Shown here one piece after another: positions 1 through 64,000 of a stretch of 64,000 bases of DNA (position 1 is the stretch's first letter; every line of letters begins with the position of its first letter). The notes beneath the pieces were generated by a model that was not told where the DNA came from, did no database searches, and saw only the letters and a list, made by a program, of their open reading frames with translations. Source of the DNA: Rhodamnia argentea (Eukaryota; Streptophyta; Magnoliopsida; Myrtales; Myrtaceae); the NCBI RefSeq assembly GCF_020921035.1, contig NC_063155.1, positions 27,707,294-27,771,293 of the forward strand, read 5' to 3'. The translations under genes were made by a program, and so were the position numbers.

Positions 1-105
1 TACTATTCGAAGAAGAAGATGACAACACATGTGTGGATCTAAAAGTGATCCCAGTGTTGGGCGGACAACTTTGGCATAGCAAGTTTACAATGAAGTTAGA
101 TCCGT
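1..105 (+). pseudogene. NB-ARC fragment of a resistance gene (window edge)
   Basis: The reading matches the better preserved NB-ARC at 4375-4500: a stretch reading DLKVIP is followed by a collapsed P-loop and then a QVYNE-like segment. The P-loop has lost about 20 bases and an in-frame stop replaces the codon before QVYN. After about position 105 the similarity ends. It is a short scrap, cut on the left by the window edge, of the same CC-NB-ARC-LRR family as the relic at 3855-5525. No function is expected. Confidence 0.7.
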
Positions 106-1287
106 TCGGCGAGTTAGGCTATGAGCTTGAAAGCTCTAGGAGAGGAATAATTTGTATTGCTTGTTGTTGGATGCTTCAAATGAGGGAAAGACACCTCCTT
201 ATATAGTGGAGGGCCTCTCGTTACAACCGTTGATCTTCTCTCGATCTAATGGCTTACATTGCATATTCCTATCTACTCAACCACCGACATAAATCGGAAA
301 GTTCTAGAGTACGGGACAATTACACTATCGCCCATCCTTGAAAATATTCTAGAGAATCCTAGAAAATTCACAGAGAAATTATGGATTTTTCTTTTGTATT
401 CAATGACCAAGTGGTATCTAATTGACTTTCACAAGCTAAAACTAGTCCACCTTCCTGAGCCATTTTAAGGGCGCTCCGCCCACATCAATCATTTCCTATG
501 ATGTGATGCCATAGCAAAAACTATAATTTGGGGATTTGGCTATGTTTTTATCGCTAATATAACATTTATGCATGCTATAATGATGGGTATGAATAAGTAT
601 ATATTGAATTCCGCCTACTTGAATGGCTGATAGGCAAATAGAAGTAAGGTAGCTCCTCTCTTCGTGGGAGGCTTTACGGTGAATATAATCGTATGTGGCA
701 AAAAGGGTGAAAACACGTCAAAGCTTGAAGGTTTACAATTTAATTCGATTTATAGCCACCCGATTTTTTTTTTCATGTAATTCAATCCGATTATGTGTTC
801 TTGAGAGAGCTTACCTAAGTTACAACGATAGAATTCAAGAAATATAAGTTGCCCATTATTAAATTAAATTAAATTCTTTTTTGCCAATTGAATCTTAGTC
901 TTCTTTTTCGTGTTGGTCTTGAGATTGAAATATGTATAAAAACAATGATGCGACATTCTACATCGAAAATTTTGATGTGAAGGAAAAATGTAAAAAGTCC
1001 AAAACAAACTGTTTTTGTCTAGATGTCATGCGAACCTACCAACTATTTTGGAAACTCGAAGCACACGTCCGTTTGATTTCGAAGCGCGAGGGGACTGAGC
1101 TCAGGCTGGGGGTGGGGTGACGTACATGCGGTTTTGCCAGCTTCTAGGCATTCGTGTCGATTATTATGAGGCATGATCACGGTCGTTGATTTTGTTCCCC
1201 ATGGGTTCATCTGCTCCCTGTACCACCGTCGCTTTCGTTTCTAGAGCCTCAACTCTAAACACATATGATGCTGGTACCGCTCACTCG
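106..1287. other. Gene-free stretch
   Basis: No ORF with recognisable similarity. Position 200 onward has a TATATAG-containing stretch that could belong to an old LTR, but no ends could be defined. Around 1203-1250 there is a partial copy of a motif (a run containing TACCACCGTCGCTTTC) that recurs near 2857, so the repeat family described next starts to show here. Confidence 0.5.
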
Positions 1288-2516
1288 CACCACTCCGTCT
1301 ACCAACCTCCCGACATAATCATAGCAGAAGCAATCGATCGAGCCTCCGGTAGCTCCGGGTTCATAGGCACCGTCTGTATTTATCTATCCTGTTCTTACAA
1401 GATTTCACTCGGTTTTGGGTTCATCTGGTCCCCATAGCATAGCTACTTTCATTTCTAAAGCCTTGAATTTGAACCCCGGATGATACAAGCGATCTAATTT
1501 TCAGTAAGTCTTGAGATTAAAAGTATAATTAGAAGAATATCAAGGGATGAGGAAAATTTGTATCTGATTTTGGCTGACTAGGAAGATAAAAGGAAAGCAA
1601 TCTCTCCTTGGCAAGTAAAAACAATATTAAAAAATTAGATTCCTATGCGATTTACATTCCATATTATACATTCATAAACTAAGAATCCGAACTACCGGAG
1701 AAAATAGATTAGCTACAAGCCGCCGGACACTAAGGTTGTGTTCGTTTCGCAAAAAATGAATGAATTTTGAAAAATATTTTTATAAAAATGATCGTTTGAT
1801 TGCTTACAAAAATAAATGAAGGAAAGATATTTTTATCGTTCACGAAAGTGTTTAGACATAAAATTGTTGTCGAGAACTTTCCCTTGCAATGGGTGCAAAC
1901 ATTTCCAAAAGTCAATCCACAAAGCTTTTGATACAAACCTTGTGTGAACTTTCCCAAGTCCATATAAAAAAATCTCTCGGTGCAAACTTGCCCGAGTATT
2001 AAGTCAAAACAATTTTCCCTGCGAACTTTCCCTTGCAATTGGTGCGAACATTCCTAAACATCAATTCACAAAGCTTTTGGTGCAAATTTTGTGCAAACTT
2101 TCTCAAGTGCCTAGAAAAAATCACTTCGTGCAAATTTCGTGCGAACTTTCCCAAGTACCTAGAAAAAATCACTTGATGCAAACTTGGCCGAGTACTAATT
2201 CAAACAACTTTTCGTGCGAACTTTCACTTGCAATTGGTGCGAACATTCCCAAATAGTGTTTTCCCATATGAATGGATACTGCTCGAGGCTCTCTGACCCT
2301 ATGGGAAATAAGTAAATTTACATGCTATTAACATTCTTTCCTAAACAATTGGTTTTTGGGGAAAAAAACATTTATCACTATGGGATATTAGCAATTCAGA
2401 ATGTTTGCACCAAGTTGTTTGAATTATTAATTTTCAATCAATTTAACAATTAAAGCTTCTAATATTTTATTGGCATTGCTATTAATCACGATGGATAAGA
2501 TAAGACCATCGGCAGT
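1288..2516. repeat. Tandem duplication, copy A (about 1.2 kb)
   Basis: This block is repeated, diverged but colinear, at 2671-3866. Shared landmarks in the same order are CACCACTCCGTC, GCCTCCGGTAGCTCC, a stretch around GATGAGGAAAATTTGTAT, ACATTCATAAACTAAGAATC, a run of smaller internal repeats, and TTAATTTTCAATCAATTTAA near the right end. The internal repeats (about 1880-2240) alternate GTGCGAACTTTCCC, CACAAAGCTTTTGGTGCAAA and AAGTGCCTAGAAAAAATC. No coding content is evident. The short ORFs here are made of the repeat itself. Confidence 0.8.
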
Positions 2517-2670
2517 TTCTTTTGTAAGGAAAGTAAATTGATTTTTTTAAATTTTTTTCTTTTACAAAAAAAGTTCACAAGTTTTGCCAAGGAGAGATTT
2601 TCGTAATAAGCATTCTTTAAGTTAATAAACTTACGTGTGAAATGAAAATTTGTGTCATGCTATATGAATA

Positions 2671-3866
2671 GACACCACTCCGTCCACTAACCTCCGGGCA
2701 AAATCACAACGGATGCAAGTGACCTAGCCTCCGGTAGCTCCAAGCTTGTAGGCATCATCTATATAAATTATATTCTTCCGGCCTGCCGTGGGTTCCAAAC
2801 TCGGGAAGAAGTATGTTCTTACTAGATTCGGCTTCGTTTCGGGTTCATCCGGTCCCCGTACCACCGTCGCTTTCATTTCTAGAGCCTCAACTCCGAATGT
2901 AGATGATACGAGGGATCTAATTTTCGATAAGTATTGAGATTACAAGATATAATTAGAAGAATTGTATGAAACAATCAAGGGATGAGGAAAATTTGTATCC
3001 GATTTTGGCTGACTAAGCAGATAAAAGGAAAACAATCTCTCCTTGGAAAGTAAAAATAATTTTAAAAAGTTAGATTCCTATGCAATTTGCATTCCGTATT
3101 ATACATTCATAAACTAAGAATCCGAACTACAGGAGAAAATAGATTAGCTACAAGCTGCCGGATACTAAGGTTGTGTTTATTTCGAGAAAAAGTAATGATT
3201 TTGAAAAATATTTTTCTAACAATGATCGCTTGATTGCTTACAAAAATTAATGAAGGAAAGATATTTGTATCATTCACAAAAATATTTAGGCATAAATTGA
3301 TGTCGAGAACTTTCACTCGCAATTGTTGCAAACATTCCCAAAAACCAATTAACAAAGTTTTTAGTGCCAACCTCGTGCAAACCTCGTGCGAACTTTCCCA
3401 AGTGCCTCTTGGTGCAAACTTGCTCCAATACTAATTTAAACAACTTTTTGTGCGAACATTCCCAAAAACCAATTCACAAAGCTTTTGGTGCAAATTTCGT
3501 GCGAACTTTCCCAAGTGCCTAGAAAAAATCGATTGGTGCAAATTTGCCAGAGTTCTAATTCAATTAACTTTTCATGTGAACTTTCCTTGCAATTGGTGCG
3601 AATATCCCCAAATAGTATTTTTCCATATGAATGAACACCTAAGTAAATTTACATGCTATTAACATTCTTTCCTCAACGATCATTTATCTTAAAATGTTTG
3701 GGTTAGAAAAAAACATTTATCACTATGGGATATTAGTAATTCAGTATGTTTGCACCAAGTTAATTAAATTATTAATTTTCAATCAATTTAATAATTCAAA
3801 GCTTGTAATATTTTAATGGCATTGCAAATTAATCACGATCAATAAGATAAGACTATTGGCGTAGCT
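2671..3866. repeat. Tandem duplication, copy B (about 1.2 kb)
   Basis: Second copy of the block at 1288-2516, same orientation, about 1.35-1.38 kb apart. It contains the same inner minisatellite of GTGCGAACTTTCCC / CACAAAGCTTTTGGTGCAAA units at about 3300-3620. Its right end runs directly into the first recognisable codons of the resistance-gene relic, so it probably contained or displaced that gene's upstream region. Confidence 0.8.
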
Positions 3867-5525
3867 CTTTCTTGGAGCCTTTATTAAGGTGTTGTTTAAT
3901 AGGTTGGCCTCTTGCGAGCTTCTCAAGTTTGCGCGGCACGAGGGGATGATAAGCTGCTTGAGAAATGGAAGAAGATGCCGATCAATATCAACCAGGTGCT
4001 GGTTGATGCAGAGGACAGGCAATTTCCTGGCGATCTTGGGGTGAAGTTGTGGCTTGAAGATCTCGATACTTGGCTTACAACATTGAAGATTTGCTAGATG
4101 AGTTCGCCATAGGGTATACCGAAAATAAGTCCACGACACATTCCCTTTTCCGAGTAGTTGCTTCAGATTGAGCCTGGAAGCATTTATGTTCAACTGCAAA
4201 ATGAGATCCAAGATGGAAGTTATGAATGGTAGATTATAGCAGATCATAACTCAGAAAAATGCTCTTAGCCCGAGAGTGAATTCGGGAAGCGATTAGCATA
4301 TGGCTGACTTGATAAGCCGAATTCCACTACGAATTTGACCGAGACTTGTTTCGTTTGTAGGGAGGATGAAAAAATGGAGATGCTCAAATTACTGATCGGA
4401 GAAGAATATGATAGCACATGTGCGGATCTAAAAGTGATTCCCATCATAGGAATGTCGGGTGTTGTGAAGACGGCTTTGGCTCAGCAAGTCTACAATGATG
4501 CTAAAGTCACTGTCTATTTCAATGTGCAAGTATGGGCTTGCGTTTTCGATAATTTTGACATGCTTGCTATTACAAAGAATATCCTATAGAACACCAACCT
4601 CACTTTGTCTTGTGAAAATAGGGACCTGGATCGGCTTCGGAATAAGCTCAAAGAAAACTTTTTGAAGAAAAAGCTTCTTGTTGTTTTAGATGATGTTTGG
4701 AACAAGAATCCTGAAAATTGGACTAAATTCTTGAAGCCTTTTAGATCGGGAGCGAAGGGAAGCAAGACCATTGTCACAACACGCGATTCTCATGTTGCTA
4801 AAATAGCCCATGCTCCGGAGTATATTCCCAACGTGTTGCCGGGAGATACTTGTATCACTTTATTAGCAATTCATGCTCTTGGAGTTAGAAATTTCGATCT
4901 CCATCCCGTTCTTGAAGCATTAGGCCAAAAAATTGCGGAAAATGCAAAGGGTTTCCATTAGCAAAGACGACATTGGGTGGGTTGCTAAGCTCTAATGCCA
5001 GTGCCCCCGAATAGGAAGTTATTTTAAAATTTGGGACCTACCGGAACAAAGTAATGACTTCCTTTCGACTTTAAAACTTGGCTACCTCCATCTCCCTTTC
5101 AATTTGAGCAGGTGTTATGCTTACTATGCTATATTTCCCAAGGACCTTGAAATCAAATGGAACGGAATTTCACTAGTGGACTATAAAGGGCTTGTTGGAG
5201 GGAAAAGAAGGAAAGAGCCGTTGGAATGCAGGTTTGAAGTATTTCAATGAGCTAGTATCTAGATCGTTATTCTAGAAGTCGAGTAGCAGTGAATCATGAT
5301 TCTTGATGCATGATCTTTTGAATAACCTAGCAAAGCTAGTTGCTGGTGCAACCCATTATAGTGCAAGGGAGTTTGAGTTCGAGGGTTATCAAAATAATGC
5401 ATTTTTGGCTTGTCACGCCTCATTCATTTCCCGTGCACATATCGTGCAAGAAAGATTCAAGATATGTCATGGAACGAAGCTCCTAAGCTCATATCTCTTC
5501 GGAAGCATTCTACCCTTGGTATAAG
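3855..5525 (+). pseudogene. CC-NB-ARC-LRR disease resistance gene relic (RPP13-like/CNL type)
   Basis: The family encodes intracellular immune receptors. Domains remain in correct order but are broken by stops and frameshifts. There is an N-terminal Rx-type coiled coil (about 3900-4130, ending in a DEFA-like segment). NB-ARC follows (about 4360-4950) with a P-loop reading GMSGVVKTALA where GMGGVGKTTLA is usual, kinase-2 KKLLVVLDDVWN and RNBS-B GSKTIVTTRD. The ARC2 region is shattered (about 4950-5290), and then comes the MHD-type segment MHDLLNNLAKLVAGATHYSA (about 5306). Similarity stops near 5525, just where the LRRs should begin, and hAT-like terminal sequence starts there. The P-loop GVG to GVV change, a stop right after about 4587 and loss of the LRR make it a clear pseudogene. 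Confidence 0.88.
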
Positions 5526-5968
5526 CTATGTATCACCGACATGACACGCTATACGACTCGATACGTTGACACATGATTTCGCAAAAAAATAAATAATAAT
5601 TCTGACATATTGGGATACGTTGTATATTAAACATATATTTTTATGTATACACGATAAATTATCATTTTTAAGATTTCACAAATAAATGGATATATAAAAA
5701 AGAGCCCTAGAATTAATTTACACTAAATACAATATCCAACATTTGTTAGTGTCAATGTTTGGAATTGAAAAATTCAACTACATTTCATTCCAATAATCCA
5801 TAAAACTTGGAGGAGGAAAAAAACAAGCATACCATAATCCACATTCCACCATTAAATTTAACATTTAACAGTAAGTCGAAAACAAAAACAAAAAACCCAT
5901 TTCACCATCAAATATAACAAGAATCATTCATCTACGTTATCCGCTCCTTCTTACAAAACATCAAGACT

Positions 5969-6870
5969 TTATATCCGGCTCATTAAGTAAAAGATCGCAA
6001 CTTCAAGCACCTCAACATCTTCAAATGTGTCAAATGCATCTCCGCCAATATCCCATAGCTTGGTCTTTCCTTCTAAATATTGTGGATTTTTTGTTAATAG
6101 AAGATAAATGTTGCTATGAATGAAAATCAAATCTTCCACATGTCTCGGGGTCATCTTATTTCTTCTCGCCGAGTGCATAGAGAAGTTAGTACTCCAATTC
6201 CTCTCGGCACATGATAAAGAAGAAGGTTGTGCAAGAAACTTTAAGGTTACGCTTTGAAGCATAGGTGCACATGCACCATGATGAATCCGCCATGCCTTAG
6301 GTTCCATAGAATACCAATTCTAAATGGAATCAAGTTTTTTTTTTTTTTTGGTAAAAAATGGAATCAAGTTGAAAACCCCCACTTTTGCACGCAAAATCTA
6401 CATACTCCACATTCACCTTGTGGCACTTATTCTTGTTAGGAAAATATTTCCTAAAGCATTTCTTCCTTTCTTGGTTGATCTCATAACCCTTGTATGGAGA
6501 AACTTGAGCGGGATCCTCGTTGAGTCATTGATTACTATAGTACCTTATTGAACAAAATAAAATAAGTAAGAGGAGTACATAACATCGTGTCAAAGAAAGA
6601 ATATCCAATATAATGGTAATTTCGTATAAGTTTAGAACTTACCTAAGATTCAAGGTATGTGCCAAGTAATGAAGTGGAGTGTTGTTCCTAGTCCAACGAT
6701 CCACGAGAATTGCATAAACCACCTCGGAAAATATAGACTCCTCATCTAGCCTTTACACTTCATGCATATATGTAACTCTTTTCACTTTTCTAATCATCGA
6801 ATCCTACATAACATAAACCAATTGAAGACAAGGCTTGTCCATGTCAAGGTCGTGACGTTCTAGGCTCGCC
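5969..6870 (-). pseudogene. hAT transposase relic, middle and C-terminal dimerisation part
   Basis: Read on the minus strand from 6870 down: DMDKPCLQLVYVM, a stop where tryptophan is expected, DSMIRKVK, then EVVYAILVDRWTRNN and TPLHYLAHTLN (about 6720-6645), EDPAQVSPYKGYEINQERKK (from 6518 down) and CFRKYFPN. The open C-terminal stretch 6307-5969 contains CERNWST-like AERNWSTNFSMHSARRNK, then TKLWDIGGDAFD. This is the dimerisation signature of hAT transposases. Frameshifts and a 22-bp insertion at 6335-6356 break the frame between the blocks. No functional protein can be made. Confidence 0.85.
6322..6369 (-). mobile_element. Micro-insertion with 13-bp target duplication
   Basis: The 13-mer AAATGGAATCAAG occurs at 6322-6334 and again at 6357-6369. 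Between them lie 16 T and GGTAAA; on the minus strand this reads TTTACC followed by 16 A. The structure is that of an extremely short A-tailed retroposed fragment inserted in the hAT coding relic. A slippage or repair event is the alternative. See the similar cases at 13264, 20772, 33700 and 45545. Confidence 0.6.
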
Positions 6871-9370
6871 ACGTACACTATCAAATAATAATTAATTAAT
6901 TAAAATAAAATACAGTCGAATTATCAAAACACGACACTTATTTATTATGGGCTGACTAAGGACGGGTTTGTTTTACATATAACCTAGGAGACACATCGGG
7001 AGGTATCAAAAAGTAGCTTGTCGCCCTACCCAGTATACAAAAAAAAAATAGCAGCCAGAGCAACTGTACCCAACAAAACTCTCACCTCACAAACCCATTG
7101 ACCTGTCCATCTCAAACCTCGGCCTATACCGTACAAACATCACCCAACTACTCCACCTTAGCTACCGGGGCCTCCTAGAGTGAGCCACCTTCGGCTACAT
7201 AGTCGAACGGTATGGGGTCCACGAACCCCAGGCCGTCTTGAAGGCGGCCGCATATGGTGACGAACCTTTGGGGGGGGTTCCCCCACATCCAGGCCCCCAT
7301 GGACCCATAGTGTGACCGTAACTGCGCCAAAGTCCCGCCCGGGCAGCCCTAGGATAGTGAACGGGGCTAGGCTCTAGTGCATCCGAAGCGTTACCCCGTA
7401 CAAAATGGATGGTAGACTAGTCATGGTTACCTAAAAAAATAATAAACAACGACGGGGTGAGATAATCTCAACAAGTAATTTCCATAAACCACCGACTAAG
7501 CAATCCAATGAGAAATCAAGCCACAACAGTTAAGCAAATAACGGTGTATTAAATCGACCTATCTTGGGACATTCACTTGAGAATCTAGTCAACTAATAAT
7601 GTGCAAATGGGGTATGCATTGACGCATGACATCGTTTTATGCATATGGTTTCATTATTTACTTCACATGGGCCCAACCAATGCATCATTGCGATTCTTAT
7701 CGTTCATTTCGTTCGACCTCCTAGGCTGGTCCAAATCTCACAGCAGGGTCTTCCCATACACTCCATGGGTATAGTAATCATCCGGTTATAAAGTAAATAA
7801 CCATGAACCACCATTGGTTCTTTCTCGAGTATGCAAGGTCATGACGATGCTCGTGCATGATGTATGGTTATGCTTTAATGTGTCGGTCATATCAACAGCG
7901 ATTTCTGAAATACTCTACTCGCAAGATATCATATCAAAAGTTGCACCAACATTCATGCATACATAACTAACAAGCAGTTGACCAAACCCACAACACACAT
8001 AGCTCACAACATCGTGGTCTCCTCGGCCACCACTACTTTACACAAATTACTCAAGGTCAACAGTCATTGGCATAGTAGGCTAGCTAGTTCATTCATTCCA
8101 ATTCACAACCGAACACCTAATAAGTTAGTAATGCGACACTGCTTCTAACTTTTCCTAACCCAACTCGGTCCCCTCACAACACCTTCGCGACTCCCCGATC
8201 ATCAAAGCCGAACCCAAAAACTCGGTTCCCTTGCCCCCTCGCAGCCCTTTTCAACTCCCAATTATGAATGCCCGACACCCCCAAAACTCGACCAAACTCA
8301 ACTAACAGCAAGCCACTCATTTTCTAAAAATCCATAACGTGCATCCATGAACCAATTAACTACAACTTCAGAATTTATTCTAGCTCCTGCCGAGCCCAAG
8401 CCGGCCACAACTCCCTAACCCGACCTCACCTCGCACACCGGAACCTACCCGGACACAATCGGCATCAAGTACTACGTTGCCAACTCGCACGCCCTCCCCT
8501 TCACCTCGATCTTAGGCCACCGGCACCTCAAAACGTCACCCATTGCGATGACGTAACTTCCTACTAGATTCCTTCAAACTCGAAGAGTGCCATTCTCCCA
8601 AAATCTGAAACATGCAACCGAAACCGACTCACAACCCATGCCAATTCTAAACCCGCTCTTACTTAACCCGGACCCGGTAGCAACTCTCCGTCCCATGCAC
8701 AACCTTGCCGTTGGAGAGCCTCAACTCGTACTCTGGAAACCCACACCAAATAGCCCCTAGACACCCCTTGACCTACCGCGCTTGAGCTGCATTGCTACCG
8801 ACTAGTAAATGAGTTAGGAAAAGCACTTGCCATAGTCCCTGCAGCTTTTGCTCTCGGTTCATTGGTCCCCGTGGAAAAACACTGCGCTCTTGGTTGTGAG
8901 AGGTCCCGAACCGAAGAGGATGCGCGCGGGTGAAATGACCGAATTTGGAAGATGAACAGTTGGCTTCCTCCCCGCTTTGTTCCCATTCGTGAAGGCCATA
9001 TGCCAAGGGGCCATTTTTCATTGTTCGGTGGATGGGGGAGCACCAGGCCTCTCCTTCTATCGCGGCCCGCAATGGGCAGCCGCACGAAAGGCCCACAAAA
9101 TAACTAGTAGGGCCGGCCGAACCAAACGGGTTCTACGGCCTGGCGGAAAAATAAAGGGCTGGCTGCTTAGTAGGCTAAGAAAATAATTCGAGTGGGCTGA
9201 GGGTTAAGAAGATCGGTTAGGCCGGATTCCAAATTTCATCTCTCGGCCTTCGCCCACTTCTCGAGCTTGTTAATCCCTTTGGCAATTAACCCAAAATCAT
9301 TTGCCACTTCTATAAGCATAAATCAGCTTTCCAATCCGTTTCATCCATTTCATGTTAATTTAGAACTATT
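6871..9370. mobile_element. About 2.5-kb insertion of unknown type inside the hAT relic
   Basis: The hAT transposase reading breaks after FTAPIYDMLR (minus strand, about 9400-9380) and resumes with DMDKPCLQLVY at about 6850, residues that are adjacent in the family. The 2.5 kb between is richer in G+C than its surroundings, has no coding similarity I can recognise and contains no long ORF with family motifs. The left junction is near CGTTCTAGGCTCGCC (6862) and the right near GATGCGTTAC (9378). A 4-bp CGTT is shared but TG..CA ends are not obvious. A solo LTR or other non-autonomous element is possible. Confidence 0.55.
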
Positions 9371-9821
9371 TAATGGATGCGTTACAAATTCTAAGCATGT
9401 CATAAATAGGAGCCGTGAAGGAAAGTATATAATCAATTGAATCCCATAAAAAATCATCCAACACCTTCTCTTTGACAAACTTAGCCCTCCCTTAACTATT
9501 ATCTCAATAGATACTTCATTTGTTACTAATAACCATGCTTTGAAGATCACTTTTTATATCACAATCATTGAAGTAAAATGTGTATCCGCCACGCAAAACA
9601 ACTTCAATTGATCAAACTCTATATATTGCTAATCTAATGAGATAGTTCATTATGAAATGTTTGATTTGCATAACATCATCAACAATCATTGTAATCCAAC
9701 TACATTCATCATATACTACTTGATTGGCTCCACATTCGTTTCGGGACAAATGTTCTTCAAATCAAGATTAAGGGTGTGCACCACACAAGGCGTCCAAATA
9801 ATGGATGAAAATTCTTGCTTG
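9360..9821 (-). pseudogene. hAT transposase relic, core part
   Basis: On the minus strand from 9821: LLKQEFSSIIWTPCVVHTLN and LDLKNIC (the conserved CVVHTLNL block of plant hAT/DUF659 proteins), then degraded sequence, then SMVISNK, stops, GRAKFVKEKVLDDFLWDSID and YILSFTAPIYDMLR ending near 9378. Several stops sit where tryptophan or arginine is expected, for instance after SMVISNK, which suits C-to-T decay of methylated transposon DNA. The segment is separated from the rest of the transposase by the insertion at 6871-9370. Confidence 0.82.
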
Positions 9822-10017
9822 AGGAGGTCACTTATTAACTTTATGGAGGTGCCGGATGGTTTATGAAGTTGGTTGATTGTTCGGGAGAAATGAAGAACAT
9901 GCATTTAATCTTCAACTTATTGAAAGAAGTGAAGTTGCGCATGAGAATGTGGTCCATGCCATTACGGATAATGTTTGAAATTATAAGGGTGCGGGACAAC
10001 TCAGTAAGCAAGAATTT
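9822..10017 (+). pseudogene. hAT transposase relic, inverted internal segment
   Basis: Plus-strand readings give RRSLINFMEVPDG, then KLVDCSGEMKN, LIFNLLKEV, ENVVHAITDNV, a stop, and NYKGAGQLSKQEF ending near 10015. In plant hAT proteins this block lies immediately before the QEF..WTPCVVHTLNL block, which here is on the minus strand starting at 9821. The segment is therefore in the wrong orientation relative to the rest of the same gene. It ends where the repeat at 10018-10530 begins. Confidence 0.8.
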
Positions 10018-10530
10018 TTTAATTTTTGACAATTTATCCATAAATTTAGAAATCACCGACATAGACGCCGGTTGTCTTACGTGGCGCACGTGGACAATTC
10101 TTAAGAATATTTTACTATTTTTTTTTTAAATTTTCATCATTTTTTCCCTTTTTTGTTCCTCCAACCGATCACTAAGGTCCAGCGATTGGCTGGAGGAAGA
10201 AGGAAAGGAAGAAATAAAGAGATAAACAAGAAAAAATAAAAGAAAAATATTATTGAAAATTGTCTATGTTAGTACCGGCCGCACCATGTAAAATGACCGA
10301 TGTCCATGTCAACGATTTTTTGCCAAAGTTTACTGGATTGATTGAATTAGTACAAATACAAAATGTTTATAATCGAATTGGTATGATTGCAAATATGTTT
10401 AGGACATTTTGGTAATTCTCCCATTGGAAAAATGTGAAAAAATTTATGACCCAATTGGCAAAATTAAAAAGTTTAAGACTGAATTAGTAAAATTACAATA
10501 GGTTTAAGAATTTTTGGACAATTTTCTCTC
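10018..10530. repeat. Non-autonomous fold-back type repeat
   Basis: AT-rich element whose two halves contain inverted versions of a phrase of the kind (aatta/cca)ttgg(c/t)aaaatt...aggtttaagaa. The right part (about 10330-10520) has three staggered copies about 35-55 bp apart (GAATTGGTATGATTGCAAA, CAATTGGCAAAATTAAAAAG, GAATTAGTAAAATTACAATA). The centre has a pyrimidine/purine stretch and CCAGCGATTGGCTGG. Similar layouts occur at 19042-19486, 40020-40470 and 51250-51800. Confidence 0.55.
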
Positions 10531-12076
10531 CTCCTAATAAAAAATCCGTACAAAGCAAGGGTAACGATACTGCTGGTGAGATTTATAGTCAACAATGCCT
10601 CACCATGTTGACCTGAATTTCAGGAGTGCAATTGAGTTCCAAAGGCGACAACCGGTCTGATCCTCGCGTCGCCGATGATCCAAGGATATTTCCTTCGTGG
10701 TAATTCTTGCGATAGCTGTTGATTTCCCCGTAAAAACAGACATATCATTTTTCCATTTTAAAAATAGGGTTAGAAAAGGAAGTGAAAACGTGAAAATATA
10801 CGAAGACCTAAAATGATGGGACGGTATCTGCAAAATATATCTTCACAAATCAAATTAAGTCTAACTTTACGGTTCATTTTCCCTCCAAAGCTCGATTTTA
10901 TAAATGCTGATGGAGAGGAGATACCGCGATTCACATTACTCCACATGAGTCTTAACTATATCTCCCTCGACATTCATCATAGTCAATAACCAAGAATTAA
11001 ACAAAAGCTTGATTTATCAAGTGATGTGCCGGACCGCAAGCGATCTTAAACAGAGTGACTATATTATTTTCTAACCGCATAGAGCACTGAAGGGTCAAGC
11101 AGATTACGGTGAATTAAACGAACCATAACAGTTGAGCACTAAAATACACTAGAAATTAATCTCACCGCATTTGCGAATTGGCCCGAAAGAAGGACGTCCC
11201 AGCGCCCAAGACCCCCCACATTAATAACTCATATTTAACTCGGCATGTTATTTGCATTTTATAATAGGAAGAAGAAATTATAAGTATGGAACGACATCGA
11301 ACCAGAGATATGGCATGGACATGTCAATGGAGAACAAGTGAAGTCAACGGAGGGAATGAAACGAGTCGAGTCATCCAAGCATGATTAGTTTTAGCTGAGT
11401 GGTAGCTCAGTCTACACTCGGCTTTGTGTTTCATGCAAAAAGTTTTGACTTTTGCAGCCATTAAATTCTAACTTGATGGTCGGGCACAATTTGCTTGGAG
11501 ACATAGATGTCAATAACATGTCAAACTAATTAAAAGTTCCTGTGAAAGTATTTGTCTCTCTCAATGCCCAAATGTGACTCTTGTTAGGAATCGAAAAAGA
11601 TCCCGATTATTCATGGATAAATAAAAATCGTGTACGTAATCAATTTGTACTTACTTCTGGCCATTGATGAAGTCGACCGACAGATCGGAGAGACTTAAAC
11701 CATAGATGAATGGGTACTTTTAACCAACTACCCACTCAAAAGATGGTGTGTTATCAAGACTATTGAGCAGTTACCACATAACTGAATGTGGTTGATGGAC
11801 CGTCGTCATGCAATTGATATGGATAATAAACATCAACATAATTAATGGGGGGCAATATTAAACTGAATGTGCGATCACATTATCCGTATGCTAATAATTG
11901 TCTGCGAGGATTTACAATGTAGACACGCTGCTGCCTACATTATAAACTTCATCTGGTATGGTCGGGAATCATCTGTAAACATTGCCGAAGGTGTAGCAAC
12001 AGAGAAAGAAGAAGTCATGTGAGAAATTCAAGAATCCTGTGGAGAACTTAGCGAGCGCAAGACTGGAAATCAATGC
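10531..12076. other. Gene-free stretch
   Basis: No coding similarity, RNA gene or clear mobile element seen. The short minus-strand ORF near 10600-10833 has no recognisable motif. The stretch lies between the hAT debris and a possible small minus-strand gene. Confidence 0.45.
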
Positions 12077-12376
12077 TCATTCGCGCCCAAGCAATCGCTT
12101 TTTTATTCCCTTCATCAAAGTAGAGCTGCGCTTCTCATACCCCACACCAGGAATCTGCGGTTCTTCCAGATATATGCTGCTGCTCTTTCCATGCAACTTC
12201 TGCAACCTCTCTCCCAAACCACGTAGCCGGCGAGATCTTTCGTGATCTCGCTCGCTGCACGGTCGCCGGGTGCCCTCGGCCAGCTTGCGACGCGTCCGCT
12301 CTATTTTCTTCTCGGTCGATTGTATCTCCTTGTCCACTTTCCTCAGCCTCTCCTCTTTGCTTCCTGAACCCCCCAT
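12077..12376 (-). CDS. Possible small basic coiled-coil protein (hypothetical, 99 aa)
   Basis: An uninterrupted 99-codon frame on the minus strand starts with ATG at 12376 (MGGSGSKEERLRK). The start MGGSGSK fits the general N-myristoylation pattern (Gly2, small residue at position 6, basic residue next). Residues about 8-45 are strongly charged with heptad-like spacing (EERLRKVDKEIQSTEKKIER), suggesting a helix or coiled coil. The tail is basic (MKGIKKRLLGRE). A TATATATA run lies about 70-80 bp upstream on the minus strand (around 12446-12455). I do not recognise the family. An overlapping second frame is also open for about 100 codons, so GC-rich chance openness is a real alternative. Confidence 0.3.
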   Translation of the reverse strand: MGGSGSKEERLRKVDKEIQSTEKKIERTRRKLAEGTRRPCSERDHERSRRLRGLGERLQKLHGKSSSIYLEEPQIPGVGYEKRSSTLMKGIKKRLLGRE

Positions 12377-13263
12377 CCCCACCTCTCGCGTATCGCATCA
12401 ATTTGGCCAAGAATTTGCTGAACGGAAGTTCAAGCATTGAACGATATATATATAGAGAGAGAGAGAGCTGCAGATCGTTGATCTTTCCTTTTCCCGATTC
12501 AGGAAACTCGTACGCGTGATTATCTTCACCACTTTAGAGCCTACATGTATCGTTCTAAATGAGGAAACTGCATTTAATTTATCTTGTCGATAGTATTTCC
12601 CATGGAAGAAATACGCTCCGTTTTCATTTCTTACTAATGTTAACCTTATGGGTTATTGTGTTCATAGTCATATAATCCTCATTAGGATATCCTTTCCAAG
12701 AAAATATCCTGAAAAAAGATCTCAAGATAACTTACTTCCGTTGTTGTTTAAAAATCCCACAAAAGTTGCGATTTGATTAGAGGAGATATTTTTTTATTTT
12801 CCAAATCCTTGCTTTCTTCTTTTTTTCTTTTTTTTTTGGCCTCATCGAGAAGAATGTTAAGAGTTAAATTTGGTCAAGATTAGATCGTGATTCGTGGTCA
12901 TATCATGTCTCTGTTTCGCAGCTTGGCGCTTTGGAAAAAGGGAGGTTGATCTCTTTCTGTTGATTTTGCCAAGTGCAACAAGATTTGTACCCTATTTACA
13001 TAAAAACTAGTAATTAGAGAAGGAAATGACTTTAATGTTTTTATTTTATATTATAATTCTTATTCTAGACTATAGTTACTTGGCAATATCGTACACAAAT
13101 GACTTGAGCCTAGGCACGTAAGCAGCGATAGGTGTCTCTGGTACTAGAATACGAACCTTAAAATATTTGTGAAAACGTTCTCCGAAAGATAATTTGTTAA
13201 ATCGCTTAGAAAAATTGATCGACGGAAGGTATTTTTGTTTATTGAGAACAATTTATGCTTAAC

Positions 13264-13311
13264 ATTTTTACGTGGATTTTGACCCAAAAAAAAAAGTATT
13301 TTTACGTGGAT
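13264..13311 (+). mobile_element. Micro-insertion with 14-bp target duplication (GACCC-A10)
   Basis: The 14-mer ATTTTTACGTGGAT occurs at 13264-13277 and again, perfectly, at 13298-13311. The 20 bases between read TTTGACCC, ten A, GT. The GACCC-A(n) core recurs at 20789 and 33713 in the same type of setting. This looks like a very short A-tailed retroposed fragment. Confidence 0.6.
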
Positions 13312-13689
13312 GATGAAAATAATTCTCAATTTTTTTTGTTTTTGTAAGAGATCCAAGCAATTATTTTTAAAAAAAAAAAATTGTCCAAATCTTGAATTTT
13401 TCATGAAATAAACGCACTCTTGGCATATATTTATCTTTCGGGATAAAGGGATGCGTGTGAAGAAAAGTAGTGACGAATTTTTTAAATTTGCTAAAGAATT
13501 AAATGATGTTCAAGTATCTGATTATCAAAATTTCGGAAAGAGGAGGAGGAATTCATACAAATGACTATTGTCAATTTCGGACAAGGGCGTATAGTTACAA
13601 AATCCTACTATATTGGGCCCAGCCCGGCCCGGCCCAGGCCCGTATTTTTCCCCCAGGTATAGGCGGGCCTGGCGATGTCTTACGCTTCA

Positions 13690-13710
13690 GATCGATCGAT
13701 CGATCGATCT
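13690..13710. repeat. GATC tetranucleotide microsatellite
   Basis: Five consecutive GATC units within the region upstream of the aldolase gene, about 300 bp before the start codon. Confidence 0.85.
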
Positions 13711-13890
13711 GGGTCGGCCCATTGATCACCTGTGCAATGCAGGACAGGAGTTGAAGAACAAGTGATGATTTGGTCGGATGTTAGAGCGCGGACAGGAAAC
13801 GGAGAATAGCAACAGCGGACCGTTTGGTAAGCTACGCACGCGAGGCCGTCCCTTTCACAGACTGCGGATTCCACGAGAAAGGCATCCCTT

Positions 13891-13900
13891 TTATTATAAG
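13891..13900 (+). promoter_or_regulatory. Candidate TATA box of the aldolase gene
   Basis: TTATTATAAG lies about 115 bp before the aldolase ATG at 14013 and is followed by a CT-rich leader (TCTGTCTCTCTCTCTC near 13950). That spacing would put transcription start near 13925. Inferred from sequence only. Confidence 0.4.
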
Positions 13901-14012
13901 CCCGCCTTCGTATACCTCACCAACCAACCCCACTTCCTCTTCTGTCGATCTGTCTCTCTCTCTCTAGAATTCCTGTGTGTGTGGGTGTGTGTGTGTGTTG
14001 AAGAGAAAGGAA

Positions 14013-14186
14013 ATGGCCTGCTCTAGCTTCGCCAAGCTCAACGCCTCCTCCTCCCAGTGGATCGGCCAGCAGTCCTTCGCTCAGCGACCCGGATCTTCCT
14101 CCCCTCGCCTCCCCGCTCGGCGCGTCTCCCTCCCGATCCGCGCCTGTGCTTACTCCGACGAGCTAGTCCAGACCGCCGTCAGTTCC

Positions 14187-14243
<57 letters not shown>

Positions 14244-17200
14244 TCGATCGGTTGGGTGTGTTTTGGACTATTGATTGGTTCGTGCTCACTGTTTGCATGC
14301 GGGTTTGATGTCGGATTTTGGTTTGGGATCTCTGACTATGAGGTTTGAGAGCTTTGGATAGCTTGATCGATCCTTTGTCGAACGCTTGAATCTTACTTGT
14401 TTTGATCGTTCACCGGTGGAGTGGTCCCGGGGTCGATAATTGCTTGAAGTTCCATGGACACGGAAGTGCAAGTTGAATTGACTTCTATCGGGCCAGGAGA
14501 TAGCTATTGATTGTTGATCTCGTGTTGAATATCTCCATTCTTTTGGTTTGTCAGCTTTGTCTCAAATGGAGGGCGGACCCCCTTCGGTCCGATTGTTTGC
14601 ATTCATAAAAATAAAACGTGGCCTACCTTCAACTTTGTTCGGATCAGAGATGATCCTTCCTGAGGAAACTCTCCTCGTGACAGATAATGAAAACCAATGT
14701 TGTGCCGGTGCGCACATGGAATGGATGAACATAGCGTGTCCTTGTTTTTCTTTCGTCTTTGGGATCCCAATCACAGGATTTCTCCCACTAAAGTTACTTT
14801 GGCCCAAAACAGCCAACTCTGTGGAGTGTTTCAAATTCCTTCTGTCGTCCCCCCTGGGGAGGTGTACCTTAAAATTTTAAACTTCATAAGCTTCTTATCC
14901 TAAATGTCCTCTCAATCTTGCGTCTGTTTGTTTGGAGTTATGAGATTGAGTTTTGCCGTATAGCAGCTCCACATTTTATAATCTGAATATTTCCTTATGT
15001 TGGATGATTATAAGAGCATATGACAAGCCCAAACATTTTCCCGTATATCTGATTTTGCAATAGAATACAACTGTATATTTGCATGCATACTCTGCGCCAA
15101 GTGCTTGCATTGGCCTGCATAGATGTGTGCTTGCAAGAGAGAGTGACCCTGTCAAGTAATTCTTTCCCCAAGTTGACAGTTGAAACATCATTTACTCACA
15201 GTGGGATTTTATTGAAAGTAGATCTTTCTAAACATATTCTATCAGTCCAGTGAGCTTTTCTTGGTTCATCATGCACAGAAATCCATTGCATCTCCTGGTC
15301 GTGGTATCCTTGCCATTGATGAGTCAAATGCAACCTGTGGGAAAAGGTTAGCATCCATCGGGTTGGACAATACTGAGGTCAATCGTCAAGCTTATAGACA
15401 ACTTCTGTTGACCACTCCCGGTCTGGGTGAGTACATCTCTGGTGCCATTTTGTTTGAGGAGACACTTTACCAATCAACAACAGATGGCAAGAAATTTGTG
15501 GACTGCTTGCGTGAGGAGAAAATTGTTCCAGGCATTAAAGTTGACAAGGTTTGCTTTGAGAGGTCCTTCCTGAATGTGTATGCTTCAAATAGAAACGGTC
15601 ATCGTCAATGTGCTTATTAGTAGTATCCTCTCTTTGTCCAAAGGGTTTGGTTCCTCTTCCTGGATCCAATAATGAATCCTGGTGCCAAGGCTTGGATGGA
15701 TTGGCTTCAAGGTCAGCTGAATACTACAAGCAAGGTGCTCGTTTTGCCAAATGGTGAGTCAGCTTGTGCTCCAATTTGTTCATTAAGATGTTACTTTCAG
15801 CCTTTCTTTAATTTCTCCCCGTGAATAAAAGTCCATAAAATATCTCATGCCATGACTTATAACTAATCTGTTTGCCATTGCTGAAGCTACGTGATTGCTT
15901 TACACTTGTGTTGATTAACCTTTAATTCTTAAATTATTATGCAGGAGGACAGTGGTTAGCATTCCTTGTGGTCCCTCTGCTCTTGCAGTAAAAGAAGCTG
16001 CATGGGGACTTGCACGATATGCTGCCATTTCTCAGGTAAGTCGTCAACTTAAGATGCCTTTGTTCTCATTTTACGAACTGTTTTTGGTGCAAGAACTAAA
16101 TAAAGTGCTTCTTGATCATTGTTTTTATTTTGGAACTGAAATGTGAACTGACCAACAGTTCAATAATATGTCCAAATTTATGCCTGCATGACTTGTCAGC
16201 TCTATTTGGTCCTTGAAAATCCTTCCTTCCTTCCTTTTTTTTTTTTTTTTTTGGTGATGCCTTTGACTTAAAAATAGAGTAAAATACTATTTTAGATTAT
16301 TATTTTACTTAGATTTTCAGATAGGCTGCAATTTTCCGATTCAGTAAGCATCCGTCTCAAAGGTTTTAGGTACACTGCTTTCATATCTGGCATCCCTTAG
16401 TTGTTATATATTGTCTAATTTGCAGGATAATGGCCTTGTGCCTATTGTTGAACCTGAGATTCTTCTTGATGGAGACCACCCCATTGAGAGGACTCTCGAA
16501 GTGGCAGAGAAGGTTTGGTCTGAGGTCTTTTTCTATTTGGCTGAGAACAATGTTATGTTTGAGGGTATCCTGCTTAAACCCAGCATGGTAACTCCTGGAG
16601 CTGAGCATAAGGAGAAGGCTTCTCCTGAGACAATTGCCAAGTACACTCTTACAATGTTGAGAAGGAGAGTTCCTCCTGCTGTTCCAGGAATCATGGTATG
16701 GACATGTTAACATTTGTACATCTTTACAGCCTATTGTAGTGCATATAAGCCTAAGAATTTAGTGGGCTGGTCGCATGTTGTCATTCATTCTTATTCTAAT
16801 GTTGGATGGCTTTTCTTGTTGATGTTTCCTTTTTGGGGTACGTGATGCATACAGAAGGTTCTGCTAAAATAGGTACCAATTTATGAAATCGAGGGTAAGT
16901 TTGGGCATTTAACTATAGATGTACTTAGATCAGACGGATTCTTATGAATATATGGTGGTAATCGTGGTTGTTGGGGAGGTTAGCATGATAGCAGGTACTT
17001 GCATTGTTATGATCAGAGAGCATCAATTCCAACAGAACCTATTAATGTAGGCATCTTTTCTCTATGTTTCCAGTTTTTGTCAGGAGGACAATCTGAAGTT
17101 GAAGCCACCCTGAATCTTAACTCCATGAACCAGAGCCCCAACCCTTGGCACGTTTCCTTCTCGTATGCACGAGCGCTTCAGAATACCGTGCTGAAGACAT

Positions 17201-17352
17201 GGCAAGGACGTCCTGAGAATATCGAAGCTGCACAAAAGTCACTGTTGGTGCGTGCCAAAGCAAACTCGTTGGCTCAACTTGGAAGGTACTCTGCCGAGGG
17301 TGAAAGCGAGGAAGCAAAGAAAGGGATGTTTGTAAAAGGCTACACATACTAA
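14013..17352 (+). CDS. FBA3: Fructose-bisphosphate aldolase, plastid (class I, FBA3-like)
   Basis: Class I aldolase, interconverting fructose-1,6-bisphosphate with dihydroxyacetone phosphate and glyceraldehyde-3-phosphate in the plastid stroma. Exons: 14013-14177, 15279-15548, 15644-15753, 15945-16035, 16426-16695, 17074-17352. They sum to 1185 nt (394 aa plus stop), the usual length for plastid isoforms. The N-terminus is Ser/Arg-rich and lacks acidic residues ([18 protein letters not shown]), as expected of a transit peptide. Family motifs present are [34 protein letters not shown] and GILLKPSM, with Lys263 the Schiff-base lysine by family alignment; [16 protein letters not shown] and the C-terminal GMFVKGYTY are also present. 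All introns are GT-AG. Intron 1 opens with a (TC)25 tract. The wording [19 protein letters not shown] and [19 protein letters not shown] is closer to Arabidopsis FBA3 than to the leaf isoforms FBA1/2, from memory of those proteins. Confidence 0.95.
14191..14240. repeat. (TC)25 microsatellite at the start of aldolase intron 1
   Basis: Uninterrupted TC dinucleotides beginning 13 bp downstream of the intron 1 donor (14178). Likely length-polymorphic. Confidence 0.95.
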
Positions 17353-19041
17353 GCCCCCAAATTCAGAGCAACTTTGGTACGATAGGACCTCACTTCAGTT
17401 GAAGTCTTTTGTTGTCTTTTCTTCATTTATTTTTTCTGTTAAATGAGGATTCATGAGTGTTTTGGGTCCTTGCCTTAGTGCCTCCTGCTTCCAAATAATA
17501 CCGGTGAGAAAGGAAATAGTTCCTGAACGGTAATTAGGAGAGTGATGTAATAGTGAAAGCAAGACAGACGTAAGTGTATGGATCGATAAAAAAAAGGTTT
17601 AGAAAGACTTGATTTCTAAATGACATTGTAAGCATTCATAGGATACTTTCAATATGCTGGATTTTATGGGTGGACAGATACAATATGTCGATCAATTAGG
17701 TCATGTTTATTGTCATGTTGCCATTATCATGCAAGTTTCAGCAAGCGTTTCATGCATTTTCCTTGGAATGAAGTTCATCCTCTAGAACAAACCATGACCC
17801 CCAATTTATGCTCCCAACGGTTTTTTTTCCCACCCTTGCTTAGTTTTTTTTAAGGAAATATATACGAGTCATTTTACTACTACAATAGATGGAGATGATG
17901 TAAATACCACCCTTTGAAAGCTCATTTTGTTCACGCGAATAGAAAAAATCTAATTTTGTATATTGAGTTTCTAATTTTGAGTTTAGTACGAGTTAAGATA
18001 ACAGGCCCGAAAAGCCCACCATTCACAGCCCTACTGGTGATGGTCCAACCCTTTCTGTCTTTTCATTATCTGATAGGTATGCTATGACAACTTAATTTGC
18101 TCAGTGTCTGCTATCATTCTACACCATAAAGGTCCCACAGCAGATTTTGCTCCTCGTCGTTCACTTAGGAGACACTATCTAGCGCAGAAAGAGTGTTTGT
18201 CTGAAGTCCTAGCTTTGACCAAATCTACATTGGTTGGGGGGTGCAGTTCCTTTAACTCTCATTTCTGGTTGAATTGTTCTGTAGTTGATCATTCTAGCAA
18301 TAATTAGCACCGTAATAGGTCGTGGTGTGATTCAATCGCCTCGGTTTCGAAGTGAACATAAACTTAACTTCTAATATTCAATCATCTCGATTTCATTTCC
18401 CATCATCTTTCTGCTTGGAAGGATGAATTGAGGTTCCAATTCGTATGTTACTATCCTATTTATCGGTCAAGTCGATGACTTCATTTTGACATTTCGAGAG
18501 CGCACACATGAGAAGAATGGCGACAACGACGGATAGATCATAGCCTGTCAATCAGCTGAAGTTAATCTTGAGCCAGATATCACACGACTCAAAAACCAAG
18601 TCATGAATTCTTAAATCCTCTAGTTTTGGAATCTATAGAGGACCAGCTCTGGAGGGGTCTCTGACTCTTTTAACCTTAGACTAGACCTTCTCGCGGCGTG
18701 TCTTGTCTTCTAAGGCACAGCTTCTCGATTCTCATATGTTCTCCGAATCTAACCTGAACAAACTCCAATGCAACAATAATCAAAATAATTTCATATCATA
18801 TGATAGAAATACTTTCTTTTTGCTAGTTTCAAATTTGCAATCTGATCGCTCCATTCAATGGATCAGCCATGACAATTCGAGTGACTGTTACTTAATACTA
18901 ATCATATTATAACACGGCCATTAATGTACGGGACCACATCGGATGCCACTAGAAAGTCGTAGCTTCTATATAACTCAGAGTATATTAGGATACTGCGTGG
19001 TGCTTAGGGCAACCACATTGGTCATATCTCATTTAATGGAG
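17353..19041. other. Aldolase 3' flank and gene-free stretch
   Basis: The first about 250 bp should be the aldolase 3' UTR; AATGAGGATTC and AATAATACC are possible but weak polyadenylation contexts. The rest has no recognisable gene. The short plus-strand ORF 18104-18307 has no family motif. Confidence 0.45.
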
Positions 19042-19486
19042 AAAATTACCAAAAAAGGTCCTAAACCTTTTGCATTTTTGGCAATTCAGTCCGAAACCTT
19101 TTAAATTTTCCGATTCAATCTTGAACATTTTCACCTTTTCCCGATGCAGTCCTATTGGCCGGAAATCGCTGAGTCGTTCCACATGACACCGCCGATGCTG
19201 ACATGGATAAATTATAATAATTTTTTAATAAATTTATATAAATTATGTTCCTTTTTTTTTATTCAAGTTTTGAAGGCTGGCTGTCAAATTTTTTGTAATA
19301 TTATTACAATTTTGTTATAATTTGTCAACGTCGGCGCCAGCTGTGTCGCATCGGCGATTTCAGGTTAATAGGATTGAATCCGGAAAAAGTGAAAAGGTTT
19401 ATGATTGAATCGGCAAACTTAAAAGGATGAGGTTTGAATTGGCAAAAATACGAAAGGTTTAGGACTTTTTTATGACAATTTTCACC
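19042..19486. repeat. Fold-back (long inverted repeat) non-autonomous element
   Basis: The left end begins GAAAATTACC and the reverse complement of the right end begins GTGAAAATTGTC. Both are followed by copies of AAAGTCCTAAACCTTT, then TTTTTGCCAATTCA and TTGCCGATTCAATC-like phrases, and the arms stay alignable for about 150 bp into CGGCG-containing inner parts. The centre is AT-rich (about 19200-19320). No coding capacity. Target duplications were not resolved. Confidence 0.75.
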
Positions 19487-20099
19487 ATGTAATAAGAACG
19501 AAAATTTTAATTACTATTATCGTCGATCAAAAGATTAGGGTCCGCGAAATTGTCTTCATTGCCACACTGACATTGGTAACAATTGAAACGCACTTATTAA
19601 CTCGGACAAAGGACAATCTCGATGTCGCGAAATACCAAAAAGTTAAAAAAAAAAAAAATCAACGCCCAAATATTCGAATAATTTTCATATTTACCGCGCA
19701 AATAGAAAGACATGGACAGTGGACACCACAAAGTTCTTCTGAGAATAACCACGAAGCGTCAAGTGGAACAAAATACGGTGCGTTTCGGGAAGACCCATTG
19801 ACCCCAAAAACCATGTGAAGATGCGCTTTCGTCGTCGAGCTATTCGCCATTGCAATGCTTTTAACTATTGAGATTTTGCATAGAGAGAAAGGTCCTTTGA
19901 CTTAAACACATAATTAAGCACTTTAATTATGATTAGCAACTTTGAAATGGGAACGGGGGAGGAGAGAATCACCAAAGGAAGCTTTGAGGGCAATCAAGGA
20001 GGGTGAATGCCTAACAAGGATGGGCGGCTGTGCGAGGAGACCACGGTGAGATCTAGCTCACCTGAAGTCACGCGCGACCCCACTTTTTGCCGGACCAAT
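19487..20099. other. Gene-free stretch
   Basis: No recognisable gene. A 63-codon minus-strand ORF (19659-19850) has no motif I can place. A G+C-rich patch begins near 20000. Confidence 0.4.
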
Positions 20100-20420
20100 G
20101 CCGGTGCCCTAGGGGGTGCCAAATGGACCCGTGGGCCCGTTGACCGGCCCGGAACCGGCCCATTGACCGGGCCCACGGTTCCAACCGGGTTTTAAAAAAA
20201 AAAAAAAAAAAGAGGAGTAGGTTTGATAAAAAGAGTAATTGGGCTTTGGAACCGGCGGTTCCGAACCGGAACCGGAACCGGCCCGGAACAGGCGGTTCCA
20301 AACCCGGAACCGGAACCGGCTCTTCAAGGGCCGGTTCTGGTTCCACCTTTTTTTGGAACCGGAACCGGCGGTTCCGTTGAACCGGCCCCCTCTACGGTGC
20401 CCCCATCTCTCTCTGTCTCT
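20100..20420. repeat. GGAACC-type low-complexity tract
   Basis: Dense imperfect repeats of GGAACC/GGTTCC and CCGGAACCGG in both orientations, with a 19-A run near 20193-20211 and a (CT)n run near 20405-20432. Tracts of this composition occur as subterminal repeats of plant hAT elements, but no transposon ends were identified. ORFs over it encode PEPEPA/GTGTG-like dipeptide repeats and are artefacts. Confidence 0.7.
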
Positions 20421-22714
20421 CTCTCTCTCTAGTGCACGCACCTTGATCTCATCGGCTCACATTGCTACGACATCTCCATCGACTTCGAAGGCATAGTTGG
20501 CAGCGGCGGTGGCGGCGAGCATCAGCCAACCACCTAGCTCTCTCTCTCCGTTTGTACTATGGTGGTCTGGGCGAGTTAGGGTTACGGGAGACAAAATCGG
20601 AAGAATAATAAGCTTGTGAGGGTCAGATAGGAACCCAATGATTCAATTGACGCCCTAACCCGACGTTTTGAAAATATTGCAAAGTCAAAATTAGCGGGCA
20701 CTTTGCTTTGGGCTTTGAGCCCCGCCGAGGCAAGTTTGAGGCTAAAGTGTCTTCGAAAAAAGGCTCCACGTAATGTAAAAGTACTTTTTTGGACCCAAAA
20801 AAAAAAAAATGTAAAAGTACTTTTGGACGCCCATGGCAACACTTATGCTTTTGAGCAGTAATTTTTTTTTTCACTCCTTCAAGTGACTTTAAAATTAATT
20901 TTGAAGCAAAAAAATACTTTAGAAATAGAAAAATAAAGTTGCGTCACCAAATAAATTTCTACTCTAGAAATACTTCTAGAAAAGAAATTCTCCTCCATAA
21001 ATGATGTCATGTGCGCCTACCCAAAATCATTGGACAAAATTTTCGGGAAACATACTTTTGACCCATGATACTATGGCCTAAAACGTGTTTAAGACCGAAA
21101 AAGTAACTTTCAATAAGAAGCCAAACAGTTCGGTTGAACATCTAGGTCTCATTTATTGCGAAATATTCGTTCTTTTCTTTTGCTGTGGATAAGAGATGGC
21201 AAAATGAGCTTAAAATTCATATTTTAATTCATATTTAATCAAGTGGGTCATAATTAGATTGCCTATAATTCTAGAAATAAGCTTAAGTGGGTCATAAATA
21301 AACTTTAAATTGGTCGCAAATTGGTTAACTAACCATCTTAAGTGAGTCACAAACAAGTTTTATGATTTTTTATTTTATAATTTTTTTTATTTTTTCTTCT
21401 TTCTTCTATGAAATCTGACCGGTCGTCCGTCGCCGGCGGCAGGTCGACAATCGGCGGAGGAAAAAGGAAATCCAGCGATTTCCTAGAAAAAAAGAACAAA
21501 TATAAAAAAAAAATTATGACAAACTAGTTTTTTTTTAAATTGGATTAATTATAAAAATATTTTATCAATATGAATTAGGTCAGGTATGAATATAAATTTG
21601 TATTGCATGAAATGAGTTAAAACAAGTTAACCGGGTCGAAAATATTGTCGATCCGACCAAGACCAACATATTGGACTAGGTCTACTGTCGATAAAATCAC
21701 TTAAGAGATCGATACTTTCCCCCTTATAAAGGCTCGCAAGGTGAATCGGTCACCGCTGTAACCCATGTGTAGATGAAAACGATGCCAACTTTGGAAATGA
21801 GGGGGACCAGGATGTTGGAAACTACACACGATGTGGAGCAAGTGTCAGAACGACAATACATTTGTTTGGAAGGTTTTGTTTGTTTTCTCCCACGATCCTA
21901 TTTAATAAATATATATTTTTTTAAATTTTTCTGTTGTCTACATTTATATCTGAGGCCAGAGACTGCTGGGGCTTTGGAGCACGACCCCACGTGTTCGATC
22001 TTCTCCTCATCTTTCAACGAGCATCAGGGGCATGCAAGATGGGATTGCGATCGTTGTTCGCATACGAGGACATTGATTACGTGACCATACCTGTGTCCCC
22101 CCCACCCGCACAGCTGGAGATCATACGCATTCCGTCTCCCGATTGGGCGAAATGATTCGCTGTTTTGTAAACTGTCCCACGTCGACGTTGCATAAACTGC
22201 TTTCCGGATTTAATTAAGGGCCCTTTCGTTTGACGGAGAATTTCTCGTTTTTTTCCGTTGTCGGTGATGTAGCTCGACATGAGAAGGGGAAAAACATTTT
22301 TCGGAATGTCCGGTACAGTGTTTTGACAAGATATTCCCCGTTGTATACAAAGAGTTGTGCGTGTTTTCTGTGAAGTTATGTTGTAGGTCTTCGAGAGCAA
22401 TGCACGAGTGACAGAGAGAGCAGTCGCTCGAATCCTCGGCCAGATTAGTCTCGCACAGTATCTCGTCGTGTGGATAACGCTTTCCTCTTTAGCCTCCGTT
22501 TCTGGAAAATAATTTTCGAAAAAGTCATTTTTAAAGAAAATGATTATATTTTATGGGTGTTCGTTGAAATCTAAAGACGAATTGGAAATTAATTTTTCGT
22601 TGTTTGAAAAGGAAAGATTTGATTCTATTTTCCCAAACAAACATGCATTGTTCGCATGATATAAGAGATATCAAACTACCGAGATTCCAGTTGCATAATG
22701 GGTAATTTTTTTTT
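20421..22714. other. Gene-free stretch with repeat debris
   Basis: Contains the micro-insertion at 20772-20824 and an AT-rich patch at about 21190-21660 in which short phrases (AAGTGGGTCATAA, AAGTGAGTCACAAA) recur, likely another decayed non-autonomous element. The remainder, including the 100-codon ORFs near 21773-22400, shows no family motif on either strand. Confidence 0.4.
20772..20824 (+). mobile_element. Micro-insertion with 17-bp target duplication (GACCC-A11)
   Basis: The 17-mer AATGTAAAAGTACTTTT occurs at 20772-20788 and, perfectly, at 20808-20824. The 19 bases between read TTGGACCC plus eleven A. Same core as the inserts at 13278 and 33713. Confidence 0.65.
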
Positions 22715-24010
22715 TTGGCCCGGGCACGGGGAATTTAAGCATGGGGTGATGGGAATGCGGGCCGGGCTTTGATGGACTCGTGCCGGGGTGCCGGTGACTT
22801 GGGCATGGGAGCCGGGCACTCGGGCACTGTCCTATAGTCTTGGGTTTGGCCTCAAGAGACTTGTGCCCAGCCTTTGTGGACTCAGGCCTAATCATCGTGG
22901 ACCCGAGCATGGGTACTAGAGTCCTAAGCCCGTACTCTGTAACCCCGGGCTCAACCTTGATGGACTTGAGCGCCGAAGGTCCTAGCCTCGGGTGCCAATG
23001 GCGGGTGTGGAAGCTTCATGGCCACCGAAGACCCAAGCACAAGCATCGAGGACTTGGCCCGGCCTCCACGGATGCTGACGGGCCTCGATAGTCTTGGGCC
23101 TTGGTGCCAATGACTTGGGCACAAGAATAGTGTACTCGAACATGTGCACTAAGATCCCGAGCTTGGCCTATGTGGACTTGGGCAGAGCCCCGATAGACAT
23201 GGGCCCGGATGTCGAACTATGGTGTTTGGCCTAGCCTCTATGGAACCGGCCCAAGCGCCGCTAACTTGGTCGTGGAAGCTCGGTACCTATGGTTGTTGGG
23301 GGACCTAAGCACCCTACACAGAGGTCTCAAGCCCGGCCTCCGTGGACCCATGCCCGACCTTAATGGACCCAAGGCTAGGAGCTGGTGACATGGGTGTAGG
23401 AGCCGAATTCCCAAGCTTGGCTGTCAAGGAACCGGTCCTAGCCTTGATGGACTTGGGAGGGCTCGAGATCCATGCCCGACCTTAATGGACCCAAGGCTAG
23501 GAACCGGCGACATGGGTGTAGGAGCCGAATTCCCAAGCTTGGTTGTCAAGGAATCGGTCCCAGCCTTGATGGACGTGGGATTGGGAGTCGGGTACCCAAG
23601 CATCGAATGTGGACTTAGGCACGAGTATTAGGGTCTTGAGCATGACCGTTAAGGACTCGGGAATAGGCAATGATGTCTCGGGCTTGGCCCTTTGGACTCA
23701 AGCTTGGGTGCCGATAACTCGACGAAGGAGCCGGGTCTTGGGCTCGATATCGAGGGACCATGGCCTAGCCTCTATGGACCTGTGCCTAGCCATCGAGGAA
23801 CATGGCCCCGGCCTTTATTGGCCATGGTGCCAATGACTTCGGCGCAAGAGTCAAGTACCTCGGAGTGGTAGCTGTGCACTTGAGCACGGGGACCAATGTC
23901 TCAAGCCTAGCCTCTATAGACTCGGGCCAGGCCTCTTTCCTTGAGCTTGCTGTCGAGGACTCCGGCACAAGCGTCATGATTTCTACACACAAGCGCCAAG
24001 GTCATTGATT
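22715..24010. repeat. GC-rich degenerate tandem array (about 1.3 kb)
   Basis: The whole block is built from variants of two phrases, roughly CCTTGATGGACTTGGGC and GGTGCCGATGACTTGGGC, recurring every 30-60 bp on the plus strand with heavy drift. A larger unit of 122 bp is duplicated almost exactly at 23349-23470 and 23471-23592. ORFs through it (for example 22840-23091) only translate the repeat. The sharp base-composition change at both edges marks it off from the AT-rich flanks. Confidence 0.75.
23349..23592. repeat. 122-bp direct tandem repeat, two copies
   Basis: Copy 1 starts CATGCCCGACCTTAATGG at 23349 and copy 2 starts with the same bases at 23471. The copies share GACATGGGTGTAGGAGCCG and AATTCCCAAGCTTGG with few substitutions, so this is the most recent duplication within the array. 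Confidence 0.85.
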
Positions 24011-25789
24011 CAAGTGTCGATATCTAGTTATATTCTGAATCTAATTTTTGAAAGAGAAAATCATTTTCCCTAATTAAAGCACAGGTTTCGATTGACTATG
24101 AAAAAAATTATTTACTGGTTCATTTTTCTAAGCAATTTAAACATTGCAAAATGAGAAAAAAAAATTCAAGTTTTTTTTTTTTTTTTCGCAGAACAAGCAA
24201 AACCTTCATCAATTCAAAAAGTCAATTGCCACCTTTTGTGATGTGGCGATTCTCTAGACCAGGAAGTAGATTCAAGTTGACCTTTCATTTTCCATGTACC
24301 AAAAAAAAAAAAAATTCCGCTTTTCCCCCAAGAACCGATCTAATTTGCTATCGTTACTTCTAAGAGTGGAGTGTCAAGCCTATTCTCTAAAAGAATAACA
24401 TGCGTATGTTATTTCATGTGTTATGTTTTAAAGTTTAACATAATCGAAGAAATTTAGAGAATGTGAGTCAGCCCTTGCTTTTGCTTGAAGTTTTATCTTC
24501 GAACTTGGAAGGAGAACCTCTCGAGTTGGGATGATCCCCATTATCATCAAAACCTACTTTTGACTGAAATCAACTTCTCATAAGTCAAAAAGGTGCCCGA
24601 TCAAGATCTTCAGACAATCTTGACCACTTTTTCTGTTTTAAGAATCTCGTTCCGGCTCTTAGCAGTGGGAAAAATAACATCAATAATTTCTAAACTTTAA
24701 CCCGTATGATTTTTGAATTATTATTAAATACTCAATGCAGTCCATTTCATTAGTTCGAGTTAACGAAAATTTAGCGACTTGCCTTTCAATCCTTGTAGTT
24801 CTAAAACTAGGCGACCCGAAAGGAGGGAAATACTGATACAAAAGAACGTGGATAAGACAATTGCATTCATTGTCACATGTTCTCATATCTTGTTGACCGG
24901 TCATTTCAATAGTCCATCTCAGCATCGAATACTCGGTGTCATCAAATAACGTTTGACTAGCTGTTTGATTAAAAAAAAGAAACGGATTACTATTGACCCT
25001 TTAGGAATAATTCAAAATTCACGTGAAACAACTTAAAAATCCAAATATGACATTACAAATTAGGGGCAAAACTTAGGGAAGCTCAGCGCCATTCCCCTAC
25101 CCCCGATGAAATAATGCAGGCAATTATTCGATCCGCGAAACAAAAGGCTATAACCATTTAGGACCCCTTTTGCACACAAGTAAAAGGAAAAGTTGACAAG
25201 ACAAAAAGTTGTTCTTGTATCGGAACGGAACCCTTTTGTGAGCTGTGTACACGGAGAAAGGAGATGCTGACCCTAGCGAAGGCCCAAAATAAAAGAGAAA
25301 GGATTCGATTTGGACACGCAATAAGCTCCAATAGCTGGATCTACACATTCGTTCATGCTTCCAACGACTCTTGACCCCTTCTTCATTTGACACTTCACAT
25401 TTAGTATGTGAACGGTTCGGTCCGGTCCGATTCGATTTTTCAAGAAATTCGGACCAACCCTATCCGTTAAGGTGAGGATTGAACCAAATCGAACCGATCT
25501 GTTAGGAGACTTGTACCCTCCTTGCATACTAGGGTTGTTCATAAGTTTGGTTTTATATTCACAAGATTGCAGCAGCAGCTTTGCGTCTTTTGCTCTCCGG
25601 ATGATGGATGTACTTTCATCTCTTTTATTACGTTGGGGTTCGTACAATTGTGGTGTTTGACATTTCATTTTCGTGTTGAACCGACTGCAATTATAGAGTA
25701 CGCCTGCTCGATTGGCCCGATTTGGACCATACAAGCAAGTACACTCGGATACACGTCGACATGATCGGTTACTGTCTTCCTTTTTCTTT
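24011..25789. other. Gene-free stretch
   Basis: AT-rich sequence with poly-A/T tracts near 24152-24186 and 24300-24314. A tract near 25409-25500 contains GGTTCGGTCCGGTCCG on one side and GAACCAAATCGAACCG on the other, again resembling hAT subterminal sequence. The 153-codon minus-strand ORF at 25273-25734 runs through that tract and has no recognisable domain. Confidence 0.4.
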
Positions 25790-26480
25790 TGAAAGGGGAT
25801 CAGTACCGTAAAAAAAAAACCCTCAATTTTAACTCAAATTCTAGTTTTATTCTAAACTTTATTTTATCTTATAAAAATTTTCAAACTTCAAGTTCAATCT
25901 CAATTTTACCCTAAATCAATTTTTTGTTTGATAAAAAAATCATAAACCTTTATTTGAGTCTTATATTTTCCATGTTAACCCTTTGTTCAAAATCGCACTT
26001 AGTGATCTTACGTGGCATTTTCACATCATTGTCCTAGTTTGTATCCAAATTTCAGATATAGGAAGACGTCTTTTAGATATGAGTTTCCATGTCAACCCAA
26101 AACGATGTATTTTTTGACATGAAATGTGGGCGAAAAGCTAGAGCAATTAGGGTTGATTTCCTTCAATTGTTTTTAGTCTTAAGAGAGTCTTCTTTCCCTC
26201 TCGGTTTAGAATTTATGATTTTAAGCTCAATCTTTGATCTCTTGTGCTTGAAAGTCTTCCATCTCTTGCGGCCGGAGAGCTCGCTCTTGGGACACTTGGT
26301 TTAGGATGCTCGAACAACTCTTGTTTGGAAGCTTTCTATCTCTCGATTGTCGACGGAAAGATTTTGGAGGAGGATTAATGCTAGCAGATTTAGGACTCAA
26401 GTAAAAGTTGATGATTTTTTACGAGACAAAAAAATTTAGGGTAGAAATGAGATTGGATCTAAAGTTAAAGATTTATTTTT
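25790..26480. repeat. Probable non-autonomous element with inverted arms
   Basis: The left arm (about 25815-25980) has repeated phrases of the type TCAATTTTACCCTAAATC, ATAAAAATTTTCAAACTT and TTTATTTGAGTC. The reverse complement of the right end (26400-26480) reads TCATTTCTACCCTAAATTT followed by TCGTAAAAAATCATC, matching the left arm. No coding content was recognised in the middle. Confidence 0.5.
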
Positions 26481-27390
26481 TAGAACATTAGGCCTTTGAA
26501 AAGGTGAGGACATACGAGTGTAATGGGTCAAGTGTGATTTGAGATGAATGAAATGCTAATGTAATGCTGAGGCCCGAACAGACCGGCCCTAGTTTTTTTG
26601 AGCTCAAATAGTGCGAAGTCGAGCCACTCAGCCTAAAACTATCTTCAAGTTCCGAGTCAAGAGTCATGCAAAAATAAATCCGTTTAGGCTTGGGGAGGTC
26701 TATTACATATAAATAAATGCGAGAAAGAGAAAATTGATCAATGCCGGAAGAAAGAGACGGGATCTTATTTTGTTTGTCCCGTATCAAATTATCCTCTCTC
26801 TAATTTGCCTCTTTGTAGAGCGTAACAATTGAACTTCGTACTTATGATGTTAGCGTCCCTACCTCTCAATCTCTTTATCAGTAGGATCGTATAGCTATCG
26901 GCAAAGAGATGGGATTGGAGAGGTAAAATTGATGATCGATTTTACGTCCGTAAGGCAATTGGATGATCATAAGAAAATCAGAATCAGATGGCACCCAAGA
27001 GCATAATAAAGGAGAGAAGCGAATCATCGCCGAATGATGCCGTAATTACGCCAGCAACGGGAGGGCATTTTCGGGACCCGACCCGGACAGCTCCTCCAGT
27101 CCCAGTGTGCCTGCGGTCCGTCCTTGGAAACGTCTTCAAATCTCTCTTTGACCGTCGTACGCAATCTCTCTCTCCCCGAGAAGAACCTTTTTAAATATGT
27201 CGCGAGCATGAATGCGAAAATCAATTAATGGAATCAGTAATGATCGCCTCTCTCGCACGACCCTTTTTAGCCGCTGTTGCAGGGACACACGGGACGGACT
27301 CTCTCTGTCTCTCTCTCTCGACCTTTTCAATCACTGTCATCATCGTCATCATCTGATTTTTAAAGCTTTCCTTGCCTCAGATTCTCCAGA
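26481..27390. other. Upstream region of the PSS1 gene
   Basis: No gene recognised. Contains CT-rich stretches near 27165-27180 and 27298-27322. The last few hundred bases are presumably promoter of the phosphatidylserine synthase gene. Confidence 0.45.
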
Positions 27391-27398
27391 TATAAATA
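27391..27398 (+). promoter_or_regulatory. Candidate TATA box of the PSS1 gene
   Basis: TATAAATA lies just upstream of the G+C- and CT-rich leader exon (about 27420-27685) of the phosphatidylserine synthase gene. Confidence 0.45.
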
Positions 27399-27480
27399 AT
27401 TTCTGGATGCAGGGCGAAAAGGGTGTGTCCATCTTCTAGTTCTTGGCTCTCCTCAACTCGCACTTCCTCTGATGCATTGA

Positions 27481-27678
27481 ATGCTCCGCCACTTCATTAA
27501 TCAGCGCGGGCGCCCGAGCGCACAAGAGTCTCGAGGACCGATCAACCGTCGCGGCGGCGGCCGTGGCGGTTCCCCTTCGCGCCGTCTCTACGATCGGACC
27601 GCCCAGATCTTCTCGTCTGCGATCGTACGACCCAGGGATCCTCTGTCAGCCCGTCCCTTCTCTGTCTCTCTCTCTTAA
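27481..27678 (+). other. Possible 65-codon upstream ORF in the PSS1 leader
   Basis: An ATG-initiated frame of 65 codons lies entirely inside the inferred non-coding first exon of PSS1. It ends with TAA at 27676-27678, eight bases before the donor CTAC|GTAAGT at 27685/27686. The translation is Arg/Ser-rich (MLRHFINQRGRPSAQ...). If transcription starts near 27420 it would precede the main ORF in the mature mRNA. Whether it is translated is unknown. Confidence 0.35.
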
Positions 27679-29528
27679 TCTCTACGTAAGTCTTGCCTCA
27701 GTATCTTTACCTACTTCCCCTTTTGGGTCATCGTTTTTATGGACCCTCTTCGTGTTTTTCCGTTTTTGGCCTCAGCTCTCTCTTGTGCTGTGCTGTGTTG
27801 TGTTGTGTCGTCGTTGCTCAATGTTCTCGCGACTTTCATTTTCGTTTTTTTCTCTAATCACTGAGTGAAAGAGACGCAGATAATGAAATCTTCTGGCATC
27901 TCTGTTCATATCTTCCCCTCGTTATTGCTTCTCTATTAAGCTTAATCCTTCACGTGTTTCATTTATATTTTTTTCCGGCTCGGAAAGGTCGTCTCTTTCG
28001 TGTGCATGTTGATACCCACTGCTCTCCTCTTCTTTTCTGATTGTTGTAAGATTATTCTCGCTTGGAGTTATTGTATAAGTCAGAGTGGGGCCGACCGATT
28101 CGCATTTATTTGGTGTTGGTCTTTAATGAATACCTGTAGATCCCAATTATCAAAGGTTTTCCGTACTCTTTTCTGGTAATGGTAAGCCATCTTAATTCGA
28201 AATAGTTGGTAGTGTTTGGTAGTTGCACAGTGGCTAGATGCCTTCCAGGTTTTATCTTGTAGGGATGCGAATTGTAGGAAAACCATCCCTTTTTGTGGGA
28301 CTGTGATTCCTATGTATTAGCCCAAGTTATTTTTTTTTTCTTGGTTAATCGAAAGATAAAGAAAACACGGCACGGAACTTGGGTGATGGTTGTTGCAAAC
28401 ACTTTGTTAAGAAAAATGAATTAACAAATAACTTTGGCGAAATTCCTGGTGTATCTCAATTTCCTGAAATCAGAGTATAGAATTCCAACGTTTTCTTTTT
28501 TAGGTGAAGTTGGTTATGTTTTTGTATTTGCTAGTCAATATTGATTTGGATTTCTATTTATTAATTTTTTTTTCACTCGAAGAATGAATGCACAACATAT
28601 TGAAGCTGTACCTGATATTGCGGATGCTTCTTAGAATCTATGCTTTTAAAGGTTTTGAGATAGATGTTCATCATATTCTTCTTAACTTGCTGAATTTAGA
28701 TAGATACAAAATGCAAAGTCCGGGTTAAGCAAGCAAGGTATAATTGCTTTGTTGGAAAGTTGAGTAGCTTTTTTTAATGGTATTGTGGTCACTTTGTAGC
28801 TATAGCAGCACGTAGAATTCTTCAATGTCGGAAACTTTGTTTCAATGGGTGCTTATATCATTGGAGTGTTGCTGAATGTAAGTGCATTATCTGGGGCAAC
28901 CTGTAGGGGTCCATAAAAGTATTTGGGATGTGGTGGATTTAAAGATCAGAAATCCCATGTACTTTTTTACCTGCAGATGTTCTTTCTTTTTTTTTTTTGG
29001 GCGCGGGGGTGGGGACGGAGATGCTCTTGAAAGATTACTGCATATTGTGATGAGCACTTAATGGAACTAAGAATTGCAATCTACACGTTACAGTACATTT
29101 CTCACAGGCCAAAAAGTGATTACTTTATCTTGTGTTGGGAAAATCTGAGAAGTGATCATTTTTGCTATGCCTTTTTTTTTTTTATCTGGGTTGAAAAGGG
29201 TGGGGGGAAGATCAGCTTTTTGCGTGGAAAGACGGTGTCGGGACTAATTTAATCATAGACTCACTTTTTACTACGGGCAGATGTTAATATGGTGCATGCG
29301 TTTGTTTCTTCTGGACAGCACTAATTTTTAAGGATGTTACATTCGCTATGGTTGGCTCTAATTAGTTGTTGGGAGAACAGTGTTTCTTCTTTAATTTAAT
29401 TACCGAGCTTTCCTTGGGTGGTCTTCTGATTGTAGTTTTATACGATCTTTATTCTCTTGGAACTAGCAGTTTCGTGTCTGATTTTTTATGTCCTTATCAT
29501 CTTCCATGATTTGCAGTTACTACATCTT

Positions 29529-29549
29529 ATGAGCTATGGAGCCTCATGA
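29529..29549 (+). other. Six-codon upstream ORF overlapping the PSS1 start
   Basis: ATG AGC TAT GGA GCC TCA TGA begins 7 bases before the main ATG (29536) in another frame and ends inside the coding region, so ribosomes initiating here would bypass or reinitiate near the main start. Confidence 0.6.
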
Positions 29550-32500
29550 TCATAGAAGACAAAAGAGACAGAATACTCTTTTGCTTTCAAATGGCGATGG
29601 CATTGTGACTACGGTTGATGAATTAGATCCTTGGACTGCATGGGCATACAAGCCACGGACCATATCCCTCTTACTTATTGGAGCATGTTTTCTGATGTAA
29701 GCATATACTGACTGGCAACCGTAGTTCAGATGATACGCAAGCTTATGTTGAGTTTCTTCCATATGGCTATCATTGAACGAAAGACTCTCTTCCTTTAAAC
29801 TGCGATGTGTTTCTGGTTCACATTAATGTTTAAGTGAATGTGAACTACGGCCAAAAAAATGGAAAAAAAGTGGGTGTATTCTGCAATCTGTTTCTTTATT
29901 CCTTGTGGTGGCATTGTCAGACCTGATTGCTTTCTATGCTGTGCATTGCGTAACCTATCTTAGGAACTGGAAAAAGATTTGATGATATTTCTTTAACTGA
30001 TAGGAACATATGATTTATTGACCTTTTTTTGGGCTAATGGAATTTGGTACTGAAAGTGTTGTAATGTAAATTAAACTATACTTGAGCTGTTGGTTAACAT
30101 CCAAAGTTGAAATATATTATGTCCAGATGGGCAAGTGGAGCTCTTGATCCAGAAAGCAGTGAATCTGGTGATGTCGTCACATCTGTGAAAAGGTGCACTA
30201 TCATGTTTTACCTCGAATGCTTCATGTTATATTTAATTTAGTTCGCCCATCAAGAATTATCCTTTTAATGCCTTTACTTTGGTTGTTTATTGAAGGGGTG
30301 TATGGGCCATGATTGCGGTGTTTCTAGCTTATTGCTTGCTGCAAGCCCCTTCCACGTAAGTCTTTTTGTTATTCACTTACATTTAACCAGTGGTTTGTCT
30401 CTCTTTCTCATTTTGTGCACGTACTTTGCTTACGGGTATAGGAAATTAGTCTATGTTGTTTTATATATATTCCTGACCTCTGGAGAATAAAAGAGATTAA
30501 ATCGTCATCTTATTCACTTCTTCAGAACTAAAATGGAGGGACATGACAGAATGAATGAGGGAATGAAGTTTTAGAATGGAAGGAGGAAGTGGATAGAGTC
30601 TTAACTACGATTCTTTTGTATGGTTGTGATTGTGATGCCATAGCTCGCCACATTGCTTAAATGGTTGCATCTTGACTTGTTGAGTAAATGCAGAATATAA
30701 GTCAATCCTTCAAAATAGAGAAGTGGATTGCGCGACAACAGATATGATCATTCTTGCAAAGTTTGCCACCTCAATTTAGTGTACTTACAATTTTCGTTGT
30801 TCTTGTATTTACCTTTGCAATGAGCTTGGGGCTTTTTTTTATAGGTATCATTGGCAGATTATAGTGATATCGTGCAATGTTTTTGAATGATGGGTTTAAG
30901 AATGGAGAATGGGATTGTGTGACAGTCATGGCTCGTGATAAGTGTTAATGCCTTTGGTTTACCAGTTCTTGTTTGGTTTCTAGCACATTCTGATCTTCTA
31001 ATGGCTTATGGTCAGATTAAGCTGCTTTTGTGCGTCTAATTTTCAGTTTCTGTTTGTGGTTTTATCCAACTTTCGCTTTCTGCTGCAATAGTTAGGGTCT
31101 GTCTAACTTTCACCTATCTGCTGCATTATGCAGGATCCTCATTAGGCCTCATCCTGCAATTTGGCGCCTAGTCCATGGCATGGCTGTTATTTACCTTGTT
31201 TCTCTCACATTCTTGCTTTTTCAGGTTGGTTCCCGTGTAGCCAGCCATTTTCATAACTACTCTCTCTGGCCAAGTCTACCTTTCTTTTTCCTGTTTTGTG
31301 ATTATTTTATTGTTACTTCTGGCTAAGTCTACCTTGCTCTTTTTTTTTTCCTGGTTGACGGAGGTTTTATTCTCTATTTATATTTTTTTGGGGATTTGTG
31401 ATTTGGGTCATTGAGGCAAATATTCAGGAAAACTTTAAGGAACTTCAACTAGTCACCATCAAGTATTCTACTGAATATCTATTTCGGCATATGATTGTCT
31501 GCATGTGCTTTCTCAAAGCTTTTTTAATGTCCTATCTGACATTCTGACTAAGATATTCATGCTCGGGGTACTCTGAAGTCTTAAAAGACCTTGTTTGCTA
31601 CTTATCTCTGCCATAACCAGAGGTGCTTAACTGACATCATATTGCAATATGTTCCAGAAGCGTGATGATGCTCGACAATTCATGAAGTTTCTCCATCCTG
31701 ACCTGGGTGTTGGTAACGATTTCACCAGACCTACTTTCATGATGCATTAGTTAGACCTTTAAGTGTTCTTGTGTTGATGCAGTATAGTATGAAAAATTCA
31801 GTTCTTACATTAATACGGTTGGTTGGACTTGGACTGAGTGTTCGAACTTTGCAGAACTTCCTGAACGATCATACGGAGCTGACTGCAGGATTTATCTGCC
31901 AGAAAATCCTACGAGCAGGTTTAAGAATGTTTATGTATGATTTCTTCCTGAATGGTTATTTTATCTTCCCTTGCTTTAAGTCTTATCTTAGGGAACGCCT
32001 ATCTGATTGTTTTCCTTAATTTCATTCCTTTTCCAGGATACACTGTTTGATGAATTCGTGCTTGCCCACATCTTTGGCTGGTGGGGAAAAGCGATATTGA
32101 TTCGTAATCAGCCACTTCTGTGGGTGCTTTCAGTTGGATTTGAGTTCATGGAGGTTTGGCTTTTGGCTTCATGTGTATGCTTATGTGCTTGCAAGCATGT
32201 GAATGCCCCCTCTTGTGTTTGTCTACAGTTGCGGAATGTTTCCTGTTCTCTACTTATAATTAGACTCTTGTTTTCCTCAATAAGTTGCTTTCCTCTTTGG
32301 TTTCAGCTCACGTTTCGTCACATGTTACCCAACTTCAACGAGTGCTGGTGGGACAGCATTATTCTGGATATATTAATATGCAACTGGTTTGGTCAGTTTT
32401 TCCCTTCCCTTTCTTAGGTTTTCTATGAGTTTCCTCCAGTGGATCCTTGTAGTTTAATAATTACTATATGTGTGCATGTAATGATGTATAAATTGGTCTT

Positions 32501-33221
32501 GTAAAAGCGGTTCTACCTATTTTCTTGATTTTATCTGACAGGATTTGTCTGCTTGGATAATTTGTTAAGCTTTGTCACAAATGTACTGGCTTATTTGTAT
32601 GATTGTGTAGCTCCTGTATCATTTGTGTTACAGAGACTGTCATTGCCTTGCTTCATGACAAGCATTGTATAATTAACATGCTTCATGAATTATATTAGTC
32701 AAATTTCTAACGGGTCTTTGGCGATGTCACGTCTTGACTTTTGTCACAATTGACGGTTATACATGCTTCATGAATTATATTAGTCACATTTCTAATGGGT
32801 CTTCAGCGATGTCATGTCTTGACTTTTGTCACAATTGACGGATTAACTGCGCGAAGGAACTTTTTGATTCTTAGTTAAGTTTTTGGTGACTATTTTTCTG
32901 CTTCAACTTTCAGGTATTTGGGCTGGAATGCATACTGTCAGGTATTTCGATGGGAAGACATATGAATGGGTTGGTATAAGTCAACAGCCTAATGTCATAG
33001 GGAAGGTGTGGCTCTGAATCTGACAGAGTAATTTACAGCTTGGACATTGTAATCTATTCCTCATTTTCGTGAATTGATATTAACTATTCATTTTGCAATT
33101 CAAGGATAAAAGTCATAAGCATGATAAATGGATGCATCTGAAGAATCTCTACATCGGATTTTACAGTTCCAGAAAAGAAAATTTTCTTCAGGCAATCCTT
33201 GTATATATAATATGCATGTTG

Positions 33222-33298
<77 letters not shown>

Positions 33299-34126
33299 TG
33301 TGTGAGTGGATTAGTTGAGGAGGGTCATTTGAGTCATGCGGCTTCGTTTTCCATTTGATTTTTTCTCTGGTAAAGTAGTCTAAGGATTGAAAGTTAGGAT
33401 TATCTTTAAAATCAACTCCTCTTCCAAACTTAATGTCTCCCAAACCAAAACCCATGAAAATAACTGTAAAACAAAATAACCAGGACTCAGTTTCATCCAT
33501 AGTAAGCAGTGTATCACATGGCATCTGGTTGCTTGTTTCTGTCGGAGTAATCCCTGTCTTCCAGAGAATATATTGTATATGGGAATTTCAGGAACCTAGA
33601 ACCTTTTTTTTGCTATATCCACATCTTTCTTTCAAGTACCTGGTGTTGGTGCTTTTGCTCTCTTATCTTAGGCAAAAATGACTCGTCTACAGCCAGCTTA
33701 GATTGGTTCTTGTTTCGACCCAAAAAAGAAAAAGAAAAAGAGATTGGTTCTTGCGACACTGTGTCTCTGAACTCTTAAAACTTTATACTTGGTTAACTTA
33801 ATGTGTCTCTGCATGCCACTTTTATGCTCTTAATGGGCGGCTGAGCTTTGCTTTTCAGGTTAAACGGACATTGGGACAATTCACCCCAGCTCAGTGGGAC
33901 AAAGACGAGTGGCACCCCCTGCTTGGTCCATGGCGTTTCATTCAAGTTCTTAGTCTCTGTGTAGTCTTCTTGACGGTGGAGCTGAACACATTCTTTCTCA
34001 AGTTCTGTCTGTGGGTTCCTCCTAGGAACCCGATCATAGTGTATAGGTTGATCCTATGGTGGCTCATTGCAATCCCCACAATCCGTGAATACAATTCATA
34101 TCTCCAGGACAGGTCTCTCTCTCTCT

Positions 34127-34157
<31 letters not shown>

Positions 34158-34547
34158 GGGACATTATCTGGGAATGTTTAGAATCGCAGTTTCAAACTAT
34201 TAGTAGTTCATTAACATGATTAATTTTTTAAATATTCAGGAAAAAAGTGAAAAAGGTCGGGGCTTTAGTTTGGCTTTCGCTGGCAATATCTATCGTGGAA
34301 CTTCTCATATGCATCAAGTTTGGACATGGTAACTTCTCTTGATGGCTAATTCATTGGTGTTTCATTGGTAGATTACATTTTCATCAGTAATGACTTTGTT
34401 TCTGTCGAATTTTCGCAAGGTTTGTATCCAAACCCGATGCCTCGGTGGTTGGTAGTCTTCTGGTCCTCCATCGGTTTGGGCATCGTAGCATTTCTGGTTG
34501 TTTGGTCATGGCAGCTACATAGAAGCATGCAAAGAAAGAGGCATTGA
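29536..34547 (+). CDS. PSS1: Phosphatidylserine synthase, base-exchange type (PSS1)
   Basis: Multi-pass ER membrane enzyme that makes phosphatidylserine by exchanging serine for the head group of an existing phospholipid. Coding exons: 29536-29696, 30127-30192, 30296-30355, 31134-31224, 31658-31712, 31855-31934, 32037-32153, 32307-32391, 32914-33005, 33859-34112, 34240-34328, 34420-34547. They sum to 1278 nt (425 aa), the length of Arabidopsis PSS1. A leader exon (about 27420-27685) and a 1.8-kb leader intron precede them. Conserved stretches include [57 protein letters not shown] and EYNSYLQDR. Many hydrophobic segments span the protein, and the C-terminus ends SMQRKRH, a basic tail. All introns are GT-AG and in frame. 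Confidence 0.95.
32676..32845. repeat. 85-bp tandem duplication in a PSS1 intron
   Basis: ACATGCTTCATGAATTATAT starts at 32676 and again at 32761. The units share TTGACTTTTGTCACAATTGA and differ at about five positions. Located in the intron between the exons ending 32391 and beginning 32914. Confidence 0.85.
33223..33294. repeat. Compound (TG)18(AG)18 microsatellite in a PSS1 intron
   Basis: About 36 bp of TG followed directly by about 36 bp of AG, in the 853-bp intron between exons ending 33005 and beginning 33859. Confidence 0.95.
33700..33753 (+). mobile_element. Micro-insertion with 13-bp target duplication (GACCC-A-rich)
   Basis: AGATTGGTTCTTG occurs at 33700-33712 and 33741-33753. 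The 28 bases between start TTTCGACCC and continue as an A-rich tail with scattered G. Same core as the inserts at 13278 and 20789. It lies in the PSS1 intron 33006-33858. Confidence 0.65.
34113..34157. repeat. CT/CA microsatellite directly at a PSS1 splice donor
   Basis: The donor of the intron after the exon ending 34112 reads GTCTCTCTCTCTCTC and passes straight into CA repeats with one AA interruption. The repeat begins within the splice site itself. Confidence 0.9.
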
Positions 34548-37248
34548 CTTACTATTCACCGGGCATTTGATTCTTTGATTTCTTTTTCTTCCTTGTATCG
34601 ATGTACATACTTTTAACATCTTGAGGAGTTGTAAATGCTTCTTGTGCTAGGTCGCAGAGAATCAGAGTCCTTCTAGAGAGTAGTGAGCTCGTGTCGTTCT
34701 TGTCAAGGGCCGATGTTTTTCTAGCTGTTACGATCAGAGAGTTGCTTCTGTGTTTTTGCGACATTCGCAGTTCTGTTGCTTTGATAATTCTATGCCAGCT
34801 ATGGCCATTCAGAATGTGCATCGATGTTTTGTCTTGGCACCATCTTTTTTGGATGGTCATCAGCTGAGTCAAAAGCTCCCAGTAGGTTTCATTTCAGTGC
34901 TTTAGAACTTGTCCCATGGAGGTGTTGATTGGGTTGCGTTGACCAATGACATTGTTGTTGACTATGTCAAGAGACGGAAGAAGGAAGTGGTACATGAGTT
35001 ATTATCTTTCTAATTGCTAGGCAAATTCGATCGTCAAGATCAAATTTGACGGGCCTTCACTTTGGCAGTGCGAGTCGATCTTCTCAAGGATGGATGTTGT
35101 TATTCGATCCAAATGAGCACACTCGCTATTTAGGAGAAACGGCCACACGGTTACGGTGTACCATAAGTGTTTTTACGGGATCGGGTCCGCATCCGATTGG
35201 GATAATAAACACACGGTCCGTCGGATCTACTTTGCAAAACAATTTATCTATCGTGTAACTTGCCGATGTTAAGAGAAAGTTTCAGATGCAAAATAATTTT
35301 ATCTATCGTACCTTGCGGATGTCAAGAGAAAGTTTCAGATGCGATGGTGATCAAACTTGCGTCCGGTCAATGAAAGTTACCATACGAATGGGAAATTATT
35401 TACACATTGGTTGCAAAACTTTGGAAAAGTGTAAAGGGAAGTTCCATTCAATTACCTATTTGACGAACAATAGCACAAAAGAAATTCACTATCAACTTGG
35501 GTAGATCATTATTTCCGGGGAAAATGACAAGTCCCGGTACCAAGAGAACTTATGACCACCAAAGAGAAATTACACCCTCCAAATAAAAGTTACCAAACCA
35601 TATTTTGCCGATAAATTATTGTAGTGAAGACAATTACGTATGTACATTAGAGGAAAGTGAGATTAATAGGTAATTTACGAACAATGGGACAAGAAATTAG
35701 ATATTTACTTAAGCAAACTACTATGGTTTTGTGGAATATTAGGAACCATAGGACCCGTAGAACTTTCGAGGACAGACTGAAAATTACATTTTGTAAAGAA
35801 AATGTAGATAATTATAAGTAACGAGCAAACTACTACAAGTGAGGAAAACAATGAATGCCAGAGGAAAGTTAAGATGAATTACGTTGTATTTGGTGTCGTC
35901 TTTTTTTCTTTTTCTTTTTTTTTCTCTCTCTTAACAGTACAGTAATTTGCTGTAAACATAATATCTAGAAAATAGTCTAAGGTAAAGTAGGTTGTGTATG
36001 GAGTTTTGTCTTATGGAAAAACGAAATTATCGCCTAAGAAAATTTTCCTCATTTATCTCCATTTTAAGATAATGACATTAGCCGACAAAAAGGTGACAAT
36101 GTCGACGTTGAACTAAATACGTATACTCAAGAAAAAATATCTTTAATAATGACAGTACAATTTCCATCCATTTCCCTCGGTAATCTATTATTAACAACTT
36201 CTTTCCAACTCATTTCATTGTAAAGGGAAAAAAAAGAATATCATATTCTAGATTTACGACTTTTCTCAAATATCAAACAAGAGAAAGAAACAAACATAAA
36301 ATTATTCATAGATGACGAACCTTGCGGAGGAACCTTTAGGTTTTCGGGGCATTGGATTCTCACTAATGTTTGCATTACTCAAGCCAACATTCTCGCTTCT
36401 GCTTCGTCCACCCCTGCTCTCGCGGGTGCTTCTATAAGTTTTTGAATATCATCAATTTTCGATCTAGTAAACTTGTAAATGTATCATATATTTAGACACT
36501 AGATGATTCAGTGGATTTTACCATAATTTTTCTAATCAATCGAATTCCGGAGATAAATGGGAATTAATTCTAACTCCCACATGATGAAAAAAAGTAAAAG
36601 GTCTCGAGAAGAAAATGATCCTATTTGACCGTTGTACATTGCTAACATCGGGAAATGGAATAATCGGGAATCTCGAGTAACGGGCCGAGCCGCTAAAGTA
36701 GCTAAAGTGGTGGATTTAGTCGTGGCTAAGCATGTCGTGAACGGGGTCGAATGATTTAGCTCCTGAAATGTGTTTATTGTTTGTGGACAGCAGGATCAAC
36801 CGGTTTATGACACAAGCACGATGAAACGATTCCGAGCATGCCTAAAACATGTGGCATGTAAAAAAATTGACGACTCCGGTGCCCTGATTACCGTGCACAA
36901 TATGTCGATCCGAAATATGTTAATGTGAAAATTTTTAATTATTTGTTGGGCTAAGCACACCTTTTGAGTTTATATTGTTAATTCGAGAATGTTTTAATCG
37001 CATCTTAGCTATGTATACGTATACGACACGACGAGTCAAAAACGACGTCGGTCACACAACTTCGGAGTTCTGTCCGATATTTATTTTGCGCTAGCAATCA
37101 AACTCTAATTTCAATTGTAGGATTTCTCCGAACGTCTTTCTCAGCCAATCGTTCCAAACACGCAGCTTCAGATCATCTCTTCTTCTTCTTCTTCGTGCAA
37201 GAGAGAGAGAGACCTGCAATTCCCTGCCCTGAAATCGAAACTCGGAGG
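34548..37248. other. Gene-free stretch between PSS1 and TatC
   Basis: The first about 350 bp should be PSS1 3' UTR. A 53-bp period tandem repeat lies at about 35241-35342 (units containing AAGAGAAAGTTTCAGATGC). The rest, to about 37080, is AT-rich without recognisable coding or RNA features. The final 150 bp before 37249 are CT/AG-rich and probably the TatC leader. Confidence 0.45.
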
Positions 37249-40200
37249 ATGGGGAGTACGAGCGCTGCTCTCTTCCCTCATTTGCAGCTCAGCAACTGCA
37301 GCTTCAACCCTCTTAGTTCCACGAGAAGAAGCGGCCCGAGCTCGCTTCGCTTCGGTGGCTCTAGAAGAACGAGATTGAGATTGGATTTGAGCAGTTTGAG
37401 GAGTCGCAAGGGTTTCGGTGAAGTTGTTTGCTTTGCCTTTGAGGATGATGATGGCGGGAATAAGCAACCCGAGTTAGGCACTAGTGGCAGCGTTGGCTCG
37501 GCTGTAGAAGATAGACCTGGTAAAGTGCTGAATTCGGTCGCCTTTTTATTTATGCATTGTTTTGTTCCCTGTGATGTGTTCGTAACTTGGTGAATTTTGG
37601 TCTTTTTGGCTGTTGAAAGATTGGGTGTCCTTGGTTAGAAGGAGGTAATAAAAGGGGAATTGGTATTGGATTTGTTGGTTCTTGTTGAAGAATACTAACT
37701 GGGAAGTGTCCTGATTAGGAGTAGAGTTATCTAATTTCAAAGTGTGATTTTCGTATGTACAAGAAGTCGAACGAAGGAAACGGTGGATTGGGGTTGATGT
37801 CTGCAAATGCAATTTCATATCACTTGGAAATTTGGCGCTTCTATGTCCAATTATTTAGTTCTTTCTTTTCCTGTAATTAGACAATCTCTTGTGGCTTAAG
37901 ATTATTCAAGCTTAATTGCCTCTTGTAATAATCAGGGAACTTAAATAGTTTGCAGCATCAACCTAGAGGATGATCAGATTGATTTCTGTGCTATATGCTT
38001 GGTCAAATGGCGGTGTCATATCAGGCACCAGCTTTAGAGGTTGTTCCTGAAACACTTATTTTTGCGCTACATTTGGTGAAATTGTGTTGTCCTATAGACA
38101 ACGGCTCGAGAGATTCTTCTTAGGTACTATTTAACACTAAACACATTGCATTCTTCGTGTCCTGAGTGCTTCCCACTTCGCTTGCAATAACTCTGTTATC
38201 TTAGTGTCTGTTGGAGGTTGCTACGTCTTTTCATTCCTTTGTGATGTGAATATGCAACATAGACGAGTGTGTTTGGTTTGAAGTGTTTTTAGCTTTTAGC
38301 TGTGTTCTTTCTTTTTCTCTCTGTTGCATAAATCCACCTCTGTTCAATCAAACCTAACACTGGGAAAAGAATTACGCATCATCTGCATTGTCTGTCACTG
38401 AAAACATGTTTCTTCTTGGTTGCAGCCTGTATATGCAGGCTAAATCTTTACTATTTTTCTGCTATTCTAATATTCATTTGCAGTTTATTTGTTATCGAAG
38501 CCATACGTCTGAGTCATGGATATAGTGCACTTGTCTAAGTTACATGTAAGCTGACATCGCATTAGTGGATGATGCAGGTGAGGCTGATAACTTGAGGCAA
38601 GAGACCATTGAGACCTTTAACCAAGATGATGGAAGAAGTCCCCTTTATGATCTTCTGTATCCTGATAAAGATCTCCTCCCAGATGACAAGGAAATGAGTA
38701 TATTTGATCATCTTGAAGAGCTGAGACAACGAGTATTTGTGTCTGTTATGGCAGTTGGTGCTGCTATTTTGGGATGCTTTGCTTTCTCAAAAGAGTTAGT
38801 AGTGATTCTGGAAGCTCCTGTCAAAACACAAGGTGTTAGATTTCTGCAACTGGCTCCTGGTGAATTCTTCTTTACAACTTTGAAGGTCTCTTTTTCTCTC
38901 TCTCTCTCACACACGCGTGCGCACACACACAGAGTTGGTGAGCCAATATCCGTGTATCTTTTGTACAAGTCAAGTGATTTCATCATCAATGTGGATTTCA
39001 TGGATCCATCATGACTAGAATATCAGATTTTATAGCTTCAGACATATTTGTACTAGTTCATTAGTAAGCAGAATGTGTTTGTTGGGCTGCTTGCACAGCG
39101 AAATTATTTATTATGTGAACCTGCTGATGGGGTGGACTCCTGTTGCTTCGTTGTCTGAATCAACAGATTGTGTGACCAGATTTGGCAATTCTAACAAAAC
39201 AATATATGCCTGAGCTCTTTCATAATATTGAGCTGATATAGCATGTATGGAGTATTTGCTTGATTATGTTCACATTTTTTCATGCCTTGCTAAAACCATG
39301 GTTGGGCGATCTGTATATGATGATGGCGTGCTGTTACAATTTAAGTCTTTTATTTCATACTGCAGGTTTCTGGCTATTGCGGTCTTCTCCTAGGAAGCCC
39401 TGTTATTCTCTATGAGATCATAGCCTTTGTTCTTCCAGGTCTAACGAAAGCAGAAAGAAGGTTCCTCGGGCCTATTGTATTAGGGTCTTCTGTGCTTTTC
39501 TATGCTGGCATTGTGTTCTCCTACCTAATTCTCACTCCAGCAGCCTTGAATTTCTTTGTGAGTTATGCGGAAGGGGCCGTTGAGTCACTGTGGTCCATTG
39601 ATCAATACTTTGAGTTTGTGCTAGTGCTCATGTTCAGCACTGGTATATCTTTTCAGGTAAAACTTTAGTTTGCAAGTTTATACAATGATATGAGTTTGTT
39701 GCTTTCTTTTGTATCCCTAAAATTGGCTTCATGGGCACTTTTACGCGAAGAGTTGAGTTAACAATGGAGACTTCGAATGATCGTTTGGGAGTTTTTCTGA
39801 AAATTTTATGAGACAAAACTGTTGCTTTAAGGATGAACATAATGGCTGGGGGGTCGCAATGTGGACATCGTTATCAAAATGGAAACAAGGAAGGGGTTTT
39901 TTCTGCCCAATGAATTTATAATTAGGATTTGTGGTTGATGTTTATGGATGCGCTTCCTCCAATGTTGGAGAGAATGAAATACTCATTCATCCCATGCTTC
40001 TAGCCATAGGTCTTTATGTTTTCTGGAAGAATTCTACTATTTTGGTCCCTGATTTTTTGCTCTTTATCTGATCAAGTCCGTGCACTTTTAATTTGTCTAA
40101 TCAAGTCCTTCTACTTTCACGATTTTTCTAATCAAGTCCATCTAACACTAAATCTGATCCAATTCAGTTGACATGACTGTGGAACGATGCCAATGCGTGA

Positions 40201-41147
40201 TACACAAAAAAATGGGGATGCTCACAAAGACATGTTTGGGAAAATTTAGCCAATGTAGACAACGTCAGAGTATGATGCGTATAAAATTTAGCCAGTGTGG
40301 ACGCCCTCTTGGACATCCGTAATGGAAAAGTTTTATCCACATCAAAGGGCTACATCAGTTTAATTTGATTGGATTTAATGTCGAAGGGACTTGATTAGAA
40401 AGTTTGCAAAAGTAGCACGACTTTATTAGACAAATTAGAAGTCTAGAGATGTGATCAGGAAAAGTGTGAAATATATATGTGTGTGTGTGTGTGGGGAAAG
40501 AAATATCATTATTGAAAAATAGAAATTTTCCTCATTTTTTGACCAAGGGTTTCTGGCAATAATTTCGTTCAACGTGATTGAGATATAAGAAATTATTAGA
40601 AAACAGCTCTACTTGAGTTTCATCCTTCATTTTTCTCTGTTTCCCTGTTCAACTAATAAGATTAGTCAATAATTGTGGTATTGTGTGCTAGAGAATGCAA
40701 ATTTAGACATCACCCATAACCTCTACCCGTGTATGCCCATTCCTTGAAAGCTGTATGGTAAAGCAAAATCGATTCTAGGAACTGGTTGTGGAGTCTTTCC
40801 TGTAAATGACGAGATATTCCTCATGAAAGGCATATATAACTTCATTCGACTAAAGAGCGAAATTTGTGGTTCTGGTTCTGCTTTACTCGGTTTTTCTACA
40901 GCTTTGTTCAACTCCTGATATTTTTACCGTCCTTCAGGTTCCAGTAATACAGCTCCTTCTAGGACAAGTCGGTCTAGTAACGGGAGACCAAATGCTGTCC
41001 ATTTGGAGATATGTAATTGTAGGTGCGGTCGTAGTTGCTGCTGTATTAACACCATCAACAGATCCTCTTACTCAAATGCTGCTGGCAACACCTCTTCTTG
41101 GTCTGTACTTGGGCGGTGCATGGGCAGTTAAGCTCACAGGCCGGTGA
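37249..41147 (+). CDS. TATC: Sec-independent protein translocase TatC, chloroplast
   Basis: TatC is the receptor core subunit of the thylakoid twin-arginine translocase, binding RR signal peptides with Hcf106 and working with Tha4. Exons: 37249-37519, 38578-38885, 39366-39656, 40938-41147; total 1080 nt (359 aa). The first about 85 residues are Ser/Arg-rich and fit a transit peptide. The mature part has the TatC hallmark [14 protein letters not shown] (DHLEELR at about 134-140), then [46 protein letters not shown] and [20 protein letters not shown], consistent with six membrane spans. Intron 2 opens with a CT/CA microsatellite at the donor. Intron 3 (39657-40937) holds a fold-back repeat. I chose the ATG at 37249 because it is the first in frame and gives a normal transit peptide. 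Confidence 0.95.
38886..38934. repeat. CT/CA microsatellite directly at TatC intron 2 donor
   Basis: The intron begins GTCTCTTTTTCTCTCTCTC and runs into CACACACGCG and further CA repeats. Same arrangement as in PSS1 at 34113. Confidence 0.9.
40020..40470. repeat. Fold-back element in TatC intron 3
   Basis: The left arm contains staggered copies of CTAATCAAGTCC preceded by TGATCAAGTCC. The right arm contains the inverse, GGACTTGATTAGA, with AATTAGAAGTC and GTGATCAGGAAAA. Arms of about 120-130 bp align through the phrase AATTTGTCTAATCAAGTC. Same general design as 19042-19486. Confidence 0.75.
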
Positions 41148-42557
41148 ACTTTATGGGCTCACAACTTTACTGATGTGTACAATCAGAGTGCGCGCGGCGT
41201 CTGAGAGTACCGCAAAGGATGTACTTGAAAATAGCTGTCAGTGAAGAATTTATGTACAAATTTACTGATCGGTCTTCTAATCCGAGGGTTATATATTCTT
41301 TTACACTAGCGATGGTGGTGTAAGGTTCCTGGTTTCTAGTGGAGCATTTTCAATACATCTGCTCTTCAGTCTTACTCTTTTACTCCTGTTCAAAAGCTTC
41401 CATCGCTTATCACAAGAATTTGTTGCTAACATAAACACCAAACCTTTACACAACTAGTGGTGCCGCTGTTGGTGAAAGTTTATCTTAACCATTTGTAATT
41501 ATTTTCCCTTCTAACCTATGCTGTCCACGTCCTTGAAACACGTCTTGAAATCTTGTATCGATGAGATTTCTCAACATTTTGCACAACCAGTGGTGCTGTT
41601 GTTGGTGTAAGTTTGTCTTAACCATTTGCAATTATTTTTCAGCGTTTGCGCAGAACATTAACCGGTTCATTGAAAGCCCTTCTGAACTTTTTAGCGTATT
41701 GGCTTTTCTATCGATAGTTATCTTACTGCGGATGCAAAGAAATGGTCTAAGGAGCAAATTAGAAGCAAATTGAGATCATTGATGCATCACCACCTGTATC
41801 CTTCCACCTCTATTTATCAGTGAAAGCATTGAATGATGCCTCCCAAGGCCTTTGGGTCTCTCTAAATAACCTTGGCCAAAAGTCAAGCCGTTTCACATAC
41901 TCTTGTGGAGAGGTTTGGGAAATGCAAAGGATTTCCAAAGTCCTATAAATTCCCTTAGTCCAAGATAGATCCGTAGAAGTTTTTTGGCTTTAGCATTTTT
42001 GGAATGCTAATGTATTTATTTCTTCCAACTTTGCCCTCGCTTAACTTTCGAAATTATGGAAATGCCCTCTTCACGCTACGTCGCTGACGAGGCCAAATCT
42101 TACCACCAACGGAGGTGCGAGGTCGATTTTTTCTTTAATAGCATAAGTCCTTCACAAGAGCAGTTTTTTTTTTTTTCCAAACAGAATGTAAACCAATTTT
42201 GATTATACTTTACCAAACACCATTTCCATTTTGAAAAAACCGTTCCATCTAATGTGCTTTGCATTTCCCCAAAATAGCCTTAGCAAATGCAGCAATACAG
42301 CACATTATAGTTGACCGTTGTCATGGAAAGGAGCGAACTTCTTTTGTTGATGCATTTTGCATCAATAGAAACTGCTTGTTCTTGGCCTAGAAGAAAAGAA
42401 AGTAAAAGAAGAAGAAACTGGTCGTGCTGACAATGGGGAGAGAATAAAGAGGCCGCACATTTTAGACTTTCTATCAGCAAACTTCAGCCACTAATGTAGG
42501 GGAAAGAATTGATTTGAGCATGAGTTTCTTCCTTCCTAAGAACTCTTTTTTGCTTGC
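41148..42557. other. Intergenic stretch between TatC and the first MATE gene (convergent 3' ends)
   Basis: Holds the TatC 3' UTR on the left and the MATE 3' flank on the right. A phrase of about 55 bp (core CTTAACCATTTG followed by AATTATTTT) occurs at about 41449-41505 and again at 41581-41640. No gene recognised; the 70-codon ORF at 41561-41773 has no motif. Confidence 0.45.
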
Positions 42558-44854
42558 TCACTCCAGGGCATTGTTAGTCTCAGATCTTCCTTGAAATATT
42601 CTGTCCCTTGCCCTCTCTGCCTGCAGTGTCAGGAAATGGAGAAAACAAGAAACACGGTGATCGTTGATATCTCGATAAAATTGTCTGACGAAATCATGCA
42701 CATCTAGTTCCGTCCTAATTGAATTGTTAAGAAGACTAATGGCCGGAAGCTGAGAATCTTGGCTTAAGAATTGAAACTATGAATTCAAGAGGATGAATCC
42801 TCTTCAATCCTCATTGATTCCTGGCAATCAATAACAAAGCAGCATCGCTACATCGTGATGGCTACTCTGTTTGGTTTTTTGTTTTTTACAAGAATCGAGC
42901 TAGGAGCAAGCACCTGCTTGTTCCAATCCGTGCAGGTCGTGACGATAATTAGCAGAACCGTCTGAACAAGAGAACCGATCTGAATTCCGATCCAAAGCCC
43001 CTTTCCTCTCCAGTGTGCATAGAAACCCAACATTGCAGCAATGGGAATCCCACAAAGGTAATATGCCCCAAGGTTGATGTACGCTCCAATGTGCTGCCAA
43101 CCACATCCTCTGGCCACACCTGGGACAGAACCAAAGAAGCAAAAAGAAGAAATCAATTGGGGTCTCCAAATTCTCAGGAAAGAGATAGCCACGAACTGTT
43201 ATTTGTTCCGGTGTTCTAAGGAATGAACCTGAAAGGACTCCTTGTAAGTTGTCTAGTATCACAGATAGGCACACAAGAGGAGCCATGGATTCAACATAGT
43301 GGACCACCTCTTCCTCGTCGCTGAATATGTAGCCGAATGAGCGGCGCGTGGTGAACAGGATTGTGCTTACCACAGCAACCCCCAACACCGTAATGAGCAT
43401 GACAACGCCAACGGCTTGGCGAGCCGCCTGTGGATTCCCTGCTCCTAGTTCATTCGAAACCCGTGTGCTACGATCAAATACTTGTGTCTTTTAGTCGAAA
43501 AATCGAAGAAAATTGGATGATAACGGTTAGCCATATGTGCATATATGGTAACATGTATGTGCGAGTTTCTGGGTGCGAACCTTACTGCTGCCCCAAGTCC
43601 ATCTGGGATCGTATAGAGCGTTGCGAGCACTGCCAAGCTGCCGAGCATCGAGAAATTGAAAATCAATCAACTCTGCAATTTTTTTCCCTTTGGAAGGAAG
43701 CTATTAAAAGTTTTGAGCATGCAAGCAAAACCAGAAGAACTCGCAGGCGAAAGCCTAAGTTCATACCACACAGATAGGACTGAAGTTTCAAGCTTCGGGT
43801 TGGGGAGAAGCCCAGAAAGCATCGTCAGAAACTCGAACGACCACCACTCCAGGCTGAAATCACTAGGACGAAAATACATCATTTGGTCTAAAACAGATGG
43901 ACTTAAAGCTAAGGCGAAAGACAGAGGGTACCCACCAAATCATGACAGCAGAAGGGACAGCGAAGCTGAAGAACTCTCTCATTCCTCGGAACAGCTCCAT
44001 GGAGATCCACACACGGGTCTTCGTCTTCGCGCAGTTTGGGGAATACTTCATGTACAATGCAAGCAGAATCACATTCAACCAATAGGACAGGCCTATGGCG
44101 ATGGCCGCTCCAAGGTTCCGGAAGCTAGAGTAGAACACCAGAGTCCAGCAGACCGCTATGTGGAAAACTAGCGTCACGAGGGAGCTCACGAGCAGAGGGA
44201 AGACAAGGGACTGTGTCTGAAAGTACCGGACCAGAGGCTGGAGAGTTCCGTAAGCAAAGAGCGCGGGAATGAGGCAGGTGGAGAATTTACTGGCCTCGAC
44301 GGAGATCTTGGGGTCTTGGCCCATGAGAACCAGCAGTTTCCCCATGAAGATCCATACTAGGGACAAGGGGAGACAGGCTAAGATGAGACAGAAAATGCCG
44401 GTGTGGATTTGGATGCTGAACTTTTGGTATTGCTCAGCTCCATAAGCTTGTCCGCAAAGAGTTTCAAGGGCACTTGACATGCCGAACTGCATCAATAAGC
44501 ATACAAAACTTGGTGAATGAAAATGATAGACACTGTTCTATAAGCTGACACACGAGCATGCATATCGATCTCAGATATGTAGAGAGAGAGAGAGAGAGGT
44601 ACGAGGGGACTGAAGCCGGTGACAGCGCAGAAGGAGATGGCGATGGCAGTGCTGGAGAGAGAGAGCTCGCCCAGGTGACCCACCATCATCACCGATATGA
44701 TCTGCAGGAAGTACTGCGACAGGTTGACTGCCACCATCGGCCCTGCTATGTACCCCATCCTCTTCGTCTCCTCCTTCAATGCCTTCCACCCGGAGCTCGA
44801 TGCGGAAACGTCATCGCCGCCGCTGCTCGCTAACAGACTCTCGCCCTCTTCCAT
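42558..44854 (-). CDS. MATE efflux transporter (DETOXIFICATION family), gene 1
   Basis: Proton-coupled multidrug/toxin extrusion carrier, expected in plasma membrane or tonoplast. Exons, 5' to 3' on the minus strand: 44854-44603, 44486-43936, 43853-43767, 43637-43581, 43467-43229, 43119-42914, 42620-42558. The sum is 1455 nt (484 aa), normal for the family. Motifs include [67 protein letters not shown] (from about residue 316) and [20 protein letters not shown]. Two MatE halves with about 12 membrane spans are expected. The upstream in-frame reading as far as 44908 begins with GTG, not ATG, so 44854 is the start. Closest in wording to the DTX1-19 type clade; substrate unknown. Confidence 0.94.
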
Positions 44855-44931
44855 ATGCCAACGCGTTACGTGTCTCTGCCACTCTGTCTCGCTCTTTATC
44901 TTGAGCACTTAGCTAGACATTCATTCAGGTT

Positions 44932-44945
44932 ATATTATAAATATT
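44932..44945 (-). promoter_or_regulatory. Candidate TATA box of MATE gene 1
   Basis: On the minus strand a TATTTATAATATA run lies about 80-90 bp upstream of the ATG at 44854. Confidence 0.35.
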
Positions 44946-44952
44946 CCATGTG

Positions 44953-45123
44953 GATCCAAAGCTCGTGTTTAACGCATCAGTTTGTCATATAAAATTTCAC
45001 GTTAGTCCAGAGCCCGTGTTTAATGCATCAGGCTATATTGTAATCGGGACAGGCCGCGTAATAACGCCTCAGGCCATTATATAGTCCGGACCCGCGTAAT
45101 AGCGCCTCAGGTCACTATTCCGC
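44953..45123. repeat. Degenerate 40-48 bp tandem repeat in the MATE gene 1 promoter
   Basis: Four successive units, each with (C)CGTGTTTAA(C/T)GCATCAG or its drifted form CCGCGTAATA(A/G)CGCCTCAG followed by an AT-rich half (TATATTGTAAT, CCATTATATAG, TCACTATT). Starts near 44953, 45005, 45045 and 45085. They lie 100-270 bp upstream of the ATG. Confidence 0.75.
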
Positions 45124-47240
45124 ATTTAATGCTCCCATGATTTTCTTTTTGGCCAAAATAGCTTTGCATGATGGGTCTTGACTTTATCTGATGACACTTA
45201 CCGCAAGAAATTAAAACGCAAATCTTACAGCAAGATTTAACCGGCTTCAACACTTAAATAATTGATGTAATTCCACGACCAAAAACAACGAATGTAAACC
45301 CTCTCAAACACTCGACAATAAGACGGCACTTCAAGAACTCTTTTGTGACCAACTACTCAATCCACGAGTACAGAGTGAAATATATATGCACTATGCTCGA
45401 CGAACCCAAATTGAATTCTGAAGGGAATAACTCAGAATATGTTATATGCTTTTCAATAAGGAAGATTGACTCGAGAGGATTTCGAAAAAGTCCAAGTTGG
45501 ACTTTATCCTTTTGATCTGACACTTCAAAGAAAACACGCAAACCAACTCCACATGCAAATGTGTTAAAAAAAAAAAAAAAAAACTCCATATGCAACATTC
45601 GTTTTCTGATTTCGAACGTCCGCACTATTGGACTTTAAACTTTTATTCTTATCAGCAAAGCAATTCAGATCGAGTTTGATTTATTGAGCTCAAATTCGAA
45701 ACATAATTTCAACAAAATATCATGCCAAAGTCATAAAATTAACACAACTCGACAAGTAAGGAATTCTTTTCGAAACTCAAATACCAGGAGAATTACAAAA
45801 TGTATCTCGTATCAAATCATAGACATAGACAATTACCGTCGAAGAACGAAGGATGCCGATTCGATACACATATCTTGCTGTGCAAATACGTTATCCACAT
45901 TTAAACAAAGTGTTTGCAGACCGCAGAAGAAAAATACTAAAAATTCAAAAGGAAAAGAAGGAGGAAGAGGACAAAAACAAACGAGCACACAACAAAATCC
46001 TAATGAAACAGTAGCGAGGGTTGGCAGCAAATTAGCGTACGGACAAGAGCTGAGCTCTCATGCCTGACGAGACGACAGATATTTTCTACCGCCGTTCGCG
46101 AAGCCGTGTAAGTATCATCTTCGCAAACCCCATTTAAGTTTTAACAGTTTTCATCTGATATGGATCTAGAGAGAGAGAGAGAGAGAGAGAATATCTTGGC
46201 GAATAGAGACAAGAAGGGCCGACACCTACTCGCCGTTGGCATTCCGTCCTGATGCGATGGTAATAGTGTGGTCCAGGATAAGACAGGCACTTCCAGTTCC
46301 ATATCCCAATTGGTTTGGCGCACTGCATTGAATCAAGGCCATTTATAAAGACCAAAGACCTAAACTTACTCGGTACATGGGGTGTTTCAGGTGCATCCGA
46401 ATAGTCGGGCCTTTGCGCCCAAGTTCCTGGATTATATATAAGAAAAAAGAGTCGCGCATCGGGTACCACGCATGTCGAACAATAAGTAAAAGGAAAAATT
46501 CCTGGGACCAATTCGTTTCGCTTTACAGATTCTGAAACGAGAAGCAGAGCTTTTGCAGTTCGACTCCTCCTAACTTTCACAGTGAAAGGGACTTTGCATG
46601 AACAAAGAAGGATGAAGGAATCTTGAGCACATTGTGAGGGCCCCTTGGGTTTCTTGGTGATAAATCTGGCTAAGACTACTTATCGTTGGTCGCTGCTTAT
46701 AGGCAAGAAGCGTTATTAGCTTTGGATGGTGATTTATGTTTGATGCTGCTAAGGTTTACGATGAATCCCGCATTTCTTTTCCAACTTAATTCGAAGATAT
46801 TCCCGAAAAGGGGTCTCCGCCGCGACACGATAAATATAAATGACAGACAGCTAACAACATAACTTTACCAAAATATCTAGATTTCTTGTGAAAAAAGGTA
46901 GCTGAAAATGACCAAGAATCTAGCTACAACCTGTCTAATAACTTGATGTGATAAGCATTTTCATTTCAGGCAAGGAAATGAAATTACCCCAGACTCTTAT
47001 TTGAATGACTGATGTTCATACACGACTTATGCTTGTGATTGTTGAATGCTGGCTGATTTTCAGAGGTCAGATATTTGTGCGGATATGGTGACCTTGTTTA
47101 GTAAATTTCAGTGGAAATTGCAAACGCCTGCGGATGCCACATGCAATCTAATGCAATCTATGTACGTGATACCACTGAAATCAAGACCTACTACAACTGG
47201 AGAGCTTGTGAATTGACAATGACTAAAGCTCTGCTTGAGC
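45124..47240. other. Intergenic stretch between MATE genes 1 and 2
   Basis: Contains the micro-insertion at 45545-45595 and an (AG)n tract at 46170-46190. The 148-codon minus-strand ORF ending at 46134 opens with GTG, runs through that AG tract and has no recognisable domain; the ORFs near 45684-46067 also have none. The last few hundred bases would be the MATE gene 2 3' flank. Confidence 0.4.
45545..45595 (+). mobile_element. Micro-insertion with 14-bp target duplication (A-tailed)
   Basis: AACTCCACATGCAA (45545-45558) and AACTCCATATGCAA (45582-45595) differ at one base. Between them lie ATGTGTT and a run of A (23 bp in total). The shape matches the other micro-insertions but the GACCC core is absent. 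Confidence 0.5.
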
Positions 47241-50200
47241 TCAGATAATCGATCCATTATCGGCTGAAAAGCTTCCGTCAAATAATCTCTCCCTTGCTTT
47301 GCTTGCCTGCAACACCAAAAGAAAGTTTAGCACCGACTTAAATAAGATACAGCTGCTAAGAAGTCATCCATCATGTTGATTTGACTGGTATGGCTAGATA
47401 TAATTTACCTGCTTTTCCCAATTTGTGCAACAGGTCACAATTGACAGCAGCGATGTCTGTACAATAGCACCTGCTTGAATCCCTATCCAAAGTCCCACTC
47501 CTCTCAGGCCCATCCAAAAGGCCAAAGTTGCAGCAACTGGAATCCCACACAAGTAGAATGCCCCCAGGTTCACATAAGCTCCAATGTGTTGCCACCCGCA
47601 TCCTCTCGCAATACCTGATCGAGCGAAACAACATCACAACGGAAAACTGACTGCATTAATCAATCGAGTAGGCGATGGACTAATCTAGTGTAGGTTTCCT
47701 TGTTCCTAAATCATGGTTCCAGGGGTCTATTGAGATCAAGTCTAGGCAAAGTTTTCTCCAACGATATAGGGAGGTTGAGTTATACCTGAAAGGACACCTT
47801 GGAAGCTGTCGATGATGACGGAGAGGCAAACAAGAGGAGCCATCTTCGTCACGTAGTCCACAACTTCCTTTTCATTGCTGAAGGCGTAACCAAAGACTTT
47901 CCGGGTTGCAAATAAGACAGAGCTCACAATGCTTGTCTCGATAACTGCTATAAGCAACACTGCATAGACAGCTACACAAGCTGCCCGCGGGTTTCCGGCT
48001 CCCAATTCGTTGGACACTCTCGTGCTGTTATTGAAGAAAGAGAGCAAAAAAGAGTTAGGGTTCTGTTAGAATATTCCAATTGTACTATGGGGGTCAGTCT
48101 AACAAGCTCCTAGAGGCTACAAGAGTAGCTTACAAACCTTCCAGCAGCTCCAACTCCAAATGGTATTGTGTAAAGTGTCGATATCGTTGAGAGACTATTC
48201 ATGAGATTAAACAGAAAAGAAAATTAGAATTTGAGATCGATATACAGCTCCAAAAATCAGATGTTGGTCAAGTTACGAAAAATGTAACATGAAAGACGGA
48301 ACATACCACACAGAGAGAACTGAAGTTTCGAGCTGTGGATTGGGTAGAAGCCCAGAAAGCAGGATGAGCAGTTCAAATGACCACCATTCAAGGCTATGAT
48401 CCATCCAAATGAGTACACAGAAAGAAACTCCATCAACAGAAAATATCTCAAACAGTAAAACAGAAAGGATGAGTTAAGTTCAATTTCCAATCCAAAGAAA
48501 TGCAAGATTAATGCTAGGTGTACATAGAGCGGTATACCAAACTGATGAATGAAGTGATGCGGTAGACTTCAAGTGAAACAAATGGGTCACATCCAAAACC
48601 TATGTACAATCCCTTACATCTGGTACTGCTAGTATACAAAATAGGTAAAGTAGACTTACTAGACCTAGCATCCGTCACGATTCAATATGAACAGCATATA
48701 CACATGCACTGCTACTAGAAAACAAAGAAATTCACGCACAAGGAGCACTTAGGCATGAAGATAAGTTACCATATCATGACAGCCGATGGAACAGCAAATC
48801 GGAAGAATTCCTGAATGCCTTGGAATATCTCCAATGACACCGGTGCACGCGTCTTCTGGCACGCGCTGGAGAACGTCATGTACAGCCCGAGAAAGATCAC
48901 ATTCAACCAATAAGAAATTCCCAATGCCAATGCGGCTCCAAGGTTATGTAGCCCGGACTTGAACACGAGGACCCAACAGAGAGGCACGTGTAAGCAGAGC
49001 GTGGCACAGGAGCCTATGAGCATCGGAGTGGTGAGGCTCTGGATCTGGAAGTAACGGACCAGTGATTGGAGCACCGCATACGCAAAGAGCGCAGGGACGA
49101 GCCACACTATGAACCTGCCTGCCTCGCGCGAGATCAGTGGGTCTTGGCCCATCAACACGAGGAGTTTGCCCATGTAGAACCAGAGGAAAGAGAGAGGGAT
49201 GCACACTAAGGTCAGAGAGAAGATCGCCGTGTATGTTTGCGTTCCGATCTTGTGGTATTGTTGAGCTCCATAGGCTTGTCCGCACAGCGTTTCGAGTGCA
49301 GTGGCCATGCCAAGCTGTTGTTGCAAAATCAAGAACTAAAAATTTTAGCCATCTGTAAATGGAACAATTGATATCCCCCATACAGCTTTGGATCAAAATT
49401 CGTTCTTACAGACTAGTCTTAAGCATACATCCAATAGAAGCAACCAAAACTGTTGGAATTGCCAGTTTTTATGTCGACACGCAGGTCCATCACCGTTGTT
49501 GATCATTTTTCTAGCATAGCACAATAGATTTTTCTGGATTCTCACATACATAAATGACTACGTGCTCTGTCTTCTGAAGATATAACATGAGCAAGTCAAC
49601 TGACAGAAGAGCCCGGAATGTAACAAGCTCGTTTCAGTACTGTTACATGTAGAACTCCAGGAAACCTCTGAGAAAGCACATAGGGTCACGCTAACAGCCT
49701 AACACTAAACTGATTGATAAAATAATGTCAAGCATCATTGTTGGGAAATTGAATACCACTCACTTGAAAAGACCCAATAATGTGATTTTGTCCCCTATCT
49801 CTAACACTGTTCAAGAGCATATCCCTGATTATAGAGAGAACGTGCTTTTTCCCCATTCTCACCAACCTGGGTTAAATCATGATTATCTGTTAGACCAGTT
49901 CTAACACGCCATAATTTAGAAAGAGACCAACTTAAGCTGCCCCAAGTCAAGACATCGTCAACAGGAAGATAATACTAAACGTAGCCCCCCATCTTGGACT
50001 ATTCAGCACCAGTCATGTGCCTATAATGCCCTCGGGAATCTCACAAATCCAACATCTATATGCAATAGGTTTCGTAAAGACACCAAATATCATATAAATT
50101 CAACTGTTATAGACAGATGCTTCAAAGGGTCGATCACGACAAATGTTTAAGGACATGTGTTCCAATGTTCCTCATGCGTGGTTTCGGGCAAACGGGGTTC

Positions 50201-50862
50201 ACATCAAATCCACGGAATCATTGGTAAGGTTGAGCCTCTGACACACATGTTGTCGCTATCATCATCATAGAGTATATGGTGGAGTTTAATTTGTTCGAAA
50301 AGAATGAAAGTGACAAACCGCCTTCCGGTCGTGCCATGAAAATGAATAGGCTGAGTCTGCTACTCAAAAAATTAACTTTAGCTGAAGTGCAGCACCGTTG
50401 AGAGTATATGGAAGCATACGATTGGTCGCATGGAAACAGATAGCGCATATGGGATTCAAACAAGTTAAGTCACCGATTGTATCGTGATGTTAAAACGGCT
50501 CGTCCAGGAAAAATTGCACCACGGTAAAGTAATCCAAGACAAAAGAGTTAAAAAACGTGAAGAAGGGAAGAGAGAGAAGGGAGGGTACGAACGAGGAGGC
50601 TGAAGCCGGAGACGCCGGCGAGGGAGATGGCGATGGCGGTGCTGGAGAGGGAGAGCTCGCCGAGGTGGCCGACCATCATGACGGAGATCATCTGGAGGAG
50701 GTACTGCGACGATATCACCACCACCATGGGCGCCGCTACGCGGCCCACCCTCTTCACCTCCTCCCTCACGGTTCCCCACGTGATGCCATGGCTCTTACTC
50801 TCGCCGTCCTCCCTCTTCACCAGCAGCGTCTCCTCCATCTTCTGCTTCGTTTCTTCATCCAT
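47241..50862 (-). CDS. MATE efflux transporter (DETOXIFICATION family), gene 2
   Basis: Same family and role as gene 1, in the same orientation about 2.4 kb from it, so a tandem duplicate. Exons on the minus strand: 50862-50593, 49314-48770, 48393-48307, 48194-48138, 48024-47786, 47614-47409, 47306-47241. The sum is 1470 nt (489 aa). Motifs: [89 protein letters not shown] and [20 protein letters not shown]. Exons 3-6 have the same lengths (87, 57, 239, 206) and phases as in gene 1. Intron 1 is long (1278 bp). The start ATG at 50862 gives the usual acidic N-terminus ([14 protein letters not shown]). Confidence 0.94.
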
Positions 50863-50892
50863 GGAGAGAAGACCAAAGATTAGAGAAGGGAA

Positions 50893-50916
50893 CAGCAGCA
50901 GCAGCAGCAGCAGCAG
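50893..50916 (-). repeat. (CTG)n microsatellite in the MATE gene 2 leader
   Basis: Eight trinucleotide units (CAG on the plus strand, CTG in the transcript sense) begin about 31 bp upstream of the ATG at 50862 and are probably in the 5' UTR. Confidence 0.85.
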
Positions 50917-51249
50917 GAGGAAGGTTTCGGGCTCTCAGCCGCCTTCCTTCCCCCGCACCTTCTACTATGAAGACTGAAGACTAGGCGACGAGGGAGACGG
51001 GACGAACGTATGGCTTTGTGGAGGGAGGGAGGTTGGTCGTCTCGTGCGGGTGATGGGATGTGATAGGGGAGGAGTTGTCATGTATGTTTTTGCTGCCTTT
51101 CTCTCGTCCTTGTCTCGACTCTCTGTCAAAAGGCGTGGGTGGACATGTGCAGACAAAATGAATCAACGGCAACAAACGCATCCCGTGGTTTTGAGAGAAA
51201 AGGAAAAGATGTATATATAATTACGTGTATTATGTACATACACATCATA

Positions 51250-51800
51250 AACCTTCCTTTTTTTTTTTTATCAATTCAGTATTAAATCTCTTAATTATAC
51301 TAATCGAGTCTTAAATTTTATGACGATTTGTCATTATAATCCATCCGACAGATTTTGAGTTGAAATTACCGACATTGATGTCGATCGTCCTATATGGTAC
51401 GATTAGCGATGACCTAGACAAATTTTCAATTTTTTTTTGTAAATTTATGACAGTTTTTTCTTTCTTGCTTTGAATTTTTTTTTTTTTTAATTGTGCTAGA
51501 CGAGGGTTGCGGCCCTTGCCCAAGCCACGAGGCTTGACCTTGCGACCTGCGGGGAGGGCTCAACCCCTGCGGCTTTATTGGCGAATTGTAAAAATTGTCT
51601 ATATCAACGCGGGTCGTGTTACGTAGAACGGTTGGCATCCATATCAACAATCTTCGTGCGAAATTGGTTTGATAGACTACATTGGCATATCATCAAAATG
51701 ATTATGACTAAATTGGTACTATTGAAAGGTTTATAACTAAATTGATACAAATGCAATAGGTTTATGACTTTTTTCATATATAATTTTTCCCTCGGCAGCA
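51250..51800. repeat. Non-autonomous fold-back-like repeat
   Basis: The right part, in reverse complement, reads through staggered phrases TCATAAACCTATTGCA, CAATTTAGTTATAAACC and CAATTTAGTCATAAT. The left part has TCAATTCAGTATTAAATC, TAATCGAGTCTTAAA and TCATTATAATCC. The G+C-rich centre holds CGAGGGTTGCGGCCCTTGCC. It lies between MATE genes 2 and 3. Confidence 0.6.
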
Positions 51801-52992
51801 ATCTCCAGTCTTATGTTTAAATAATTCAATTTACTCTTACCGATGACTGTTAGAGATATTTAGGACACCGAGTAGATTCGGGATATCTTTCTTATACATT
51901 TAATTGATATCACAATATTCTGTTACTTTACATAATCATATCACAAAGTCTATAGATTTTAAAGAGTCAAACAAGCTCCAGCTTTACAACTTGGACGTAG
52001 GATGATATAGAACATAGCGACCACGAAAATTGTTCGGCATTGCTCATCTAGAGAGCTTCTCGAGCTTGCATCTCCTAATATAAGTGTAAGGTTTATAAGC
52101 GAAAAGGCTGTTCTTACATATTTTCTATATTTTAGTTTATATTCTTACATCATGATAAATATATAGAACACAAATAAGTACATTTAAAAGAGATAAACGG
52201 GGCGAGAGTTCATGGTACTGGGTAGGGTAAGGCTAATTCTAGCCCCGCCACGCCTCACCTATTGCCATGCCCCAATGCGCCGCGACCTGGAAGGCATGTT
52301 CTCGATGGTTGTTTGTTTTAAAAACAAACAAGATGGTGTTGAAACTTATCTCACGTAAAAAAGTTTGTAGTTTGTGAGTCGTATGAAGGTCTTCTAATCT
52401 TACAAATGAAGAAGATGGGCTTGGTGGGCAAAACCCAATTTATCCGTGTGCAGGCGCGCCATGATTAGGCTCATTGTCATTGTATGGCTCTTCACGTAAG
52501 AGTCATTATGGAGTTGTGTAGGTTTTTTCCAACGGTGTCTAGTTTCTACCGAGATGCTGGCTCGCCAGGTGGTCGTTTTCCAGATCAGAAGCTTGGGTAG
52601 CCGATCGGTCCGGGCGGGGTTTTGCTTGGGTCAGTGACGTGTCTCAAGAAGTTCGGGCTTGGGACGTTCCGGCCTGAGGCCTGGGCCCGAACCGAACCAA
52701 TGCCACTAGGCCCGGACCCATTTCCGGGCTTGTCTGGGCCAGAGCCCGAAAAATTAAGTGCCCTCTTTGTTACCCTTAAATCAACAACTTGATGTCGTTG
52801 ATAGCAACCTGCGGTCCAACTAAACCGTATTCATTTGACGGGTTGCGGAAATTTTTGTTGCCGTGCAAATAATTTGTGAGCAAGCATACGTAAACAAACA
52901 AGAAGGGGACAAGGCCAAACCATGCCAAGTCAAACCTGTTGAAGGTGGTAGCGATAGAGAGAGGTTCTCTCATTGAAGGATTCCCAGAAAGA
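51801..52992. other. Upstream region of MATE gene 3
   Basis: No gene recognised. Contains G+C-rich patches near 52195-52290 and 52600-52750 with GGCCCGG/CCGAACCGAACC phrases that resemble decayed transposon subterminal sequence. The 60 bp before the ATG should be 5' UTR. Confidence 0.4.
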
Positions 52993-55490
52993 ATGGGAGG
53001 AAGAGGAGGAGATCAAGAGATTGATGAAGTGGCTCTTCTTGAATCTCCTCTGATCCAAAGCCAAGATCTTGAACATGATCGCGACAATGACCACCATGGA
53101 ACATCTTCACACAGCTCGGTTCAAAGAGACAAGAATCGCGCAATCATAACTGGAGAATTGAAGAGGCAGGTATGGCTGTCGGGGCCGCTGATCGGAGTGA
53201 GCATGCTGCAGTACTGCGTGCAGGTGATCTCCGTCATGTTCGTGGGCCACCTGGGGGAGCTCCCTCTCTCCGGCGCATCCATGGCCACTTCCTTTGCTTC
53301 AGTCACCGGCTTCAGCGTCTTGGTATGCTCTCCCGTTCCGTCACTCTCTCATGCCTCTTTAACTATGAAGCAACATTCTTGTTCCTATTAGTTCATAGTA
53401 GTAGTAGTTATTGTGTGTGATTGCCTCTGATAGTGATCTTGCTAGTTACATCTGCTGAGGTCGACTATGGTTTGAGCATAATTCCTAGGTTGTGAACTTA
53501 GATTTTCATCTTGTTCGCGAACTAGTATGATCTGACAAGAATGAATAATGATAGTTAGGAATGGGAAGTGCATTGGAGACATTGTGTGGCCAAGCCTATG
53601 GAGCCAAACAGTACCACATGCTTGGAGTTTACACACAACGAGCCATGCTTACGCTTCTATGCCTAAGCATTCCTCTGGCAGTCATATGGCTCTACACCGC
53701 CGACATTCTCATAGCTTTCGGCCAAGACGTCGAGATTTCCATGGAAGCAGGAACTTTCAACCGTTGGATGATGCCAAGTCTATTCGCGTACGGCCTCCTC
53801 CAATGTCTGAACCGGTTCTTGCAGACGCAGAATAACGTTGTACCGATGACGATAAGCTCTTTGGTTACTGCTTCTCTCCACGTAGTCGTCTGTTGGGTCT
53901 TCATCTTTAAGTTCGGACTAGGAAGTAGAGGGGCTGCTTTAGCGAACACGATCTCGAATTGGAACAATGTGATCCTGCTGGCGATTTATGTGAAGCTCTC
54001 TCCCTCTTGCGTCAAGACTTGGACAGGTTTCACGAATGAGGCCTTGCGCGACATCGTTAGCTTCGTGAAGCTTGCTGTTCCTTCAGCAGTTATGATTTGG
54101 TGAGTAGCAATTTGAGCTTCTGTTTGCTAATGTGATGCCAAAATATATGATTAGAAGAAAAATGTTCTGAAGAGTGTTTTAATGATGATTGATCAGACTC
54201 TGCAAATCTGAGTCCCCAATTTCAGAAGTGAGAGTCCTAGCCTCGAATTAGTGTACTCACATCACCTGTCTCTTGATTTACTTTCTTTCGCAGTTTCGAG
54301 TATTGGTCCTTCGAGATGGTTGTTCTTCTATCGGGTCTTCTGCCAAATCCGAAACTAGAGACATCTGTGTTATCTATTAGGTATGGATCACTGATCAACT
54401 GGGAGAAGTATAAACAGGACTTTCTTTTTTCATGGAATGAGAAGTTCAGAACTACGTTCATGTCCTTATTTTTGCAGCCTCAACACTTGTTGGATGGTCT
54501 ACATGGTCTCTGTCGGTCTCGGCGGAGCAATCAGGTTCGTTGTCATTCCCTTCGCTTGATCATCTGTTTATTAATTAAATAAGCCTCTCCCGAGAGTGCT
54601 TATTCATGCAGCACTAGAGTGTCGAACGAATTAGGTGCAGGCCGCGCTGCAGGCGCGCGCTTAGCATTGCGAGTCATGATCGCCATCGCCTTAACAGAGG
54701 GCGCAATAGTTGGAATCGGGACGATCTTGGTATGCCACGTTTGGGGAAAGCTGTACAGCAACGAAGAGGAAGTGATCGCATACGTCGCCAGAATGATGCC
54801 GCTTCTCGCTCTCTCAGATTTCCTGGACGGGTTTCAGTGTGTCCTTTCAGGTCCTAAATTCGACTCCACTCGATCGGATTTCCATTCTATTGGCGGCTAG
54901 TAGATAGACTTCTCTCCATAAGCCGTTTTAGCTGATTACAGATAGCATAGGAATTGTTGTTTTAACCTTTTCACATGCTGTCCGGATCAAATTTCGAGTC
55001 CTTCGCACCAGATTGTGATGATGATGATGACGGATCACAGGGTCCGCAAGAGGATGCGGATGGCAGAATCTCTGCGCTTGGATAAACCTCGGGGCTTATT
55101 ACGTCGTGGCAATCCCTTGCGCCGAACTGTTTGCGTTTCGCTTCCATCTTGGAGGGATGGTATGAATCTCTCTACACATTAATGCGCGCGAATACTTGGT
55201 CGGTTTCGACATTGGTGATGTCCAAGTTACTGATCTTGAAGCAGGGTCTATGGATGGGGATCATATGCGGGCTGTCTGTACAAGTCATGGCACTTATCAC
55301 AGTGAATGCATGTACCAACTGGGATCAGGAGGTAACTGAACCCACACCGAAGCTCTCTCGTAAGATGGGATTGACTCTGTACCATCTTTAACACCCTTGC
55401 GACCTTCTCCTTCTCTTTCAGGCAAAGAAAGCTGTGGATCGAGTTAAAGCGGTACGAGCACATTCTGATGATGAACAAGAGCAAAGCTAG
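52993..55490 (+). CDS. MATE efflux transporter (DETOXIFICATION family), gene 3
   Basis: Same transporter family, opposite strand to gene 2 (starts 2.1 kb apart, head-to-head). Exons: 52993-53322, 53555-54099, 54294-54380, 54478-54534, 54612-54850, 55041-55159, 55245-55331, 55422-55490. The sum is 1533 nt (510 aa). Motifs: [65 protein letters not shown] (from about residue 340) and [20 protein letters not shown]. The N-terminus is about 20 residues longer than in genes 1 and 2 and acidic. The 206-nt exon of genes 1 and 2 is split here into 119 + 87 nt by an 85-bp phase-0 intron. An upstream in-frame reading begins with TTG, so the ATG at 52993 is the start. Confidence 0.93.
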
Positions 55491-55940
55491 ATTTGCTATA
55501 TATTGAAAACAGGCTATGGGATCAAGGAGTAATGTAATAGTCCCTGGAAACGAACATGTCACGAATGGTTACACCTCTCTAGGCCACTGTCGCTCTGCCG
55601 TCGATCGGTATCTTTGGGTTCCATCGGCGCCGTAGGCTTCACGTTCTCCTCTCGATCCAGCTCTTAGCTAGATTTAGGTGACCAACTCGTGGTATTCATC
55701 GTGATTGTGGCTACCCCTTGACTATATGTCGATGTCGTCTCGTTGTCGATGGCTACATCATCGATGTAGATATCCATGTCTTTAATCGAACAATTAACAA
55801 AATTTTATAACGATTGGACATAGATTGGTTTTGTTATCGAATTGAGATGCTCGTCAATCACTGGACATCGTACCTCGATAGTTGTGTTTTATGGTTGTCG
55901 ATAATTATTATCCGCAGTCATCGATGAGCTTATTTTTATA
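55491..55940. other. MATE gene 3 3' flank
   Basis: 3' UTR and short intergenic sequence without recognisable features, up to the target site of the LTR insertion. Confidence 0.45.
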
Positions 55941-55945
55941 ACTGT

Positions 55946-58900
55946 TGTCGCGACCTAAAAATCAGGTTTCTAGGCTAATGGATTATTAGGTTAATTATTC
56001 AACTAACCTAACTCGGACTCTCCCAAGTCCATACCAAATCGCAACTTAACATGCAAAGATATTTGAATTGGAGTCGCCACTAATCATTTTTGGTAGGTCG
56101 ATTAGAAACCTAAGTAAATTAGCGGGAGAACTAAATTACTTCTACGAACCGGAGATTCTAAGTCCGGGGACTTGATTACGCTAGATTACTCTAACGCCCT
56201 CTCGGTACCATTTTATTTCATGAAAAATGTTTGTCAGGCAACATTAATTGATTTTAACCTAAGTCACTAACAAAGGTTATCATGCGATTGCACAATCAAT
56301 TAATTGAACATCCGGAAGTCAAGGTAATTGCAGGAAGCATACGCCAAGACAAATTGTTCTCACTTTTGAGTTTTTGCTTTTTAATGGGATAAAGACTAAC
56401 CTATATGCAATGCATGAATTTAACCTAGGATGCAAATGAATTAAATGGAAGGAAATCCTAAGCATGCATATGAAATTAATTTAACTACATGACTAACCTG
56501 GATGACATGCAATAAAATGTAACTAATGTACAAATGATGTTACGGTCTAATTAAAATGACTGCATGACTTACGAATTAATTGAAGACCTAAACATGCAAA
56601 TTCTATATGATCTAAACCTTGCATGCAAATGACATGGCAAGCTTGTTTTATTTTTCTGTATTTTCGGATTAATGAATGACCCTAAATAAAAATATGCCTA
56701 AGGATAATTATCTTTCATATTTTAAGGTTCGGGTTTGCCTAATCCCTAACATATTAAAGATAAATTATTTTAGATATGAAAATCAATGCTAATATGCGTA
56801 TTCTATCCTAGAATGCGAATCTAATTTAACTTGTTCTAAAAAGTAAATTAACGTGCCAGTTTTAATTTAATGATGCGAATTTATCTAAAAATGCAATGCA
56901 ATATCTTTTAGAATTTTAAATATCACGCCAGAGAATATTCATTCTAAAGATATTATGCCAATCAAATCAATCAAGAAAGTGGATATCTCAACCGATTTTT
57001 GAAAACATTTCGCAAATATCTGAATCCAATCTTTAATCCGTAATCTTACGGTTAACGGTTGAATTCAAATCCTTGCTCGTGGCAAGTTGCGGATTAGGAA
57101 AAGATTCCCAATCAACTTGAATTTTTTTTTTAAATATATCCACTTTCATGCAATGCAGGATATGTAATATATGCCAAGATATGCGTCGTTAAATCAAATT
57201 AGGCAAGGCAATATCTAATTCTAGGCGGAAAAACCAACCTTAAAATTTGAGCTTTGAATTACTTCCGAACTTGTCGACCGGTCGGGCAATCTCGGATCAA
57301 TTAGATCAAGGACTCACGTGCGGCAAGAGACACTTTCACCGATGGATTGCGGACTAGCAACAGGCGGGTGATTGATGCTAGTTCTCACGATTTGTGATGA
57401 TGCCTGCGGATCTCAATCGTGGCAATGGACAATCAAATTGGCTTTAATGGAAAAAAAAACTCACAACCGTGGACCTTTGAACTCCTTCTCTTCGTCCTTT
57501 TCTGGGTTGTACAGCAGCTACATTGGATGGTGGGCGGAACTTTGTGGAGGATTCATGGACAACACGGGCGATGACTCAGCTCCTCCGGAAGCTTGTGCGC
57601 CAATACTTGTGCTCGACGGACCAATGGCTAGGAATCACATTGGCAAGTTGACTCTAGAAAACTCCTCTGCCAATTCTTTTGGTCATTGCACAGCACACCC
57701 TTCCGTTCGGTGAGCGTCGGGCTAGTGAGCAAGGAAGCGTCGGATGAGCAGGAGGAGGCTCTCGGTTGCGACTTGTGGTGTATCGTGAAGCCTTCCTTCT
57801 TTTCTCTTTTGGACCTCGCTAGACGAAACTCACCTTTTGAACTAACCCCCCTTTGGACGAAAATCCTCAACTTTTTTTTTCTTTTACCTTTACCGAACGA
57901 AGCTCTCTATTTTTTTTCTCTCATCAAGCTCTCATTTTTTCTTCATGGACCTCACTGGACGACTCTCCCTTTTTCAATGAAACTCCCCTCCAATGCTCAC
58001 TTTTCTCTCAAAAGAATGGCCGCATCCCTCTCTCTGCACTATAATACTGTCAAGTCTCCCTTTCCTTCGTTTGTGATGAGTCCTCTTTATAGGCAATCGT
58101 CCCTGCGCCTCTCTTCCAAACGGTTAGTGGGTTGCTATTTTTTTGGGGGAGAAATTGTTTGTGAAAATCAGATTGTTCCCCCTTTCATAGGCGAGAAGGC
58201 TCGAGTTCCTAGGGAATGTCGCGACCTAAAAATCAGGTTTATAGGCTAATGGATTATCAGGTTAATTATTTAACTAACCTAACTCGGACTCTCCCAAGTC
58301 CATACCAAATCGCAACTTAACGTGCAAAGATATTTGAATTGGAGTCGCCACTAATCGTTTTTGGTAGGTCGATTAGAAACCTAAGTAAATTAACAGGAGA
58401 ACTAAATTACTTCTACGAACCGGAGATTCTAAGTCCGGGGACTTGATTACGCTAGATTACTCTAACGCCCTTTCGGTACCATTTTATTTCATGAAAAAAT
58501 TTTGTCAGGCAACATTAATTGACTTTAACCTAAGTCACTAACAAAGGTTATCATGCGATTGCACAATCAATTAATTGAACATCCATAAGTCAAGGTAATT
58601 GCGGGAAGCATACGCCAAGACAAATTGTTCTCACTTTTGAATTTTTTGCTTTTTAATGGGATAAAGATCGACCTATATGCAATGCATGAATTTAATCTAA
58701 GATGCAAATGAATTAAATTAAATGCAAGGAAATCCTAAGCGTGCATATGAAATTAATTCAACTACATGACTAACCTAGATGACATGCAATTAAATGAAAC
58801 TAATGTACAAATGATGTTATGTTCTAATTAAATGGATCACATGACGTAAAGACCGAAACATGCAACATGCAAATTCTATGTATTCCAAACCTAGCATGCA

Positions 58901-60970
58901 AATCACATAGCAAGCTTGTTTTATTTTTTTATATTTTCGGATTAATGAATGACCCTAAATAAAACTATGGCTAAAGATAATTATCTTTACATATTTTAAG
59001 GTTCGGGTTTGCCTAATCCCTAACATATTAAAGATAAATTATTTTAGACATGAAAATCAATGCAAATATGCATGTTCTATCCTAGAATGCAAATCTAAAT
59101 TAACTTGTTCTAAAATTAGATTAACGTGCAAATATCTACATGATTTTAATGCAATTTTTATCTAAAATGCAATGCAATATCTTTTAGAATTTTAAATATC
59201 ACGCAAGAGCATATTCATTCTAAAGATATTATGCCAATCAAATCAAGTGGATATCACAACCGATTTTTGAAAACATTTTGCAGATATCCGAATCCAATCT
59301 TTAATCCGTAATTTTACGGTTAACGGTTGAATTCAAATCCTTGCTCGTGGCAAGTTGCGGATTAGGAAAAGATTCCTAATCAACCTATATTTTTAAGCAA
59401 AGGATATCCACTTTTATGCAATATGCTCAATACGCAATATATATTTAAAAATATGCAGAATTTTTCAAATAAGACAATCAAGTATTCTAATTAAAAAAAA
59501 AATAAAAATAAAATTAGAATTTTTACCTTATCGGAAGATTGAACCAATATCGGCTCGATCTTGCCGATCGACGGATTGGCTTGATGGAACTTGGTGCGAG
59601 ATTGGACAAGGGTTAACTCGGCCACGGACGGTGGTTCTCGATGAATTGTCTTGCGTTTGTGGTGATGGCGAAGACCGTACGTGTGCTTGAGGAAGGACTC
59701 ACCAGAATTGACAGTATTGTAGAACTCCGAAATCCACCGCTAGCAAAGAGGATCTGACGCCTTTGGTGAGGTCACTTGCTTGTTGCTAGTGCTGCGCCAA
59801 TGATGGACAACGGTGCGACATGGTGATTTTCGCAACAACGAACCGTCGGGGATAAGTAATGCGGCCACCGTAACGGCGAAGGGGAAACAACTTCGACGAT
59901 GGGGAGACCTGCCTCTCTATTTTTCACTGAGTTTTCCTCACAATTATTGTGAAGCCCTCTCCATTTTTCTCTCCCGCACGAAGACCCCTTTCTTTTTTTA
60001 ACGAAGCCTCGCTCCGACTTTTTGCACCATCCCCTGAACGAAGACCCCTTCTATCTCTCCTCTGATTTTTCTGCCCCCTCCTCTCTTCTCGCTTTTTTTC
60101 ACACTGAACGAAGCCTCTCCCCTTTTCCTACCTTTACCGAACAAAGCTTCTGCACTATAACACTGTGAAGAGCCCTCAACTTTCCTGCATTCGTTCCCCT
60201 TTTTTCAACGAAGCTCCTCCCGTGTCAGACCCTTGAAGGGTCTTCTTATAGGCGAGTAGGCTTGGTTTCGGTTAAAAGAAATCAGATTGCTCCCTCCATT
60301 TTCGCCTGCAGATGCGAACGCGCCAAGATCTCTAACAACCCAACTGAAATATATTGCCATATCAAGCCAAATCTTTTTCTCTAATTCTGTTAACTGATTC
60401 GGCCATGAAGTGGGGTTTTGGGTTGAACTCCTTTTCATCATGCTTAGTCCCATCAATTTAATTAAGCTCAAATGCTTGAGTCCATCCGTCATCGATCCTA
60501 ATTAAAATGCAAAATGTAAATGCATGCCTAAAATAAACCATCTTATATGAAGAATGATTTAAATATTTTTCTAAGGACTAAGGGTAGTCCTTAATTTTTA
60601 TGCAAAAATTTAATGACTAAAAAGGGATAGTCAAAATTTATGTGTCAACAGGGAAGAAATCAGATCTTCCTGTTATTGCTTTTGTGGGCACGTGAAGATA
60701 TATTATTGTTTTTCTGTTTGCTGAATTCTCCTCCAAGATTTGCCTCTGCCCACCTTCCTCTTTCTCCGCCCACTTAGTCCAATATGTTTTATCTCGTTCA
60801 TCGTCGATCGAATGCAACTACATGCATGCTATAAGAATAAAATAAAATGAACTAAGTGCAAACTATATACAAGATGATTTAGTTAATTTTTTTTAAGGAC
60901 TAAAGTTAATCCCTAATTTTTATGCAAAGGTTAATGACTAAAAAGGATGACCAAAATTTAGGTGTCAACA
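55946..60970 (+). mobile_element. Outer solo LTR (split by an inner LTR)
   Basis: Begins TGTCGCGACC and ends GGTGTCAACA (TG...CA), flanked by a perfect 5-bp target duplication ACTGT at 55941-55945 and 60971-60975. The LTR proper is 55946-58216 plus 60656-60970, about 2.59 kb, interrupted by the inner LTR and one copy of its target duplication. Continuity across the break is visible: joined sequence around AAGAAATCAGAT matches the unbroken inner copy near 60275. It contains a CT-rich stretch with GAACGAAGC phrases and a CTTTATAGGC box (about 58084), a plausible LTR promoter. No internal coding region, so a solo LTR; Ty3/Gypsy is likely but not shown. Orientation is assumed from the promoter-like box. 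Confidence 0.88.
58217..60650 (+). mobile_element. Inner solo LTR nested in a related LTR
   Basis: Begins TGTCGCGACCTAAAAATCAG and ends TGTGTCAACA, 2434 bp, flanked by a perfect 5-bp duplication GGGAA (58212-58216 and 60651-60655). Its first about 1.2 kb is nearly colinear with 55946-57130, with scattered substitutions and small indels. It has the pyrimidine-rich GAACGAAG(C/A)C repeat zone (about 59960-60215) and a CTTATAGGCGAG box (about 60244). No gag-pol sequence. Confidence 0.9.
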
Positions 60971-60975
60971 ACTGT

Positions 60976-61715
60976 TATGCAATTGTTACTGAATCACAAA
61001 GCCAGTTGATATTGAGTCCATCATCAAATTCTATTCGTGCCTGTTATGAAGAGTTGGTTGTCTTCAGAAACACATTTTTCCTTCTCAGCTTCTTATGTAG
61101 AGATAGCGGTCGCAAATATCTAAGGTTAAAGCGTAGATAAGGTTAAGATGGATTGCTCCTAATGATGCAGCGTGTGTCCAATATTTGGCTCTGATTTCAT
61201 GGTCGATGATTGTGGGATCGTTTCCAAAGTCGAAACGGTGATTGTATGCTTCGACGGGAAAGCTACGGAGCTCATATTTAAAAAGGAACAATCATAAACT
61301 ATAGTGCAGTGCCTCAAAAACGGCACGTCGTTTGCCCCTTTGACCGACCGCTTGCTTCGGCGGTGTCGCTCTCTTTTGCCCTTCAAATAGAATTCCGAAA
61401 TTGTAAATCGGGAACAGAAACTTTGGGAAAATCGAATATTCTCATTTTGCGGTTGCCAATGGGCAAAATCGTACGCCCCACCCGCTTCTCCAACGATGAT
61501 TTTCCCCGATTAACCCCGATCACTTGGACACGTGGCATACGATGACGTGTAAGACTGTGGAGCCACGTCTCAGGTATGCTACAAGGAGATCGGCTGTAGA
61601 GGATCAACAGAACTTTCGCTTGCCACTCACAGCTAAAGTTCTGTAGTTAAACACCCAAAGCAGAGCCTCCACTAACCCTAGCATTTCTCTCTCTCTTCCC
61701 TCTGAAGCCCCAACC
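60976..61715. other. Upstream region of the ATP synthase beta gene
   Basis: No gene recognised; the short ORFs (for example 61309-61545) have no motif. The part after about 61600 (TTAAACACCCAAAGCAG, then a CT-rich run TCTCTCTCTTCCCTCTG) is likely promoter-proximal sequence and the 5' UTR. Confidence 0.45.

Positions 61716-64000
<2,285 letters not shown>

Follow-up and report, generated by a model that had tools for sequence, protein, structure and literature searches.

What are the short A-tailed insertions that interrupt this genomic region, and from which source do they derive? In the window, which is the whole 64,000-nucleotide stretch of Rhodamnia argentea DNA analysed here, three micro-insertions start at positions 13278, 20789 and 33713 (sites A, B and C). 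The exact positions of the three inserts, as well as the perfect flanking direct repeats of 14, 17 and 13 bp described in the initial annotation, were confirmed (Table 1). On both strands of the window, GACCC-A6+ is present at sites A, B and C only. When tails down to A3 are included, the window contains seven GACCC-A3+ sites in all; the other four have A3 or A4 tails and best repeats of 0, 6, 9 and 0 bp, respectively, and the 9-bp repeat (AAGAGAGAG) is 46 nt away. A scan for close repeats (score ≥9) gave 10 hits for the plus strand of the window and 4 for its minus strand, some of which are tandem or low-complexity repeats; the identical scan identified none in three first-order Markov sequences (one strand each). 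No tRNA or Rfam matches were found within the window. Beyond sites A, B and C, the window carries two more A-tailed micro-inserts, sites D and E.

Table 1. Stub inserts and target duplications in the window
Feature	Position	Strand	Remark
Site A, left target duplication, 14 bp	13264..13277	+	exact repeat
Site A, stub insert TTTGACCC-A10-GT, 20 bp	13278..13297	+	between exact 14-bp repeats
Site A, right target duplication	13298..13311	+	exact repeat of 13264-13277
Site B, left target duplication, 17 bp	20772..20788	+	exact repeat
Site B, stub insert TTGGACCC-A11, 19 bp	20789..20807	+	between exact 17-bp repeats
Site B, right target duplication	20808..20824	+	exact repeat of 20772-20788
Site C, left target duplication, 13 bp	33700..33712	+	exact repeat
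Site C, stub insert TTTCGACCC plus interrupted A tail, 28 bp	33713..33740	+	between exact 13-bp repeats
Site C, right target duplication	33741..33753	+	exact repeat of 33700-33712
Site D, stub TTTACC-A13	6322..6370	-	exact 15-bp duplications 6322-6336 / 6356-6370
Site E, A-tailed micro-insert ATGTGTT-A16	45545..45595	+	14-bp duplications, one mismatch

The micro-insertions are members of a genome-wide family. Enrichment of the GACCC-A core over chance, on which the initial annotation had made its reading depend, is evident: the 347-Mb assembly contains 1,782 copies of GACCC-A9 and 57 of its reversed control, making the core 31 times commoner. The sister core TTCGACC-A9 is present 1,238 times, versus 11 for its control. 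The A9 in these search patterns favours younger tails. In the genome samples the A tail is part of the search pattern; at sites A, B and C it is present independently.

Target duplications were analysed in the first 100 GACCC-A9 sites of the list, which all lie on C1 below 16.6 Mb, and in 38 of 100 listed TTCGACC-A9 sites, also all on C1. The near-duplication scan accepted a left copy only if at most 28 nt separated its end from the core and the score was at least 8; the distance limit by itself restricts the length of the body. With this score, chance matches amount to 2–5% and decayed duplications are missed. A close duplication was found in 61 of the 100 GACCC-A9 sites; in the controls, upstream windows gave one in 14 of 300 cases and swapped flanks in 23 of 993. 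For TTCGACC, 17 of 20 sites (swapped flanks, 4 of 380) and 13 of 18 sites in a second batch, run without swapped control, possess a close duplication, giving 30 of 38 for both batches. The sites without clear near duplication (39/100 GACCC and 8/38 TTCGACC) may be decayed, longer or chance ones. Close duplications were also observed next to other A7+ runs, in 23 of 456 cases versus 1.3 expected. In the 61 GACCC-A9 sites the duplications are 8–22 bp in length, with a mode of 14; they start with AA in 50 sites, and the preceding base is T in 25 and C in 19. An A-rich target start is the consensus of L1-type endonuclease cutting. At 55 of the 61 duplication-bearing sites, 0–5 nt precede GACCC.

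Judged by sequence, the main cores are the 3′ termini of L1-type LINEs present in this genome. One LINE copy (L097) terminates with TTTCTTTTCGACC-A11, which is a TTCGACC-A end, and two others (L094 and L098) terminate with TTATGACC-A; Pfam zf-RVT and RVT_3 domains were identified in L095 and L098. A GACCC-A17 copy (L117/L157) is located downstream of a frame that resembles the C-terminus of the LINE, with a weak match (E 7e-6), and it is the only GACCC copy that protein comparison ties, weakly, to LINE coding sequence. L016 has DNA matches to LINE copies; in two of its fragments, the Pfam search gave two sub-threshold matches and no LINE family. A LINE with a TTTACC end was not found; TTTACC is likely a further LINE 3′ end. 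The SINE or LINE tail suspected in the initial annotation proves, as the cores match 3′ ends of LINEs in this genome, to be that of a LINE; the single source RNA envisaged there gives way to at least two LINE 3′ ends, GACCC and TTCGACC. Two other candidate sources were dropped. The 25S rRNA 3′ end, considered for a possible resemblance, leaves the variable base before GACCC unexplained and fits less well than the LINE ends; the other candidate was tRNA CCA ends.

Two LINE 3′-end DNA probes, which are blind to pieces shorter than about 50 nt, gave 15 and 11 matches. Recognisable LINE copies seem to be far outnumbered by the stubs that share their ending; the ratio is rough, being based on one probe per LINE end, and further LINE families with these ends are possible.

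The part of the element retained in the inserts was determined in a wide scan of 138 sites, which allowed the duplication to be up to 120 nt away and leaves copies longer than 120 nt outside its range. Among the 69 well-scored inserts (score ≥10), 63 contain 5–12 nt of element, one contains 14 nt and five contain 24–56 nt. The 5–12 nt class comprises 39 of 44 GACCC and 24 of 25 TTCGACC inserts, with length peaks at 8 and 7 nt, respectively; an earlier scan of 63 sites, with the duplication up to 110 nt away, gave the identical peak. L162, from the TTCGACC sample, has 56 nt of element and resembles a LINE 3′ UTR by eye. An even series of 5′ lengths, which had been expected from the initial annotation, did not emerge. 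The inserts agree with L1-clade products in A tail, variable duplication, A-rich target start and LINE 3′ terminal sequence; the widely variable 5′ truncation of that clade was not seen among them, and the stub bodies are far too short for the ORF2 with reverse transcriptase of an autonomous LINE copy.

The inserts thus combine a short body, an A tail, a duplication, an AA start and a LINE-end core, and matches to bodied copies are few. Taken together, these observations make it highly probable that they are stubs of L1-clade LINEs, formed when target-primed reverse transcription copied the poly(A) and 7–9 nt and then stopped. Target-primed reverse transcription, already proposed in the initial annotation, is supported by the duplications, the A tails, the AA starts and the match to LINE 3′ ends. 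A LINE-type endonuclease would nick the T-rich bottom strand, the duplication beginning with AA; reverse transcription would begin in the poly(A) tail of the LINE RNA, and the tail and the last 7–9 nt of the 3′ UTR would be copied before the stop. A second-strand cut 8–22 bp away, followed by repair, would create the target duplication around an insert of roughly 15–40 bp. The stop may reflect abortion by the reverse transcriptase soon after leaving poly(A). Two candidate blocks were dropped. Folding of nine LINE-like 3′ ends, a set that includes L012, L026 and L118, which are not proven LINEs, revealed nothing constant just before the stop that could serve as common hairpin; for ribosome stalling at the stop codon of ORF2, the distances from stop codon to stub boundary looked unequal by eye.

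Empty sites were assessed with diverged paralogs inside the same genome. The paralog alignment favours an empty site at L024, L011, site A and L060; at site A, leaving out the insert improves the alignment with the diverged paralog (about 3172-3299, minus strand), and L060 has a longer body of 20 nt. L136 was rejected as an empty-site case, as the filled site aligned better in two paralog comparisons. Some targets were hit serially: L056 and L099 each carry two different cores in one target. An A tail beside a duplication starting with AA would rebuild the cutting site, and this would explain the serial insertions at one target. Tentatively, and with somewhat less than even confidence, we propose that in this plant the insertion of L1-type LINEs yields mainly dead stubs of near-fixed length: a built-in barrier would arrest reverse transcriptase 7–9 nt past poly(A), there would be about 100 stubs for every bodied copy sharing their 3′ end, the A tail and AA duplication would rebuild the cut site, and serial stubs from different LINEs would seed a small tandem repeat.

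The near-fixed 5′ boundary over many targets and several cores fits a defined RNA end equally well. The template could then be a 3′ fragment of LINE RNA, cut or separately made, whose 5′ end lies 7–9 nt before poly(A) and from which reverse transcriptase runs off. However, the like boundary distances in TTTACC, TTCGACC and TTNGACCC would demand a similar cut in each LINE RNA, and we know of no LINE RNA 3′ fragment of such kind; we regard this origin as unlikely. Ordinary low-processivity 5′ truncation, with the stubs as the shortest members of a continuum of lengths, has smaller prospects still. The concentration of 63 of 69 inserts at 5–12 nt, with peaks at 8 (GACCC) and 7 (TTCGACC), argues against it, as do the 15 matches of a LINE 3′-end probe versus 1,238 TTCGACC-A9 sites. 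In its favour, the five of 69 well-scored inserts with 24–56 nt of element indicate that the stop is not absolute; moreover, 5′ truncation is normal for LINEs in the available passages of PMC3747384, and those of PMC3219598 weigh an NF1 poly(T) insert as a possible severely truncated element.

It is very improbable that the inserts are stubs of a SINE with borrowed LINE tail. A tRNA-like A-tailed SINE family is present in the genome, but 20 of its copies end with GGATTACC, GGATTATC or GGATTAT-like sequences before the A's, not with GACC(C). Comparison of the 130 nt upstream of the 138 sites with those 20 copies gave best matches of 20 and 28 nt (E 0.01 and 0.003), and no shared body ending at the core was found among these upstream stretches. 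The inserts are too short to hold an internal Pol III promoter and a small-RNA-like head. The SINE of L016 was rejected as source, its family having a different ending. Plants are known to form tandem duplications that contain filler, and break repair or replication slippage could produce a small tandem duplication with A-rich filler. Such filler would have no common core and would not repeat one LINE 3′ end at so many places; the inserts share LINE-tail cores, and AA starts the duplication in 50 of 61 sites, leaving this origin extremely improbable.

As products of L1-clade LINEs, the stubs would directly document which sites are cut, how the A tail is copied and where the LINE reverse transcriptase stalls; the initiation-to-elongation step of target-primed reverse transcription would therefore become testable from genome data. 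An element of 8 nt escapes repeat annotation, and insertions of this kind would be entered as simple indels or tandem duplications; if our counts hold, standard tools overlook most of what LINE activity has left in this genome. Except for serially hit sites, the stubs could be used as presence/absence markers.

A literature search over titles and abstract openings found no title on fixed-length LINE stubs as main product in plants. Extreme LINE truncation is already known, as a rarity. In the available passages of PMC3219598, a severely truncated or poly(T) retroinsertion in human NF1 is described in a patient; like the stubs, it is a retroposed tail with almost no element, but it is a single event, whereas the stubs have about three thousand A9+ candidate sites and two main 3′ ends. 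For the plant L1 lineage ME1, the passages seen of PMC3747384 describe stringent 3′-end recognition, hairpins and SINE partners, not stubs. Compared on 3′ ends alone, ME1 and the LINEs reported here both have a conserved 3′ end beside poly(A) with a CG-containing flank, CGAG in ME1 and CGACC here; different from the hairpins of those ME1 passages, no constant hairpin was present in our nine folded 3′ ends. Like tRNA-derived SINEs, the stubs are short, A-tailed and flanked by a target duplication; unlike them, they have no promoter or body. With L1-clade LINE insertions of flowering plants they have in common the A tail, the variable duplication, the AA-rich cut site and the LINE 3′ terminus; they differ in having no coding body and in retaining a nearly fixed 7–9 nt, in contrast to the widely variable 5′ truncation of those insertions.

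A-tailed LINE 3' ends were inserted with target duplications in this genome, and most of them were cut to 7-9 nt; we call such inserts stubs, and the bases just before the A tail the core. The three GACCC inserts reported in the initial annotation and their direct repeats were found exactly as described, and neither strand of the 64-kb window contains any further GACCC followed by A6 or more. A window scan for any core identified two more clear A-tailed inserts between close direct repeats, with the cores TTTACC and ATGTGTT; the latter has no match among the LINE ends found here. No insert of the same score was present in three Markov sequences of window length, one strand each.

Coordinates of inserts and other features in the window and in locus L016 of the same genome
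Feature	Sequence	Position	Strand	Remarks
GACCC-A micro-insert (site A)	window	13278-13297		
GACCC-A micro-insert (site B)	window	20789-20807		
GACCC-A micro-insert (site C)	window	33713-33740		
Stub TTTACC-A13	window	6322-6370	-	exact 15-bp target duplication
Micro-insert ATGTGTT-A16	window	45545-45595		14-bp duplication, one mismatch
Diverged tandem repeat array	window	1874-3545		GAACTTTCCCAAGTGCCTAGAAAAAATC type
Diverged direct repeats	window	22795-23905		some at 122 bp spacing
Exon-like frames	window	38565-39014, 42900-54103, 61716-62210		TatC-like, MATE transporter-like (several) and similar to mitochondrial ATP synthase beta, judged by eye
GC-rich 151-bp insert	L016	4367-4517		17-bp target duplication

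Over the 346.66-Mb assembly, GACCCA9 (core plus A9) occurs 1,782 times, compared to 57 times for its reversed control, and TTCGACCA9 occurs 1,238 times, compared to 11 for the control. The first 100 GACCCA9 sites among those listed were all read, and the right flank of each was locally aligned with the 28 nt that precede the core. At a score of at least 8, 61 of the 100 sites carry a close duplication, versus 14/300 for windows further upstream of the same sites and 23/993 for right flanks exchanged between sites. The duplications are 8-22 bp in length (mode 14) and start with AA in 50 of the 61; the gap between duplication and GACCC is 0-5 bases in 55 sites, 7-9 in three and 15-18 in three (mode 3), TTC and TTG being the commonest triplets before GACCC, followed by TCT, TTA and TTT in equal number. 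With the same test, TTCGACC gave 17 of 20 sites (4/380 in the swapped control) and, in a further batch, 13 of 18, making 30 of 38 TTCGACCA9 sites. By eye, an apparent opposite-strand TTTACC-A stub between GTCAGCAGAAAG copies lies upstream of one TTCGACC site (L161).

Because the 28-nt test confines the position of the left copy, element length was re-tested with a left copy anywhere within 120 nt upstream (score of at least 10). Among the 44 of 100 GACCC sites that scored, 39 have an element of 5-12 nt, core included, with a peak at 8; the others are 14, 24, 39, 43 and 44 nt, one each. Of the TTCGACC sites, 25/38 scored, 24 of them with 6-12 nt, most often 7, and one (L162) with 56 nt that resemble LINE 3' UTR by eye. 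A scan of 63 sites reaching 110 nt gave the same peak. With this peak and few elements of 24-56 nt, the stop of element copying is strong, not absolute. When the 130 nt upstream of the 138 sites were compared with the fetched LINE copies, only L016 and L117 matched LINE sequence; the other matches are short, weak, or, by eye, to L089 via a repeat downstream of its LINE.

The LINE fragment adjoining the GACCC-A10 site of L016 matches 31 places. Ten of these were read onward; an A-tailed 3' end was reached in five and not seen in the other five. The ends are TTTTCGACC-A11 (L097), TTTTCAACC-A15 (L093), TTATGACC-A (L094 and L098) and TTATGAC-A10 (L095). Pfam zf-RVT and RVT_3 score above the curated cut-offs in the L095 and L098 open frames. 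Upstream of L117 with its GACCC-A17 site, the stretch L157 contains a frame resembling the end of the protein of this LINE (17/67 identical, E 7e-6 in a single comparison), followed by ..GTTTCGTTTCGACCC-A17. Judged from the L097 end and from the L157 frame before GACCC-A17, both main cores, GACCC and TTCGACC, are LINE 3' ends. No LINE-like frame was seen by eye in L158, the stretch upstream of L118, and no LINE with a TTTACC end was identified among the copies read. The 151-bp insert of L016 and its relatives are a SINE family: of 40 places scored, the 20 read reach further upstream and, by eye, include a box B-like stretch; just before the A's they have GGATTACC, GGATTATC or GGATTAT-like sequence.

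Other cores were scanned in 264 kb (the window plus twenty 10-kb loci), using A7+ runs without preceding GACCC; since the loci were picked around GACCC sites, the density is a guide only. A close duplication at a score of at least 10 was found for 23 of 456 runs, versus 1.3 expected from shuffled flanks. Part of the 23 are tandem or low-complexity repeats; clean cases have the cores TTCGACC, TTTCGACC, TTTACC, ACTTTACC, TTCTTTACCC and TTTGACCCC, and two more, CCGAT and ATGTGTT, have no source assigned.

Bodied copies, which share the 3' end and retain longer element sequence, were sought with probes that miss pieces shorter than about 50 nt. The 216-bp probe of a TTCGACC-ending LINE 3' end gave 15 matches, of which ten extend to query position 214 or further (54 nt in the shortest of these), and the 219-bp probe of the GACCC LINE gave 11, of which seven extend to position 213 or further. 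Extrapolating the close-duplication fractions above (30 of 38 and 61 of 100) from one contig (C1) puts the genome-wide number of A9+ stubs at about two thousand, versus some tens of bodied copies, a ratio good to an order of magnitude only, because other LINE families may share these ends.

Joined flanks of 67 loci were searched against fetched sequence of the same genome, and six have a diverged copy spanning the junction. Five of the six were examined. Paralogs fit the joined flanks better than the filled site for L024 (234 versus 195), L011 (147 versus 139), site A (123 versus 101) and L060 (70 versus 48), whose body is longer (20 nt). L136 was rejected as an empty site, since two paralogs favour the filled form (joined 79 versus filled 103; 82 versus 90).

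At four loci a single target holds two or more stubs. In L034, copies of AAGTAATGCCAAAATT separate the inserts; L056 has TTGGACCC then TTTACC; L099 has TTGGACCC followed by TTCGACC, between three AATCACCCTCTCC copies; and L055 is less clean. At 6 of 100 sites a second same-strand [GT]ACC-A6+ lies no more than 70 nt away, where the background rate predicts about 1.6. Cores that differ within a target favour repeated insertion over duplication of a single insert, and through repeated insertion such serial stubs may give birth to small tandem repeats.

The stubs probably arise when LINE proteins carry out target-primed reverse transcription and halt shortly beyond the poly(A). The similar stop distance from core to core suggests that the enzyme or complex, rather than one RNA hairpin, sets it, and folds of nine LINE-like 3' ends have no common hairpin at the stop. 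That the RNA template itself was short is a live alternative to such halting.

The literature search gave no title about LINE stubs of fixed length as a main product, which is weak evidence that none exists, as subscription papers lie mostly outside the search. One review reports that plant L1 LINEs end in poly(A), that the 3' end is conserved in one plant L1 lineage, and that LINE copies are 5'-truncated at various positions to 100-1,000 bp (PMC3747384). In human NF1, a poly(T) insert is discussed as possibly a severely truncated Alu, L1 or pseudogene (PMC3219598).
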